A stretch of 43,194 bases of DNA from a virus. The DNA is taken from the IMG/VR virus record IMGVR_UViG_3300020171_000063, positions 1 to 43,194 of that record. The stretch is one strand, 5' to 3'. Below are positions 1 through 43,194 of the stretch, in pieces (the first letter of the stretch is position 1; every line of letters starts with the position of its first letter). Position numbers and translations under genes: made by a program. The notes under the pieces are model-generated. The model saw nothing but the letters and a program-made list of their open reading frames with translations, was not told the DNA's origin and ran no database searches.

Positions 1-3000
1 ACTTCTGATTATAACTTCCATTGTCAGAACCAGATCCAATTACAAACGCATCACTCGCATCATCGTGGTATATTGACCCGACTTTCATAATTACAGAATC
101 CGATGTCAATACACGGATTGCGTTATCCCCATTCCCCGACACCTCGTTGACGGTGACCTCGTTGGTGTTGCTGCTGGACAAATACGCCCCGTACCGCCCG
201 CACTTCTTGATCTCGTTGACCTCGATGCGGTTGTAGTCCGCGCCGTTTAGTTGCAGACCGTCTGACGCTGCGCCTACGCAGCCGGTGATGGTGTTGACCA
301 TTACTGTATTATAATCAGAAGTGAGGTAAACGCCACCACCGGCAACATCTGATATAGTAGAAATCGAAACTTCGTTTGTGTTACCGCTAATGTATGCCCC
401 GTAATCCTTCACATTTTTTATCAGTGTACCGGAAACCTTGCACATACTTCCTGACAAACTAATTCCGTATGTAGTGCAAGCCTGTATACTACCAAATCCA
501 ATCGTGCTTGAAGTCGAAGAACAAACAATGCCAGAAGCCCCAACATTGTGTATTTCATTTATGTAAACATTAGAACCTCCGCTACCTATATAGCAGGCTC
601 CATTCACCGTTCCAAGGCGTATTTCGTTTGTTTTGCACGCCGTATTATCATAATAAGCAATACTGGATGCGTTCTCCAATAAATCAGATTGTACAAAACA
701 GTTGTCACAATCGTTCAGATTTATACCTCGCGTTGTCGTTATATTGTTATAGGCGTTGACATTTTTCAAAATTGCACTATCTGTCCACTTCAAAGAAACC
801 GCCCCTGTTGAACCAGAGGCGCAATCGACAACATCTATATTAACTATCTGTATCTTTTCGTTTCTGTTATCAACGGCAGCCCCGAATGAGTAGATACAAT
901 CATTCGTGCTTGTCCCGTCGAAGTCGATGATAACCCCGCCTGCCGACTCTCCGATGATTGAATCACCGGATTCCAGCTTGATGAAGCTCGCCTCGTTGTA
1001 TGTGCCGTTCCTGACGTAGAACGTAGTTCCCGCTGCCTCTGTGTCTGTCGCAACCGAAAGCGACGTGTAGTCGCCTCCTGACGGCGCAACGATAACGTCA
1101 TACAGCGTTTGCCCACCCGATGCCGCTGCACCGTTGATGGTAATCAGGTTCGCCTCTGTCGTGTCCAGAGTGATGTTTGTACCACCGCGCAGGCCTTTGA
1201 ACACCAGATCCACGCCTGACTTTTCCAACCACACGCCGTCGCCGCCCAATGTGTTGGAGGCCGTGTTGACTTCCCCTGCCCCTGACGCCGTAAGGTACAT
1301 GATACCGGCCTCAGACGTGTCAGCCGTCAACCCTGAACCGAAGTGAATCCGACCGAACCGGAGGTCAACACCATTTTTGTCGTACCACAGACCGTCGCCG
1401 ACCGCACCGTAATTACTGGCGGTGTTTGCCTCTCCAACGGTTGCAGTTGTTCCAATCTTTATCAGACCCGCTTCCGTTGTATCGAATGTGATGTTTCCCT
1501 GGGGGTGTAGCCTAATCATCTCAAGGTCAACCAGAGTTTTCTGGTAGAACACTCCGTCGCCTACTGTGCCGGCGTTGCTTGCCGTCGTGCTTTCCTGGAC
1601 ACCAGAGAACGCTATCTCAAGGCTGTCGCCTGTTCGAGTAGATGTAATAGCCGTCCCACCCGATACCGTTACGTTAGCGCCTGTCGTTCCAACCGTGTCG
1701 CTATCGGCGTAAATCTTTGTACTCTCTTGCGTACCTGTAAAGGCGATCTCAAGGCTGTCGCCGGTTAAAACAGATGATATTGCGGTTCCGCCATTTATTG
1801 ATACGTTATAGCATGTCGTTGAACTTCCAACATCATCATACAATTTTGTCCTCATCTTCTGTGAGGTTAGGTGAATATACCCGTCAGCAACCCCGACTTT
1901 TACAACGTGACCAATTCTTACAACCTTACCAACAGTTGGAGCGGTATTCTGCAATGTCCCAGTAGTAGAGACATAAAGCATATCTCCAGCAGAAAATGCT
2001 GATGTGTCCATGTTATAAAAACCACTGTCGATAGTGTAAACATAGGCGTTTAGCGCGACGGATGACATTGCAATTCCAGAAACCCTAGCCATTTCTGTTT
2101 CAATAGTGCAATGTGCCTTGAAGAAGTACGGTTTGTCACCAAACGCGCCATTGGAATACACAACATCGTCCTTTGTAAGTGCCTCTCCAGCGTATCCGAG
2201 GTACTTTACTCCCCTTGCGGTAGAGGCGTCAAATGACGAGTCGGCATAGCTGACCTTGATGCCAGCACCATTATTCCTTATGTACTTATTCGAGTTGTTG
2301 AATTGCACTCCTGTCGCCGTGCTTGAACCGAGCGTGAGAGCGTTTTCTATCGTTCCGGTTATCTGTTTCTGGAACGTGTTCGTGCCAGTGAATGTGTTGT
2401 TTCCAGCGATTGTTGCACAAGCGTTTATTGCGATCTGGTGGAGGCTCAACTTAACCTCGTCGCTGGTCATCCTGACGTTGTTGGCAGATAACTTTGCCTC
2501 AATAGTCCCAAGTTCAACAGAGTGGTAGGATAGTTTTGCCTCGATCGTGTCTAGCTCGACCGCATGATAGGACAGTTTTGCTTCGATGGTACCCAACTCA
2601 ACCGCCGTGTTGGACAGGTTCACTTCGATGCTGTCAACGTCAGTTTGAAGCGTGTTAATGTCAGTTTCGTGCAGCGAAATGACGATTTCTGCCGAATCCA
2701 TGTCAATTTCGAGCGTTTCGATGCTTAAATCTGCACCGGAAATCCAAACTTCAATCGAATCGTCGTTGACTTCCAATGCCGTAATCTCGTCGTCAAACTC
2801 GGATAGCTTTACCTCGATACTATCAAGGTCGTCTGCCGATGTGGACAAATACACCTCAATGCTGTCAAGCGTCGTCTGCACGGTCGTCGTGTTGTCCGTC
2901 TCGTACACGTCCGCTGCATTGTGCATGATACCTGTCGTTATGTCGTGTATGTACCCTACGGCGTGTGAGGGCGTGCAGAAGAGAAGCAGAAGTAGTGAAA

Positions 3001-3022
3001 GGACAATTGTAGTCTTACGCAT
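1..3022 (-). CDS. Tail spike/fibre, N-terminal 1004 or so residues (continues at 43194-42746)
   Basis: The frame is open from ATG 3022 to the window edge. Joined through the 126-bp terminal repeat it continues in frame to the stop at 42746, giving about 1111 residues. It likely forms the receptor-binding spike. The start has an AGGAGAG ribosome site. Residues 1-21 are a clear Sec signal peptide (Arg-Lys, a run of Leu, then SHA before the cut). Residues about 35-190 are heptad-like with SIE/LS repeats, including three 17-residue tandem copies (VELGTIEAKLSYHA type). Next come tail-fibre repeats of the GDGVW..K.GVDL..NITLDTTEA type. From about residue 640 a pectin-lyase-like parallel beta-helix starts (VAPSGGDYTSL) and runs on as PbH1-like turns rich in N, G, S and T. 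A signal peptide on a spike is odd. Family assignment is firm at fold level; the ligand is unknown. Confidence 0.85.
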   Translation of the reverse strand, partial: MRKTTIVLSLLLLLFCTPSHAVGYIHDITTGIMHNAADVYETDNTTTVQTTLDSIEVYLSTSADDLDSIEVKLSEFDDEITALEVNDDSIEVWISGADLSIETLEIDMDSAEIVISLHETDINTLQTDVDSIEVNLSNTAVELGTIEAKLSYHAVELDTIEAKLSYHSVELGTIEAKLSANNVRMTSDEVKLSLHQIAINACATIAGNNTFTGTNTFQKQITGTIENALTLGSSTATGVQFNNSNKYIRNNGAGIKVSYADSSFDASTARGVKYLGYAGEALTKDDVVYSNGAFGDKPYFFKAHCTIETEMARVSGIAMSSVALNAYVYTIDSGFYNMDTSAFSAGDMLYVSTTGTLQNTAPTVGKVVRIGHVVKVGVADGYIHLTSQKMRTKLYDDVGSSTTCYNVSINGGTAISSVLTGDSLEIAFTGTQESTKIYADSDTVGTTGANVTVSGGTAITSTRTGDSLEIAFSGVQESTTASNAGTVGDGVFYQKTLVDLEMIRLHPQGNITFDTTEAGLIKIGTTATVGEANTASNYGAVGDGLWYDKNGVDLRFGRIHFGSGLTADTSEAGIMYLTASGAGEVNTASNTLGGDGVWLEKSGVDLVFKGLRGGTNITLDTTEANLITINGAAASGGQTLYDVIVAPSGGDYTSLSVATDTEAAGTTFYVRNGTYNEASFIKLESGDSIIGESAGGVIIDFDGTSTNDCIYSFGAAVDNRNEKIQIVNIDVVDCASGSTGAVSLKWTDSAILKNVNAYNNITTTRGINLNDCDNCFVQSDLLENASSIAYYDNTACKTNEIRLGTVNGACYIGSGGSNVYINEIHNVGASGIVCSSTSSTIGFGSIQACTTYGISLSGSMCKVSGTLIKNVKDYGAYISGNTNEVSISTISDVAGGGVYLTSDYNTVMVNTITGCVGAASDGLQLNGADYNRIEVNEIKKCGRYGAYLSSSNTNEVTVNEVSGNGDNAIRVLTSDSVIMKVGSIYHDDASDAFVIGSGSDNGSYNQK
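10..135 (+). repeat. Left copy of the 126-bp terminal repeat
   Basis: Identical to 43069-43194. It lies in the tail-spike frame, which is continuous when the two ends are merged, so it marks circular closure of the map. Bases 1-9 do not match the circle; 1-14 are the reverse complement of 309-322, an assembly fold-back or tip. Confidence 0.9.
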
Positions 3023-3042
3023 AGATCGTCTCTCCTTGACGC

Positions 3043-4245
3043 TCACAGCGTCATACCGTTGCGTGTACCGATGGTAACAGACCCGGCGTCTGCATTTGTG
3101 ATGTTGATGCCGATACTCGCGCTTGCGATTGTAACAGAAAGAGTGATTGCGATAACAGGGGTTCCGTTCGCCTGGTAGGAAAGCAGGGTGACATCAGGAG
3201 CGAAGGTCGCGGTATGGTGAACAACCTGATAGGTGGCACAGACATTGGCTGTACCGAGCGCGTTCGCAGCGTAAACAGTCAGATCGTATGTGCTGCCCTT
3301 TGTTCCAGTGTAGGTGTAGTCGTAGTCGTCACTGTCTGGTGTCGCTTCTATCCTGCCGAAGATCGCTGTTCCAAGCCATGTAATCGCTGTACTGGTGACA
3401 GCAAACAGATCGCTCTCGTCGTCCGGGTCGTAGAAGTACACCCCGTCTCCGTCCAGCATCATAGCCAAACAGTCTGTATCGTAATTCTTAAACGTCAGGT
3501 CGCCCAGGTATCTGAGCTGCGAGACAACCGGATTGTGGTTCGGGACAGGGACGCCATACTTGTCGCAGGTGTATTGCGAGTCAGTAAATCCCTGATTGTC
3601 GTTCGTTTTCTGGTACTGTGCTTTGCAGGCTTTCGCCTTCTGTGCAATGGTATTGGAAAGTTTCTCAAACAGAGCAGAAGCAGAAGTCCTTGCGGGGTCG
3701 TACATTCCAGCCTGGATGATCAGGCGTTCAATCACCATGTCGCACAACGCCGGGTGGAAGTTCGCGGGGATCAACGGGGAGTCTGTATCAGCAGACAAGT
3801 CTGTAACGTACAGCGTCCCATAAATTGTGATCGTCTCTCCATCTTCTTGCGGTGCAGGGTACAAAGTGATCTCATTCGTCTGATACCGCGTCTCGTAGAA
3901 GTAGGGATCGCCGTCCAAAAGGGTCATCGCATAAAGTCGCTCTTCGACCGATTCAAGGCGCTTCAGTCTCCAACTGTCTACGCTTGAAGTGTAAAGAACC
4001 GCGTCGATAGAAAAAAGAGTAGACGGAGTGGTATATGTCTCTGTGTCCTCCGTCGTAGTCAGTAAAGATGGTGTCGAACGAACTTTGACATAGCTGGCAA
4101 ACGGCAAGTACACCATGTTGATCTCGGCGTCAATCTCAGAGTCAGTCAGACTAAACTGTTTTCCCTCTGTCATCTTGTTAGCGCTGTACGCCGATTTCAT
4201 CCATACGCGCACATAGTTCCGCATTGAGAGCAATGTCATAGCCAT
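3043..4245 (-). CDS. Head-tail adaptor protein (P22 gp4-like), with extra C-terminal domain
   Basis: This 400-residue protein starts at ATG 4245 after GAGGTAACGAAT. The N-terminal 200 residues have the pattern of podovirus adaptors (gp4-like): an early helix, an IDAEIN helix, an LSSRR-type strand region, ITLYPAPQEDGETI, then a helical end with LIPANFHPALCDMVIERLI. Such proteins dock onto the portal and close the capsid after packaging. The C-terminal 150 residues are Thr/Ser/Asp-rich and look like an Ig-type beta-sandwich, longer than the usual adaptor. There is no signal peptide, unlike the second adaptor-like gene at 40864-41571. It lies between the exported proteins and the tail spike in the late operon. 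Confidence 0.7.
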   Translation of the reverse strand: MAMTLLSMRNYVRVWMKSAYSANKMTEGKQFSLTDSEIDAEINMVYLPFASYVKVRSTPSLLTTTEDTETYTTPSTLFSIDAVLYTSSVDSWRLKRLESVEERLYAMTLLDGDPYFYETRYQTNEITLYPAPQEDGETITIYGTLYVTDLSADTDSPLIPANFHPALCDMVIERLIIQAGMYDPARTSASALFEKLSNTIAQKAKACKAQYQKTNDNQGFTDSQYTCDKYGVPVPNHNPVVSQLRYLGDLTFKNYDTDCLAMMLDGDGVYFYDPDDESDLFAVTSTAITWLGTAIFGRIEATPDSDDYDYTYTGTKGSTYDLTVYAANALGTANVCATYQVVHHTATFAPDVTLLSYQANGTPVIAITLSVTIASASIGINITNADAGSVTIGTRNGMTL

Positions 4246-4255
4246 ATTCGTTACC

Positions 4256-4984
4256 TCAGTTTAGGATCAAGTCCATTGTCATTGAGAAGGCTGTTGTTGT
4301 CGTACCGTTTGCCGCTTCCATGATGATGTCGGTTAGCCCGCCAAAAGAAGGAGTCTCGCCGGTAAACTCTTTGCCCGGCTCTTGGAAGAAGTCAACTACC
4401 TTCCACAGCTTACCAGAAGGGCGATACCTTACTCTGAACTTCGCGTTGTCTGTGTCCAGGCAAGTGACCTTCTTTAAGAACGCCGTCTTTCCAGCAGGGA
4501 CAGTATAAACGCCGTTGAATGTGGAGGTGTTGGCCGCCTTGATCTGCGCGAGTACCGTGGTTGCAACATCAGGCACACCGGCTGTTTCTGCTCCTGTGTA
4601 GATGTAGATTTCCCCGGAAGCAGCCCCAACAGTTCCGGCCGTTACAACAGTGGCACCGAACACGCGAAAGAAGTACGCCGTTGTAGGAACAACAGTCGTG
4701 CCGTTCATGGACACCGTTTCAGACGCCAGAGCGCCAAGAGAATCCAGCCCGTACACCGTGACCGTCCGTGCGCCAATCCCCAAGGCTGTGTCATCTGTGC
4801 TCGAGGAACTAACCTCAAGTGTGGCAGCAGTGGTGAGGAAGTGGTGGACAGCAGAATAGTCTGTGGCTACTTCGTATGTCGTTGTACCCGCAGTATTGTA
4901 CCCAACAACAGTGATAGGCGTCTCAGAAAAAGAGACGCCAGTCAACATGAGAAAACAGATTGCACAAGCGATTGTGCGATTCAT
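4256..4984 (-). CDS. Exported virion-region protein, beta-rich
   Basis: This 242-residue protein starts at ATG 4984 with GGAGCGGTAACT upstream. Residues 1-20 form a Sec signal peptide (MNRT, hydrophobic core, SFS before ETPITV). The rest is Thr/Val/Gly-rich and predicted all-beta, with stretches such as TGVPAGKTAFLKKV-like and RVRYRPSGKLWKV strands seen in phage decoration or fibre-base proteins. It sits between the adaptor and capsid genes and its stop overlaps the ribosome site of the adaptor gene, so it is expected to be made with the late structural proteins. I do not recognise a named family. The export signal on a gene in a head-to-tail module is the main oddity. Confidence 0.6.
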   Translation of the reverse strand: MNRTIACAICFLMLTGVSFSETPITVVGYNTAGTTTYEVATDYSAVHHFLTTAATLEVSSSSTDDTALGIGARTVTVYGLDSLGALASETVSMNGTTVVPTTAYFFRVFGATVVTAGTVGAASGEIYIYTGAETAGVPDVATTVLAQIKAANTSTFNGVYTVPAGKTAFLKKVTCLDTDNAKFRVRYRPSGKLWKVVDFFQEPGKEFTGETPSFGGLTDIIMEAANGTTTTAFSMTMDLILN

Positions 4985-4986
4985 AG

Positions 4987-5553
4987 TTACCGCTCCGTGT
5001 TTCTTACGGTGATTGTCGGACGGCGATTAGGCATACCAACAATGTCATAGAACGTTTCTGCAATACCTGACGTTTCAAACGAAGTTGTTCCCAGGGTGAA
5101 TGTAACTGTCGCTGTGTTGACAACTTTTAACAGGCACAGAGGGATGTTTGTCGAGTCGATGCTTGCGATAAGAGCCGGGATATCGGTGGAACTGTCAGCC
5201 GCCTTTGTAACCTCAACCGTGTCAGCCGAGGCGTCCCAAGTGATGAGGTAATAGGCGGTGATCGTCCCGTTCTGTTGAACAGCAGCAGAGAGTGTCATCG
5301 CACTTGTCGCGGGAATGAACTCGATACCGTTAAGGTAGTAAGCCAGTCCGCTATTCGTGCAGTCGATCGTCACGTTGTCGGTTGAGTTGTAGCTCATATC
5401 AAGATCAGTCAGACTGTATGTATACTGCATCTGCTGATTGTCATACAGATTCGTGACAAGTTCTCCCTGCAATACGCCGTTCGGGGTGATGTCCGCATAG
5501 GCAGCAGGACACAGAATGAGCGCAAGCAGCAGGGCGAGTGCTTTATATTTCAT
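4987..5553 (-). CDS. Exported virion-region protein of unknown function
   Basis: This 188-residue protein starts at ATG 5553 with a strong GGAGGAAGAA site. Residues 1-20 are a textbook Sec signal peptide (MKYK, an Ala/Leu core, AYA before DITPNG). The mature part is Thr/Asp/Ser-rich with alternating hydrophobics and little helix, as in small phage beta-sandwich proteins (YLNGIEF.., TITAYYLITWD..). The next gene starts 3 bases after its stop. It lies just downstream of a strong stem-loop at 5577-5601. Family not recognised. A structural or accessory fibre role is inferred only from position. Confidence 0.6.
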   Translation of the reverse strand: MKYKALALLLALILCPAAYADITPNGVLQGELVTNLYDNQQMQYTYSLTDLDMSYNSTDNVTIDCTNSGLAYYLNGIEFIPATSAMTLSAAVQQNGTITAYYLITWDASADTVEVTKAADSSTDIPALIASIDSTNIPLCLLKVVNTATVTFTLGTTSFETSGIAETFYDIVGMPNRRPTITVRNTER

Positions 5554-5576
5554 TTCTTCCTCCTTTTCGGATAAGT

Positions 5577-5601
5577 GGAGGGAGGGGAATTACCCCCTCC
5601 C
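5577..5601 (-). terminator. GC-rich stem-loop between head genes
   Basis: The inverted repeat GGAGGGG/CCCCTCC with a short AATTA-type loop lies just after the stop of the 5621-6043 gene. No U-tract follows on either strand, so this is probably a partial attenuator or an mRNA 3'-end stabiliser rather than a full terminator. It would set capsid-region mRNA above that of the downstream exported and tail genes. Confidence 0.45.
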
Positions 5602-5620
5602 AATCGTGTCGTGAGTGAAG

Positions 5621-6043
5621 TTACTGCTTCGCGCTCGTCATCAGGTATTCGACAACGATACGCACTTCGGCCGCGTCGAGGTCGTTGTTGATGAGCAGAT
5701 CAAGAGTATCCTCGGCGACATAGAGCTGACCGGTCTGGGCAGCAGTGGTCGTCGGGTTCATGTATCGACCCATTCCAGCAGCAGAGTTGAGGTTGAAAGA
5801 TGTTAGGAATGTGGTTCCGCTTGTCACAAGAACATTGATTGTCGCAGTACCACCCTCGGCAGTCGTGTTGTAAGCGAACACGTCAACGATCCACATATTC
5901 TTTGGAATGGGCATAATCTGCCAAGTGTCACCCGATGTTGCGTTGTTGACAGAAAAGTCGATGTCCATTACGTGGACAGCCTTCGCACTGTCAAGAGTAC
6001 GAGGAACAGGAGGACCGCATTTCAGAAAGTTGATAGTAGCCAT
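5621..6043 (-). CDS. Small head-associated protein (decoration candidate)
   Basis: This 140-residue protein starts at ATG 6043 after AAGGGGGGAACCATAA and directly follows the capsid gene. It has no signal peptide (MATINFLKCGPP), in contrast with its downstream neighbours. The sequence is beta-rich with many small residues (FSVNNATSGDTWQIMPIP, TAEGGTATINVLV, AEVRIVVEYL), a composition typical of capsid decoration or head-fibre proteins. Its position between capsid and tail genes fits that role. The stop lies upstream of the stem-loop at 5577-5601. No named family recognised. Confidence 0.6.
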   Translation of the reverse strand: MATINFLKCGPPVPRTLDSAKAVHVMDIDFSVNNATSGDTWQIMPIPKNMWIVDVFAYNTTAEGGTATINVLVTSGTTFLTSFNLNSAAGMGRYMNPTTTAAQTGQLYVAEDTLDLLINNDLDAAEVRIVVEYLMTSAKQ

Positions 6044-6062
6044 TTATGGTTCCCCCCTTTCT

Positions 6063-7100
6063 TTAGGAAAGACCGTACAGGTTGGTGCAGGCGGTTGTGC
6101 ACTTCATGATCCCGCGGGGGATGCTATTGAAGATGGTTGCGCCAAACCCGTGAATAGAAGCCCAAGCGTAGTAGGCAATTTTCTCGAAGTCGTCGATATC
6201 CACGCGGATCTCAGGGCGATTGCAGATCGAAGCGCAAATAGCCGAAGCACCGAGCAGGTAGGAGTTGCAGTACGGCACGTCGCCGCCAGTTCCACCTGTA
6301 AGCGCGGTGATTTTCAGTTCGTCGTAAGGGTGGACGATAACTCCATTCCATACGAGTTTTGCACCCTTGAACAGTGGGTTATCTTTGCCGCGAACTTCGG
6401 CCTCGCGTGTCGCCTGAAGGAACTCGGTGTTCCGCTCAAGGTCGTAGCAGGCTTCCGAAGGGGCGAGCAGAACGAGGTGCTTCATACCGTCAATCATGAT
6501 CGGCTTGACCGGCTCGTACACCATCGTATTACTGGAGACAGAGGTTCTTTCTCCGGTCAGAGCTTTGTACTTGATGCGTGTCAAGAACTCAGGAGTAATG
6601 GTGTCAGTGGCAGCGAGAGTGGCGGTGCTTGTGGCGTCTCCACCCCATACGGTTCTGAACGCTGACGAACCGGTTATAGCGGCGAAAATGTCCAGGTCGA
6701 AGGCTTTCGCTCCGGTGCTGACAACGGCTTCTTCAGTCTCTTTGTCGATGTCAAATACGCAGCGCTGCCAGTCGATGCTTCCCTTTGTGCGGGTAGCAGC
6801 GGGCAGAGCAACTTCACCAAGGGTTACGCTCATTGAGTTGTGGGAAAGCTTCTGTGCGCGACTGCGAAGGTCGTTTGCGCCATTGCGAATAACCATCGTG
6901 GGATCAAGGGCGGCCAGCTCGTAAAAATAGATCTGATCGCCTTTTTCTTTGTTGAACACGCGGCGACGCCAGATCATTGACTCTTGGCTATCACCCATGA
7001 ATTTCTCGAAGAAGCTGGCGCGTTGTGTGCGCCGATACACTTTCTCCTCGTATGCCACCTTACGGGCGGCGTCCGTGGAGCTAATCTGGTACACGGCCAT
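6063..7100 (-). CDS. Major capsid protein, N4-gp56 family
   Basis: This 345-residue protein starts at ATG 7100 after AAAGGGGTATATAT. It matches the N4-gp56/DUF4043 capsid family in length and landmarks: an N-terminal FFEKFMGDSQESMIWRR region, a central domain, LAPSEACYDLERNTEF, then RGKDNPLFKGAKLVWNGV with a VHPYDEL continuation, and a C-terminal IPRGIM end. These are HK97-fold shell proteins. It follows the scaffold gene by 15 bases, as usual. There is no signal peptide, so shell assembly should be cytoplasmic. The Cys-containing C-terminus (KCTTACTN) is a small peculiarity. Confidence 0.88.
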   Translation of the reverse strand: MAVYQISSTDAARKVAYEEKVYRRTQRASFFEKFMGDSQESMIWRRRVFNKEKGDQIYFYELAALDPTMVIRNGANDLRSRAQKLSHNSMSVTLGEVALPAATRTKGSIDWQRCVFDIDKETEEAVVSTGAKAFDLDIFAAITGSSAFRTVWGGDATSTATLAATDTITPEFLTRIKYKALTGERTSVSSNTMVYEPVKPIMIDGMKHLVLLAPSEACYDLERNTEFLQATREAEVRGKDNPLFKGAKLVWNGVIVHPYDELKITALTGGTGGDVPYCNSYLLGASAICASICNRPEIRVDIDDFEKIAYYAWASIHGFGATIFNSIPRGIMKCTTACTNLYGLS

Positions 7101-7115
7101 ATATATACCCCTTTC

Positions 7116-8066
7116 TTACTGTTGGGTAATATACGCCTCCAGCTCGGATTCAGACATCCGCGACATATCTTGACTTGAATATGTGACGGTCGGTTTCTTC
7201 TTTGCTGTTCCTACGCCGGAGACGCTAGGTCCGCGAGTGGTTCGCGTGACCTTGTTGATTTTATCAAGAATGCGGTCCGGCTGTGTACGAAGTCTTTCGT
7301 TCTCTTCTTCAAGTCCACGTATTCTCTGCGCCTTTACAGCGCGATCGTGTAGGTTGAGAAGGCTGTCAACAGGGATGTGCGCCCAGTTGTCGATAAACTG
7401 AACTACGTCATCCTGTGAAAAGTTATCTTCTTCTTTTAGGATGCGAACAATCTCAGGGGCCATCTCTTTGAAACGAGGGGCGTGTTCTGCGAGTATCGCG
7501 TCCTTCTCTACGATAGATTGCTGAATAGCGTATGCGCGTGCTGTTTTTTCTGCCTCAACAGTGGATAAGACTTTTCGTATCACAGCGTCCGGGTTCTCGG
7601 TTAGCTGCTCAAACAAGTCTCCTTCATCCGTCGAGCCTTTTTGTTCTCCCGCTTTTTGTTTAAGCAGGGCAATTCCGGCCTCAGGGTTCTGGAAGATGCT
7701 GTCAATAATCTTTCGATTCTTGCCTATCTCGGTACTCTGCTTTCCGGCAAAACTCTGAAGCTCTTTGTTCTGCTTCATAACCTTGTCGTACTCACTTTTC
7801 GGGATACTGACAGTATCCGGCTTGCCGGGTGTCGTCTCCGTCTTATTCTGTTGAGTGTCAGGGGCGCTTTTAGGAGCAGTATCCGGGGTGTCAGGATCTT
7901 CCTGTTCCGGTTCTTCTGCGATAACAGAATCAAGCTCTTCGTCCGTCATTGTAGACGGGTCGGTACTCGGTTCTGCAACCTCTTCCTGTGGGGCGTTATC
8001 CCTTTGTTCAACTTGGCTCTCGACTTCTTCGTCGGAAGCCTCAAAAAGTTTGTTGTCGTCGTTCAT
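7116..8066 (-). CDS. Scaffolding protein
   Basis: This 316-residue protein starts at ATG 8066 after AGGGGGAACGC. It is very acidic and polar in the first 90 residues (EDPDTPD, DEELDS), then has long helical stretches (KQNKELQSFAGKQSTEIGKN, GLEEENERLR) and a basic C-terminal segment before SQDMSRMSESELEAYITQ. This is the layout of a phage internal scaffold, which binds capsid protein through its C-terminus and leaves before or during packaging. Its place between portal and capsid genes supports the call. No protease domain is visible here or next to it, so the scaffold is probably recycled rather than cleaved. Confidence 0.75.
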   Translation of the reverse strand: MNDDNKLFEASDEEVESQVEQRDNAPQEEVAEPSTDPSTMTDEELDSVIAEEPEQEDPDTPDTAPKSAPDTQQNKTETTPGKPDTVSIPKSEYDKVMKQNKELQSFAGKQSTEIGKNRKIIDSIFQNPEAGIALLKQKAGEQKGSTDEGDLFEQLTENPDAVIRKVLSTVEAEKTARAYAIQQSIVEKDAILAEHAPRFKEMAPEIVRILKEEDNFSQDDVVQFIDNWAHIPVDSLLNLHDRAVKAQRIRGLEEENERLRTQPDRILDKINKVTRTTRGPSVSGVGTAKKKPTVTYSSQDMSRMSESELEAYITQQ

Positions 8067-8082
8067 GCGTTCCCCCTAAAAG

Positions 8083-10224
8083 TTATTGTTGGGCAATGCC
8101 TTGTCCAACTTTGTTCCCCTGCGCGATCGCCGTTTTGACGATCTCGGTATTGTATTTCTTGTCGTCTGCCTCAGCCGTAGCCTGTGCTTGCTGCGCGAAT
8201 CCTTCAATCATCTTCGTCTTAGCAAACTGTGGGAGCGGAGACAATTCGATGATTACAGACGGGTCAACAGGGATACCCTGCTGCGCCATTTCCTTCATCA
8301 TCAGGAACCAAGCCATGCGAGATGTGACGCTGAAGCTCGTCTCGTCAACAGCTACGTCGTACTTCGTGAGGTCGCCAGAAACGATCTCTTCGATCATTTC
8401 CTGGATTTCCTCTTTGCTGTACTGGTTCAACGGCTTGTTTGCAACCATAACTTCTTCTTGAAGCGCCTGGTTGTTTATGATTCGTTTGATCCGCTCTACT
8501 GTGTAGATGTTCGGTATCTTGCTGACAACAATGCGGCCAAGGTGTTTCTTCGCCATGCTCAGGTTATCAAACAAATATTCGTTTCCGAGCATGATGGTAC
8601 GCTCTTGCTGCATCATCCCAACAGAGTTGTCGGGGCGGTTCTCAGGTGCCATAGATTCACGATTCATCCCAAGAACAATGTCCTGCATCTGAAGAGTGAT
8701 CTGGTTCATCTTGTCCAGTTCAGCAGGAAAGCCAATACCCTCCATGATCTTGATTTTTGTTATGTCCGTTACCTTCTGGCAGAATCCTGGAGTCGAGAAC
8801 TTCTTTCGTAGTGCGTCCTCGTTGACGCCCTCTTCAAACGCATCTTCCTCATACATGATACCGTATCCGTTGGTCTTGTTCATGATATCAACCATGTTGG
8901 AAAACCGCTTGTTGATCTCGTCCTGCATATCTTTCCCAAGATGACCTTTGCCAAACCACTTGTCGCCGTACTTCTCGGCGTACACCGGGATGTGGTGGAA
9001 GCCCTGAAAAGACAGCTCAGGGTACTCGTCATCCATAAGAACGCTGCCCGCCGTCTTGGTAACTCGCATCCGTGTCCGACTACGCGAGATGACCTTGTAT
9101 CCGTCGATCTTCTTAATCTTGGCGATATCAGCATCTTCGTAATCTTCGAGCGAAATAACCACTTCTTCAGGGCTGGTCGTGTCAATAAACACATAGGCAG
9201 GAGAGTACGTTTTGCGCCACATCTCGTGCATATAAATTGACCTGTCGTACTTGTCAAAGCCGTACATCGGCTCGTATGTCTTGACCGTCGTGGCGTGAGC
9301 AAACAGTTCTGACGGCCGGCCGATTTCTTTCTCGTCTAGGGTCGAAAATCCTATGTCGTTGAATAGATCCTCGATTTCCTTCTTCTTTTCGGGGAACAAC
9401 CCGATCAGGTTGTCGCGGGTAAACCGCTTGCGTACAACCAGGTATTCGAGGTCAGACAGGTCTTTCTTGTAATGCGGGCCGAAAAAGACGTCCTGCCAAC
9501 GCTCGGAGACAATCTTGATCTGGCCGCGTACATCGTCGTCAAAATCCTCGTAGACATGGAACACACCAAGACCACAACTCGATTGCTTCTCAAACAGCTC
9601 TGTCTCTTCCTGCCAGTAGTTCGTATTGCGAAGGATGACTTTCACGAGGAAGGACAAGATATCCGCAACACGGGCGTCTCCGTCCTCGACGGGGAAGTAT
9701 TTGAGGTCTGTCCGGTTCTGTCTCTGGATACCGGAAAGATACTTGAGGTTCGCCGACATGGTGTTGAGCGTGATAATCGCTCGGTCGGAATCCGTCATGT
9801 GGGCGGCTTTCTTGGTGTCCCACTGGTTGTTTGCAAGATATTCCTCGATGACAGACGCAATATCTCGGCTCTCTTTGTTTACTTGAGCAGCCTTCTTAAA
9901 GTGCGTTTCGACTTCCTCGACGATCTTCTCTGGTTTCTCTTTTTCCTCTTCGCCCTTCATTTCGATATCAGATAATTCGTGGACGTGTCCGTCAGGTCCG
10001 GGGGTCAAAACCTGTTTCTGACCAGTGACCTGTGTAACCTCCTGAGGGAAGTTCGTAACAGGGTCGATCTGAATAGTTGTTTCCTGGATATCTTCAAGAA
10101 TTAGCTGATGTGAATGTTTCCTGTCAACGGAGGAAACCCCTGTCCCGTCGTCAAGTTGGTACACAACATGAGAGTGAGAAGTTCTGCCTTTTCCAGTGGA
10201 GTCGGCGCGACGGAACATCGGCAT
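8083..10224 (-). CDS. Portal protein (P22-like podovirus portal)
   Basis: This 713-residue protein starts at ATG 10224 with GGAGGAAAAC upstream. Twelve copies would form the DNA entry and exit ring at one capsid vertex. Helical and wing-like segments resemble P22-type portals: a DSDRAIITLNTMSANLKYLSGI helix, NTNYWQEETELFEKQ, a GFHHIPVYAEKYGDKWFGKG loop, DMQDEINKRFSNMVDIMNKT, and a long C-terminal helix. The first 100 residues are unusual for a portal: three HxH motifs (HSH at about 17 and 38, HVH at about 80) embedded in acidic sequence. Size matches the family once that extension is allowed. A promoter lies just upstream at 10282-10311. Confidence 0.85.
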   Translation of the reverse strand: MPMFRRADSTGKGRTSHSHVVYQLDDGTGVSSVDRKHSHQLILEDIQETTIQIDPVTNFPQEVTQVTGQKQVLTPGPDGHVHELSDIEMKGEEEKEKPEKIVEEVETHFKKAAQVNKESRDIASVIEEYLANNQWDTKKAAHMTDSDRAIITLNTMSANLKYLSGIQRQNRTDLKYFPVEDGDARVADILSFLVKVILRNTNYWQEETELFEKQSSCGLGVFHVYEDFDDDVRGQIKIVSERWQDVFFGPHYKKDLSDLEYLVVRKRFTRDNLIGLFPEKKKEIEDLFNDIGFSTLDEKEIGRPSELFAHATTVKTYEPMYGFDKYDRSIYMHEMWRKTYSPAYVFIDTTSPEEVVISLEDYEDADIAKIKKIDGYKVISRSRTRMRVTKTAGSVLMDDEYPELSFQGFHHIPVYAEKYGDKWFGKGHLGKDMQDEINKRFSNMVDIMNKTNGYGIMYEEDAFEEGVNEDALRKKFSTPGFCQKVTDITKIKIMEGIGFPAELDKMNQITLQMQDIVLGMNRESMAPENRPDNSVGMMQQERTIMLGNEYLFDNLSMAKKHLGRIVVSKIPNIYTVERIKRIINNQALQEEVMVANKPLNQYSKEEIQEMIEEIVSGDLTKYDVAVDETSFSVTSRMAWFLMMKEMAQQGIPVDPSVIIELSPLPQFAKTKMIEGFAQQAQATAEADDKKYNTEIVKTAIAQGNKVGQGIAQQ

Positions 10225-10281
10225 GTTTTCCTCCTTGCATGGGGAGGGCAGATAGTAGGAGGTACTACCTTACCCGCTTCA

Positions 10282-10311
10282 ATCATACCACGAAATTCTT
10301 TTTTGTGTCAA
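10282..10311 (-). promoter_or_regulatory. Sigma70-like promoter before the portal gene
   Basis: On the minus strand TTGACA (10311-10306), an 18-base spacer and TATGAT (10287-10282) lie in the 112-bp gap between the terminase and portal genes, pointing at the portal start at 10224. The spacer ends in GTGG, as in the terminase promoter at 12208-12237. It would allow head genes to be transcribed independently of terminase. Confidence 0.7.
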
Positions 10312-10336
10312 GTTTCCGCGCATAAAATTATTTATA

Positions 10337-11869
10337 TTATACATACTGCCAACCTCGTGACTCATCTTGCTTCCTTCTGAAGCGCAAATTAGGGTCTTTC
10401 TGCTTCATATACATTGCATCTCGCTCCATTGTCACAAGAAACGCATCGCACTTGCCTGGTGAATGCCCAAGGATCTTCTTCATGTGCTTCTTTTGGGCAA
10501 CTTGTCGCGGTACCCTCTCGTCAATCCACTTTCCAGCAGAAAGTTCGGCTATAAATTCCTCGTCGTTAGGAATACTAACCATTCCTTCCTCAAACATCTC
10601 TCTGGCCTTCCACCACCACTCCGCGTGGCGGGTCTTGAACATCGCCTGGTTGCGCGGTTTCTCTGTTTCGTAATATCCCCTTGTGCGCTTGAACTTCTTC
10701 TTCAATTCGTGGTATACGCCTATCCCTACGCCGTTTTTGAGAACAAGTGGCTCGGCAACCTCTCGGCTAACAAACTCGTCGTGCAGGTCGTCTGTGATGT
10801 GTTCGGCCTTTAGTTTTGATGATTCGTAGAATCCCTCTACGATAGGTCCGCGACGGAAACAAGTGATGAACTGGTCGCGCCCTTCTCCTGCCGGGTCTAC
10901 TCCGGCCATTCGTATCCACCTGTCATCGTCTGGAATGTTTCTCTCAACCGAGTCCATTATCCATTCCCACGGGATAATCGCATCAGACTCAGACCTAGGA
11001 AAGTTACCCGCCACCCTTACGCGATAGTAGTTACTATCCTCGCCGTGCTGTTTCTTCTTCTTTTCGATTTCGTCATCAGACACCAACTCGTTAGGCGTGT
11101 CGTCGAAGTGCAGACGTACCCAGTTCATTTTCTCCGAAGCGTCCATGTGCGACTTGAACGCGAATCCACTGTTGCGAGTCGGGTTAAAAATCATGATCAT
11201 GATATTGAGCTGATCCATTTTGCAGGTAGATTCAAGCGCCCTCAGAACAGAATCGGTCATACCGTCCGCCTCGGTGACCATCAGCATCATGATATCTTCG
11301 TGCATACCAGACATCGTTTTGGCTTCGTCCTCTTCACCAGCCTTGTTAGATGCCGTCTTTGGGAAGGCGTATCCGTAGTCAGCGAAAGGCTTCAAGAATA
11401 CCTTCTCACCAAGGACTTTGTACTGGTCTCGTAGGAGACAGGCAGATTTTCCTTGTGTGTTGATCCGGTTAATCCACTTCCGCATCTCTGACCACTGGAC
11501 GTGCTTCGTTTGCTTCTCGGACGGGGCGGTACACAGAATCTTGACGATCGGCCAGCAGTGTAACATCCACAACACCGTAGCTGCTGCCATTGCATCCTTT
11601 CCGCGACCCTTCCCGGCTCTGACACTGATACCCGTCTTGATTGACAGTTTCTTTTCGAGGTCTGACATTGGCTGTTTCTGCCAACGTTTGTACTTCGCCT
11701 TGACCATCGCCCCAATAGCGCGGAAGAACAACGCTTGCTGATCGGTCAATATTTCCCAGCCAAGAACTTCTTTGACCCATGTCTGCGGATCAAACGCCCA
11801 CCGGCGATACGCTGCAAGTATCTGCTGTGGAGTAACCTCTACTCCGGCGTCACCTTTACGCCTCGCCAT
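10337..11869 (-). CDS. terL: Terminase large subunit
   Basis: This 510-residue packaging motor couples ATP hydrolysis to DNA translocation into the prohead and cuts the concatemer. The N-terminal ATPase has a Walker A-like loop at about 84-92 (RAGKGRGKD) and a Walker B with catalytic acid at about 194-201 (MLMVTEAD). The RNase H-type nuclease starts at about 322 (AGVDPAGEG, Asp 325) with a late Asp in KCDAFLV near 474. In the P-loop the conserved Ser/Thr after Lys is replaced by Asp, which is unusual. The start at 11869 lies inside the upstream small-subunit gene, so the two are translationally coupled. Confidence 0.9.
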   Translation of the reverse strand: MARRKGDAGVEVTPQQILAAYRRWAFDPQTWVKEVLGWEILTDQQALFFRAIGAMVKAKYKRWQKQPMSDLEKKLSIKTGISVRAGKGRGKDAMAAATVLWMLHCWPIVKILCTAPSEKQTKHVQWSEMRKWINRINTQGKSACLLRDQYKVLGEKVFLKPFADYGYAFPKTASNKAGEEDEAKTMSGMHEDIMMLMVTEADGMTDSVLRALESTCKMDQLNIMIMIFNPTRNSGFAFKSHMDASEKMNWVRLHFDDTPNELVSDDEIEKKKKQHGEDSNYYRVRVAGNFPRSESDAIIPWEWIMDSVERNIPDDDRWIRMAGVDPAGEGRDQFITCFRRGPIVEGFYESSKLKAEHITDDLHDEFVSREVAEPLVLKNGVGIGVYHELKKKFKRTRGYYETEKPRNQAMFKTRHAEWWWKAREMFEEGMVSIPNDEEFIAELSAGKWIDERVPRQVAQKKHMKKILGHSPGKCDAFLVTMERDAMYMKQKDPNLRFRRKQDESRGWQYV

Positions 11870-12188
11870 TTTCGACCTCTACATCAATCGTTTTGTCCTC
11901 AATCGCCAACATCTCACCCGGGTTGCGTAGCTGCTTGATAATAAGCGACGCAAGCGCGTCCATCATGCCCTCTGTACCGAAAGAGTTCTTGAAAGCGTCA
12001 TCTTCTGACTTCTGGAACTGGCTTTCTTTGTCAATCGCTGTACCGGCAATAGACGCAAGCTGGTTGACTGACATTTTTTTCAATGCCTCTTCGTCATCCA
12101 TGCGGTTAAGTAGCTCTGTTTGGGCTTTATCGGCGATACTAAGATTCTTTTTGCGAATCTCTTCTCTCGACTCCTTGATATCGGTCAT
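11856..12188 (-). CDS. terS: Terminase small subunit (candidate)
   Basis: This protein has 110 residues from ATG 12188, preceded by GAGGTGGGGAAC; a GTG three codons earlier is less well placed. It is strongly helical and charged, with KNLSIADKAQTELLNRM followed by MSVNQLASIAGTAIDKESQF. That resembles the oligomerisation helices of small terminase subunits that recognise the packaging start. It overlaps the large subunit gene by 14 bases and is the first gene after the late promoter. The call rests mainly on position, size and helix pattern; sequence similarity alone is weak. Confidence 0.65.
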   Translation of the reverse strand: MTDIKESREEIRKKNLSIADKAQTELLNRMDDEEALKKMSVNQLASIAGTAIDKESQFQKSEDDAFKNSFGTEGMMDALASLIIKQLRNPGEMLAIEDKTIDVEVENGEA

Positions 12189-12207
12189 GTTCCCCACCTC
12201 TCAACTG

Positions 12208-12237
12208 ATTGTACCACTCCACCCGGTACATTGTCAA
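12208..12237 (-). promoter_or_regulatory. Late promoter upstream of terminase
   Basis: On the minus strand TTGACA (12237-12232), 18 bases and TACAAT (12213-12208) are followed by the terS ribosome site. The predicted start is near 12201, about 13 bases before the ATG. The match to sigma70 is close to consensus. GTGG precedes the -10 box, as in the portal promoter. Confidence 0.8.
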
Positions 12238-12320
12238 CCTTTCCTGCGTGCGCGTGTAAGTTGGGTCCAATGATTGTTGGTCTTAATTAATCTTTGTCCT
12301 GATAAGTTTTTAAAGCACAC

Positions 12321-12340
12321 GTCATGGATTTATCCATGAC
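12321..12340. promoter_or_regulatory. Perfect 20-bp palindrome, operator candidate
   Basis: GTCATGGAT-TT-ATCCATGAC has perfect 9-base arms with a 2-base centre. The centre is too short for an RNA hairpin but fits a site for a dimeric DNA-binding protein. It lies between the late promoter (about 85 bp away) and the early promoter (about 270 bp away). Candidate binders are the regulator at 17559-18041 and the HTH protein at 13459-13869; this is inference. Confidence 0.55.
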
Positions 12341-12376
12341 AAGCGCCATACGGTACTCCGGGAGGCGCAATAAATT

Positions 12377-12445
12377 GGGGGGGCCGCAGGGGGGGTTTCC
12401 CACCCGCTTAGCTGGGAGGGGTCGCAAGGGGGGGGACTCCCCCCC
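12377..12445. repeat. G-run block with GGGGGGG-ACT-CCCCCCC inverted repeat
   Basis: The plus strand carries G-runs at 12377-12383, 12389-12395, 12414-12421 (broken by one A) and 12428-12435, close enough for a G-quadruplex. The last run faces seven C across ACT (12439-12445). A related block with the same GGGGGGACTCCCCC core lies at 18125-18184. No gene covers it: the open frames here on both strands are low-complexity and lack ribosome sites. Confidence 0.5.
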
Positions 12446-12495
12446 ATGCTTAGTTCTTCTTATTGAATTAGTAACCGCGCTCGCGCACACACGTT

Positions 12496-12578
12496 TACGC
12501 GCGTACGTATTAATACGCGCGTACATACGCGCAGGAAAGCGACGCCAACCTTTCACGCGCACGCGTACGCGCAGGAAA
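12496..12578. repeat. CGCG-rich repeats in the control region
   Basis: Two copies of the self-complementary decamer TACGCGCGTA lie at 12496-12505 and 12514-12523, 18 bp apart. A 13-base direct repeat TACGCGCAGGAAA lies at 12526-12538 and 12566-12578, 40 bp apart (about four helical turns). More CGCG steps fill 12555-12570. The block sits just upstream of the early promoter. Spacing near whole turns suggests protein binding sites or replication iterons; nothing in the sequence decides which. Confidence 0.5.
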
Positions 12579-12611
12579 CGTCAAACAGGCAAAAATAATC
12601 TGAAAATACCC

Positions 12612-12640
12612 TTGACTTTGTTAACACGGCTTGGTATAAT
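12612..12640 (+). promoter_or_regulatory. Main early promoter
   Basis: TTGACT (12612-12617), a 17-base spacer and TATAAT (12635-12640) point rightward. The expected start, about 12647, is two bases before the first ATG at 12649, so the transcript appears nearly leaderless. The segment GGCTTGGTATAAT and a GTGC at the start site recur at the promoter 28389-28417. Confidence 0.8.
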
Positions 12641-12648
12641 GACTGTGC

Positions 12649-13242
12649 ATGGGGGTGAATGATATTAAAATACTAATTGCCTGTGAGAGGAGCGGGGTTG
12701 TTCGAGATGCTTTTAATGCGCTCGGACATGATGCATGGAGTTGCGACCTAGTGGATTCCCCCGGCAACCATATTGTTGGGAACGCAATTTCCGTAGCCGT
12801 CTTGTATCGGTGGGACATGATGATAGCCCACCCTCCGTGTACATACCTATGTTCGTCTGGATTGCACTGGAATAAGCGTAGACCAGAACGGGTTTCGATG
12901 ACAGAAGATGCGGTGCGGTTTGTGTTTGAACTTATGGAAGCTCCGATACATCGTATCGCCATTGAGAATCCAGTTGGATGTATCAGTACCAGAATCCGCA
13001 AGCCAGAACAGATCGTACAGCCGTGGCAATTCGGACACCCGGAGAGCAAGGCGACGTGTCTATGGCTAAAAAACCTACCACCGCTTGTGCATACGAACGT
13101 TCTTGGGCTTCCTGAGTGCGGGCATTGGAACAATCAAACTCCATCTGGTCAGAACAAACTCGGTCCAAGTAAGGATAGATGGATGAAGCGTAGCCTGACC
13201 TACCAAGGTATTGCAGACGCTATGGCAGAACAATGGGGGTGA
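12649..13242 (+). CDS. C5-cytosine methyltransferase-like protein
   Basis: This 197-residue protein resembles small phage members of the C5-methyltransferase family. It has an N-terminal ACERSGVVRDAFNALGH motif in place of the FxGxG loop, the catalytic HPPCTYLCSSG motif (Cys 64), and the IENPVG motif (106-110). It could protect phage DNA from host restriction by methylating cytosine. It is much shorter than full enzymes, and the target-recognition part is reduced, so specificity or activity is uncertain. The ATG at 12649 lies about two bases from the predicted start site; GTG 12655 is an alternative start. It is the first gene of the early plus-strand operon. Confidence 0.7.
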   Translation: MGVNDIKILIACERSGVVRDAFNALGHDAWSCDLVDSPGNHIVGNAISVAVLYRWDMMIAHPPCTYLCSSGLHWNKRRPERVSMTEDAVRFVFELMEAPIHRIAIENPVGCISTRIRKPEQIVQPWQFGHPESKATCLWLKNLPPLVHTNVLGLPECGHWNNQTPSGQNKLGPSKDRWMKRSLTYQGIADAMAEQWG

Positions 13243-13246
13243 AAAG

Positions 13247-13462
13247 ATGAACTTCAAACAAGAGGGCGACAAGAAAACTCTGAACTCGCCTACGATGAAC
13301 CTAGTAATCGACGGGTTTACATTCAAAATCAACACACGCAGAGGATACGGAAGCGGGACATTCACTCCCGAAGGGGAGTTTGATTGGCAGATGTGCTTTT
13401 CAATTTCGCCGATGCAAAAGCACTCTATCCAGGACACAATACGCAGGGAGATGAGGATATGA
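13247..13462 (+). CDS. Small protein of unknown function
   Basis: This protein has 71 residues from ATG 13247, just after the methyltransferase stop, with GGGGGTGAAAAG as ribosome site. The sequence is soluble and mixed, with FTFKINTRRGYGSGTFTPEG suggesting a small beta-sheet protein. No Cys cluster, membrane segment or known motif is seen. Its stop overlaps the start of the HTH gene as ATGA, so the two are co-translated. Confidence 0.55.
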   Translation: MNFKQEGDKKTLNSPTMNLVIDGFTFKINTRRGYGSGTFTPEGEFDWQMCFSISPMQKHSIQDTIRREMRI

Positions 13463-13869
13463 GCATCAAAGAACTCGTTGTAGAGCTTCTTAGACAGGGG
13501 CATACAGTCGCAAAGGTGGCAGATATGGTCGGATGTACAGTAAGCGCAGTGTACTACCACGCAAATTCAACCAACTGGACACCTTGCAGAGAACCTATCC
13601 CGCCGTTCACAAAGAACCAACTTCGCGTCCTGTTCGACGAGAAGGGCAAGAACATCACAGAGACGGCCGAGATTTTGGGCGTCTCGCGTCAGACGGTAGC
13701 GAAGTACAGCAGGAAATGGGGCATCATGTCTGGTCGTACCTACACAATACGGTTCACCCAATCGCAGTACGAGAGCTTGTGTAAGGTCGTAGGACGAACG
13801 AAAGACATATCTCTGAAGAACGCTGTTGCTTCTGCGAAATCTTCTTGTGTTGGAGGGCTTAGCAAGTGA
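13459..13869 (+). CDS. DNA-binding protein with two helix-turn-helix units
   Basis: This protein has 136 residues from ATG 13459, which overlaps the previous stop as ATGA. Residues about 14-34 (GHTVAKVADMVGCTVSAVYYH) and 65-86 (NITETAEILGVSRQTVAKYS) are both typical HTH units of the recombinase/resolvase or sigma-region-4 type. Their tandem arrangement suggests binding of an extended site. The C-terminal 45 residues have no clear motif. It is expected to regulate phage promoters; possible targets are the repeats at 12321-12578. No catalytic domain is present, so it is not a recombinase. Confidence 0.65.
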   Translation: MSIKELVVELLRQGHTVAKVADMVGCTVSAVYYHANSTNWTPCREPIPPFTKNQLRVLFDEKGKNITETAEILGVSRQTVAKYSRKWGIMSGRTYTIRFTQSQYESLCKVVGRTKDISLKNAVASAKSSCVGGLSK

Positions 13870-13982
13870 TGAACGCATATTTTTACAGCCAGGCAAATAC
13901 CGGTGTCCGTGGTGGCCCCCAAGGATGTCGAAAAGAAAGGACGTGATTCCCCCTTTTGGTCGAATACCAAACCCGCCTGGCT
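13869..13982 (+). other. 138-bp gap: stem-loop region and possible 25-codon ORF
   Basis: Between the HTH gene and the gene at 14008 the sequence AGCCAGGC (13887-13894) is matched by GCCTGGCT (13975-13982). Inside are GTCC/GGAC and a TTGGT-CGAAT-ACCAA hairpin, so the mRNA could fold into a branched structure. ATG 13869 overlaps the preceding TGA and opens a 25-codon frame ending at 13946 (MNAYFYSQ...). I cannot tell whether the RNA or the peptide is the functional element. Confidence 0.3.
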
Positions 13983-14007
13983 TATATTTTTGAGAGGAGT
14001 GATTGAA

Positions 14008-14160
14008 ATGAATTTGAAAGAGAAGTGCATGGAAGAACTGAGGAAACAGATTGAGTCGCTTATGTCGAGCAATCACGAACTGGTGAAGCTGCTCGAAGAA
14101 GTGTTGCGAGTAAACGAGGAGTACGCCGTGGAAATCGACCGGTTGAGTGGGAAGAAATGA
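14008..14160 (+). CDS. Small coiled-coil protein
   Basis: This protein has 50 residues from ATG 14008, preceded by GAGAGGAGTGATTGAA; an upstream in-frame ATG at 13903 lacks a ribosome site. The sequence is almost all helix-forming with heptad hydrophobics (LKEKCMEELRKQIESL, HELVKLLEEVL), so it probably dimerises as a coiled coil. The stop overlaps the next start as ATGA. Function unknown. Confidence 0.5.
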   Translation: MNLKEKCMEELRKQIESLMSSNHELVKLLEEVLRVNEEYAVEIDRLSGKK

Positions 14161-14339
14161 AGAATCAAAACAGGATGACATTTTGTGCGATTGCTTTCTT
14201 GACACTGGCGTTGTTCGCTATGTCCTACCGGATATCAAATTTAGAAGGGCAGGTCAGTGCGCTGACAACAAACGTGTGTGCGCTGACAACAATCGTGTGT
14301 CAAACCGTAGAACCGGAGATGCCGTCGCCGTCAGAGTGA
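14157..14339 (+). CDS. Small single-pass membrane protein
   Basis: This protein has 60 residues. After a short basic start (MKNQNR), residues about 7-23 are a hydrophobic segment (TFCAIAFLTLALFAM), followed by a polar tail with a near-exact internal repeat (ALTTNVC ALTTIVC, mirrored in DNA as CTGACAACAA twice). It ends in PSPSE, encoded by a stop-codon hairpin of the PSE family at 14328-14342. Function unknown; an inner-membrane location is likely. Confidence 0.55.
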   Translation: MKNQNRMTFCAIAFLTLALFAMSYRISNLEGQVSALTTNVCALTTIVCQTVEPEMPSPSE

Positions 14340-14342
14340 CGG
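14328..14342 (+). repeat. PSE stop-codon hairpin, copy 1
   Basis: CCGTC-AGAGT-GACGG with perfect 5-bp arms. The TGA stop of the membrane protein gene lies at the loop/stem border, and GGAAGGGAGTGAGCGGG for the next gene follows. Confidence 0.8.
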
Positions 14343-14359
14343 GGAAGGGAGTGAGCGGG

Positions 14360-14566
14360 ATGAATAACTGTGATTGTAAGACGAGCAAACTTTGTCCGGG
14401 ATGTTTAGTGGTTCCGACACCAGGGGACTACCGGGTAACGGGTGACGGGACAATACACCTATTGACATGCAAGACGTGCATACACAACGACAGACGGTAT
14501 ATGAAGCACTACTGCGCCTTTGGTTATACATGCGCTCAGTGCGGAGATTGGGAGCCGTCCGAGTGA
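14360..14566 (+). CDS. Cys-rich zinc-binding protein, paralogue of the 15498 gene C-terminus
   Basis: This protein has 68 residues from ATG 14360, preceded by GGGAGTGAGCGGG. It has CDC, LCPGC, CKTC, HYC and CAQC pairs that can hold two zinc ions. Residues 15-68 align closely with residues 95-145 of the gene at 15498-15935 (GDYRVT.DG, C.TCIHND.RY, GYTC.QCG.W), indicating duplication. It ends in WEPSE within another stop-codon hairpin. A role as a small nucleic-acid or protein-binding zinc ribbon is inferred from family behaviour only. Confidence 0.6.
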   Translation: MNNCDCKTSKLCPGCLVVPTPGDYRVTGDGTIHLLTCKTCIHNDRRYMKHYCAFGYTCAQCGDWEPSE

Positions 14567-14569
14567 CGT
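14555..14569 (+). repeat. PSE stop-codon hairpin, copy 2
   Basis: CCGTC-CGAGT-GACGT: four of five outer pairs form. It encodes the PSE end of the Cys-rich protein, and its TGA is the stop. Confidence 0.7.
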
Positions 14570-14584
14570 AGGAATGGGTATAAA

Positions 14585-14836
14585 ATGAAAGAACAAATTG
14601 TGAGCCACGATGATCAATACTTGGCGCTGTCCGCCGACAGGCTCGGCGCACCTGCGGAGATGGGACATGAGTTTGAAGTGCGTTCTTACTCGAAAGAACC
14701 GTCACGCCTGTTGGCGTACGTTATGAAATGTGAATATCAAGGGAAAAGCTTTAAAGACGCCACGAAAGTATTCAAGCGGATAGTCGAGAACAAAAAAGCT
14801 CGTTATGTAAAGTTCGAGTGGAGACCGTCAGAGTGA
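14585..14836 (+). CDS. Small protein of unknown function ending in RPSE
   Basis: This protein has 83 residues from ATG 14585. It is soluble and mixed alpha/beta, with a Lys-rich C-terminal half (SFKDATKVFKRIVENKKARYVKFEW) that could bind nucleic acid. No Cys motif and no membrane segment. The last four residues come from the stop-codon hairpin at 14825-14839. Family not recognised. Confidence 0.5.
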   Translation: MKEQIVSHDDQYLALSADRLGAPAEMGHEFEVRSYSKEPSRLLAYVMKCEYQGKSFKDATKVFKRIVENKKARYVKFEWRPSE

Positions 14837-14839
14837 CGG
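14825..14839 (+). repeat. PSE stop-codon hairpin, copy 3
   Basis: CCGTC-AGAGT-GACGG, identical to copy 1. It is followed by GGAAGGTGACGAAC before the next ATG at 14853. Confidence 0.8.
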
Positions 14840-14852
14840 GAAGGTGACGAAC

Positions 14853-15230
14853 ATGAAAATAAATCTGAATGATAGGGTGCGGGTTGAGAACGGAACGATT
14901 GACGAGGAGTGGACAATGCGAAACAAAGGTAACCAGATGATCCTGGACGAACTGGCAAGACGTCCGAGTGACGGGGAAAGGGACAAGTTGAACATCAATT
15001 ATACATGGCCGGGGGGTCATAGACATGCAATGCACCAGTCAGAACATGAGGCATGGAACGCGAACAACTACCCGGGGACTCGACAACTGTGTTCAATGTG
15101 CGAAAAACCAACCGGCAGGTGCGAAGATGACACGCTGTTAAACGAAGACAACGAACCAATCTGCGAAGAGTGTTATAAGGAGGTGAGCGGGGATGAAAGA
15201 CATGAGGAGCAGAAATATGGTCGTTGCTGA
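14853..15230 (+). CDS. Zinc-ribbon protein, possible fusion across a hairpin repeat
   Basis: This protein has 125 residues from ATG 14853, with GGGAAGG upstream; GTG 14844 is an alternative start. The C-terminal half has a CSMC...C...CEEC pattern (LCSMCEKP, PICEECYKEV), a typical small phage zinc ribbon. Residues around 36-43 (RRPSDGER) are the PSE hairpin sequence read in another frame, so the repeat is translated here rather than ending the gene. The N- and C-terminal parts may once have been separate genes. The start of the next gene lies inside its end (15193). Confidence 0.5.
   Translation: MKINLNDRVRVENGTIDEEWTMRNKGNQMILDELARRPSDGERDKLNINYTWPGGHRHAMHQSEHEAWNANNYPGTRQLCSMCEKPTGRCEDDTLLNEDNEPICEECYKEVSGDERHEEQKYGRC
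14960..14974 (+). repeat. PSE hairpin, copy 4 (read through)
   Basis: ACGTC-CGAGT-GACGG, with CGTC/GACG pairing. The gene passes through it in a frame giving PSDG instead of PSE-stop. A GGGGAAAGGG ribosome-site-like stretch follows, as in the other copies. Confidence 0.7.
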
Positions 15231-15501
15231 CACCTGTTTGCCCGACGTGTCGCTCGCATACAAAGGCCGTCGCGGGCGCTTGCAAATGATATACATGGAA
15301 TCGTGCGACGAGGACGACCTTCGCCACATCCTCAACCACCGGCACGATTTCCGGATGGGGATAAAGGATGTTGCTGAGTTCAGCAGCGATAAAGATCGCA
15401 TATCATATTACATATTCATATCAATGCCGATCAAATTCATATCCCCGTTACTGGAAAGGCGGTCGCTGAAGTGGTTCCAAGAAAGGTGGGGGGTGGAGTG
15501 A
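15193..15501 (+). CDS. Small protein of unknown function
   Basis: This protein has 102 residues from ATG 15193 after GGAGGTGAGCGGGG, a very strong site also seen before other genes of this cluster. It contains basic patches (YKGRRGRLQ), an ESCDEDDLRHILNHRHDF segment and a C-terminal IPIKF/ERRSLKWF region. It overlaps the previous gene by 38 bases and the next by GTGA. No recognised family. Confidence 0.5.
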   Translation: MKDMRSRNMVVADTCLPDVSLAYKGRRGRLQMIYMESCDEDDLRHILNHRHDFRMGIKDVAEFSSDKDRISYYIFISMPIKFISPLLERRSLKWFQERWGVE

Positions 15502-15935
15502 AGAAAAAGGACTGTGATTGTCCATTCTGCTCTAAAACAGAAATCAAGCCTGAGACATCTCGCTGCGAGAAGTTGATGCTGTGTCCCTTCTGCGGGATAG
15601 ACAGCAAACGCATGGTTTTCATGAACTATGTGAAAGAAAGAGATCAGTACTTCGTGTCATGTGGTGGTTGTGGAACGTCTACAACAGAGTGGGAATACGC
15701 CGAAAGTGCGATTATGGCGTGGAACACCCGTGAGGGTAAGATACCAGACTGGTCTATGCAGGAACACCCTAAAAAGTGCTGTTGGCCCAAAGGTGACTAC
15801 CGGGTCACTGAAGACGGCGACGTCATCTCGCTGCGGTGCATAACGTGCATACACAACGACAATCGGTATACCAAGCGATACTGCCATATGGGGTATACTT
15901 GTGATCAATGCGGATATTGGCAACCGTCCAAGTGA
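15498..15935 (+). CDS. Lar-like zinc ribbon fused to a Cys-rich domain
   Basis: This protein has 145 residues from GTG 15498, which overlaps the previous stop as GTGA. Residues about 27-78 fit the Lar (restriction alleviation) zinc-ribbon pattern: LCPFCG, then YFVSCGGCGT and the diagnostic AESAIMAWNTR. Lar-family proteins of lambdoid phages reduce type I restriction; whether this divergent copy does is unknown. Residues 94-145 are a paralogue of the protein at 14360-14566. A further CDCPFC pair occurs at the N-terminus. It ends in QPSK from a variant stop-codon hairpin. Together with the methyltransferase and the Acb2-like gene it suggests a counter-defence cluster. Confidence 0.6.
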   Translation: MKKKDCDCPFCSKTEIKPETSRCEKLMLCPFCGIDSKRMVFMNYVKERDQYFVSCGGCGTSTTEWEYAESAIMAWNTREGKIPDWSMQEHPKKCCWPKGDYRVTEDGDVISLRCITCIHNDNRYTKRYCHMGYTCDQCGYWQPSK

Positions 15936-15938
15936 CGG
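15924..15938 (+). repeat. PSE stop-codon hairpin, copy 5 (PSK variant)
   Basis: CCGTC-CAAGT-GACGG keeps both 5-bp arms although the loop change turns the last residue to Lys. Change in the loop with conserved arms hints that pairing matters. GGAAAGGA follows for the next gene. Confidence 0.75.
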
Positions 15939-15954
15939 TGGAAAGGAAATTATT

Positions 15955-16176
15955 ATGAAGCTTACAGAGACACAAGAACTTACGATGAGGATGGCTAAAG
16001 CGGGATATGAGAGTTATTCCCAGTATACTGGGCACAAATCGGCTGTAACTGGAGACAATTTACCTAAGTGGGAAAAATTGCCGGGAGGCGTGGTAAACGC
16101 GTGGTTTGCTGCTGCCGAGGGAATGACAATGTTTCTCGCTAACGTAGGAAAGGTGGAAGTTGTAGATGGGGAATGA
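15955..16176 (+). CDS. Small protein of unknown function
   Basis: This protein has 73 residues from ATG 15955 with GGAAAGGAAATTATT upstream. It is helical at both ends (KLTETQELTMRMAKAGYESY, GGVVNAWFAAAEGMTMFL), the second helix being rather hydrophobic but too short and mixed for a confident membrane segment. It overlaps the next gene by 11 bases. Family not recognised. Confidence 0.5.
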   Translation: MKLTETQELTMRMAKAGYESYSQYTGHKSAVTGDNLPKWEKLPGGVVNAWFAAAEGMTMFLANVGKVEVVDGE

Positions 16177-16468
16177 AAATGAAGCTGTAGAGAGAACGAT
16201 TGCGAACTTTGACTTTGAGGACGCTGCAATAATCTTGAGATTTATCGCGCCTCTGAAATACGACAAGAAAAACCTTACCGAGGACATCTTGCGCGAAGAA
16301 GCTCGCAGGATTCTCCAGGAAGTCTCCTCCTCCGAATGGGCGTTCAGAGAGTGCTACGGGAAGTTCGACCTGGTTGCCGAATCTATCCCGCCGACTTCTG
16401 AGGCATTAGGAGAACACCTTAAACTCAGACTCGTTGTTGCAGAGGGAGACAGTGAGAACACATTGTGA
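16166..16468 (+). CDS. Small acidic helical protein
   Basis: This protein has 100 residues from ATG 16166 within the end of the previous gene. It is acidic and helical (FDFEDAAIILRFIAPLKYDKK, EDILREEARRILQEV). No signal, membrane segment or Cys motif is present. It ends the first translationally linked run of small early genes. A 113-base gap (16469-16581) follows in which I see no clear promoter or terminator. Function unknown. Confidence 0.5.
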   Translation: MGNENEAVERTIANFDFEDAAIILRFIAPLKYDKKNLTEDILREEARRILQEVSSSEWAFRECYGKFDLVAESIPPTSEALGEHLKLRLVVAEGDSENTL

Positions 16469-16581
16469 TGCCATTGTCGTCGATCCTCCGCCTTGCTGTG
16501 CAATTATTTGTGCTAGGGTAGATAGATGTATCCTATGCATATCAAAGTTCAACACAGAGCCTTAGATTAAGCGAGAGAAGC

Positions 16582-16914
16582 ATGGGGCTTGAAACACCAA
16601 CAAAGAAAGGGATGAGAGACATGGGGAACACAATGTTCTGTTCGGTCTCACGAGAGAACATAGAGTTGAAAGAAAAACTCAAAGAGAATCACACGGCACT
16701 CGTACGCAAAAATGATCTGATTGTGGAACTCCGTCGAGAGAACGAAGAGCTGAAAGGAGAACTCGAAGAGAAACGCGGGGTACTGGCCTTACTACAACGC
16801 CTGGCACTCCCCCGCAAAGCCGAAGAGTTCGAGGCACCAACTATCGAAGAAAGAGTCCGCGAACTCGAAAGAGCCGTCAAAGACCTACTCTCGCACACAC
16901 ACGGTGAGAAATGA
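16582..16914 (+). CDS. Coiled-coil protein
   Basis: This protein has 110 residues from ATG 16582; ATG 16621 is an alternative start nearer to a GGGATGAGAG stretch. Residues about 30-75 are a long charged coiled coil (LKEKLKENHTALVRKN, IVELRRENEELKGELEEK), followed by a second helix (EERVRELERAVKDLL). It is followed by a tiny membrane protein overlapping as ATGA. The pair recalls small two-component lysis or membrane-anchored complexes, but no family is recognised. Confidence 0.5.
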   Translation: MGLETPTKKGMRDMGNTMFCSVSRENIELKEKLKENHTALVRKNDLIVELRRENEELKGELEEKRGVLALLQRLALPRKAEEFEAPTIEERVRELERAVKDLLSHTHGEK

Positions 16915-17012
16915 TTGACCCCGAAACTGCACAATTCGCAATCGGCGCTATCGCCTCACTCGTCGCAATGTTCCTCTTCTTCAAATTTATAAAGGACGTA
17001 GACGGCAAATAA
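16911..17012 (+). CDS. 33-residue single-pass membrane protein
   Basis: ATG 16911 overlaps the previous stop (ATGA). The product starts MIDPETAQF, has one hydrophobic segment (AIGAIASLVAMFLFFKF) and ends in KDVDGK. Single-pass, N-terminus acidic, C-terminus basic/acidic. The strict overlap and clean membrane segment make it a likely real gene despite its size. Function unknown; early expression argues against a simple late holin. Confidence 0.5.
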   Translation: MIDPETAQFAIGAIASLVAMFLFFKFIKDVDGK

Positions 17013-17039
17013 TCCCGCCTTTTCACACAGGAGGGCAAC

Positions 17040-17432
17040 GTGAAACAGAAATCGTACACGACAGAAAAAGAAAGGATGATTGAAGTGGCATTAAAAACAT
17101 TGAGAGGAATCAAAACCATTGGGGGTGTTGAAACCTGCGAATTGGAAAAAACGGCAGCAACAAAACCGCACGAATTCATCATCGTGAACCACGAAGTAAA
17201 TTCAATCTCGTTCACGTTACAGAACGGGCCTGTTAAAGAAAACGGCGTCAATGGATGTCAGGTTGATCAGATTGTTCAGGCTGCACTTCTGATAATCTCT
17301 GGACTGAACAAACAATTCCCGTGCCGCGAGAACAGTATCGCCATAACGAAACTACAGGAGGCCTTGATGTGGCTGGATGAACGAAAGAAAGATCGCGAGT
17401 TGCGTGGTGTGGAGGGGTACTACAAGAAGTGA
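17040..17432 (+). CDS. Acb2/Tad1-family cyclic-nucleotide sponge (anti-CBASS/anti-Thoeris)
   Basis: This protein has 130 residues from GTG 17040 with GGAGGGCAAC upstream. The C-terminal half carries the hallmark of the Acb2/Tad1 hook domain: FTLQNGPVKENGVNGCQVD (58-76) followed by CRENSIAITKLQEALMWLDE (95-114) and RELRGVEG (119-126). Proteins of this family form hexamers that bind cyclic di-/trinucleotides or cyclic ADPR isomers and so block CBASS or Thoeris signalling. The N-terminal 55 residues (MIEVALKTLRGIKTIGG...) are an extra segment of unknown role. A terminator follows at 17467. Family call is strong; the ligand cannot be read from sequence. Confidence 0.85.
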   Translation: MKQKSYTTEKERMIEVALKTLRGIKTIGGVETCELEKTAATKPHEFIIVNHEVNSISFTLQNGPVKENGVNGCQVDQIVQAALLIISGLNKQFPCRENSIAITKLQEALMWLDERKKDRELRGVEGYYKK

Positions 17433-17466
17433 ACTGACAAAGTTCTGTAACGGCCTTTTTTAATAG

Positions 17467-17510
17467 ACCGGGGATGCCTCTGATACAAGCACACTCTCCC
17501 CGGTATTTTT
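17467..17510 (+). terminator. Rho-independent terminator of the first early operon
   Basis: ACCGGGGA (17467-17474) pairs with TCCCCGGT (17497-17504), followed by ATTTTTAT. It lies 35 bases after the Acb2-like stop. The regulator gene at 17559 converges on it from the other side. Confidence 0.8.
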
Positions 17511-17558
17511 ATGCCTACTCAAGCACAACAACGAATACAGACTGGATTAGCAAGACGA

Positions 17559-18041
17559 TCATCCGGGAATAGACCCCAGTGTGCGCTTTGCATTATTGTA
17601 CTGGCACAAAAGCTCAGACATCCTCGCATTGGCCTCTCTCATAGACGACTCAACAGCCTCCATACTGCGGTCCAAAGACGCCTCCAGTTTCCTCGCCGCC
17701 GAGAACACCTGGCTGGTTATTTCCCCGCACGCAGATATCGAGCCAAGACCAGATATGACTTCCGGGTCCATCGTGCCCCTGTCCGAGAACACTTTATTCA
17801 TTCTGCAAATCACACCGACAGGAAGGTCAATCGCCTTACCGTACCGACCCTTTGATATTACAGCGGAAAAGAACACCCCCAAAAGAAAGATGTCTCGCTG
17901 CGTTACGCGATCCGCATTGTCTTTGAAAGTAGAAACGATCTCCTCTGTAGCAGAAAAAGTCTCGTCAGAGAGACGGAACCTGATTGTCTTTACCAACTTG
18001 CCAAGTTTCGGACGTCCTCTTTTTGAATTTGTTTTGTTCAT
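17559..18041 (-). CDS. Putative DNA-binding regulator with AT-hook and RHH-like N-terminus
   Basis: This protein has 160 residues from ATG 18041; the longer open frame upstream is unsupported. Residues 7-12 (KRGRPK) are an AT-hook, followed by KTIRFRLSDETFSATEEIV, which resembles the strand and first helix of a ribbon-helix-helix fold. The C-terminal half is a long helical, Ser/Met/Glu-rich tail that may oligomerise. No ribosome site precedes the ATG, and the promoter at 18048-18077 places the RNA start at or next to the ATG, so the mRNA looks leaderless, as for the lambda cI message from PRM. It is the only minus-strand gene between two plus-strand blocks, which suits a repressor. Confidence 0.55.
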   Translation of the reverse strand: MNKTNSKRGRPKLGKLVKTIRFRLSDETFSATEEIVSTFKDNADRVTQRDIFLLGVFFSAVISKGRYGKAIDLPVGVICRMNKVFSDRGTMDPEVISGLGSISACGEITSQVFSAARKLEASLDRSMEAVESSMREANARMSELLCQYNNAKRTLGSIPG

Positions 18042-18047
18042 AATATT

Positions 18048-18077
18048 AGTGTAACACAAAATAGGCAAGATCGTCAA
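18048..18077 (-). promoter_or_regulatory. Promoter of the regulator gene, leaderless layout
   Basis: On the minus strand TTGACG (18077-18072), 18 bases and TACACT (18053-18048) are followed by only six bases before ATG 18041. The -10 region overlaps GTGTAACAC (18049-18057), one of several GTGTAAC/GTTACAC words in this region, so autoregulation is plausible. Confidence 0.55.
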
Positions 18078-18734
18078 TATCTGTTTTACAAATAATAAAC
18101 ACGAGAAAATTGAGATAGTTGCGAGGGGGGTGGTGATAGAGAGGGAGGGAAGCGCGGCGGAGGTGGGGGGACTCCCCCTCCCCCTGGTGGGGTAGATGGA
18201 TGACATACGCGCCGCCTACGAACGCATGTATATAAAAAGCCTTACTCTCGCGGGCATACGAATACAATAAACCGTGTAACAACCGGTCGGTCATTACACC
18301 CCTAAACCAGGGTTGGGTTGGGTAGGTGATGTGGCTCTAGCCCTAGTGTCACGGGGGTTCTAATTTTACCCGGGTACATTAGGTACATATAATGAACTAT
18401 ACCAGACCAAAGGAGATGCCTTCGAGGTCCACTTACTAATATTATACTTCCTATTAATGCGCAAAGTGTCATGTTCCCTTTACAGTGTACTGATTTCGTT
18501 ACAGTGTGAGAGTGCGCTAGGTTGCTGCCTTTGCGCCTTGCCCGACTTCTACAGCCCTTGTGTTTAGGGCGATTGCAATATCTTTCAAGTGTATCTTTTT
18601 CGTTACACCCTTAGACACAAGATGTAGTGCCTGGGATAGTGTCGGGTACCACATGTTGTGTTTGTCTACTTGGCATGGGTCCTGCTTATGTAGTGGCGAC
18701 CGGAAATTCAGTAAAGGAAGGACGGTGATGCAAA
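18078..18734 (+). promoter_or_regulatory. About 660-bp noncoding control region
   Basis: No convincing gene is present on either strand. It holds a G-rich block (18125-18184) with GGGGGG-ACT-CCCCC, GTGTAAC/GTTACA words at 18274, 18293, 18480, 18498 and 18602, a possible plus promoter TTTACC-N17-TATAAT (18365-18393), and small stems such as GCCC...GGGC near 18563-18580. It precedes the second plus-strand operon. It could be operator array, origin, or a structured leader RNA of the genes from 18735; the sequence alone does not choose. Confidence 0.45.
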
Positions 18735-18968
18735 ATGACCTGGTATGTACTTATTAACCGAACGAACGCGATTCCCGGTGAGTCAATCGGCACTGTCATC
18801 TCCTGCCACAAGACCATTGAAGCAGCGAAAGCCGCCGATGACAAGCTGTACAAGGATACGGTGAAGCGATACGGATCAATGAGCTACACCCCAACCGTGA
18901 TCGTACTGTGCGACCGCAAGCCGGCGCACAAGTGGATATCAAATCAAGAATGGAGTGATTCGAAGTGA
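18735..18968 (+). CDS. Small protein of unknown function
   Basis: This protein has 77 residues from ATG 18735, with AAGGAAGGACGGTG upstream. The sequence MTWYVLINRTNAIPGESIG..., with a central helix (CHKTIEAAKAADDKLYKDT), has the look of a compact alpha/beta phage protein. It starts the second plus operon after the long noncoding region and overlaps the next gene by GTGA. No named family recognised. Confidence 0.5.
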   Translation: MTWYVLINRTNAIPGESIGTVISCHKTIEAAKAADDKLYKDTVKRYGSMSYTPTVIVLCDRKPAHKWISNQEWSDSK

Positions 18969-19318
18969 AAATGACAATGAAAAAAGTGATCAACGAAACC
19001 TGCCACACTGACCACGAACGCAGCCTTTTCCGCGCCGTTATCCGGCAGATTGGGTGCTGGGAAGAAGTATGGGATTGTCCAGAGAACTTCAGGGACGCTT
19101 CGGGCGGTATCACCGGTTTTATCAATTGCCGCGATACTCACCGTTTTGCAAAAAAAACCATCGAAAGTATTGTGTATTGCCTCAATGAGTTTGAGGCAGA
19201 AATCGGTGAACCGTTGAGGAAAGACAGCCGCGACTTGCTCAACTGGTACGCCTGGTTTGCGCTGGAGCACATCATCGACCGAATCATGATGTACAAAGAG
19301 AGTCTAGACAATGACTGA
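18965..19318 (+). CDS. Conserved phage protein, DUF7222-like
   Basis: This protein has 117 residues from GTG 18965 (ATG 18971 possible). The segment VINETCHTDHERSLFRAVIRQIGCWEE followed by GGITGFINCRDTHRFAKK resembles a conserved phage family of unknown function (DUF7222-type proteins: acidic-His start, FRAVIRQ helix, GG..GFI..DT.kF). It is probably cytoplasmic. Role unknown. Similarity recalled from pattern, not computed. Confidence 0.55.
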   Translation: MKMTMKKVINETCHTDHERSLFRAVIRQIGCWEEVWDCPENFRDASGGITGFINCRDTHRFAKKTIESIVYCLNEFEAEIGEPLRKDSRDLLNWYAWFALEHIIDRIMMYKESLDND

Positions 19319-19433
19319 AACGCTGAAATCAGTAATGATGTCGGAGATCTGTACCCGGCTACAGGCTCTAGCTGTGAAAATTGCTCAGCTACAAGTGCTT
19401 GCCGAGTCGCTTGAGAGGGAGGGAAAAGCATGA
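19311..19433 (+). CDS. 40-residue helical protein
   Basis: ATG 19311 lies inside the end of the previous gene, and its TGA overlaps the next ATG as ATGA. The product is a single amphipathic helix candidate (MTETLKSVMMSEICTRLQAL, AVKIAQLQVLAESLEREG) suited to a coiled coil. The overlaps on both sides support a real gene. Function unknown. Confidence 0.45.
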   Translation: MTETLKSVMMSEICTRLQALAVKIAQLQVLAESLEREGKA

Positions 19434-19729
19434 ACAAATACGAACTTACCATCAGAGAACGAATCGACGCCGTGAAAAACCTTATCAGGCACCCGATAAC
19501 TTATGGGTGTTATGAGATTATGGCTCTAACGGCTGATGGAGGATGGCTATGCCACAATTGTTGCAAGGAAAATTACAAGACAATCCTGCATTCGACCAGA
19601 GTAATAGACCGCCGCTACTTGGATCAATGGGCTGTAATAGTCACAGGTTGTTCTGTAGAGTATGACAATCAGATAAATTGCGCCCATTGTGACAGGGAAA
19701 TTGTGGAGGGTTTTGAGGACAATGACTGA
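19430..19729 (+). CDS. Small zinc-binding protein candidate
   Basis: This protein has 99 residues from ATG 19430 with GAGAGGGAGGGAAAAGC upstream. Cys pairs LCHNC (about 40-44) and INCAHCDREI near the end could form one zinc site closing over the intervening 40 residues. The N-terminal ELTIRERIDAVKNLIRH is a helix. No named family. The next gene begins inside its last codons. Confidence 0.5.
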   Translation: MNKYELTIRERIDAVKNLIRHPITYGCYEIMALTADGGWLCHNCCKENYKTILHSTRVIDRRYLDQWAVIVTGCSVEYDNQINCAHCDREIVEGFEDND

Positions 19730-19826
19730 CTTTATCCTCCACCATCACAAGCTGATATTCATTTTGACCTGTATCCTGATATTAACCCTCTGCTCCCTTG
19801 CCTGGGAGTTCTCAAATAAGGAGTGA
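19722..19826 (+). CDS. 34-residue membrane protein
   Basis: ATG 19722 overlaps the end of the previous gene. The product starts MTDFILHHHK and continues with a strongly hydrophobic stretch (LIFILTCILILTLCSLAW) before a short polar end. It is a single membrane helix. Overlap and composition support it, though no homologue is recognised. Function unknown. Confidence 0.45.
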   Translation: MTDFILHHHKLIFILTCILILTLCSLAWEFSNKE

Positions 19827-19831
19827 GCGCA

Positions 19832-20047
19832 ATGAACAACCCACATCCAAAGGGTTCACCTGATTGGCGGGCATACGAACGAGGATTAAAATGGTATGTT
19901 AGCCAGTACGAGGGTTGTATGGCTCGTGAAGATATCGCGAAGGTATACGACTCTGTAAGTCATTGCACAACCCGGCAGATTGTCGATACCTTTGAAGACG
20001 TGATGAACGGGTTCTTGTCAATCGAAACGCTTGGGAAAGAAGATTGA
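19832..20047 (+). CDS. Small protein of unknown function, last plus-strand gene
   Basis: This protein has 71 residues from ATG 19832 after AAGGAGTGAGCGCA. It is compact with PKGSPDWRAYERGLKWYVSQY and a helical C-terminus (TRQIVDTFEDVMNGFLSIE). No Cys cluster or membrane segment. It is followed 24 bases later by the shared terminator at 20072-20100. Confidence 0.5.
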   Translation: MNNPHPKGSPDWRAYERGLKWYVSQYEGCMAREDIAKVYDSVSHCTTRQIVDTFEDVMNGFLSIETLGKED

Positions 20048-20071
20048 ACTACACACAATCTGAACAAAGAG

Positions 20072-20100
20072 AAAGGCACCCTTTACCGGGTGCCTTTTTT
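20072..20100. terminator. Terminator between convergent operons
   Basis: AAAGGCACCC (20072-20081) pairs with GGGTGCCTTT (20088-20097) across a TTTACC loop, followed by TTT; on the minus strand the symmetric A/T ends also allow some use. The same GGCACC/GGTGCC stem is used at 28493-28517. From 20101 to 20234 I see no gene. Confidence 0.8.
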
Positions 20101-20234
20101 GTTTCTCCGCATCGAACTCACTTGGGGATTTAAGACCAAGGATTAAACGGCAAGCCTTCTACCCATACAATCCCATACCCTGGACATAAATCGTTGAACC
20201 TGGAGCATCTCACGCCCTTGTCAGAACGCCTGGG

Positions 20235-20852
20235 CTATCGCAGAGTGTGGCCGGTTACATCAAAGCCGTATTCAATGGCGATATCCGCCGGGACTATAGA
20301 TCGGATCACTGCCTCAACGATTCCATCCGCCAGGGCAACCTGAGTTGTCAAATTGTTCAGCTCTCTGCAATCAATCTGATTGCTCAAAAACCCTAGCTCA
20401 ATTAGAACGGCAGGACATTTTGAAGTTTTCAAAACGGTGAAAGTCGCCGGGTCTGCGCGATTCCATTTTGAGAGCCGTAGTACAGGCGCACATCGACACA
20501 GGAGATTCGCCGCCAGTGTTTGGGAGGCGACGCAGTTGCGCTTGTAGTACACTTGGAGGCCGTGAGGGGTGTCACGCTCACATGAATTGGAGTGGATGGA
20601 CACGAATATACAAAGCCCGGATGTTGTCGGCTTAGTCCTCTTGTCCAGCGGGATGAAAATATCGGTTTCGCGGGTAAGTACAGGCGCAATTTTGTATTCT
20701 TTGTTGTACAGGGAGAGCAGTTTTGCTGCAACCAACTTCGCAACAGCCAGGTTGACTACTTTCTCCTGCCTCCCTTGGATGGTGTTCACGCAGCCCGGAT
20801 CTTTTCCACCATGTCCAGGGTCGATCACGATTGTATATTCTTTCACGGCCAT
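20235..20852 (-). CDS. N-acetylmuramoyl-L-alanine amidase (endolysin, Amidase_3)
   Basis: This protein has 205 residues from ATG 20852 after GAAAGGATACTGAT; the longer reading upstream belongs to another small gene. It cleaves the bond between muramic acid and the stem peptide. Zinc ligands and catalytic residues are in place: DPGHGG (His 14), GRQEKVV (Glu 30), SIHSN (His 87) and IELGFLSN (Glu 152). There is no signal peptide and no wall-binding domain, so release depends on a holin, with the two small membrane proteins just upstream as candidates. Confidence 0.9.
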   Translation of the reverse strand: MAVKEYTIVIDPGHGGKDPGCVNTIQGRQEKVVNLAVAKLVAAKLLSLYNKEYKIAPVLTRETDIFIPLDKRTKPTTSGLCIFVSIHSNSCERDTPHGLQVYYKRNCVASQTLAANLLCRCAPVLRLSKWNRADPATFTVLKTSKCPAVLIELGFLSNQIDCRELNNLTTQVALADGIVEAVIRSIVPADIAIEYGFDVTGHTLR

Positions 20853-20866
20853 ATCAGTATCCTTTC

Positions 20867-20974
20867 TTAGCTCGTCTGAGTGGACAGCCACATCAGGGCG
20901 TAAACAGCCGCAGCTAGCAGCGTTAAAGTACAGGCAATCATAGCGATTGCGGCTTTCTTTCCTTTGTCTTGCAT
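20867..20974 (-). CDS. 35-residue membrane protein in the lysis cassette
   Basis: ATG 20974 has a strong GGAGGTAATCAA site. The product is MQDKGKKAAIAMIACTL followed by LLAAAVYALMWLSTQTS, one membrane helix with a basic cytoplasmic start. It overlaps the end of the upstream holin-like gene by 37 bases and ends 15 bases before the amidase. It could be a small holin, antiholin or pinholin-like helper; this is inferred from position. Confidence 0.5.
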   Translation of the reverse strand: MQDKGKKAAIAMIACTLTLLAAAVYALMWLSTQTS

Positions 20975-21135
20975 TTGATTACCTCCAATGTCAGTAGAAA
21001 CAATGCACCTTCAGAGACGTAGAACAGGGGTACGGCAATCAGAAGAGCCACCATTTCGTGTAAGCCAAGTTCCTCAAGCCATAGTCCTATCGGTACCCAA
21101 CCGAAGAAGAGTAGGATTACGATGTTCGTTGTCAC
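20938..21135 (-). CDS. Holin candidate, two membrane helices
   Basis: This protein has 65 residues from GTG 21135, overlapping the previous stop (GTGA). Two hydrophobic segments (NIVILLFFGWVPIGLWL and MVALLIAVPLFYV...LFLLTLEVI) flank a short acidic turn, and the C-terminus is basic (KCKTKERK). Size and layout fit a class II holin placed directly before the amidase. No named family recognised. Confidence 0.5.
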   Translation of the reverse strand: MTTNIVILLFFGWVPIGLWLEELGLHEMVALLIAVPLFYVSEGALFLLTLEVIKCKTKERKPQSL

Positions 21136-21143
21136 TCGGACGG
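21129..21143 (-). repeat. PSE stop-codon hairpin, copy 6
   Basis: Minus strand CCGTC-CGAGT-GACAA. Only the inner GTC/GAC pairs remain. It supplies the SPSE end of the 21132 gene, and its GTG is the start of the holin-like gene. Confidence 0.65.
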
Positions 21144-21344
21144 CGATCTCTCGTCAAATGTCGCCGTTCCGCTTTCGTACCTCCAAGGAACACAGTCTAG
21201 CAGTCCTCCGCTAGACGGCATATCTTTGATACAATGTTCCCCTAACCCCCCGATTTTGCAGTGGCATAATCCTGAGGGCTTTAAATAAAGCCCATCAAAA
21301 TGGAATTTCCTCAAATGTTCAACAATGATTTCTTCCGCTGTCAA
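21132..21344 (-). CDS. Small Cys-containing protein ending in SPSE
   Basis: This protein has 70 residues if TTG 21344 is the start, preceded by GGGGAAGG right after a PSE hairpin. An ATG start at 21491 would overlap the upstream gene by 125 bases and read through the repeat, which I consider less likely. Four Cys occur (LCHCKIGGLGEHC, LLDCV), so a zinc site is possible. It ends in the next hairpin. Function unknown. Confidence 0.4.
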   Translation of the reverse strand: MTAEEIIVEHLRKFHFDGLYLKPSGLCHCKIGGLGEHCIKDMPSSGGLLDCVPWRYESGTATFDERSPSE

Positions 21345-21363
21345 TTTGTTCCACTTTCCTTCC

Positions 21364-21378
21364 CCGTCACTCGGACTG
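21364..21378 (-). repeat. PSE stop-codon hairpin, copy 7 (QSE variant)
   Basis: Minus strand CAGTC-CGAGT-GACGG. The first arm has drifted, so Pro becomes Gln and the stem is weak. GGGGAAGG follows, as in other copies. Confidence 0.65.
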
Positions 21379-21597
21379 CCCAACATCGTCCAGCCACCCG
21401 CGTTCAGCGGCCAGGGCGGCGATCCTCGCAAGACCATCAGCGGCGCAGTACACAGATACTTGAAGGTGGGCCACTTTATGTTCAAGGTCACGCACTCGTT
21501 TCTGCTCTACCAAAGCTATCACAGCCAAGACAACCACAAACACAGACAACACAATGATGCAGGAATTTGTATAATACAGGTCATTAAATCTTCTCAT
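21367..21597 (-). CDS. Single-pass membrane protein with coiled-coil tail
   Basis: This protein has 76 residues from ATG 21597 (a GTG at 21636 would extend it into the upstream small gene). After MRRFNDLYYTNS there is one membrane helix (CIIVLSVFVVVLAVIALV), then EQKRVRDLEHKVAHLQV, a short coiled coil, and a C-terminal helical segment. An N-in, C-periplasmic layout resembles an inner-membrane spanin, and it lies three genes before the amidase; no outer partner is evident. Ends in GQSE. Confidence 0.45.
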   Translation of the reverse strand: MRRFNDLYYTNSCIIVLSVFVVVLAVIALVEQKRVRDLEHKVAHLQVSVYCAADGLARIAALAAERGWLDDVGQSE

Positions 21598-21658
21598 ATG
21601 CACTACCAACTTTCTTTGTGATGAATGGTTCGTCACAGTGTTCGCACTCTATTTCCAT
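21584..21658 (-). CDS. 24-residue zinc-knuckle-like peptide
   Basis: ATG 21658 follows GGAGGCGATAGC and overlaps the end of the previous small gene. The product, MEIECEHCDEPFITKKVG plus six residues, has one CxxC pair and looks like the first half of a zinc finger, perhaps a decayed gene or one that dimerises around zinc. The next gene starts inside it. Confidence 0.35.
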   Translation of the reverse strand: MEIECEHCDEPFITKKVGSAYEKI

Positions 21659-21759
21659 GCTATCGCCTCCATGAGATGTAGTTCCCAACCGTTATCATCC
21701 TTGTGGCCACAATGCGGGCACACAGGACTGTCAGTGCGGTTAGTCTCGAATTCCTTCAC
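21649..21759 (-). CDS. 36-residue zinc-ribbon protein
   Basis: GTG 21759 overlaps the previous stop (GTGA). The product contains SPVCPHCGHKDDNGWEL, a pattern frequent in tiny phage zinc ribbons (CPxCGH...W), with only one CxxC pair. Position in a chain of overlapping genes supports it. Function unknown. Confidence 0.45.
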   Translation of the reverse strand: MKEFETNRTDSPVCPHCGHKDDNGWELHLMEAIAWK

Positions 21760-21977
21760 TCCCCGCTCACCTCCTCATCTTCCTCGCACAGCTCTTCCCA
21801 ACACCGTTTAACTGCTATCATTGCGGCATGGGTGGCATAGGTACTAATCCTGTGCGCCTCGAATACTGAGGCCTCTTCCGGGTGGGACCTTTTCAACAGT
21901 TTAATCTGATCACGAGTTGGTATGACGTCAAACTCTGAGAATTGGTACCAGATATCAAACAACAATTCTTTGGTCAT
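21756..21977 (-). CDS. Small acidic protein of unknown function
   Basis: This protein has 73 residues from ATG 21977, overlapping the upstream stop as ATGA. Mostly helical: KELLFDIWYQFSEFD, TRDQIKLLKRSHPEEAS, HAAMIAVKRCWEELCEE, with an acidic end (EEDEEVSGE). Its last codons carry the GTGAGCGGGGAGTGA stretch that serves the next gene. No family recognised. Confidence 0.5.
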   Translation of the reverse strand: MTKELLFDIWYQFSEFDVIPTRDQIKLLKRSHPEEASVFEAHRISTYATHAAMIAVKRCWEELCEEDEEVSGE

Positions 21978-22339
21978 CCCTGTTCGCCCCCCTTTTTTCC
22001 AATCCCTTTCAATTCCTGTGGTGTCCGTGTCTTGCCTCTATACGTGTGCCCCATGAACACAAGCATCCCATCCAGTGGAATATTGATATTGTTCAGCCCA
22101 AGAATGATATTCTGCTCAAGGTATCCATGCCGGAGCATTCTGCCAAATTCATGGATCGGTGAACAGAATATCATCGTCGGTGGTTCCGATTCGGTCGTCA
22201 CCATCACTGATTCAACTATCATCTCTCGATTGGCTTCTGACCACTTGTTGTCAGTGAACTCACTGAACACACCGCGATGGTCAAACATACGCCAATCAAA
22301 GACACACTTGAAAACCGCGTTTACTCTATCAATGGTCAT
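21974..22339 (-). CDS. Protein of unknown function (121 aa)
   Basis: ATG 22339 is preceded by AAGGAGTGAGCAGGG, the ribosome-site part of the PSE repeat unit at 22357-22371. The sequence is mixed alpha/beta with MIVESVMVTTESEPPTMIFCSP, a central FGRMLRHGYLEQNIILGLN and a basic Gly-rich end (KGIGKKGGEQG). No known motif, membrane segment or zinc site. It lies between RuvC-like and small zinc-ribbon genes. Confidence 0.5.
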   Translation of the reverse strand: MTIDRVNAVFKCVFDWRMFDHRGVFSEFTDNKWSEANREMIVESVMVTTESEPPTMIFCSPIHEFGRMLRHGYLEQNIILGLNNINIPLDGMLVFMGHTYRGKTRTPQELKGIGKKGGEQG

Positions 22340-22345
22340 CCCTGC

Positions 22346-22585
22346 TCACTCCTTCCCGTCACTCGGACGGCAATTTATATACAAGAATTTCTCAAAAAAT
22401 CTACGTTTCATGTTTATATTGTAGCAATCCTCGCACAATCCGGCCGCCGGTATATAAAGAACTCGGCGAAACCCACACTGATAACACCCGCGTCCGTCCT
22501 TGGTCATTACGCCGGGATCCATCGGCTTTTCATCCATATCAGATGATTTAATTCCGTGATCAACTCTTTGATTTTCGTGTTTCAT
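22346..22585 (-). CDS. Zinc-finger protein reading through a PSE repeat
   Basis: This protein has 79 residues from ATG 22585 with GGTGAAAGTG upstream; the longer frame to 22777 overlaps the RuvC-like gene and is unlikely. A zinc finger is formed by GCYQCGF (about 36-42) and LCEDCYN (about 53-59). It ends CRPSDGKE because the hairpin at 22357-22371 is read in the PSD frame and the stop lies 8 bases beyond. Likely a small DNA- or protein-binding ribbon. Confidence 0.5.
   Translation of the reverse strand: MKHENQRVDHGIKSSDMDEKPMDPGVMTKDGRGCYQCGFRRVLYIPAAGLCEDCYNINMKRRFFEKFLYINCRPSDGKE
22357..22371 (-). repeat. PSE hairpin, copy 8 (read through)
   Basis: Minus strand CCGTC-CGAGT-GACGG, perfect arms, followed by GAAGGAGTGAGCAGGGATGA. 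The downstream part nearly matches copy 1 on the opposite strand, so the repeat unit is about 36 bases and includes the next start codon. Confidence 0.8.
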
Positions 22586-22593
22586 CACTTTCA

Positions 22594-22608
22594 CCGTCAC
22601 TCGGACGG
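22594..22608 (-). repeat. PSE stop-codon hairpin, copy 9
   Basis: Minus strand CCGTC-CGAGT-GACGG, perfect arms. It encodes the RPSE end of the RuvC-like protein; GGTGAAAGTG follows for the next gene. Confidence 0.8.
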
Positions 22609-23082
22609 CCTCGTATCCAACCAGTACAGCCCAACAGCCAGGGCAGACCAGATATCTTTGCTTACCCCGTACAGCGGGCCGTGGGTTTTCTTGTTCCCTA
22701 TGCCCTTCTCGCGTCCACCGTAGCGGTCGATGATCGCCTGTCTGATACTTGCATCGTTTGCACGTGGAGAATTGCACAGGTGAAGTTTCACGTCCTTGCG
22801 GTACACCTTCCAGCTATCATTTGCAGGAAGCCCCAACGCTTGGGCGAAGCGACCGATCCACAGTACGGTTTCAAATGTTGTCCGACCGACCGGCATACCG
22901 TAACTGGCGATCATTTCAATGACCGGAGTAACAAATAGCGGTTTGTCGCCTATAAACATTGAACAGTCAGAAAACATACCGATCAACGCCTGGTTTCCAT
23001 CTATCCCAAAGAACCCGGGCGTCTCTCCGTCCAGCAGCACCCAAGCGCTCACCTCTGTGCCGGGGTCAATCGCAAGGATCAT
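22597..23082 (-). CDS. RuvC-like RNase H-fold endonuclease (Holliday junction resolvase candidate)
   Basis: This protein has 161 residues from ATG 23082. MILAIDPGTEVSAW is the first strand of RuvC-type nucleases with catalytic Asp 6; further acidic positions are in TTFETVLW (about 81) and the C-terminal ANDASIRQAIIDRYGG/SKDIWSALAVG region, which matches the D..DA..A motif. It would resolve branched replication intermediates before packaging, fitting the RecT/nuclease operon. It ends in DTRPSE from a hairpin repeat, so its last residues are dictated by the repeat. Confidence 0.75.
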   Translation of the reverse strand: MILAIDPGTEVSAWVLLDGETPGFFGIDGNQALIGMFSDCSMFIGDKPLFVTPVIEMIASYGMPVGRTTFETVLWIGRFAQALGLPANDSWKVYRKDVKLHLCNSPRANDASIRQAIIDRYGGREKGIGNKKTHGPLYGVSKDIWSALAVGLYWLDTRPSE

Positions 23083-23329
23083 GTCGCTCCGCCTTCCTCA
23101 TGTTGTTTGGCTCCCTCCACCAGATTCGCTCGACACCAACTTCAAGAATATATGTCTCCATGTATATCTTTCTTCCGAGGATGTCTGTCCCTGGTGCAAT
23201 GATTGAGATGACTTTTCCCTTTCGCTTTTCCGACCGTCCAAACTCTACCTCGTCCCCAACTTCAAACTTTGGTTGAAGTCTCTGTCTTTTCATCCTCGTG
23301 TAAAGCACGTCACTGTATCTTGTTTTCAT
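23066..23329 (-). CDS. Small basic protein of unknown function
   Basis: This protein has 87 residues from ATG 23329, overlapping the previous stop. Residues 18-75 (LQPKFEVGDEVEFGRSEKRK, GKVISIIAPGTDIL, YILEVGVERIWWRE) look like a small SH3/KOW-type barrel of the kind that binds nucleic acid or protein. It overlaps the RuvC-like gene by 17 bases. No named family. Confidence 0.5.
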   Translation of the reverse strand: MKTRYSDVLYTRMKRQRLQPKFEVGDEVEFGRSEKRKGKVISIIAPGTDILGRKIYMETYILEVGVERIWWREPNNMRKAERHDPCD

Positions 23330-23511
23330 ACTTCTCCCTTTCCTTTACACACTACGCAGCGTGTTCCGTCTGCCGTTCCTTCTCCTGTACCCGCGCAGCA
23401 GGAACAACACGCCGGTTCAAAGCAATAACATCTAGTGTCACCGCAGTCACAGTTCCATTCTCCGCACTCGTCGCACAAATGGAAATCTTCTTCACCACAT
23501 ACGCACTTCAT
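23326..23511 (-). CDS. Cys-rich DnaJ-type zinc-finger protein
   Basis: This protein has 61 residues with 15 Cys, from ATG 23511. CVCG, CDECGEWNCDCGD, CCSCCAGTGEG and CVVCKGKG fit two or three zinc sites, the last two resembling the CxxCxGxG repeats of DnaJ. A single overlap with each neighbour places it in the same operon. Possibly a host-protein-binding adaptor; not determined. Confidence 0.55.
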   Translation of the reverse strand: MKCVCGEEDFHLCDECGEWNCDCGDTRCYCFEPACCSCCAGTGEGTADGTRCVVCKGKGEV

Positions 23512-23866
23512 GATCCCCTCCTGATTCTATTGACACAAGACGAAGAAGAGGGTTCCACGCTTTCCAGCGGTTGTCAGGATGACCTTCCGTGAAACCCTTT
23601 CCATCTTCCAAGATGCCCAACTGCTCTGCCTTGTCCAATAGCCAGTGTAGTTCGTCCAATTCGATATCACACTTGATGAGATACGTCCTCTGCTGGCAAC
23701 CGTTGTTGTAGGCGTACGCCAGTGCTTCGTATCCACCGATAGGGGATGGAGTTGACACAATACGCTTGTCTCCCCAATATTTTTCCGGCGCTCTATCGGT
23801 GAGGATGTTCGATATCTTCATCAACTGATCTGCCGTCATGTACTCGTGTTGTTTGTGTTCATTCAT
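23492..23866 (-). CDS. Protein of unknown function (124 aa)
   Basis: It starts at ATG 23866, a few bases after the SSB-like gene. Sequence blocks are YMTADQLMKISNILTDRAPE, GYEALAYAYNNGCQQRTYL and KCDIELDELHWLLDKAEQLG. Soluble, acidic, mixed fold, without metal or catalytic motif. Position between SSB-like and RuvC-like genes hints at DNA metabolism only weakly. Confidence 0.5.
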   Translation of the reverse strand: MNEHKQHEYMTADQLMKISNILTDRAPEKYWGDKRIVSTPSPIGGYEALAYAYNNGCQQRTYLIKCDIELDELHWLLDKAEQLGILEDGKGFTEGHPDNRWKAWNPLLRLVSIESGGDHEVRMW

Positions 23867-23872
23867 ATGGCA

Positions 23873-24298
23873 TCAGAACGGGCAGTCGTTGTCCGACTCA
23901 TCGTCTTGCGTTGGCAAAGGCTCTTCGATAAGCTCCGCACGTCGGTCAATATGTGTGAATGTTGTGGCGTCAGGGACAATAGCCTCGCCATTACGCGAGT
24001 TGTGGAACAGGTGCATATTTATAATGTCGTGGTTGGTGTACCAGCGACCGCCAGAGCCTTTCGACATGTACTGGAAAGTTGTGACACACAGCACAGACCC
24101 GATCTGTGCGTTTGATTCGTAAAGAATTTCCGCAGCCCTCCCCGCGGCAACAAGGTTGAGATAGTTATTGCAAATTTTCTTTTTCCATGGGTGGTTCTCC
24201 TTTGACATTATGGCAAGTTTATAGAACCTCTTGCCGTTCTTGGCTACCGCCTCTTCCATTTTCGTTATCTGTCCAACAGAGAATGATCTTGTTCCCAT
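23873..24298 (-). CDS. Single-stranded DNA-binding-like protein
   Basis: This protein has 141 residues from ATG 24298 after GAGGGGGTAAC. The body is strand-rich (GKRFYKLAIMSKE, SVLCVTTFQYM, WYTNHDIINMHLF), consistent with an OB fold, and the C-terminus is acidic and ends DDESDNDCPF, like the acidic tip of bacterial SSB that recruits partner enzymes. It sits in the RecT/nuclease operon, where SSB genes usually occur. The match is by architecture; sequence identity to SSB is low. Confidence 0.5.
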   Translation of the reverse strand: MGTRSFSVGQITKMEEAVAKNGKRFYKLAIMSKENHPWKKKICNNYLNLVAAGRAAEILYESNAQIGSVLCVTTFQYMSKGSGGRWYTNHDIINMHLFHNSRNGEAIVPDATTFTHIDRRAELIEEPLPTQDDESDNDCPF

Positions 24299-24299
24299 G

Positions 24300-24806
24300 T
24301 TACCCCCTCATCCTGTTTGCGTATGACTCGTCGAACCGTGTTTGAAGCCCGTTCATTCGCGTCATTGTTTCCATGGAAAGCTCCGCCCTCTTGTCGTGGT
24401 CGTCTGGTATGTCGTATGGCGGCTTGTTTCCAGACATTTCGCAGAGTTTCTTCATTCTGTCTCGTGCAGTTTTGTCTTTGCACAGTCCGATTATCGCCTT
24501 ACACTCTGTCAATTCTTTCTCCAAGTCGGACAACATTTCTCCACGAATAGCCTCAAGGCGGTCGGGCTTCACAATCTCTCCAATGCCCTTGTAGTACCTG
24601 ATGATCTGGTGCGGGCTTGGCATGGAGCTTGTTTCTTTCTGGTCAGCAAGGCGCTTCATAGCAAGAATAAGCTTCTCTCTGTCACAGGATCGCAACACTT
24701 TGTAGTAAATTCTACCCTGTCCAGTTCTTTCGCCCAACTCCATACGGGGATAGAACAAGTCCACTATGTGATTGAATATCGGCTCAAAAGCTTCTTCCGA
24801 TATCAT
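24300..24806 (-). CDS. Possible replication loader-like helical protein
   Basis: This protein has 168 residues from ATG 24806, overlapping the nuclease gene stop. The first 70 residues (EEAFEPIFNHIVDLFYPRM, REKLILAMKRLADQKETSSM, PSPHQIIRYYKGI) follow the pattern of G39P/loader-type helical domains (a first helix, aromatic-Pro, an alkyl-rich helix, then a P..PTxxEL-like turn). The remainder is charged helix with a CKAIIGLCKDKTARDRMKKLC cluster of Cys. If right, it would recruit the host helicase, needed because the phage has none. Tentative. Confidence 0.35.
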   Translation of the reverse strand: MISEEAFEPIFNHIVDLFYPRMELGERTGQGRIYYKVLRSCDREKLILAMKRLADQKETSSMPSPHQIIRYYKGIGEIVKPDRLEAIRGEMLSDLEKELTECKAIIGLCKDKTARDRMKKLCEMSGNKPPYDIPDDHDKRAELSMETMTRMNGLQTRFDESYANRMRG

Positions 24807-25726
24807 TTTGCCTCAATCTCCTTCATACCAACGAGTGACAGTATGCGGTTGGCCTTGTCCTTTTGTTCCTTCGTCTTGATCTTCCCGGTTGAAATGGAAG
24901 GGCTGACGACCTTGAGATAGTATCTGTCTGTGTCCGTGATAGGAAGTTCGTCGATACAGTTTTCAAGCATGAACTGCTTGATTGCGTCCTCAATTTCATC
25001 GACCTTGGCTTTGACAGGGAAGAGTTGACGAGAAAGTTCAATGCAGTCTGCAACAGACGTGACTTGAGGGACAGTTGTCAAGGAAAACTTGACAGCTGCC
25101 GGACAATCAGACAGGTACCCACACCGCTTGCACCTGTTTGAAGGCACCGGTTCAAACTCGGTATCCGACATGATGCGCTCGATTACAGAGGAACGCTCGT
25201 TGAAATGCTCCTCAATCTCTTCCTTTGTCCACGTGTAAGAAGAGTAGTAGTCAGGCCCACGATAGGCAAAGTAGCACTGGAACAGTTCAAGAGCAGGATC
25301 GTTCGTCATTTCATCCATGCAGTAATCTTTGAGTTGGTCGGGAGAACACCAGTCAGACGGCCACCCCTTAAGATCGGCAATTACCATGATCTCACCGCGC
25401 TTGATGCGTATGTCCTTGCGACCTACATAGCGCGTAGTCCACATATCCATGTCAAACTCAGTCTCCACGTCCTCTGACCGGACTCCCTTGAACACAGTGC
25501 GGAAGAAATTAGCAAGCCTCTTTCCAATAGACTCGCACTCTCCCAGCATACCAGCCTTAGCCCACTGCTCAAAGTCGGAATGAGCGCCCTTCCCTGCCTG
25601 CATGATTGAGGAAGTAGGCTGTTTGTTGCCCTCCATCTTCATCTTGAAGGCGTGTGGGCATCCTGGAATTGTGTCTGTTCCAGCGTACAGACTGACAGAA
25701 GAGAAAGAAAGGTGGTCTATTTCCAT
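24803..25726 (-). CDS. Cas4/RecB-like PD-(D/E)XK nuclease with Fe-S cluster motif
   Basis: This protein has 307 residues from ATG 25726. HLSFSSVSLYAGTDTIPGCP is the typical RecB-family start with the first cluster Cys (23), followed by GKGAHSDFE. The active site is GRKDIR...MVIADLKG, with the xDxK signature. CKRCGYLSDC completes a four-Cys Fe-S cluster as in Cas4 and AddB. It is expected to be a 5' or end-resecting nuclease providing ssDNA for RecT, encoded two genes upstream. The unusual Leu-Lys-Gly in place of YKTG is a small variation. Confidence 0.75.
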   Translation of the reverse strand: MEIDHLSFSSVSLYAGTDTIPGCPHAFKMKMEGNKQPTSSIMQAGKGAHSDFEQWAKAGMLGECESIGKRLANFFRTVFKGVRSEDVETEFDMDMWTTRYVGRKDIRIKRGEIMVIADLKGWPSDWCSPDQLKDYCMDEMTNDPALELFQCYFAYRGPDYYSSYTWTKEEIEEHFNERSSVIERIMSDTEFEPVPSNRCKRCGYLSDCPAAVKFSLTTVPQVTSVADCIELSRQLFPVKAKVDEIEDAIKQFMLENCIDELPITDTDRYYLKVVSPSISTGKIKTKEQKDKANRILSLVGMKEIEAK

Positions 25727-25911
25727 TATGCTTTCCTCATTTCTGCCAACGCTCTTGTAAGATCCATTGACTTCCTCTTGAGTTCGCCAGACGTTTTGTT
25801 CCCGAACCCAGATTCGATGTTACTGATTTGATCAGATACGAGAATTTTTTCAATCAGCAAGGCTGTTTCTATGCACAGCCTGTTAACCTTGTTAATTTTA
25901 TCCAATTTCAT
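25726..25911 (-). CDS. Small helical protein between recT and nuclease
   Basis: This protein has 61 residues from ATG 25911, 13 bases after RecT. Helical and basic (KLDKINKVNRLCIETALLIEK, SGELKRKSMDLTRALAEMRK). Its stop overlaps the nuclease start as TAATG. Small partner proteins often lie here in RecT operons. Function unknown. Confidence 0.5.
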   Translation of the reverse strand: MKLDKINKVNRLCIETALLIEKILVSDQISNIESGFGNKTSGELKRKSMDLTRALAEMRKA

Positions 25912-25924
25912 GTTGTCCTCCTAC

Positions 25925-26833
25925 TCAAAACTTAATTTCTGGTTCGTCATTCTTTGGCCTCAGTTCTGCTTTGATAGCTTCGATATCCCCGTCAAATCGG
26001 TTGAAGATATCTGCCGCAGCCTTTGGCGTGATCTTGGCATCAGACAAGAGCTTGTTCAGTTCTTCGTCAGACGTTGCGGCTTCCTTGACCTTAGCAGGGG
26101 TGTACTCCACGCGCTCCACAGAGGTCGGTATGACATCTTCTGCTCCAATGCCACCATCTGTTAAGGCGTCGTGTCCTTCGTCTTGCTGCGCGGCGTAGCG
26201 GAACTCAGGGGACAGAGGCAGGCGCTTTGCTAACCGTCTGATGACAGTCTTTTTGTACATCTCCGTTGTATGCTGCGTCCAGGGGGTGCTGTTACGTCCT
26301 GGCGACTTGGAACGAACCTCCTCGATCTCCTCTGCCCACATCCATTCCCAATCACTTGTTCCATCTTTGTAATGTACAACCGCATATGCACCGACAATAC
26401 CTTTGCCGCGAACGGAAGGAGGAGACGGCTTGTGAGTCAACAGGCGGCGTTCTCCCTGCTCAATCGTGTAATCCTCTCCCTCGTACACCACATTGGCATA
26501 CAGGCTCGACACGAGCCCACTGCGACGGGCGAGGTCAATCAGTCCACGGTACCCGGGGATAAGCTGGCAGGTGTTTCCGTATGGCACAAGGTAAGCTTGA
26601 CCCGTGATTCCGTCCGGTTCGAGTCCGAGCTGACAGCTCTGGATGATAGAGCGAACGAGTGACGCCTCTGTGCAGTCAAGAAGCTTTGGGTTCTGTTGGA
26701 TACTCGTCCATGCGATTCGTACCAGGCGATCCGCTGTCATATGTTTTGGAAGCGCCGCCGACATCTGCGGTTTTGCTCTCTGTAGAAGAGCGTAAATTGT
26801 CTGTCCCTGTGTTTTAGCGATTTCTTTTGTCAT
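25925..26833 (-). CDS. recT: RecT-family single-strand annealing protein
   Basis: This protein has 302 residues from ATG 26833 after AGGAGGGACAA. RecT landmarks are clear: PKHMTADRLVRIAWTSIQQNPKLL near 28-52, ASLVRSIIQSCQLGLEPDG, AYLVPYGNTCQLIPGYRGLI, then ARRSG and a conserved WTQHTTEMYKKTVIRRLAKR. It anneals complementary single strands during recombination-dependent replication. The partner nuclease lies two genes downstream, an arrangement like recET or RecT/Cas4-like pairs. The C-terminal 80 residues are acidic, as usual. Confidence 0.9.
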   Translation of the reverse strand: MTKEIAKTQGQTIYALLQRAKPQMSAALPKHMTADRLVRIAWTSIQQNPKLLDCTEASLVRSIIQSCQLGLEPDGITGQAYLVPYGNTCQLIPGYRGLIDLARRSGLVSSLYANVVYEGEDYTIEQGERRLLTHKPSPPSVRGKGIVGAYAVVHYKDGTSDWEWMWAEEIEEVRSKSPGRNSTPWTQHTTEMYKKTVIRRLAKRLPLSPEFRYAAQQDEGHDALTDGGIGAEDVIPTSVERVEYTPAKVKEAATSDEELNKLLSDAKITPKAAADIFNRFDGDIEAIKAELRPKNDEPEIKF

Positions 26834-26845
26834 TTGTCCCTCCTG

Positions 26846-27547
26846 TTAGAACGGTACAATATCTTCGGGAACGTACCCGATAGACTTTGTTTTTGTGTTT
26901 AGGTAAGCAGAGAACTTTGTTCCCCACAGAGTTTGGGGCCTCAGGTACTTCGCCATTTTTTGATCTCCGCCCCATGTGTTGTACATGTTACGATGGACTT
27001 TCTTGAAGTCCTCAAGCCCATAACCCTCTTCGCACCGGGCGTTGATTTGCTTCCTCAACGCCTCTCCGCCCCTGTACTTGGACGCGAAAACCATGTTGAA
27101 GTCGTCCACAACCTCGCGGCAGATGCCGCTTGACTTCTTGACCTTCTCGACTTTCTCAACGTGAGTACTACTAACCTTTTTTAATACCCCGGAGTCGTGC
27201 AGGGTGACATGGAACTTGTTCTCAACTGCATCCCATACCCCCACCTGGCAGTCTGCGACAAGCCCTCTCGCAATGTCGAACTGCGGGGCGATATAACGTA
27301 TGAATATTACAGGGACATCATCAGAAGGCATCGAACGAGATGTGGCGATACCCTCCTTCGGTTTCAGCACGTCTCCGGTTTGAAGTCCGCCGTACAAGTA
27401 GGCGTTCGCCATTTCCCCACCCCTGACGAGCGATTCAGGACGCCCGTACCTCTCCCTGTACTCCATTTCCCTGTCCATATCTCCAACCTTCGACAAGACC
27501 TTAGCCATGTCGATCTCCATTTTGTTTGCGACATCCTTCACGCTCAT
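26846..27547 (-). CDS. Protein with phage conserved C-terminal domain (Phg_2220_C-like)
   Basis: This protein has 233 residues from ATG 27547. The C-terminal 90 residues match the conserved phage C-terminal domain found in replication-initiation-type proteins: VVDDFNMVFASKYRGG, ARCEEGYGLEDFKKV, KMAKYLRPQTLWGTKFSAYLN. The N-terminal 140 residues are different from the usual winged-helix DnaD-like part and include an SH3-like region (IARGLVADCQVGVWDA). It starts the RecT sub-operon and may help replication, but lacks an obvious DNA-binding domain. Confidence 0.6.
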   Translation of the reverse strand: MSVKDVANKMEIDMAKVLSKVGDMDREMEYRERYGRPESLVRGGEMANAYLYGGLQTGDVLKPKEGIATSRSMPSDDVPVIFIRYIAPQFDIARGLVADCQVGVWDAVENKFHVTLHDSGVLKKVSSTHVEKVEKVKKSSGICREVVDDFNMVFASKYRGGEALRKQINARCEEGYGLEDFKKVHRNMYNTWGGDQKMAKYLRPQTLWGTKFSAYLNTKTKSIGYVPEDIVPF

Positions 27548-27729
27548 TTTTCCTCCTCATCCATGGTCTGTTCAATTACCCTTTCCAAACACAGGGCAAA
27601 GCCGCCCTTGATTGAACCGATAACGTGATTCTTACTCTCTCCGGCCAGATCTTCAATTTTCGCGTGACCAACAGTCCGATGTGTCGCTGTCTCACGCACT
27701 TCGATTGTTACGATTGTCGTGTAAGTCAT
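27544..27729 (-). CDS. Small protein of unknown function
   Basis: This protein has 61 residues from ATG 27729, overlapping the previous stop as ATGA; the longer reading to 27933 is the antiphase of the upstream gene. Two short strands (YTTIVTIEVRE, HAKIEDLAG) precede a helix (GGFALCLERVIEQTM) and an acidic end. No known family. Confidence 0.5.
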   Translation of the reverse strand: MTYTTIVTIEVRETATHRTVGHAKIEDLAGESKNHVIGSIKGGFALCLERVIEQTMDEEEK

Positions 27730-28241
27730 TTTGTTGTTTCCTCCGTATTTCTTGGTTTGAACTTGTACTCTTTGCGTTTGGGGTATTCGCAGCCGTTGAA
27801 TATGTGTTCGTAGTATCCCTCCATGAAATCCCACAACGCCTCGTCTCCACCGTTTAGAAGCGAATACATTGCGTCGTGTGCGTTTATAGAAGAGCCGTCG
27901 CAATAGCACGGAGTTCCGCCGGTATGCTCGCAAACTTCTTTAAACGATTTCTGTCCTTCGTGCAACGGGCGATTAGAGTGGTACATCAAATCAGCCGGAC
28001 TAAGACGGCAATCAACTTCAGCGTCAACGCTCCCAATTTCTGATTCTATACGCTTGATCGGAAGAGCATTGGTGAATATACAGAAAACAACCGCTCCATC
28101 GTTTCCAGATAGAGAAAATGTGATATCCATTCCATGTACTCCGTGCGATCCTCCTTTTCCCGGAGCGCAATTCGGAGAACCGTGGCAACATTCAAACCTG
28201 ATACAGTCGTACCCACCTATGAATTTGACATCTCTTTTCAT
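27726..28241 (-). CDS. Conserved phage protein of unknown function
   Basis: This protein has 171 residues from ATG 28241, first gene of the leftward early operon. It contains IRFECCHGSPNCAPGKGGSHGVHGMDITFS, of which the CCHG..C...GG.HG.HG core is a pattern I recognise from a widespread phage and bacterial protein family without assigned function. Then GDNGAV-like strands, PADLMYHS and EALWDFMEGYY. The Cys/His cluster could bind metal. Expressed from the promoter at 28330-28359. Confidence 0.6.
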   Translation of the reverse strand: MKRDVKFIGGYDCIRFECCHGSPNCAPGKGGSHGVHGMDITFSLSGNDGAVVFCIFTNALPIKRIESEIGSVDAEVDCRLSPADLMYHSNRPLHEGQKSFKEVCEHTGGTPCYCDGSSINAHDAMYSLLNGGDEALWDFMEGYYEHIFNGCEYPKRKEYKFKPRNTEETTK

Positions 28242-28329
28242 TTTGTTCCTCCTTTAGATGCAACTAGTTGTAATCCCCAAAACTGGATGTTTCTCTGATT
28301 CCACGCCTCCTACGCGGTTCTCTACCGAC

Positions 28330-28359
28330 ATCTTAGCAGATTATAAGCTAACTTGTCAA
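28330..28359 (-). promoter_or_regulatory. Promoter of the leftward early/recombination operon
   Basis: On the minus strand TTGACA (28359-28354), 18 bases and TAAGAT (28335-28330) lie 90 bp before ATG 28241. A TATAAT at closer spacing (within the spacer) may tune it. It is divergent from the plus-strand promoter at 28389-28417, with only 30 bp between the -35 boxes. Confidence 0.7.
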
Positions 28360-28388
28360 CACTTTGGTCAGATTATTTTTGAAGGCGC

Positions 28389-28417
28389 TTGACTGGCGGG
28401 TGTCGGCTTGGTACAAT
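28389..28417 (+). promoter_or_regulatory. Plus-strand promoter of a short RNA
   Basis: TTGACT (28389-28394), 17 bases and TACAAT (28412-28417). GGCTTGGTAYAAT and a downstream GTGC are shared with the early promoter at 12612-12640, beyond what sigma70 needs. No gene on this strand follows before a terminator. Confidence 0.7.
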
Positions 28418-28423
28418 AGAAGT

Positions 28424-28482
28424 GCTTAAACTTTAAAGTACCAAACCGTTCGCCTTCGGAGTTCTCCGGGGGCGTTCTTTTT
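28424..28482 (+). ncRNA. Predicted ~59-nt small RNA with terminator (28451-28482)
   Basis: From the predicted start near 28424 the only feature is a 10-bp hairpin, CGCCTTCGGA (28451-28460) with TCCGGGGGCG (28465-28474) including two G-U pairs, followed by TTCTTTTT. This is a standard terminator, so the unit would give a short RNA. The unpaired 5' part (GTGCTTAAACTTTAAAGTACC) is A/U-rich and could pair with targets. No coding potential. Inferred from sequence only. Confidence 0.5.
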
Positions 28483-28492
28483 ATGGGAACAG

Positions 28493-28517
28493 AAAAAGGC
28501 ACCTTGTTACGGGTGCC
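28493..28517 (-). terminator. Terminator of the long late operon
   Basis: On the minus strand GGCACC and GGTGCC enclose CGTAACAA and are followed by TTTTT (28497-28493). It ends the late minus-strand transcripts about 8 bases after the tRNA-like fold. Same stem as at 20072-20097. Confidence 0.8.
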
Positions 28518-28525
28518 TTCATTCT

Positions 28526-28635
28526 AGGGGGAGGCAGAATCGAACTGCCCCTACGGGTAACCTGATTCCTGTTTTGGTATCTGGTGACCGGTGACCGTCA
28601 ATAGACGTGCCTGATCCTAAACAGGCTTTCCCCCT
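28526..28635 (-). ncRNA. tRNA-like structure at the 3' end of the late transcript
   Basis: On the minus strand AGGGGGA (28635-28629) pairs with TCCCCCT (28532-28526) as a 7-bp acceptor stem. A D-like arm GCCTG-TTTAGGAT-CAGGC follows after two bases, and a perfect T-arm GGCAG-TTCGATT-CTGCC sits directly before the 3' acceptor strand. The 59 bases between have no 5-bp/7-base anticodon arm; they form a CGTC-TATT-GACG hairpin and a longer imperfect hairpin (GGTCACC...GGTTACC). At 110 nt it is too long for a normal tRNA. CCA is not encoded. It starts right after the stop at 28636. Confidence 0.45.
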
Positions 28636-28845
28636 TCAAAATCTGCGATGATAACCTATGTACCATCCGGGCTTTCGTCCTCGTTTAAAAGATAGCCCAG
28701 CAGCGGCATACCAGTCATTGCTGCGTCTCTCGGCACCTGCCAAGAGATTTCCTTTGCTATCAAGTCCGATTGTTGGATTAGCCACTTCCCACCTATCAAG
28801 AGACAGATGAAATGCGGGTCTGATCCCTCCCGGTGATCCGTACAC
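28636..28845 (-). CDS. Small protein of unknown function, frame uncertain
   Basis: This product has 69 residues from GTG 28845. The content (RPAFHLSLDRWEVANPTIGL, DWYAAAGLSFKRGRKPGW) alternates polar and hydrophobic with aromatic residues, like short outer-membrane or virion strands. The frame stays open upstream into the holin-like gene without a good start, so the real start may be further upstream, or a frameshift may have split a larger gene. A second frame (28656-28877) overlaps it and looks less protein-like. Nothing else is seen in 28846-28937. Confidence 0.3.
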   Translation of the reverse strand: MYGSPGGIRPAFHLSLDRWEVANPTIGLDSKGNLLAGAERRSNDWYAAAGLSFKRGRKPGWYIGYHRRF

Positions 28846-28937
28846 TGTACCATATCGTGCGTACCTCTGTATGCCAAGTGCGATTACCAGTGACCGTCTG
28901 TTTTCCCAAAGCCATTCAGAGCAGAACGACTCCAGGT

Positions 28938-29387
28938 CTACTGAGGGTTTGTGTTTTTGCCGTCCAACCTGAACAACTTTACAAGCCCCTTTACCATGAA
29001 GTCAAGCTGTTCGTCACTCAACTCGTCCTGATTTCCGCCAAGCCTTTTTACTTCTGACTTGATAAATTCTTTTGCCATTTGGTGCCGGTTAGATCCGCTC
29101 GCATCGTCTGATTTGATTGTATCGAACCCATTCAGAATGGCCTCAAGGGTGTCAAATGCAATCGCGACTCCGCCCACCCTCAAAGATGGTACGATTTGTT
29201 GAAGTTTGTCGATTGCCGAGGCACCCGACTTACTCCATGCTGCCACCCTCTCCGCTCCGTACTTGTCAACCAGCTTTGAATGTGCAAGGTAAAACACGAC
29301 AACAGATGCAACTGCCACCCCTGCATATATCAGCAGATTGATAACCTGAACCTGAAGCTCCGGCGATAACGTAAGTGCTGCCAACAT
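28938..29387 (-). CDS. LLH-type holin-like membrane protein
   Basis: This protein has 149 residues from ATG 29387 with GGAGAGTGATCGCCA upstream. One membrane helix near the N-terminus (LLIYAGVAVASVVVFYLAH) is followed by a helical soluble domain (KYGAERVAAWSKSGASAIDK, DEQLDFMVKGLVKLFRL). This resembles the LLH phage-holin family (N-terminal membrane helix and a long polar tail with KS-type repeats). It lies at the end of the late operon, away from the amidase, so it may act in lysis or DNA ejection. Confidence 0.5.
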   Translation of the reverse strand: MLAALTLSPELQVQVINLLIYAGVAVASVVVFYLAHSKLVDKYGAERVAAWSKSGASAIDKLQQIVPSLRVGGVAIAFDTLEAILNGFDTIKSDDASGSNRHQMAKEFIKSEVKRLGGNQDELSDEQLDFMVKGLVKLFRLDGKNTNPQ

Positions 29388-29393
29388 TGGCGA

Positions 29394-32300
29394 TCACTCT
29401 CCTTTGAAGTTTTTGTTGCGATATCTCTTTCTCTCGGTGGAGAAAAACCTTGTTATGATTTCCTTCTTCTTCTTTCTATCTATGTCATCCCTCTTGAGTA
29501 TCCTCGTGATCCTGTCCTTGTGCCTGTCAAGCACCGCATTAGCCGTCTCTACAGCGTACTTCTCATACTCCCTGGACGTGAGACGCCTTCCACCTGGGAG
29601 CGTTTGTTGTGGCTCGTTTATGACGATCTTGTTTTCCATCAGAAGTTTGTCCAGTTCTTCTGGGTGCGGGATAGACCCTTGCACTCCCGCGAGACGCGCC
29701 AGTCCACCAAAGAATCCTTCGCCACCACCCTGCATTGCTGGTTTACCCATGACGATTTTCTTTGGTTTGCTGTCGGACACAAACGGTATGCCCGAACCGG
29801 CAACGTCTTTCATGTCTTGCCACAGTCCTTCGCCGCTTTCCTTCTGCTCGATCTCAGGAGATAGCGCCCTCTCGAAACCTTTGACCAGGCCGGAGAACGG
29901 CATGAATCCTGACAGGTTGTAGGACAAGAACTCATTGGCAGACATACTCGGATTCTGCCTGCCCATAGCAAGCTCAAGCATGTTGTAGGCATTGCGTAGG
30001 AACGTCTTGTTGGCGAACACTCTGGACATGGCATAGGAAACCTGCTTCAGCATATCCTCTTCGTTGCTCGCCTGTGCCGAGTTTGCCGAAAGCTCAAGGA
30101 CACTTGCAAGAGGCTCGTACCGAGCGTAAGAGAACCAGCGATCTCCAATCCAAATAGAATAAGGTTCCCACCCAGCCTGTCTCATTGCCTGACGTTCTTC
30201 TCTATCTTCCGGCCCTCCACCTGTGATAAGACCCATCTGAGCCATGACGTATGCGATTGCCATGACTGCGGTTCCGGCAATTGCCTCGCCAACTTCTTCC
30301 GGGTTGGCATTTTTCCCCATCATTCTTGAAGTCATAAGTTCCGCGAATTTTACCGGGCTTGCACGGTACACATGTTTGGCTATGTTCGCGCCTATTGACA
30401 CAAATGGTATACCAAACCTGACCCACGGAAGTTCCTTTGCCACATTTGCAGCCTTCGTCACGCCTTCGCCGAGCATGTGGAGCTCTCTGAAGAATTTAGG
30501 TATCTCCACCTGGGCCTTTTTGTCCGGTCTAACACGTTCCTTGAGAGTCCAGTACAACCTGTCCTTCTTGATTGTCGGTGTCCATCTTGTCATTTGTTCA
30601 GCAGAAGGGTCTTTGAAATATTGATCGGACAGCTCGTATATCTTTGCTTCTTGTTCGCGTGTTGGAGTTTTCTTAACGTCTCCCATAACCTCTTTAAAGG
30701 CGTCGATGTAGGCAAGGTTCGCCTTTGATATGCAAGCATGAACAAAGTCTTGCGCGGCATCTCCGGCAGATAGAAGTGTAAATCCTGGGGCGCGAAGTAT
30801 CCTCCCTGCGGTCTTACCGATGTATTTATCCATCTTTTTTTCTCTTACACCAAGCATAACACCAAGCTCTGAACTGAATCCACCGTCATTTGCATATACC
30901 GCCATGATGATCGCCGGAACAGACCTCATGGCTTTGGTAGCTGCATACACCTGCGCTCCAAGTTCACCTGGAAGAACGTCTTTTCCCGTCATCCACTTGG
31001 GAAGCATCTGCGCTATAGCCTTACTACCGAGACGTTTTGCAAGAAGAATAGGGGCAGACAAAAAGTTCGATACGTTTGTAGATATGCCAGTCAGGATGTT
31101 ATTCATCCAGAACTCGTAAATTCCGTCAAATAAGTTGTTAGAGTCCGCGTTCATGGCGTTTGGTTTCTTGTTGTTGAGAAGTTCTTCCAATGCGGTGCGA
31201 GCCTCTTGCGGTGTCTTGTTAAGGCCAATCTCCATCAGACCTTTTAGAGCGCTTTCTCCGAAATCATTGATGATCTCTTGGTAGTCCTGAGGCTTGGCCG
31301 CCTTATCCAATCTCAATTTAACCTTGAATGTGTTTAACGCCCTTCCAGTCGCTGCCTTTGTGTCGAAGTATTGAAGAATAGAAGTTCCAAGATTGTCTGT
31401 CTCAATCATGTAAGCCGCCTGTTTCGCCATGCTGTCAGGATTGTTATACAGCTCTTCCTGAGCCGTCAACCACTTCTGACCAGCCGCCTCAAGCGACATT
31501 CTGTAAGCAACTGCGGCTTCGTCGAGCGTCAAACCCTTTCTCATTACGGACTCAGGCATATTCTTTGCCAACCAGTCAGAGTCCTCAACAGCCCTCTTTG
31601 CATACTTCGCAGACCGGGCGACTGACTTGCGGTAAACCCTGTCCTCCAACACCTTCAGTTCCTTCTCCTTGTTCTTCAACCGCTGGCGTATGACGGACAC
31701 CTTTTTGGAGTCACCAAGCTCCTGTATGTCACGGAGATCGGCTTGTATCTGAACAACCTCGTCGGTCAAGTCCTTGACCTTCTGGATATCGCCAAGGTCA
31801 GGAGAATTTTTCACAACTTCCTTAAGCGTTGTAAGTTCAGAGCTCTTCTGTTTCAATCTCGAAACAAGGTCTTTCGTTTTCTCGGTCATGCCTTCTTTAC
31901 GAGCTTCTTTCAACTGTAAACTAATCGTTGACAGTTCAGAACGAACGGCTTCAACCTGCTGCGGCCCGAGTTGTTTAAGCGCCTCGACGTAGTTGATTCC
32001 CATCATCCCGATCTGCCCGCCTAGACCCTCCATCTTGTCCAAGTTGACAGTCGGTGCCGGACCCCCTCTGTTGTATATCGACTTACCAGATTCGTCGCGT
32101 GACGCCTCTTGTATCCTCTTGTACTGACTATCAGATGAAACAAGCTGGCCACCGATTACTGTTCCGCCAGCTAACATCGGTTGGAATGGGTCTATTTCTT
32201 CTCCAATAATATCGGTTCCAAGCCTTGTTCCTTCAGGCTGTTGTTGATCGACTGTATTACGTCCACCAGAGACGATGCCGAGTTCTTCTTCGATTGCATT

Positions 32301-35183
32301 TTTTACCTCCGAATAGGCGTCATTCAACGCCGTTTTGTTTCCATGCTTCAAAAGGTTTGCGTACTTTGTGATTACATCAGATATTCTTCCTGAATATTTT
32401 GCAAGATTATCAAAGGCGCGGATATACATTTGGACGCGTCCGAGTTCTGTTGCCGCATCTTCTTTGTTGAACTCACCATACCCCATGAGTTCAAGGCGCG
32501 ATCCCGTTTCAGATCCAGGCACGCGAAGAGCGCGACGATCTCTCATAAGCCTATTTCGTATAGACTCTTTTATTTCAGCACGCTCCGCAAGATTTGATTG
32601 AATCTCGTCTCCAAACAGTGTTTGTTCTGACCCTGATTCGGTGGCCGACATTGCATCATCGACAACCGACGTAGCAACAGCAGTTGTTACCTGTTTGCCG
32701 CTTCTTTCTATTGTATTGAAAGCCTTTATTACGTCATCCTCTACCGCCTCTGACATTCCTGCTTTGGATAGAGCATTTGCCGCCTCGTCATTGATAACAT
32801 CATTGACATAAGCGTTCCAAACGGTGTCGCTTGCCTTTGAAATTTTAAGCCCATACGACCAGATCTTTTTCCTGATGTTTGGTTTAACACCTCTCGCCGC
32901 AAGCTCTCCTTCGATATCCTCTCCGTAGTCACGAAACAGCCTGGCCGCATCCTTCACGGTACCCTTGTCACCGGCGATGTTCCTTAATGCTCCATACATT
33001 CTCGCCGTCTTTGTGTCTGTTACGCCCTGTTCTTTTCCCACCTCAACAACGTCAACTTCCGATGCGCCAGATTCTTTTGCCATATTGTATCTGTGATGAC
33101 CGTCAAGGACGACAAGACTTTTGTCAGACGGATCTCTCCATACGACAATCGGATCAGCAAGATTCTGTTGAAATGGTTCTCCCCTGTATGTTTCAGTTAC
33201 GCCACCTTTTCCGACATCTCTCCTGTACTGCATAACGCTTGGTTTTACAGCAATACCGTCAATCAATTCTCGTCTGTAACGCTTACCCGTATCACTGGTC
33301 GCTTGCTCACGCTGTATAACCACCTGTGTTGCAGGTTCACTTATCGCGGGTGCCTGCGGTATGGGTTCGGGTGCAATCGTTTGTTGTGGGGCTTCCTGCT
33401 GCGTCGTAAGAGCTTTTTCTAGCTCTACCTTCGCCACCTTCAGTAACCTAGCCCTCTCCTTCGATCTCTTCTTCTTGTCCTTGATTGTCAAGGTTGCCTT
33501 GTTTATTTCCTTCATGCGTTCTTGAATTGACTTCGGTTCTTCGACCTGGATCGGTTGTTTCTGTTCCAACTGTTGAGGAATACTCACAGGTTCAAACGCC
33601 TTTTCTTCAGTAACAAGCGGCTGGTTCACGGGAGACTTATCCTGTCCGGTGACGGTGATTACACCACTTGGAACGCTAATCTTTTGGTGTGCCGCCTGAT
33701 AATATTTGAGTTTAACGCGGTCGATCATTTCGGCTCGCTTATCCTGAGTAGCCTGCATAGCGTCTTGTATTCCGATACGCATATCATCAATAGCAGCCTG
33801 CTCAAGAACCGTTCGTTGAGGATTCGCTTCCATGGCACCAAGTTTTTCCTGAAGGTCAATAATGTCTCTGCGCTGCGCTTCAAGTGTCGGAGAAGGACTC
33901 GCGTCCTCCATGCTCTGAAGTTTCTCGTATAAAGCGTTTCCGCCCTCGTCAGAGTACATGTCTGATATTACCTGTCCACGCCTTTGTTTCTGGTTTAATG
34001 CTTGCCGCTGCTGCTCCGCGTCAAGAGTCGGTTGTTCAACCGGTGGAGCTTGCGCGGGCGGTGCTGCGGTCGGAAAGGTTACGCCAGCCTCCTGCATCGT
34101 CTGAGCGACCTGCTCCGGGGAGATAACGTCAACCCCAAGATTCTGTTCTGCTGCTGCGATTGCGTTGTCAACGTCGTCTCCTGTAAGCTCTCTCGGTTGC
34201 GGTTGATCGTTGAACTGCATCCGTTGAGGGACAACGGTCTGTGCAATTTTACCTGCACCAAGAGACAGGGCAGATACGAACGGCGTCTGTAGTGCGATCT
34301 GCTTCATCCTGTCAGGAATACGAGCGTCAACAACAGCCTGTTCGTATGGCTTGCCTCGATATACGTCCTCGATGATATCCTGAGTTGAGTTGAGTGCTTC
34401 GGCAGAAAGTTCCTCTGTCTCCTGTGAAATTAGGAACTTCATGAAATTTGCAATGCGACCGCCGTTTGCCGGGTTATGCCGCAGAGCTTTCAATAGGTAT
34501 TTCCCACCCACATACTCTGTTAATCCCTCTGTTGCCGCCGAGCCTACAGCAGATACCGTGGCCTCTGTTGGAGTTGCGCCCTTTGTCATTTCCTCGCCGT
34601 ATTCACGTCCATAAGCGCGAGTACCCAACATCGTTGCGCCCACGGCAGGGCCTCCGATTACCGTTCCGGCTATCGCTGGAACCTGAGCCGCAGCCTCTGT
34701 TACAACGTCTCCGACAAAGGCAGGAACGGGGGATCGGTTTGGCATTCCAGCCATTGTTTCCTGCATCCTCTGTTGTCCGCTACCATACAGCGCTTGTCCG
34801 GCCTTATCCCACGGATCGTATCCAAGCGCCTGCGTTGCTGCTCCTGTAACAAGTGGTTCAAGGATCGGACCGGCAGGACCCATCGCAACCTGTCTTGCAA
34901 GATCGCTTTGGATCAGACCGCCACCAGTCATTTCAAGGTCCGCAAACATACGAGATGGAACGGCAGACAACTCGCGACCGATTGTTGTGGGCGCTACCTC
35001 CGGGACAACGCTATACACATATTGGCGATCCTCCTCCGGCATATTCGGAATAAGTGACGCCCATTGTTGAGTAGAGTATTTGTACTCTGGTTTCTGTGAC
35101 AAAACATAAGCCCGCTCCTCATCAGTCATGTTGGGAAGAAGCGCGTTCATCTGGTCGTGCGTGTATTTAATTCCTTCTGCCAT
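29394..35183 (-). CDS. 1929-residue polyvalent internal virion protein with ParB-like domain
   Basis: It starts at ATG 35183 after GAGGTAATATC. Residues 5-62 are two 28-residue repeats (YTHDQMNALLPNMTDEERAYV and YSTQQWASLIPNMPEEDRQYV). Next come Ala/Gly-rich helical parts, a Gln/Pro-rich linker, a ParB/Srx-like domain at about 635-760 (VVLDGHHRYNMAKE near 690), a long coiled coil (about 1050-1190), and a helical region with a hydrophobic stretch (AIAGTAVMAIAYVMAQMGL, about 1630-1650), ending in a charged tail. This is the polyvalent-protein layout described by Iyer and colleagues in 2017: proteins packaged in the head and injected with DNA. Likely it protects or processes the incoming genome. 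Largest gene of the phage (5.8 kb). Confidence 0.75.
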   Translation of the reverse strand: MAEGIKYTHDQMNALLPNMTDEERAYVLSQKPEYKYSTQQWASLIPNMPEEDRQYVYSVVPEVAPTTIGRELSAVPSRMFADLEMTGGGLIQSDLARQVAMGPAGPILEPLVTGAATQALGYDPWDKAGQALYGSGQQRMQETMAGMPNRSPVPAFVGDVVTEAAAQVPAIAGTVIGGPAVGATMLGTRAYGREYGEEMTKGATPTEATVSAVGSAATEGLTEYVGGKYLLKALRHNPANGGRIANFMKFLISQETEELSAEALNSTQDIIEDVYRGKPYEQAVVDARIPDRMKQIALQTPFVSALSLGAGKIAQTVVPQRMQFNDQPQPRELTGDDVDNAIAAAEQNLGVDVISPEQVAQTMQEAGVTFPTAAPPAQAPPVEQPTLDAEQQRQALNQKQRRGQVISDMYSDEGGNALYEKLQSMEDASPSPTLEAQRRDIIDLQEKLGAMEANPQRTVLEQAAIDDMRIGIQDAMQATQDKRAEMIDRVKLKYYQAAHQKISVPSGVITVTGQDKSPVNQPLVTEEKAFEPVSIPQQLEQKQPIQVEEPKSIQERMKEINKATLTIKDKKKRSKERARLLKVAKVELEKALTTQQEAPQQTIAPEPIPQAPAISEPATQVVIQREQATSDTGKRYRRELIDGIAVKPSVMQYRRDVGKGGVTETYRGEPFQQNLADPIVVWRDPSDKSLVVLDGHHRYNMAKESGASEVDVVEVGKEQGVTDTKTARMYGALRNIAGDKGTVKDAARLFRDYGEDIEGELAARGVKPNIRKKIWSYGLKISKASDTVWNAYVNDVINDEAANALSKAGMSEAVEDDVIKAFNTIERSGKQVTTAVATSVVDDAMSATESGSEQTLFGDEIQSNLAERAEIKESIRNRLMRDRRALRVPGSETGSRLELMGYGEFNKEDAATELGRVQMYIRAFDNLAKYSGRISDVITKYANLLKHGNKTALNDAYSEVKNAIEEELGIVSGGRNTVDQQQPEGTRLGTDIIGEEIDPFQPMLAGGTVIGGQLVSSDSQYKRIQEASRDESGKSIYNRGGPAPTVNLDKMEGLGGQIGMMGINYVEALKQLGPQQVEAVRSELSTISLQLKEARKEGMTEKTKDLVSRLKQKSSELTTLKEVVKNSPDLGDIQKVKDLTDEVVQIQADLRDIQELGDSKKVSVIRQRLKNKEKELKVLEDRVYRKSVARSAKYAKRAVEDSDWLAKNMPESVMRKGLTLDEAAVAYRMSLEAAGQKWLTAQEELYNNPDSMAKQAAYMIETDNLGTSILQYFDTKAATGRALNTFKVKLRLDKAAKPQDYQEIINDFGESALKGLMEIGLNKTPQEARTALEELLNNKKPNAMNADSNNLFDGIYEFWMNNILTGISTNVSNFLSAPILLAKRLGSKAIAQMLPKWMTGKDVLPGELGAQVYAATKAMRSVPAIIMAVYANDGGFSSELGVMLGVREKKMDKYIGKTAGRILRAPGFTLLSAGDAAQDFVHACISKANLAYIDAFKEVMGDVKKTPTREQEAKIYELSDQYFKDPSAEQMTRWTPTIKKDRLYWTLKERVRPDKKAQVEIPKFFRELHMLGEGVTKAANVAKELPWVRFGIPFVSIGANIAKHVYRASPVKFAELMTSRMMGKNANPEEVGEAIAGTAVMAIAYVMAQMGLITGGGPEDREERQAMRQAGWEPYSIWIGDRWFSYARYEPLASVLELSANSAQASNEEDMLKQVSYAMSRVFANKTFLRNAYNMLELAMGRQNPSMSANEFLSYNLSGFMPFSGLVKGFERALSPEIEQKESGEGLWQDMKDVAGSGIPFVSDSKPKKIVMGKPAMQGGGEGFFGGLARLAGVQGSIPHPEELDKLLMENKIVINEPQQTLPGGRRLTSREYEKYAVETANAVLDRHKDRITRILKRDDIDRKKKKEIITRFFSTERKRYRNKNFKGE

Positions 35184-35192
35184 GATATTACC

Positions 35193-36467
35193 TCAAAATA
35201 GCGTGTATCCAGCCGCTTCTGCAGCTTTCCTCTTGTCTATTTCCACTTGTTCTTCTGGTGTAGGACCGTATCTGACGAACTGCGAAAGTGGGTCCGCGTA
35301 TGCTCCAGCTGTTTCCTTTGCGCTGTCCAGAATGCGTTGAAGCAAATGTTGTTTTTGTGGAACTGCGTAAGTCGTTGGTTCTCCACCTGGAGGCAGGATT
35401 GGAGCAGGTGCGGGCGATTGCTGCGTAACCTGTTGTTGTGTCTGCTGATTTTGCTGACCCTTTATAAATGCGTTGTCTGCTATCGCGTTTATCTTGTCAA
35501 AATGCGACGGTCCGGCGTTTGTATTGTCGGTTTGTATCTGCCTTGGCTGGTAGTATTCTCCGGTTCCTGTAGAGGTCTGTTGCCTCATAGCTGCAAGTTT
35601 TTTGTTCCACGGAGCAAGCCTTTCTTTCTGGTATTGCATGTACTTGTCTCCGTCAAGACGCTCAAGCGTTGCCGTTCTAGCTGCGTTTATATCTTCTGTC
35701 GTCGGATTGAGTCCGGTTTCAACTCTACGAGAAAGTTCTTCTTTGAATATAGCGTCTCCATACGCTTTGATATCGCCCATTATGCCGTCTACAGCTCCCT
35801 CTACCCGCTTCAACTCAATCGAGTCCGGGTCATAGTCTGGCGCGTTAGGATCAGTTCCAGCAGATCCAGAACCGCTTCCACTTCCGCTTCCACTTCCTGA
35901 CCTTCCAGGTAGTGTTCCGGACATTTCCATATCTCTGCGCCTCATCTGCTGCTCGATGTTTTGCCGGTTTAGTGGCCTGTCATTCATCAGTGTATCCAAA
36001 CTCATTGCGTTGCTCAACTGCTTGGACGGGTCGGCCTGATCAAACGCATAGTCAATTTCTTTCTGTTTCTGGTGCATGTCCAATTTCTGAGCCATGTCCT
36101 GCTTTGCCCGGTACTCATCGTACTTTGCTTTGTCAGCGTTGATACGGGCGTTGTAGAAGTTCTTAAGAGCCTTGCCAATACCTGACAGTGTTCCGCTTCC
36201 CTTCTTCCACGACACAGGGAACTCCTCTGTTGAAGGAAGTCCGGGCGCACCAGGGTTCTCCCCTACGTCCTTGGAGTAGTCTTGCATCTCCGGTTTCCTG
36301 GGGTTCAATACACTGTCCACGAGGCGTTGTTGTTCCTGTAAGAGCCGTTCGCTGGCAGACGGTAGGTTGCTGCTACCACGTTGGCTAGGTTGTGGCATAT
36401 CGCCAACAATAGGAGGCGTCAGACCTACACCCATTCTCTCCCTGAGTATGTTTGCTAAGTTTGCCAT
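35193..36467 (-). CDS. Internal/ejection-type protein, helical with Gly-Ser linker
   Basis: This protein has 424 residues from ATG 36467 after AGGGGGTATAAAC; the longer frame is an antiphase extension. It has a helix-rich, Gln/Asp-rich body (KAKYDEYRAKQDMAQKLDMH) and a run of alternating Gly-Ser near residues 188-204, followed by a second helical part and a low-complexity Gln/Pro-rich stretch. Composition and position between two other large virion proteins fit an ejected inner core protein such as P22 gp7/16/20 analogues. No named domain recognised. Confidence 0.5.
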   Translation of the reverse strand: MANLANILRERMGVGLTPPIVGDMPQPSQRGSSNLPSASERLLQEQQRLVDSVLNPRKPEMQDYSKDVGENPGAPGLPSTEEFPVSWKKGSGTLSGIGKALKNFYNARINADKAKYDEYRAKQDMAQKLDMHQKQKEIDYAFDQADPSKQLSNAMSLDTLMNDRPLNRQNIEQQMRRRDMEMSGTLPGRSGSGSGSGSGSGSAGTDPNAPDYDPDSIELKRVEGAVDGIMGDIKAYGDAIFKEELSRRVETGLNPTTEDINAARTATLERLDGDKYMQYQKERLAPWNKKLAAMRQQTSTGTGEYYQPRQIQTDNTNAGPSHFDKINAIADNAFIKGQQNQQTQQQVTQQSPAPAPILPPGGEPTTYAVPQKQHLLQRILDSAKETAGAYADPLSQFVRYGPTPEEQVEIDKRKAAEAAGYTLF

Positions 36468-36469
36468 GT

Positions 36470-38995
36470 TTATACCCCCTTGCTTTTGGCGAAAGAGCTT
36501 ATAAGATTTCCAGCCAATCCCCACAAACCGGACTTGGTCTGTTCCTTGGCTGCTGCTGCTGCCATTTCTGCCTGATTCTCCGAAGTTTTCATTGCTGTCG
36601 CTGCCTGTATTGGACCTGATACGGTACTCATCGCATCGGCCGGGCCACCCATAAGCCATTTCTGAGTATTTAGCCGATCCTGCGCTATTCCTCTGTCCAA
36701 ATTTATTTGCGCCATTTGACGAGCTTCGGCTGCTGTTCCAACATCTCGGATGTTTCCGAGTAATTCTTGTCCAACGGCCATTTTGCCTGTTCCAAGGCCA
36801 GCAAGCCCCATAGCAGTTCTGCCCTGCGTGTCTTGCAAATCTCCCTGCGCTGCTCCTGCTGCTTTTAGGGCGTCGATTCTTTGGTTTCCAGTGTCTAACA
36901 CCCAGAAATTTCCCTGCTGCATGGCGTTTTGTATCGCAGCTTCGTTAAGTTCACGGGTTTTTGCTGCGGCTCGGAAAGAAAGGTCACTACTCTGACCGAG
37001 CAGCGCCCTTCTTTCTGCTGCGTTTACGTCATTGATTGCCGTGCTTGCACCAAGTCCGCGAGAACCCATAACCTGAGCGTTTTCACGCTGCATTATTTCC
37101 GATTGGCGGGCGACTGGATCAAACGCCGCTCTGTAAAACGCATCCTTGTAACCAGATAAGTCGCCTTCATTAAGCCCACCAAGACGACTGCTTATCGTGT
37201 TCCACAATTCCGCCGCCTCTGGACTCGTCTCGGCAGCCGCTTTGAGTTTTTCGATCGTGTCTGTCTGCCCCGTCTCGTACTCTTTTAAGGCTTGTTTCAT
37301 AATGGACGAGGCGTCGTCATATGCAGAATACGCTGGGTTGTCTACCAAGAACTCATTCTGCATCCACTCGTAGAACTTCTCTTGCTCAGGTGTGTTTATA
37401 ACAGATTGTCCCGTGTAGTCCAGCGGTGTAACAGCTTCGTTTGCGAGTCGGCTTTGGGCGTTGATGTCGCCTGATTCAAGCGTGTCCCTTGTTGACGCCG
37501 CTGCCTCTGCCCCTGTGGTCGTGACACCCGGTAATTTGATGTTGCCTAGCTTCAAGTCCTCGCGGATCTTCGCAACATCCTGACCGTATACACCGGGATA
37601 TTGCATACTCGCTGCCGCGATTAGATTGACATCCGAAAGTGTTTGCCCAGCCTCAGTTCCTGTACCTGCCTCTGTGTAGTATGGGTCTGGTTTGTTGACA
37701 TACCCTGGTTGTATAGTTGACGTAGAGCCGGTCGCATTGCCACCAGTTGTTGACGTAGCTCCGGTCGTTCCTGCTGCTGCTGCGTCGGTTGCTGCGCCTG
37801 CTTGCGTGCCAAATAGTTGGTTTCCCGACTCATCTTTTTGGTAGGTTTCCCCGCCCATTGTAGATACTCCCGGTGCTTTCTGCGAAGTGCTTGCCACGCC
37901 AGATTTTGCTCCAAGCCTCTGCGTCAGTTCTTCTCTCGACATATTTTGGTCTTGTGTTTTGGGTCTGTACTTACCGTCAGCTCCCTTTTCGTAGTACATT
38001 CCTTCGCTTCGTGTTCCTGCGTTTGGATCTGCATCCAGACCAATCTCGGCCTGTGCTTCGCGTTCTGCCTTTGTTGGGATTCCCTTCTTTTTCATCATTT
38101 CTATTAGTGCGTTAGACAAACCGTCTTTGTCCAAACTCGGTTGACTTGGGTCTGGTTTTCCAGAAATTGCCGCTTCAAGCTCTGCATCAGTCATGTCGGC
38201 AGGGTTCCTCTGAAGGGCAGGAGAGCGATTCTCCATGTTTGGCTGCTGTGTTGTTCTGCTGAACTCGTTTGGTAATCCTTTCGAGAAGTTGGAGTTTATC
38301 ACTCCCAACATATCTCCAACGTCATTAAAACTCTTCTGCATTTCAGGAGTTACCGTAACGCCAAGTTCTTTTAGCCTTCTCGGATCAAAGTGCGGCTTGA
38401 ACCTTGTTATAATTGCGTCCAACTCTTCCTTTGTGTTCGCATTTGCAGCCGTGTTTCTGAAATCTTCGATCGTGTCAATGATCTGTTGATCGTTGCTTCT
38501 CGGACTCGGAGTTCCGGGTACAATCTTGGTTGGATCAACACCAGCGTTTACGCCAGTAATCGTCTTTACCATCTCGTCCTGCTGCTTCTTCACTTCTTGA
38601 ATATCGGTGTCAGACATTGTATCCGTGTTGTATGTATCCACGATAGGCTTGTACTTCTGTTGAATACCAGAAACCGCTTCTGGTGTCGTTGCCGCCTCCA
38701 GCTCGGTGTTAGCTTCACGCAAAGTTTCCTTGAGATTCCCGGTCTTTATCGGGTCTCTGAACAAGGCTTTGTACTTGCTCTTGTCGTACTTCGTGTTCTG
38801 AACAGCGGCCTCTCTCTTGCTTGCCGCTTCGTTTGCCGCCCTCTGCGCTGGTTGTAGAACCTCGTAGAACCTCTTCTGGTAGTCAGTAAGATATCCCTGC
38901 TTTACCTGTAGATTCTGTTTGCTCGCCTCAAGAGCTTCCTTCACTCCTGGGATCTGATACAGCATTTCCATAACGTCAAAATTCGGGTCTGCCAT
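36470..38995 (-). CDS. Large Ala/Gln-rich internal virion protein
   Basis: This protein has 841 residues from ATG 38995 (MADPNFDVME) with AGGAGGCAGATTACT upstream. Long amphipathic and coiled-coil stretches (EALEASKQNLQVKQGYLTDY, EVKKQQDEMVKTITG) alternate with Gly/Thr/Ala low-complexity (TGATSTTGGNATGSTSTI), typical of podovirus ejection proteins. The C-terminal 200 residues are helical (DSLRQ-like repeats: GLAGLGTGKMAVGQELLG) and end in a small hydrophobic segment (GLWGLAGNLISSFAKSKG) that could insert in a membrane. Likely one of three proteins ejected ahead of DNA. Confidence 0.55.
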   Translation of the reverse strand: MADPNFDVMEMLYQIPGVKEALEASKQNLQVKQGYLTDYQKRFYEVLQPAQRAANEAASKREAAVQNTKYDKSKYKALFRDPIKTGNLKETLREANTELEAATTPEAVSGIQQKYKPIVDTYNTDTMSDTDIQEVKKQQDEMVKTITGVNAGVDPTKIVPGTPSPRSNDQQIIDTIEDFRNTAANANTKEELDAIITRFKPHFDPRRLKELGVTVTPEMQKSFNDVGDMLGVINSNFSKGLPNEFSRTTQQPNMENRSPALQRNPADMTDAELEAAISGKPDPSQPSLDKDGLSNALIEMMKKKGIPTKAEREAQAEIGLDADPNAGTRSEGMYYEKGADGKYRPKTQDQNMSREELTQRLGAKSGVASTSQKAPGVSTMGGETYQKDESGNQLFGTQAGAATDAAAAGTTGATSTTGGNATGSTSTIQPGYVNKPDPYYTEAGTGTEAGQTLSDVNLIAAASMQYPGVYGQDVAKIREDLKLGNIKLPGVTTTGAEAAASTRDTLESGDINAQSRLANEAVTPLDYTGQSVINTPEQEKFYEWMQNEFLVDNPAYSAYDDASSIMKQALKEYETGQTDTIEKLKAAAETSPEAAELWNTISSRLGGLNEGDLSGYKDAFYRAAFDPVARQSEIMQRENAQVMGSRGLGASTAINDVNAAERRALLGQSSDLSFRAAAKTRELNEAAIQNAMQQGNFWVLDTGNQRIDALKAAGAAQGDLQDTQGRTAMGLAGLGTGKMAVGQELLGNIRDVGTAAEARQMAQINLDRGIAQDRLNTQKWLMGGPADAMSTVSGPIQAATAMKTSENQAEMAAAAAKEQTKSGLWGLAGNLISSFAKSKGV

Positions 38996-39008
38996 AGTAA
39001 TCTGCCTC

Positions 39009-39353
39009 CTACTTGTCGATGATCGTGAAAAGTGATACTTCGAGCGTGTCTGAGGCGGCACTGTCAAGAACAACCTCTACGGTGTTATCGCCAGTCAGAA
39101 CAGCGGTTATGTAATTTCCAGAGTTGGTGTTCAACGTAGCCAAGACAACCGATGTGGTTCCGCAAGGGAAGGAAAGTATCTCGGAAGTAACCCCGTTTGT
39201 AAAATCCTCCCGCGCAGTGTAAAAAGACTCAAAGTTTGTTCTTGTGTTCAACCAATTCATGTCGTTCATTGGTGGGTATATCGGTTGAAGCGGCTGTCTC
39301 GCAGAGCATGACAAGGCTGTCAGAAGCACCAAGACGAAAGCAATTTTTCTCAT
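39009..39353 (-). CDS. Small exported protein of the tail cluster
   Basis: This protein has 114 residues from ATG 39353, overlapping the beta-propeller gene stop. It starts MRKIAFVLVLLTALSC followed by SARQP, a Sec signal peptide; the Cys at 16 is close to a lipobox but the -3 residue is Ala, so signal peptidase I cleavage after SA is as likely. The mature part ends in beta-rich sequence (SVVLATLNTNSGNYITAVLTG, TVEVVLD). Possibly a tip or nozzle subunit. Function unknown. Confidence 0.55.
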   Translation of the reverse strand: MRKIAFVLVLLTALSCSARQPLQPIYPPMNDMNWLNTRTNFESFYTAREDFTNGVTSEILSFPCGTTSVVLATLNTNSGNYITAVLTGDNTVEVVLDSAASDTLEVSLFTIIDK

Positions 39354-40867
39354 CTGAGTGTCGAGTCCTTTATTGTCCCAAGCGGCGAATAATAGACTCT
39401 CATGGTTTTGACAGACGTTATGCCCTTCGGCGTCTGACCGTCGTTTGACAGATACAAAGACATCTTTCTCACCGGCTGGTCAAGGCCAACATTCCAAACA
39501 TACGTCTTGAGATATCCGGCACCAACCATGTTCGTCGTCTCATACGTCTCTCCGGCAATCTCTTGGTAGTAAAGACGGCACTCAATCGTATCAGCGGTTG
39601 CTGCTTTCATGTCCACCTCAACCCGGCTTATACGCTTGTGTGTGCCGTTGTTCACGTCCAGGGTGGTGTAGGACGTGCGATAGGTGAAATCCTCGAATGT
39701 CGTTGCCGTCGTGTTGTCCTTGAAACTCATGGTAGGGAGCCAAGAAAACAGGACTTTCGTTCCGTCTGACTCTCCATAGAAATTATCGCCGTATGGGATA
39801 TCAAGCCAATCGTGTTCGTAGAAAGACTTTGTTTGAATGTCGAAAACGAACACTTTGTACGTTGCTGAAGCGATTCCAGCGATATACAGATATCTGTCTT
39901 GTGACATCATCATCTTGTAAATCTGGAAATATGTCGTCAACCCATACGTCGGGGTGTGAGCCAGAAAAGACGTGTTCATTCCTTCGATCATGTATATGCT
40001 GCCACGATTGGAGAATAGGACAGCGTTCTTGTGAGCGAAAGCAGAAGCAGCTACGTTGCTGTAATCAACCTCTGGAACCACCGCACACACCTTGTCTATT
40101 CTCCACGTTGCTGTTGTGTCTCCACCGGAAAGAAGAAATACGCCAGTCATCGTAAAGATGTAAAGTCCATATTGAGTCTCAATCAATTTCCTGATCGAAC
40201 CGTAATTGCTGAACCTGGTTTCACCTGCACCGAGCGTAACATCCCAGTTCTCGTAGTCGTTTGGGGCAGAGTTGTACATCGTGTACTCGGTCGCAACAAA
40301 CAACCTGCCTTTCCATGTAGCCGCGGATACGCAAGTCATCGTGTCGAACGGTAGGCTGTTTATCCTGGTGGACGTTCCTGAACCCGAGACGTATTTCCAG
40401 ACTTCATCTCCGTTGCAGACATAGATATACTGCCCTGACAGATAGATTGACGAGGCGAACAAATATGTGTTTGAGACAGAGGCGTGAGGCATCAGCTCAA
40501 AATCGTTTGCTCCGTCCTTTACCCGCAAGAAGTAGTCAGTCCCTTTCTTCATAAGAAAAATTGCGCCGAAGTTTCTATTTGGGGGTAGAACCGCGTCCAT
40601 CAGTTGAACAGAAGATGTGGTATGAGACAGCGAGAACGTCTGTGTACTGAGACTGTTCAGCGACGTTGACGATGAATGGCAGTTTACAGCACTGTTTGAA
40701 GTCGTTGTCGCGTAGGCAAATACAGAATCTTCCGTGATGTTCTCCGTTGCGAACCCCAACATATCCTTCGCCTGGAACTGGATCACCTGTAAACCAGAAT
40801 CGTCTGTCCCTGAAATAGCAGGAGCAGACAACACAAGGAGCAGTAGGAGGCAGAGTATCTTCTTCAT
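39350..40867 (-). CDS. Beta-propeller tail nozzle protein (P22 gp10/T7 gp12-like) with signal peptide
   Basis: This protein has 505 residues from ATG 40867, overlapping the adaptor-like gene by ATGA. Residues 1-19 are a Sec signal peptide (MKKI, a run of Leu, APAIS before GTDDSG). The body has repeated blade motifs: YVCNGDEVWKYV, RINSLPFDTMTCVSAATWKG, RLFVATEYTMYNSAPNDYENW, FSNRGSIYMIEGM and FVFDIQTKSFYEHDW. This matches the propeller nozzle proteins of short-tailed phages, which extend below the adaptor ring and hold the spikes. An export signal on this protein is unexpected, as assembly is normally on the filled head in the cytoplasm. Confidence 0.7.
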   Translation of the reverse strand: MKKILCLLLLLVLSAPAISGTDDSGLQVIQFQAKDMLGFATENITEDSVFAYATTTSNSAVNCHSSSTSLNSLSTQTFSLSHTTSSVQLMDAVLPPNRNFGAIFLMKKGTDYFLRVKDGANDFELMPHASVSNTYLFASSIYLSGQYIYVCNGDEVWKYVSGSGTSTRINSLPFDTMTCVSAATWKGRLFVATEYTMYNSAPNDYENWDVTLGAGETRFSNYGSIRKLIETQYGLYIFTMTGVFLLSGGDTTATWRIDKVCAVVPEVDYSNVAASAFAHKNAVLFSNRGSIYMIEGMNTSFLAHTPTYGLTTYFQIYKMMMSQDRYLYIAGIASATYKVFVFDIQTKSFYEHDWLDIPYGDNFYGESDGTKVLFSWLPTMSFKDNTTATTFEDFTYRTSYTTLDVNNGTHKRISRVEVDMKAATADTIECRLYYQEIAGETYETTNMVGAGYLKTYVWNVGLDQPVRKMSLYLSNDGQTPKGITSVKTMRVYYSPLGTIKDSTLR

Positions 40868-41571
40868 TTCTTTTGCGGCCCTGTGTCCGGCACCGGCTCA
40901 ATTACATTGGAGTTAGCAAGCGTCTGACCCGTAGACGTAAGGAGCGTCGTGTAGACCTTCTCAAGTGCGGCCGCTCGCGTCTGCTGATTGTCGTTCGTCA
41001 GAACCAGCATAGCCGCGCCAACAGACAGGAGATTGTCAAACTCAGTAAGGGTCTGCACCTCAGTCGTGTCGGTTTCCATGTCCACGACATTCACAGCAAA
41101 CAGAACTTCAGCCGTCTGCGTAACCGCTGTTGGAGTAGGAAAGATGTAGATGTAGTCGTTCATCAGGAAAAACATTGGGTCTTTGGCAATCGTAGCCTGC
41201 CCGATCTTCCCAAAGTAGTCAGAGGCTTTCACTTGGATAGCGGCCTTCTGATTCACCCGGACACCAAGAATCTCCCTGAACCCTGACGGAAGGCTGTAAT
41301 ATGGTGTCCCGATAGACACGGACACCGTATCAACCTTCAGGAGATTCCAGTGAGCAGAGTAGGGCATCTGATCCACCATCATCCTTTGAGCCATGTTGAT
41401 GAAGTCGTTGAGCAGAGCGTCGGCGTAGATTGTGTTGGTGCTGTCCGTCTCGTAGAGCAGACGCCTCACCTTCGTCCTTATATCGGATAAGGTGGTTGCT
41501 GCATAGCATGGAATCAGATCGTTGCACAGGAACGCTCCTGCGAGCGCACAGAGCATTATCAGTTTCTTCAT
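40864..41571 (-). CDS. Second adaptor-like protein (P22 gp4-like) with signal peptide
   Basis: This protein has 235 residues from ATG 41571, overlapping the lipoprotein stop as ATGA. Residues 1-24 form a Sec signal peptide (MKKLIMLCALAG, with CYA before ATTLSD). From residue 25 the sequence follows the gp4/phage-adaptor pattern: TLSDIRTKVRRLLYETDS, ALLNDFINMAQRM, SLPSGFREILGVRV, IYIFPTPTAVTQTAEV, and a last helix with LSVGAAMLVLTNDNQQTRAAA. The same fold without a signal is encoded at 3043-4245. So the phage has two adaptors, one predicted cytoplasmic and one exported. Confidence 0.7.
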   Translation of the reverse strand: MKKLIMLCALAGAFLCNDLIPCYAATTLSDIRTKVRRLLYETDSTNTIYADALLNDFINMAQRMMVDQMPYSAHWNLLKVDTVSVSIGTPYYSLPSGFREILGVRVNQKAAIQVKASDYFGKIGQATIAKDPMFFLMNDYIYIFPTPTAVTQTAEVLFAVNVVDMETDTTEVQTLTEFDNLLSVGAAMLVLTNDNQQTRAAALEKVYTTLLTSTGQTLANSNVIEPVPDTGPQKK

Positions 41572-42101
41572 TGTGGGTCGGCCTCCCATGTGCGGATCAC
41601 CCGCTGTTTATCGTATCCCATTGTATTTCCCCAGTAAGCGATCGACTCAGCCCAGCCCGACACTTCGCGTACAGAGAGATTGGACTGTTCAAAAAACTTG
41701 TCTCCCACCCTGAACACACAGATATAATGCCAGCCGTACTTGATGTTAGCCAGCCTTTTGTAAAGGTAGATTTCGTGAAACCCATCTGCAGCCCTGATTC
41801 CTTTGGACGCCTTGTACCTTGCGAACTCGCAGAAAAGGGCGGTGTAGTCGTTGCAGTTTCCCCACTTACGCTCCCAGGTGATCACAGGCTTCGTGTGGAA
41901 GTCTGTCCAGGGCGTTAGGTTCGCCCCGTCACTTGCCCACTTGTACCCGTTGGCAACCAGGTGTGAGGATAGGTCTTGCAGACTGGTGATGCTGTCGAAC
42001 TCAGTGTACATGAAGCTCATGCCGTCCTTGGTGTTCGTGCAAGCGATAACGCCAACAGAACCGATGAGAAGCAGTATAAGCAACCAGATCTTCAACATCA
42101 T
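41568..42101 (-). CDS. Transglutaminase-like (papain-fold) lipoprotein
   Basis: This protein has 177 residues from ATG 42101, overlapping the previous gene. Residues 1-20 are hydrophobic and end in a lipobox (GVIAC, Cys 21 lipidated). The enzyme part has WERKWGNCNDYTALFCEFAR, with nucleophile Cys 83 in the GxCxDxA context of bacterial transglutaminase-like peptidases, His 125 in GWHYICVFR, and an acidic residue soon after (Asp 134 or Glu 138). Homologues can act as Cys proteases or amidases in the periplasm. In a phage late operon it might process exported tail subunits, act in lysis, or block superinfection. Inference. Confidence 0.65.
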   Translation of the reverse strand: MMLKIWLLILLLIGSVGVIACTNTKDGMSFMYTEFDSITSLQDLSSHLVANGYKWASDGANLTPWTDFHTKPVITWERKWGNCNDYTALFCEFARYKASKGIRAADGFHEIYLYKRLANIKYGWHYICVFRVGDKFFEQSNLSVREVSGWAESIAYWGNTMGYDKQRVIRTWEADPQ

Positions 42102-42310
42102 ATACCGGCCACCCTATCGACGATATCGTTCAGTAGCGCGTCTCCTACGTCGTCAGAACCGATCTCGTATTCCATCTTCGTGATACACTTTGGACACAGG
42201 GCGAACGTCTCGATCGTTTTCCCTGTTACCCGGACTTCGATCATCATCGACTTTCCGCAGGTGGCGCACTTCGTCAGGATCTTCTGCATCAGTGAGTAGT
42301 GATTTTTCAT
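42098..42310 (-). CDS. Small zinc-ribbon protein
   Basis: This protein has 70 residues from ATG 42310 with AGGAGGAGTC, overlapping the previous stop. Two Cys pairs (KCATCGKS and LCPKCITK) separated by two strands make a classical zinc ribbon, followed by an acidic helix (DDVGDALLNDIVDRV). It is translated with the lipoprotein. Function unknown; no signal peptide. Confidence 0.55.
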   Translation of the reverse strand: MKNHYSLMQKILTKCATCGKSMMIEVRVTGKTIETFALCPKCITKMEYEIGSDDVGDALLNDIVDRVAGI

Positions 42311-42522
42311 GACTCCTCCTGAAGAAAGAACTCTTTTGCCGCCTCTGTTTGTGCTTCCTTGGATGTCATCTGGATAACCTCTTTGTCAACCTCACACCAC
42401 ACCCTAGCTCGTCCAGACACAAGCATCTCAGACACCTTGCACGACTCACAAGTAAAGCACACCTCTGCCTTCTTCGAGTCACAGCACTTAAGACGTGGAG
42501 AAGATTGGTCTTTGCAGATCAT
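42307..42522 (-). CDS. Cys-rich zinc-finger protein
   Basis: This protein has 71 residues from ATG 42522, overlapping the previous stop as ATGA. KCCDSKKAEVCFTCESCKV and VWCEV give six Cys, a zinc-finger candidate, and the C-terminus is a charged helix (SKEAQTEAAKEFFLQ). Co-translated with its neighbours. Function unknown. Confidence 0.5.
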   Translation of the reverse strand: MICKDQSSPRLKCCDSKKAEVCFTCESCKVSEMLVSGRARVWCEVDKEVIQMTSKEAQTEAAKEFFLQEES

Positions 42523-42734
42523 CTTTCATCCAGCTTGTTGCTGATCTTGTCCAGCGTTTTTTTTATCTCGTCAAACATTTTTTCAATGTTCACGTGTTTC
42601 TCCTTGCACATATCAATGCGCTGGTATCTTCCATCCATGCTCTCAAATCGCGTGAACCTGAACCTCATGTAATCAATGAAGAGAAAGCCCAGAAGTAGGC
42701 TGTTGATAGATACTGCTATGTCTGTCCAGTTCAT
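42519..42734 (-). CDS. Single-pass membrane protein with coiled-coil tail
   Basis: This protein has 71 residues from ATG 42734 with GAGGTGACAAC upstream, 11 bases after the tail spike stop. N-terminal hydrophobic helix (AVSINSLLLGFLFIDYM) and then a polar coiled coil (EKMFDEIKKTLDKISNKL). The layout is like small membrane-anchored holins or XhlA-type proteins turned around. A link to lysis or tail-spike export is possible but unproven. Confidence 0.5.
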   Translation of the reverse strand: MNWTDIAVSINSLLLGFLFIDYMRFRFTRFESMDGRYQRIDMCKEKHVNIEKMFDEIKKTLDKISNKLDER

Positions 42735-42745
42735 GTTGTCACCTC

Positions 42746-43194
42746 TCAGTATTCCTGTCCGTTGTTCTTGAAGCCTGTGCCACCTACGTTTGTGATTGAG
42801 TCGTACACGCCATTCATTACTGAATATGTAGAATTCCCCATGTCAACGTCTCCAAAGTCTCCGCTCATTAATATGTTTGTCCTTGTGGCTGAAAAGAAAT
42901 CGAAGTACGATGCACCGCTTAATTTGCCGACATTATAATTGCAATAACTACCAGAATTGTTTATTCCCTTATACCCTCCACGTATTAATCCAATGGAGAA
43001 TATTGAATTGTATCCGTTTTGGCTTAATCCGTTTGCCCCTGTTTGTGTAGTAACAAGAGAGGCGATGGTATAACTTCCATTGTCAGAACCAGATCCAATT
43101 ACAAACGCATCACTCGCATCATCGTGGTATATTGACCCGACTTTCATAATTACAGAATCCGATGTCAATACACGGATTGCGTTATCCCCATTCC
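42746..43194 (-). CDS. Tail spike, C-terminal part (joins 1-3022)
   Basis: This is the last part of the spike that starts at 3022. The reading frame enters from the right edge through the 126-bp repeat and stops at 42746. It continues the Asn/Gly/Ser-rich beta-helix turns (VTTQTGANGLSQNGYNSIFS, RGGYKGINNSGSYCNYNVG) and ends NVGGTGFKNNGQEY. No clear C-terminal chaperone or trimerisation domain is seen, so either the helix end itself trimerises or another protein assists. The ATG at 43168 is an internal Met, not a start. Confidence 0.8.
   Translation of the reverse strand, partial: NGDNAIRVLTSDSVIMKVGSIYHDDASDAFVIGSGSDNGSYTIASLVTTQTGANGLSQNGYNSIFSIGLIRGGYKGINNSGSYCNYNVGKLSGASYFDFFSATRTNILMSGDFGDVDMGNSTYSVMNGVYDSITNVGGTGFKNNGQEY
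43069..43194 (+). repeat. Right copy of the 126-bp terminal repeat
   Basis: Identical to 10-135; merging gives a 43,059-bp circle. The length is typical of an assembler overlap. It says little about the real ends of the packaged DNA. Confidence 0.9.

Follow-up and report, generated by a model that had tools for sequence, protein, structure and literature searches.

Predicted Sec signal peptides on the distal tail genes of a tailed phage may point to a tail built across the membrane

We regard it as an evenly balanced proposition that the short-tailed phage described here exports its distal tail, with heads that would form and fill in the cytoplasm and parts that would meet around lysis. Tails of tailed phages are generally considered to be assembled in the cytoplasm of the host. 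Among the structural genes of IMG/VR record IMGVR_UViG_3300020171_000063 (positions 1 to 43,194; this whole stretch of 43,194 nucleotides is called the window below), Sec signals are predicted on distal tail genes only, a distribution which points to a tail built across the membrane.

The record appears to represent a circular genome, complete at ~43.06 kb and cut within the fibre gene, because bases 10-135 recur as bases 43069-43194 (a 126-bp direct terminal repeat, preceded by 9 further bases on the left) and because the fibre frame is open through this repeat, for 1120 codons up to its stop. The possibility that the window is an incomplete fragment was ruled out on the same two grounds.

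Signal peptides were called with a home-made rule for the n-, h- and c-regions (basic n-region, hydrophobic core, small-x-small or lipobox end), used as a stand-in for SignalP. Seven of the 43 window ORFs of at least 100 aa were positive, all of them late genes (the fibre occupies two lines; a hyphen between residues marks the predicted cut):

41568-42101, minus strand: lipobox protein of 177 aa; signal peptide 42042-42101, VIA-C by the lipobox rule; predicted N-terminus MMLKIWLLILLLIGSVGVIA-C
40864-41571, minus strand: adaptor 2, SU10-type tail adaptor with Sec signal peptide (codons 41500-41571, predicted cut CYA-ATTLSD); predicted N-terminus MKKLIMLCALAGAFLCNDLIPCYA-ATTLSD
39350-40867, minus strand: nozzle/beta-propeller-like tail protein with Sec signal peptide (codons 40811-40867, predicted cut AIS-GTDD); predicted N-terminus MKKILCLLLLLVLSAPAIS-GTDD
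39009-39353, minus strand: small lipobox protein of 114 aa; signal peptide 39309-39353, ALS-C by the rule scan; predicted N-terminus MRKIAFVLVLLTALS-C
4987-5553, minus strand: late protein of 188 aa with signal peptide (5494-5553, AYA-D, rule scan score 5.5); predicted N-terminus MKYKALALLLALILCPAAYA-D
4256-4984, minus strand: phrog_8198 protein (3.1e-20 from residue 24) with signal peptide (4925-4984, SFS-E); predicted N-terminus MNRTIACAICFLMLTGVSFS-E
10-3022, minus strand: tail fibre/spike, N-terminal part, with signal peptide (2960-3022), coiled coil and beta-helix (PF13229, 2.4e-14); predicted N-terminus MRKTTIVLSLLLLLFCTPSHA-V
42746-43194, minus strand: tail fibre/spike, C-terminal part, same frame across the circle

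By the rule, five of these proteins show the Sec/signal peptidase I pattern (basic n-region, hydrophobic core, small-x-small cut), and the other two, 41568-42101 and 39009-39353, carry a lipobox with its cysteine after the hydrophobic core. The earlier note had named the first four genes of the list, and its description holds: all four lie on the minus strand, overlap as ATGA through shared stop and start bases (42098-42101, 41568-41571, 40864-40867 and 39350-39353), and encode N-termini that open with basic residues, continue as a long core rich in leucine and close with a small-x-small motif or a lipobox. Its set was nevertheless incomplete, as the fibre, 4987-5553 and 4256-4984 bear signals too.

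The same rule called 26 of 2028 ORFs (1.3%) across 173 other phage loci, where any 8 neighbouring ORFs contained at most 2 positives. The excess in the window corresponds to a Fisher P of about 3e-6, and the 7 positives among 16 late ORFs to a P of about 6e-10, assuming independent ORFs. The reading that wrongly chosen starts or the rule-based predictor produced these calls artificially, and that the true products start downstream and stay cytoplasmic, draws on the use of a home-made rule in place of SignalP and on downstream GTG or TTG codons in some of the genes. Against it, the rule recovered MalE, LamB, MalM, AphA and NrfA in a control stretch of 49 kb from E. coli, and ribosome sites are found at most of the signal-peptide start codons (the strongest, -11.6, at 4987-5553; -8.5 at the fibre ATG, 3022), with internal starts weak or absent; 4256-4984 has no start codon between residues 15 and 46, and the only internal start of adaptor 2 would cut into its domain. 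We therefore consider this reading very improbable.

All seven signals are found in genes for the fibre, the adaptor, the nozzle and accessory proteins. The rule scan of N-termini found none on the terminase, scaffold and 5621-6043 products, nor on the following head-side and internal proteins:

8083-10224, minus strand: portal, P22-like, no signal peptide (PF16510, 1.7e-74)
6063-7100, minus strand: major capsid (coat) protein, no signal peptide (phrog_334, 8e-29)
29394-38995, minus strand: three large proteins of internal-virion type, no signal peptides, at 36470-38995 and about 35193-36500 (both assigned to this type by position only) and at 29394-35183 (phrog_6651, 2.3e-30)

In the 1929-aa product of 29394-35183, a ParB-like/phrog_21 stretch at residues about 646-947 occurs together with the phrog_6651 internal virion region (1575-1789).

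Adaptor 2, in its reading from 41589 (40864-41589), matches PF24175 at 9.4e-16 (59.3 bits, for a curated cut-off of 27). The ATG at 41571 is the best start, with an SD duplex of -10.2 kcal/mol versus -4.7 for 41589; the first residue of the domain is number 32 in the 241-aa reading and number 26 in the 235-aa one. A profile built from 42 adaptors gave 5.5e-10 by hhalign; a smaller one with five members had told little when compared with single adaptors. In this alignment the mature sequence ATTLSDIRTK coincides with the canonical adaptor start MALTTYTELK; cleavage would therefore restore an ordinary adaptor N-terminus. An SU10-type tail adaptor forms a twelve-subunit ring on the portal clip. 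By these sequence matches 40864-41571 is an adaptor-domain protein with a variant N-terminus and a mature domain that matches in full, which bears out the earlier claim of an adaptor with a signal peptide. Its novelty is the signal peptide itself: homologues start at the domain, a usual though not strictly defining trait, and none of the 42 carries an export signal.

These alignments also bear on the alternative that the hydrophobic N-termini are uncleaved anchors, which would tether tail proteins at the inner membrane for head docking or form membrane-active virion tips. All the segments are hydrophobic enough for a membrane; they nevertheless end in typical small-x-small cut sites at the correct distance, the canonical domains of adaptor 2 and 4256-4984 begin straight after the predicted cuts, and such a segment is absent from 42 of 42 adaptor homologues. 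We consider anchoring quite improbable.

The gene directly after adaptor 2, as in T7 and P22 (ATGA overlap 40864-40867), is 39350-40867. Its product aligned by hhalign with a 7-sequence nozzle alignment at 9.1e-5 over 103 columns and, when all 43 window ORFs were compared with a nozzle profile of 23 sequences, scored best, yet at only 0.0056; it has no Pfam or PHROG match. Two AlphaFold models were all-beta at low confidence (pLDDT 34 and 37), and the ribosome site is weak (SD -3.6). From this weak profile similarity and its position we call the protein nozzle-like. The propeller with a signal peptide proposed earlier thus keeps its signal, which is canonical, whereas its identity goes no further than nozzle-like. 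None of the 23 nozzle homologues has a signal peptide.

Among the remaining exported proteins, 4256-4984 belongs to a family whose cyanophage members bear the annotation tail fibre or virion protein. Most homologues resemble it only from residues 22-28 onwards, right past the predicted cut at 20. No signal peptide was found in the 80 viral phrog_8198 homologues examined, most of which have an N-terminal arm like TEPFELQVARGQI at the place of the signal. The product of 4987-5553 has no family match and is probably structural.

The two lipobox proteins had been counted earlier as tail proteins; this was not borne out, as neither matches any database family. For 41568-42101 no Pfam, PHROG or NCBIfam family was found and PDB gave chance matches only, and 39009-39353 has a weak Pfam LPAM_1 match under the cut-off. 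The product of 41568-42101 might process or anchor exported tail proteins. Its C/H pattern GNCNDY...GWHYICVF recalls transglutaminase/cysteine-peptidase-like enzymes, without a family match.

Cysteine makes up 1.19% of the exported set versus 0.39% of the others (about 0.87% when the internal proteins are left out), a weak hint that the set may meet an oxidising compartment; the absence of cysteine from adaptor 2 and the odd cysteine number of the nozzle-like protein count against an exported distal tail.

A second adaptor-domain gene, which the earlier note had not mentioned, adjoins the fibre gene:

3043-4245, minus strand: adaptor 1, SU10_adaptor domain with a 200-aa C-terminal extension, no signal peptide

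It matches PF24175 at 1.9e-13 (51.7 bits, domain from residue 3; 5.6e-16 in the genome search), and direct BLAST of adaptor 2 against it found no real similarity. Each of eight compared phages has at most one match to this family; three IMG/VR loci (L112, L113, L125) have two adjacent adaptor-like genes without export signals, so two adaptors alone prove nothing. Adaptor 1 could occupy the portal in the cytoplasm. Its lack of a signal and its place beside the fibre gene also fit the idea that the signal-bearing proteins are secreted derivatives with a non-virion role, the virion tail being made of adaptor 1 and of proteins not recognised in this genome; the exported phrog_8198 protein, which lacks the N-terminal arm of most homologues, fits it as well. 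However, adaptor 2 is nearer to the canonical family than adaptor 1 (5.5e-10 versus 0.0012 by hhalign), the nozzle-like gene directly follows adaptor 2 as in other podoviruses, and adaptor 2 is syntenic with its counterpart in a distant relative. Such a division between virion and secreted proteins seems to us decidedly improbable.

This relative, the MAG contig JALVKL010000059.1 (L180, L183-L185), came from a portal search of genome contigs and is the sole one found with a similar late-gene order. No close relative was found in INPHARED (tblastn of adaptor, propeller and coat protein) or in IMG/VR (single-protein scans with adaptor, portal, terminase, 1929-aa protein and nozzle), and the adaptor search of genome contigs gave no relative; a DNA pattern for the terminase Walker motif returned five contigs, none with window homologues. 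The relative is phage-like and 41 kb long, and the MAG into which it was binned belongs to a phylum with sparse sampling (9 genomes in the data used). Its TerL, portal and coat protein are in part 29%, 25% and 32% identical to those of the window, and its late genes follow a window-like order of fibre, membrane proteins, XhlA-like coiled coil, adaptor (32768-33385, a weak profile match, E 0.001) and nozzle-like protein (33947-35869, assigned from position and sequence, not from a profile). Both of the latter are without signal peptides. As they occupy the corresponding late position, the exported pair of the window look like positional tail genes.

Export of the signal-bearing tail proteins is likely. 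The circular record has a single nozzle-like gene and a single fibre gene, each with a signal peptide, and none without was found; virions must therefore use both, if they have such parts, and it is probably the exported copies that enter the virion. Together with the partition of the signals between distal tail and head or internal proteins, this speaks for the exported proteins as genuine tail parts of the virion. The earlier note had left two options, assembly partly beyond the inner membrane or another role for the exported copies; with no second nozzle or fibre gene found, the first fits the gene division better and the second less well.

That second option could be an envelope role, in which mature adaptor, nozzle and fibre in the periplasm or outer membrane would block receptors or superinfecting phage, and a small un-exported fraction would build virions. 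Phage-encoded receptor-blocking lipoproteins exist (e.g. T5 Llp), and lipobox proteins share the operon here. Strong hydrophobic signals should, however, leave little protein in the cytoplasm, adaptor and nozzle contact the portal side so that their export makes little sense for a receptor block, and the separate nozzle or fibre gene without a signal is missing. We find this role unlikely.

We propose instead an assembly in two compartments, with DNA-filled heads capped in the cytoplasm, a whole distal tail (adaptor 2, nozzle, fibre) secreted, processed and folded in the periplasm, and halves that join at or after lysis; we hold it tentatively, at a little short of even confidence. Export of the distal tail, the evenly balanced reading given at the outset, would run as follows. 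Terminase, portal, scaffold, coat and internal proteins would stay cytoplasmic, where heads would assemble and fill with DNA, and the signal-less adaptor 1 would probably cap the portal of packaged heads. Sec would translocate adaptor 2, the nozzle and the beta-helix fibre, together with two accessory proteins; signal peptidase I cleavage would yield ordinary tail N-termini and the exported parts would fold in the periplasm. At the outer membrane, the two lipobox proteins may serve to tether or process these parts. The heads would meet them, most simply, once holin and endolysin open the membrane, or at the membrane just before. The sequence itself shows the signals on tail-type genes and their absence from head genes and from homologues; from there we infer export and cleavage, the capping by adaptor 1 and the joining at lysis. 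A candidate lysis protein is encoded at the following position, with small membrane proteins nearby:

20235-20852: amidase, lysis protein (Pfam, 2.5e-35)

The T7 adaptor is a monomer without the portal and oligomerises only on it (PMC6702177), which fits periplasmic monomers awaiting heads; for the same reason one would not expect adaptors in the periplasm to assemble into a ring unaided, which counts against the proposal. Joining after lysis would also be dilution-limited in an environmental phage. This view comes from one genome, for which no close relatives were found, read at the sequence level.

The window resembles the SU10/T7-type short tail in its PF24175 adaptor, the nozzle-like gene beside it, fibre, internal proteins and P22-like portal (the portal-adaptor-nozzle-fibre architecture of PMC9509320 and PMC6702177). 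It differs in that its distal tail proteins start with Sec signal peptides and in its two adaptor-domain proteins, one of them signal-less. Virion proteins made as Sec preproteins recall the Inoviridae, where PMC8310372 describes the G3p of filamentous phage M13 as a preprotein handed to the Sec machinery. Unlike inoviruses, this phage is of the tailed dsDNA type with terminase, portal and lysis cassette, and no inovirus genes were found in its genome. Phage lipoproteins, spanins and SAR endolysins also bear N-terminal export signals or lipoboxes (PMC3556154, PMC3765740), but these are lysis or exclusion proteins, whereas the signals here are on adaptor, nozzle and fibre. In the open-access literature we found no tailed phage whose adaptor, nozzle or fibre bears a signal peptide, in agreement with the earlier statement that no described podovirus is known with this layout.

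The window contains a 15-base hairpin, CCGTC[C/A]GAGTGACGG, in 10 copies with at most 2 mismatches, against an expected 0.31 (0 of 100 shuffles attain this count):

14328, 14555, 14825, 14960, 15924 and 17962, plus strand; 21129, 21364, 22356 and 22594, minus strand: hairpin copies

Several copies overlap an early-gene stop codon (ORFs ending in ..PSE and the stop), just ahead of the next ribosome site. Two 110-nt direct repeats (14468-14577 and 15837-15946, 77% identical) lie within early ORFs that are short and rich in cysteine (14360-14566 and 15576-15935) and are apparently a local duplication.

If the proposed assembly is correct, head and tail assembly would be spatially separate, receptor-binding parts would be kept out of the cytoplasm, and disulphide-stabilised tails would be possible. 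Cleaved N-termini in virions are its concrete prediction, and signal peptides on structural genes are a feature for which viral metagenomes may be screened.
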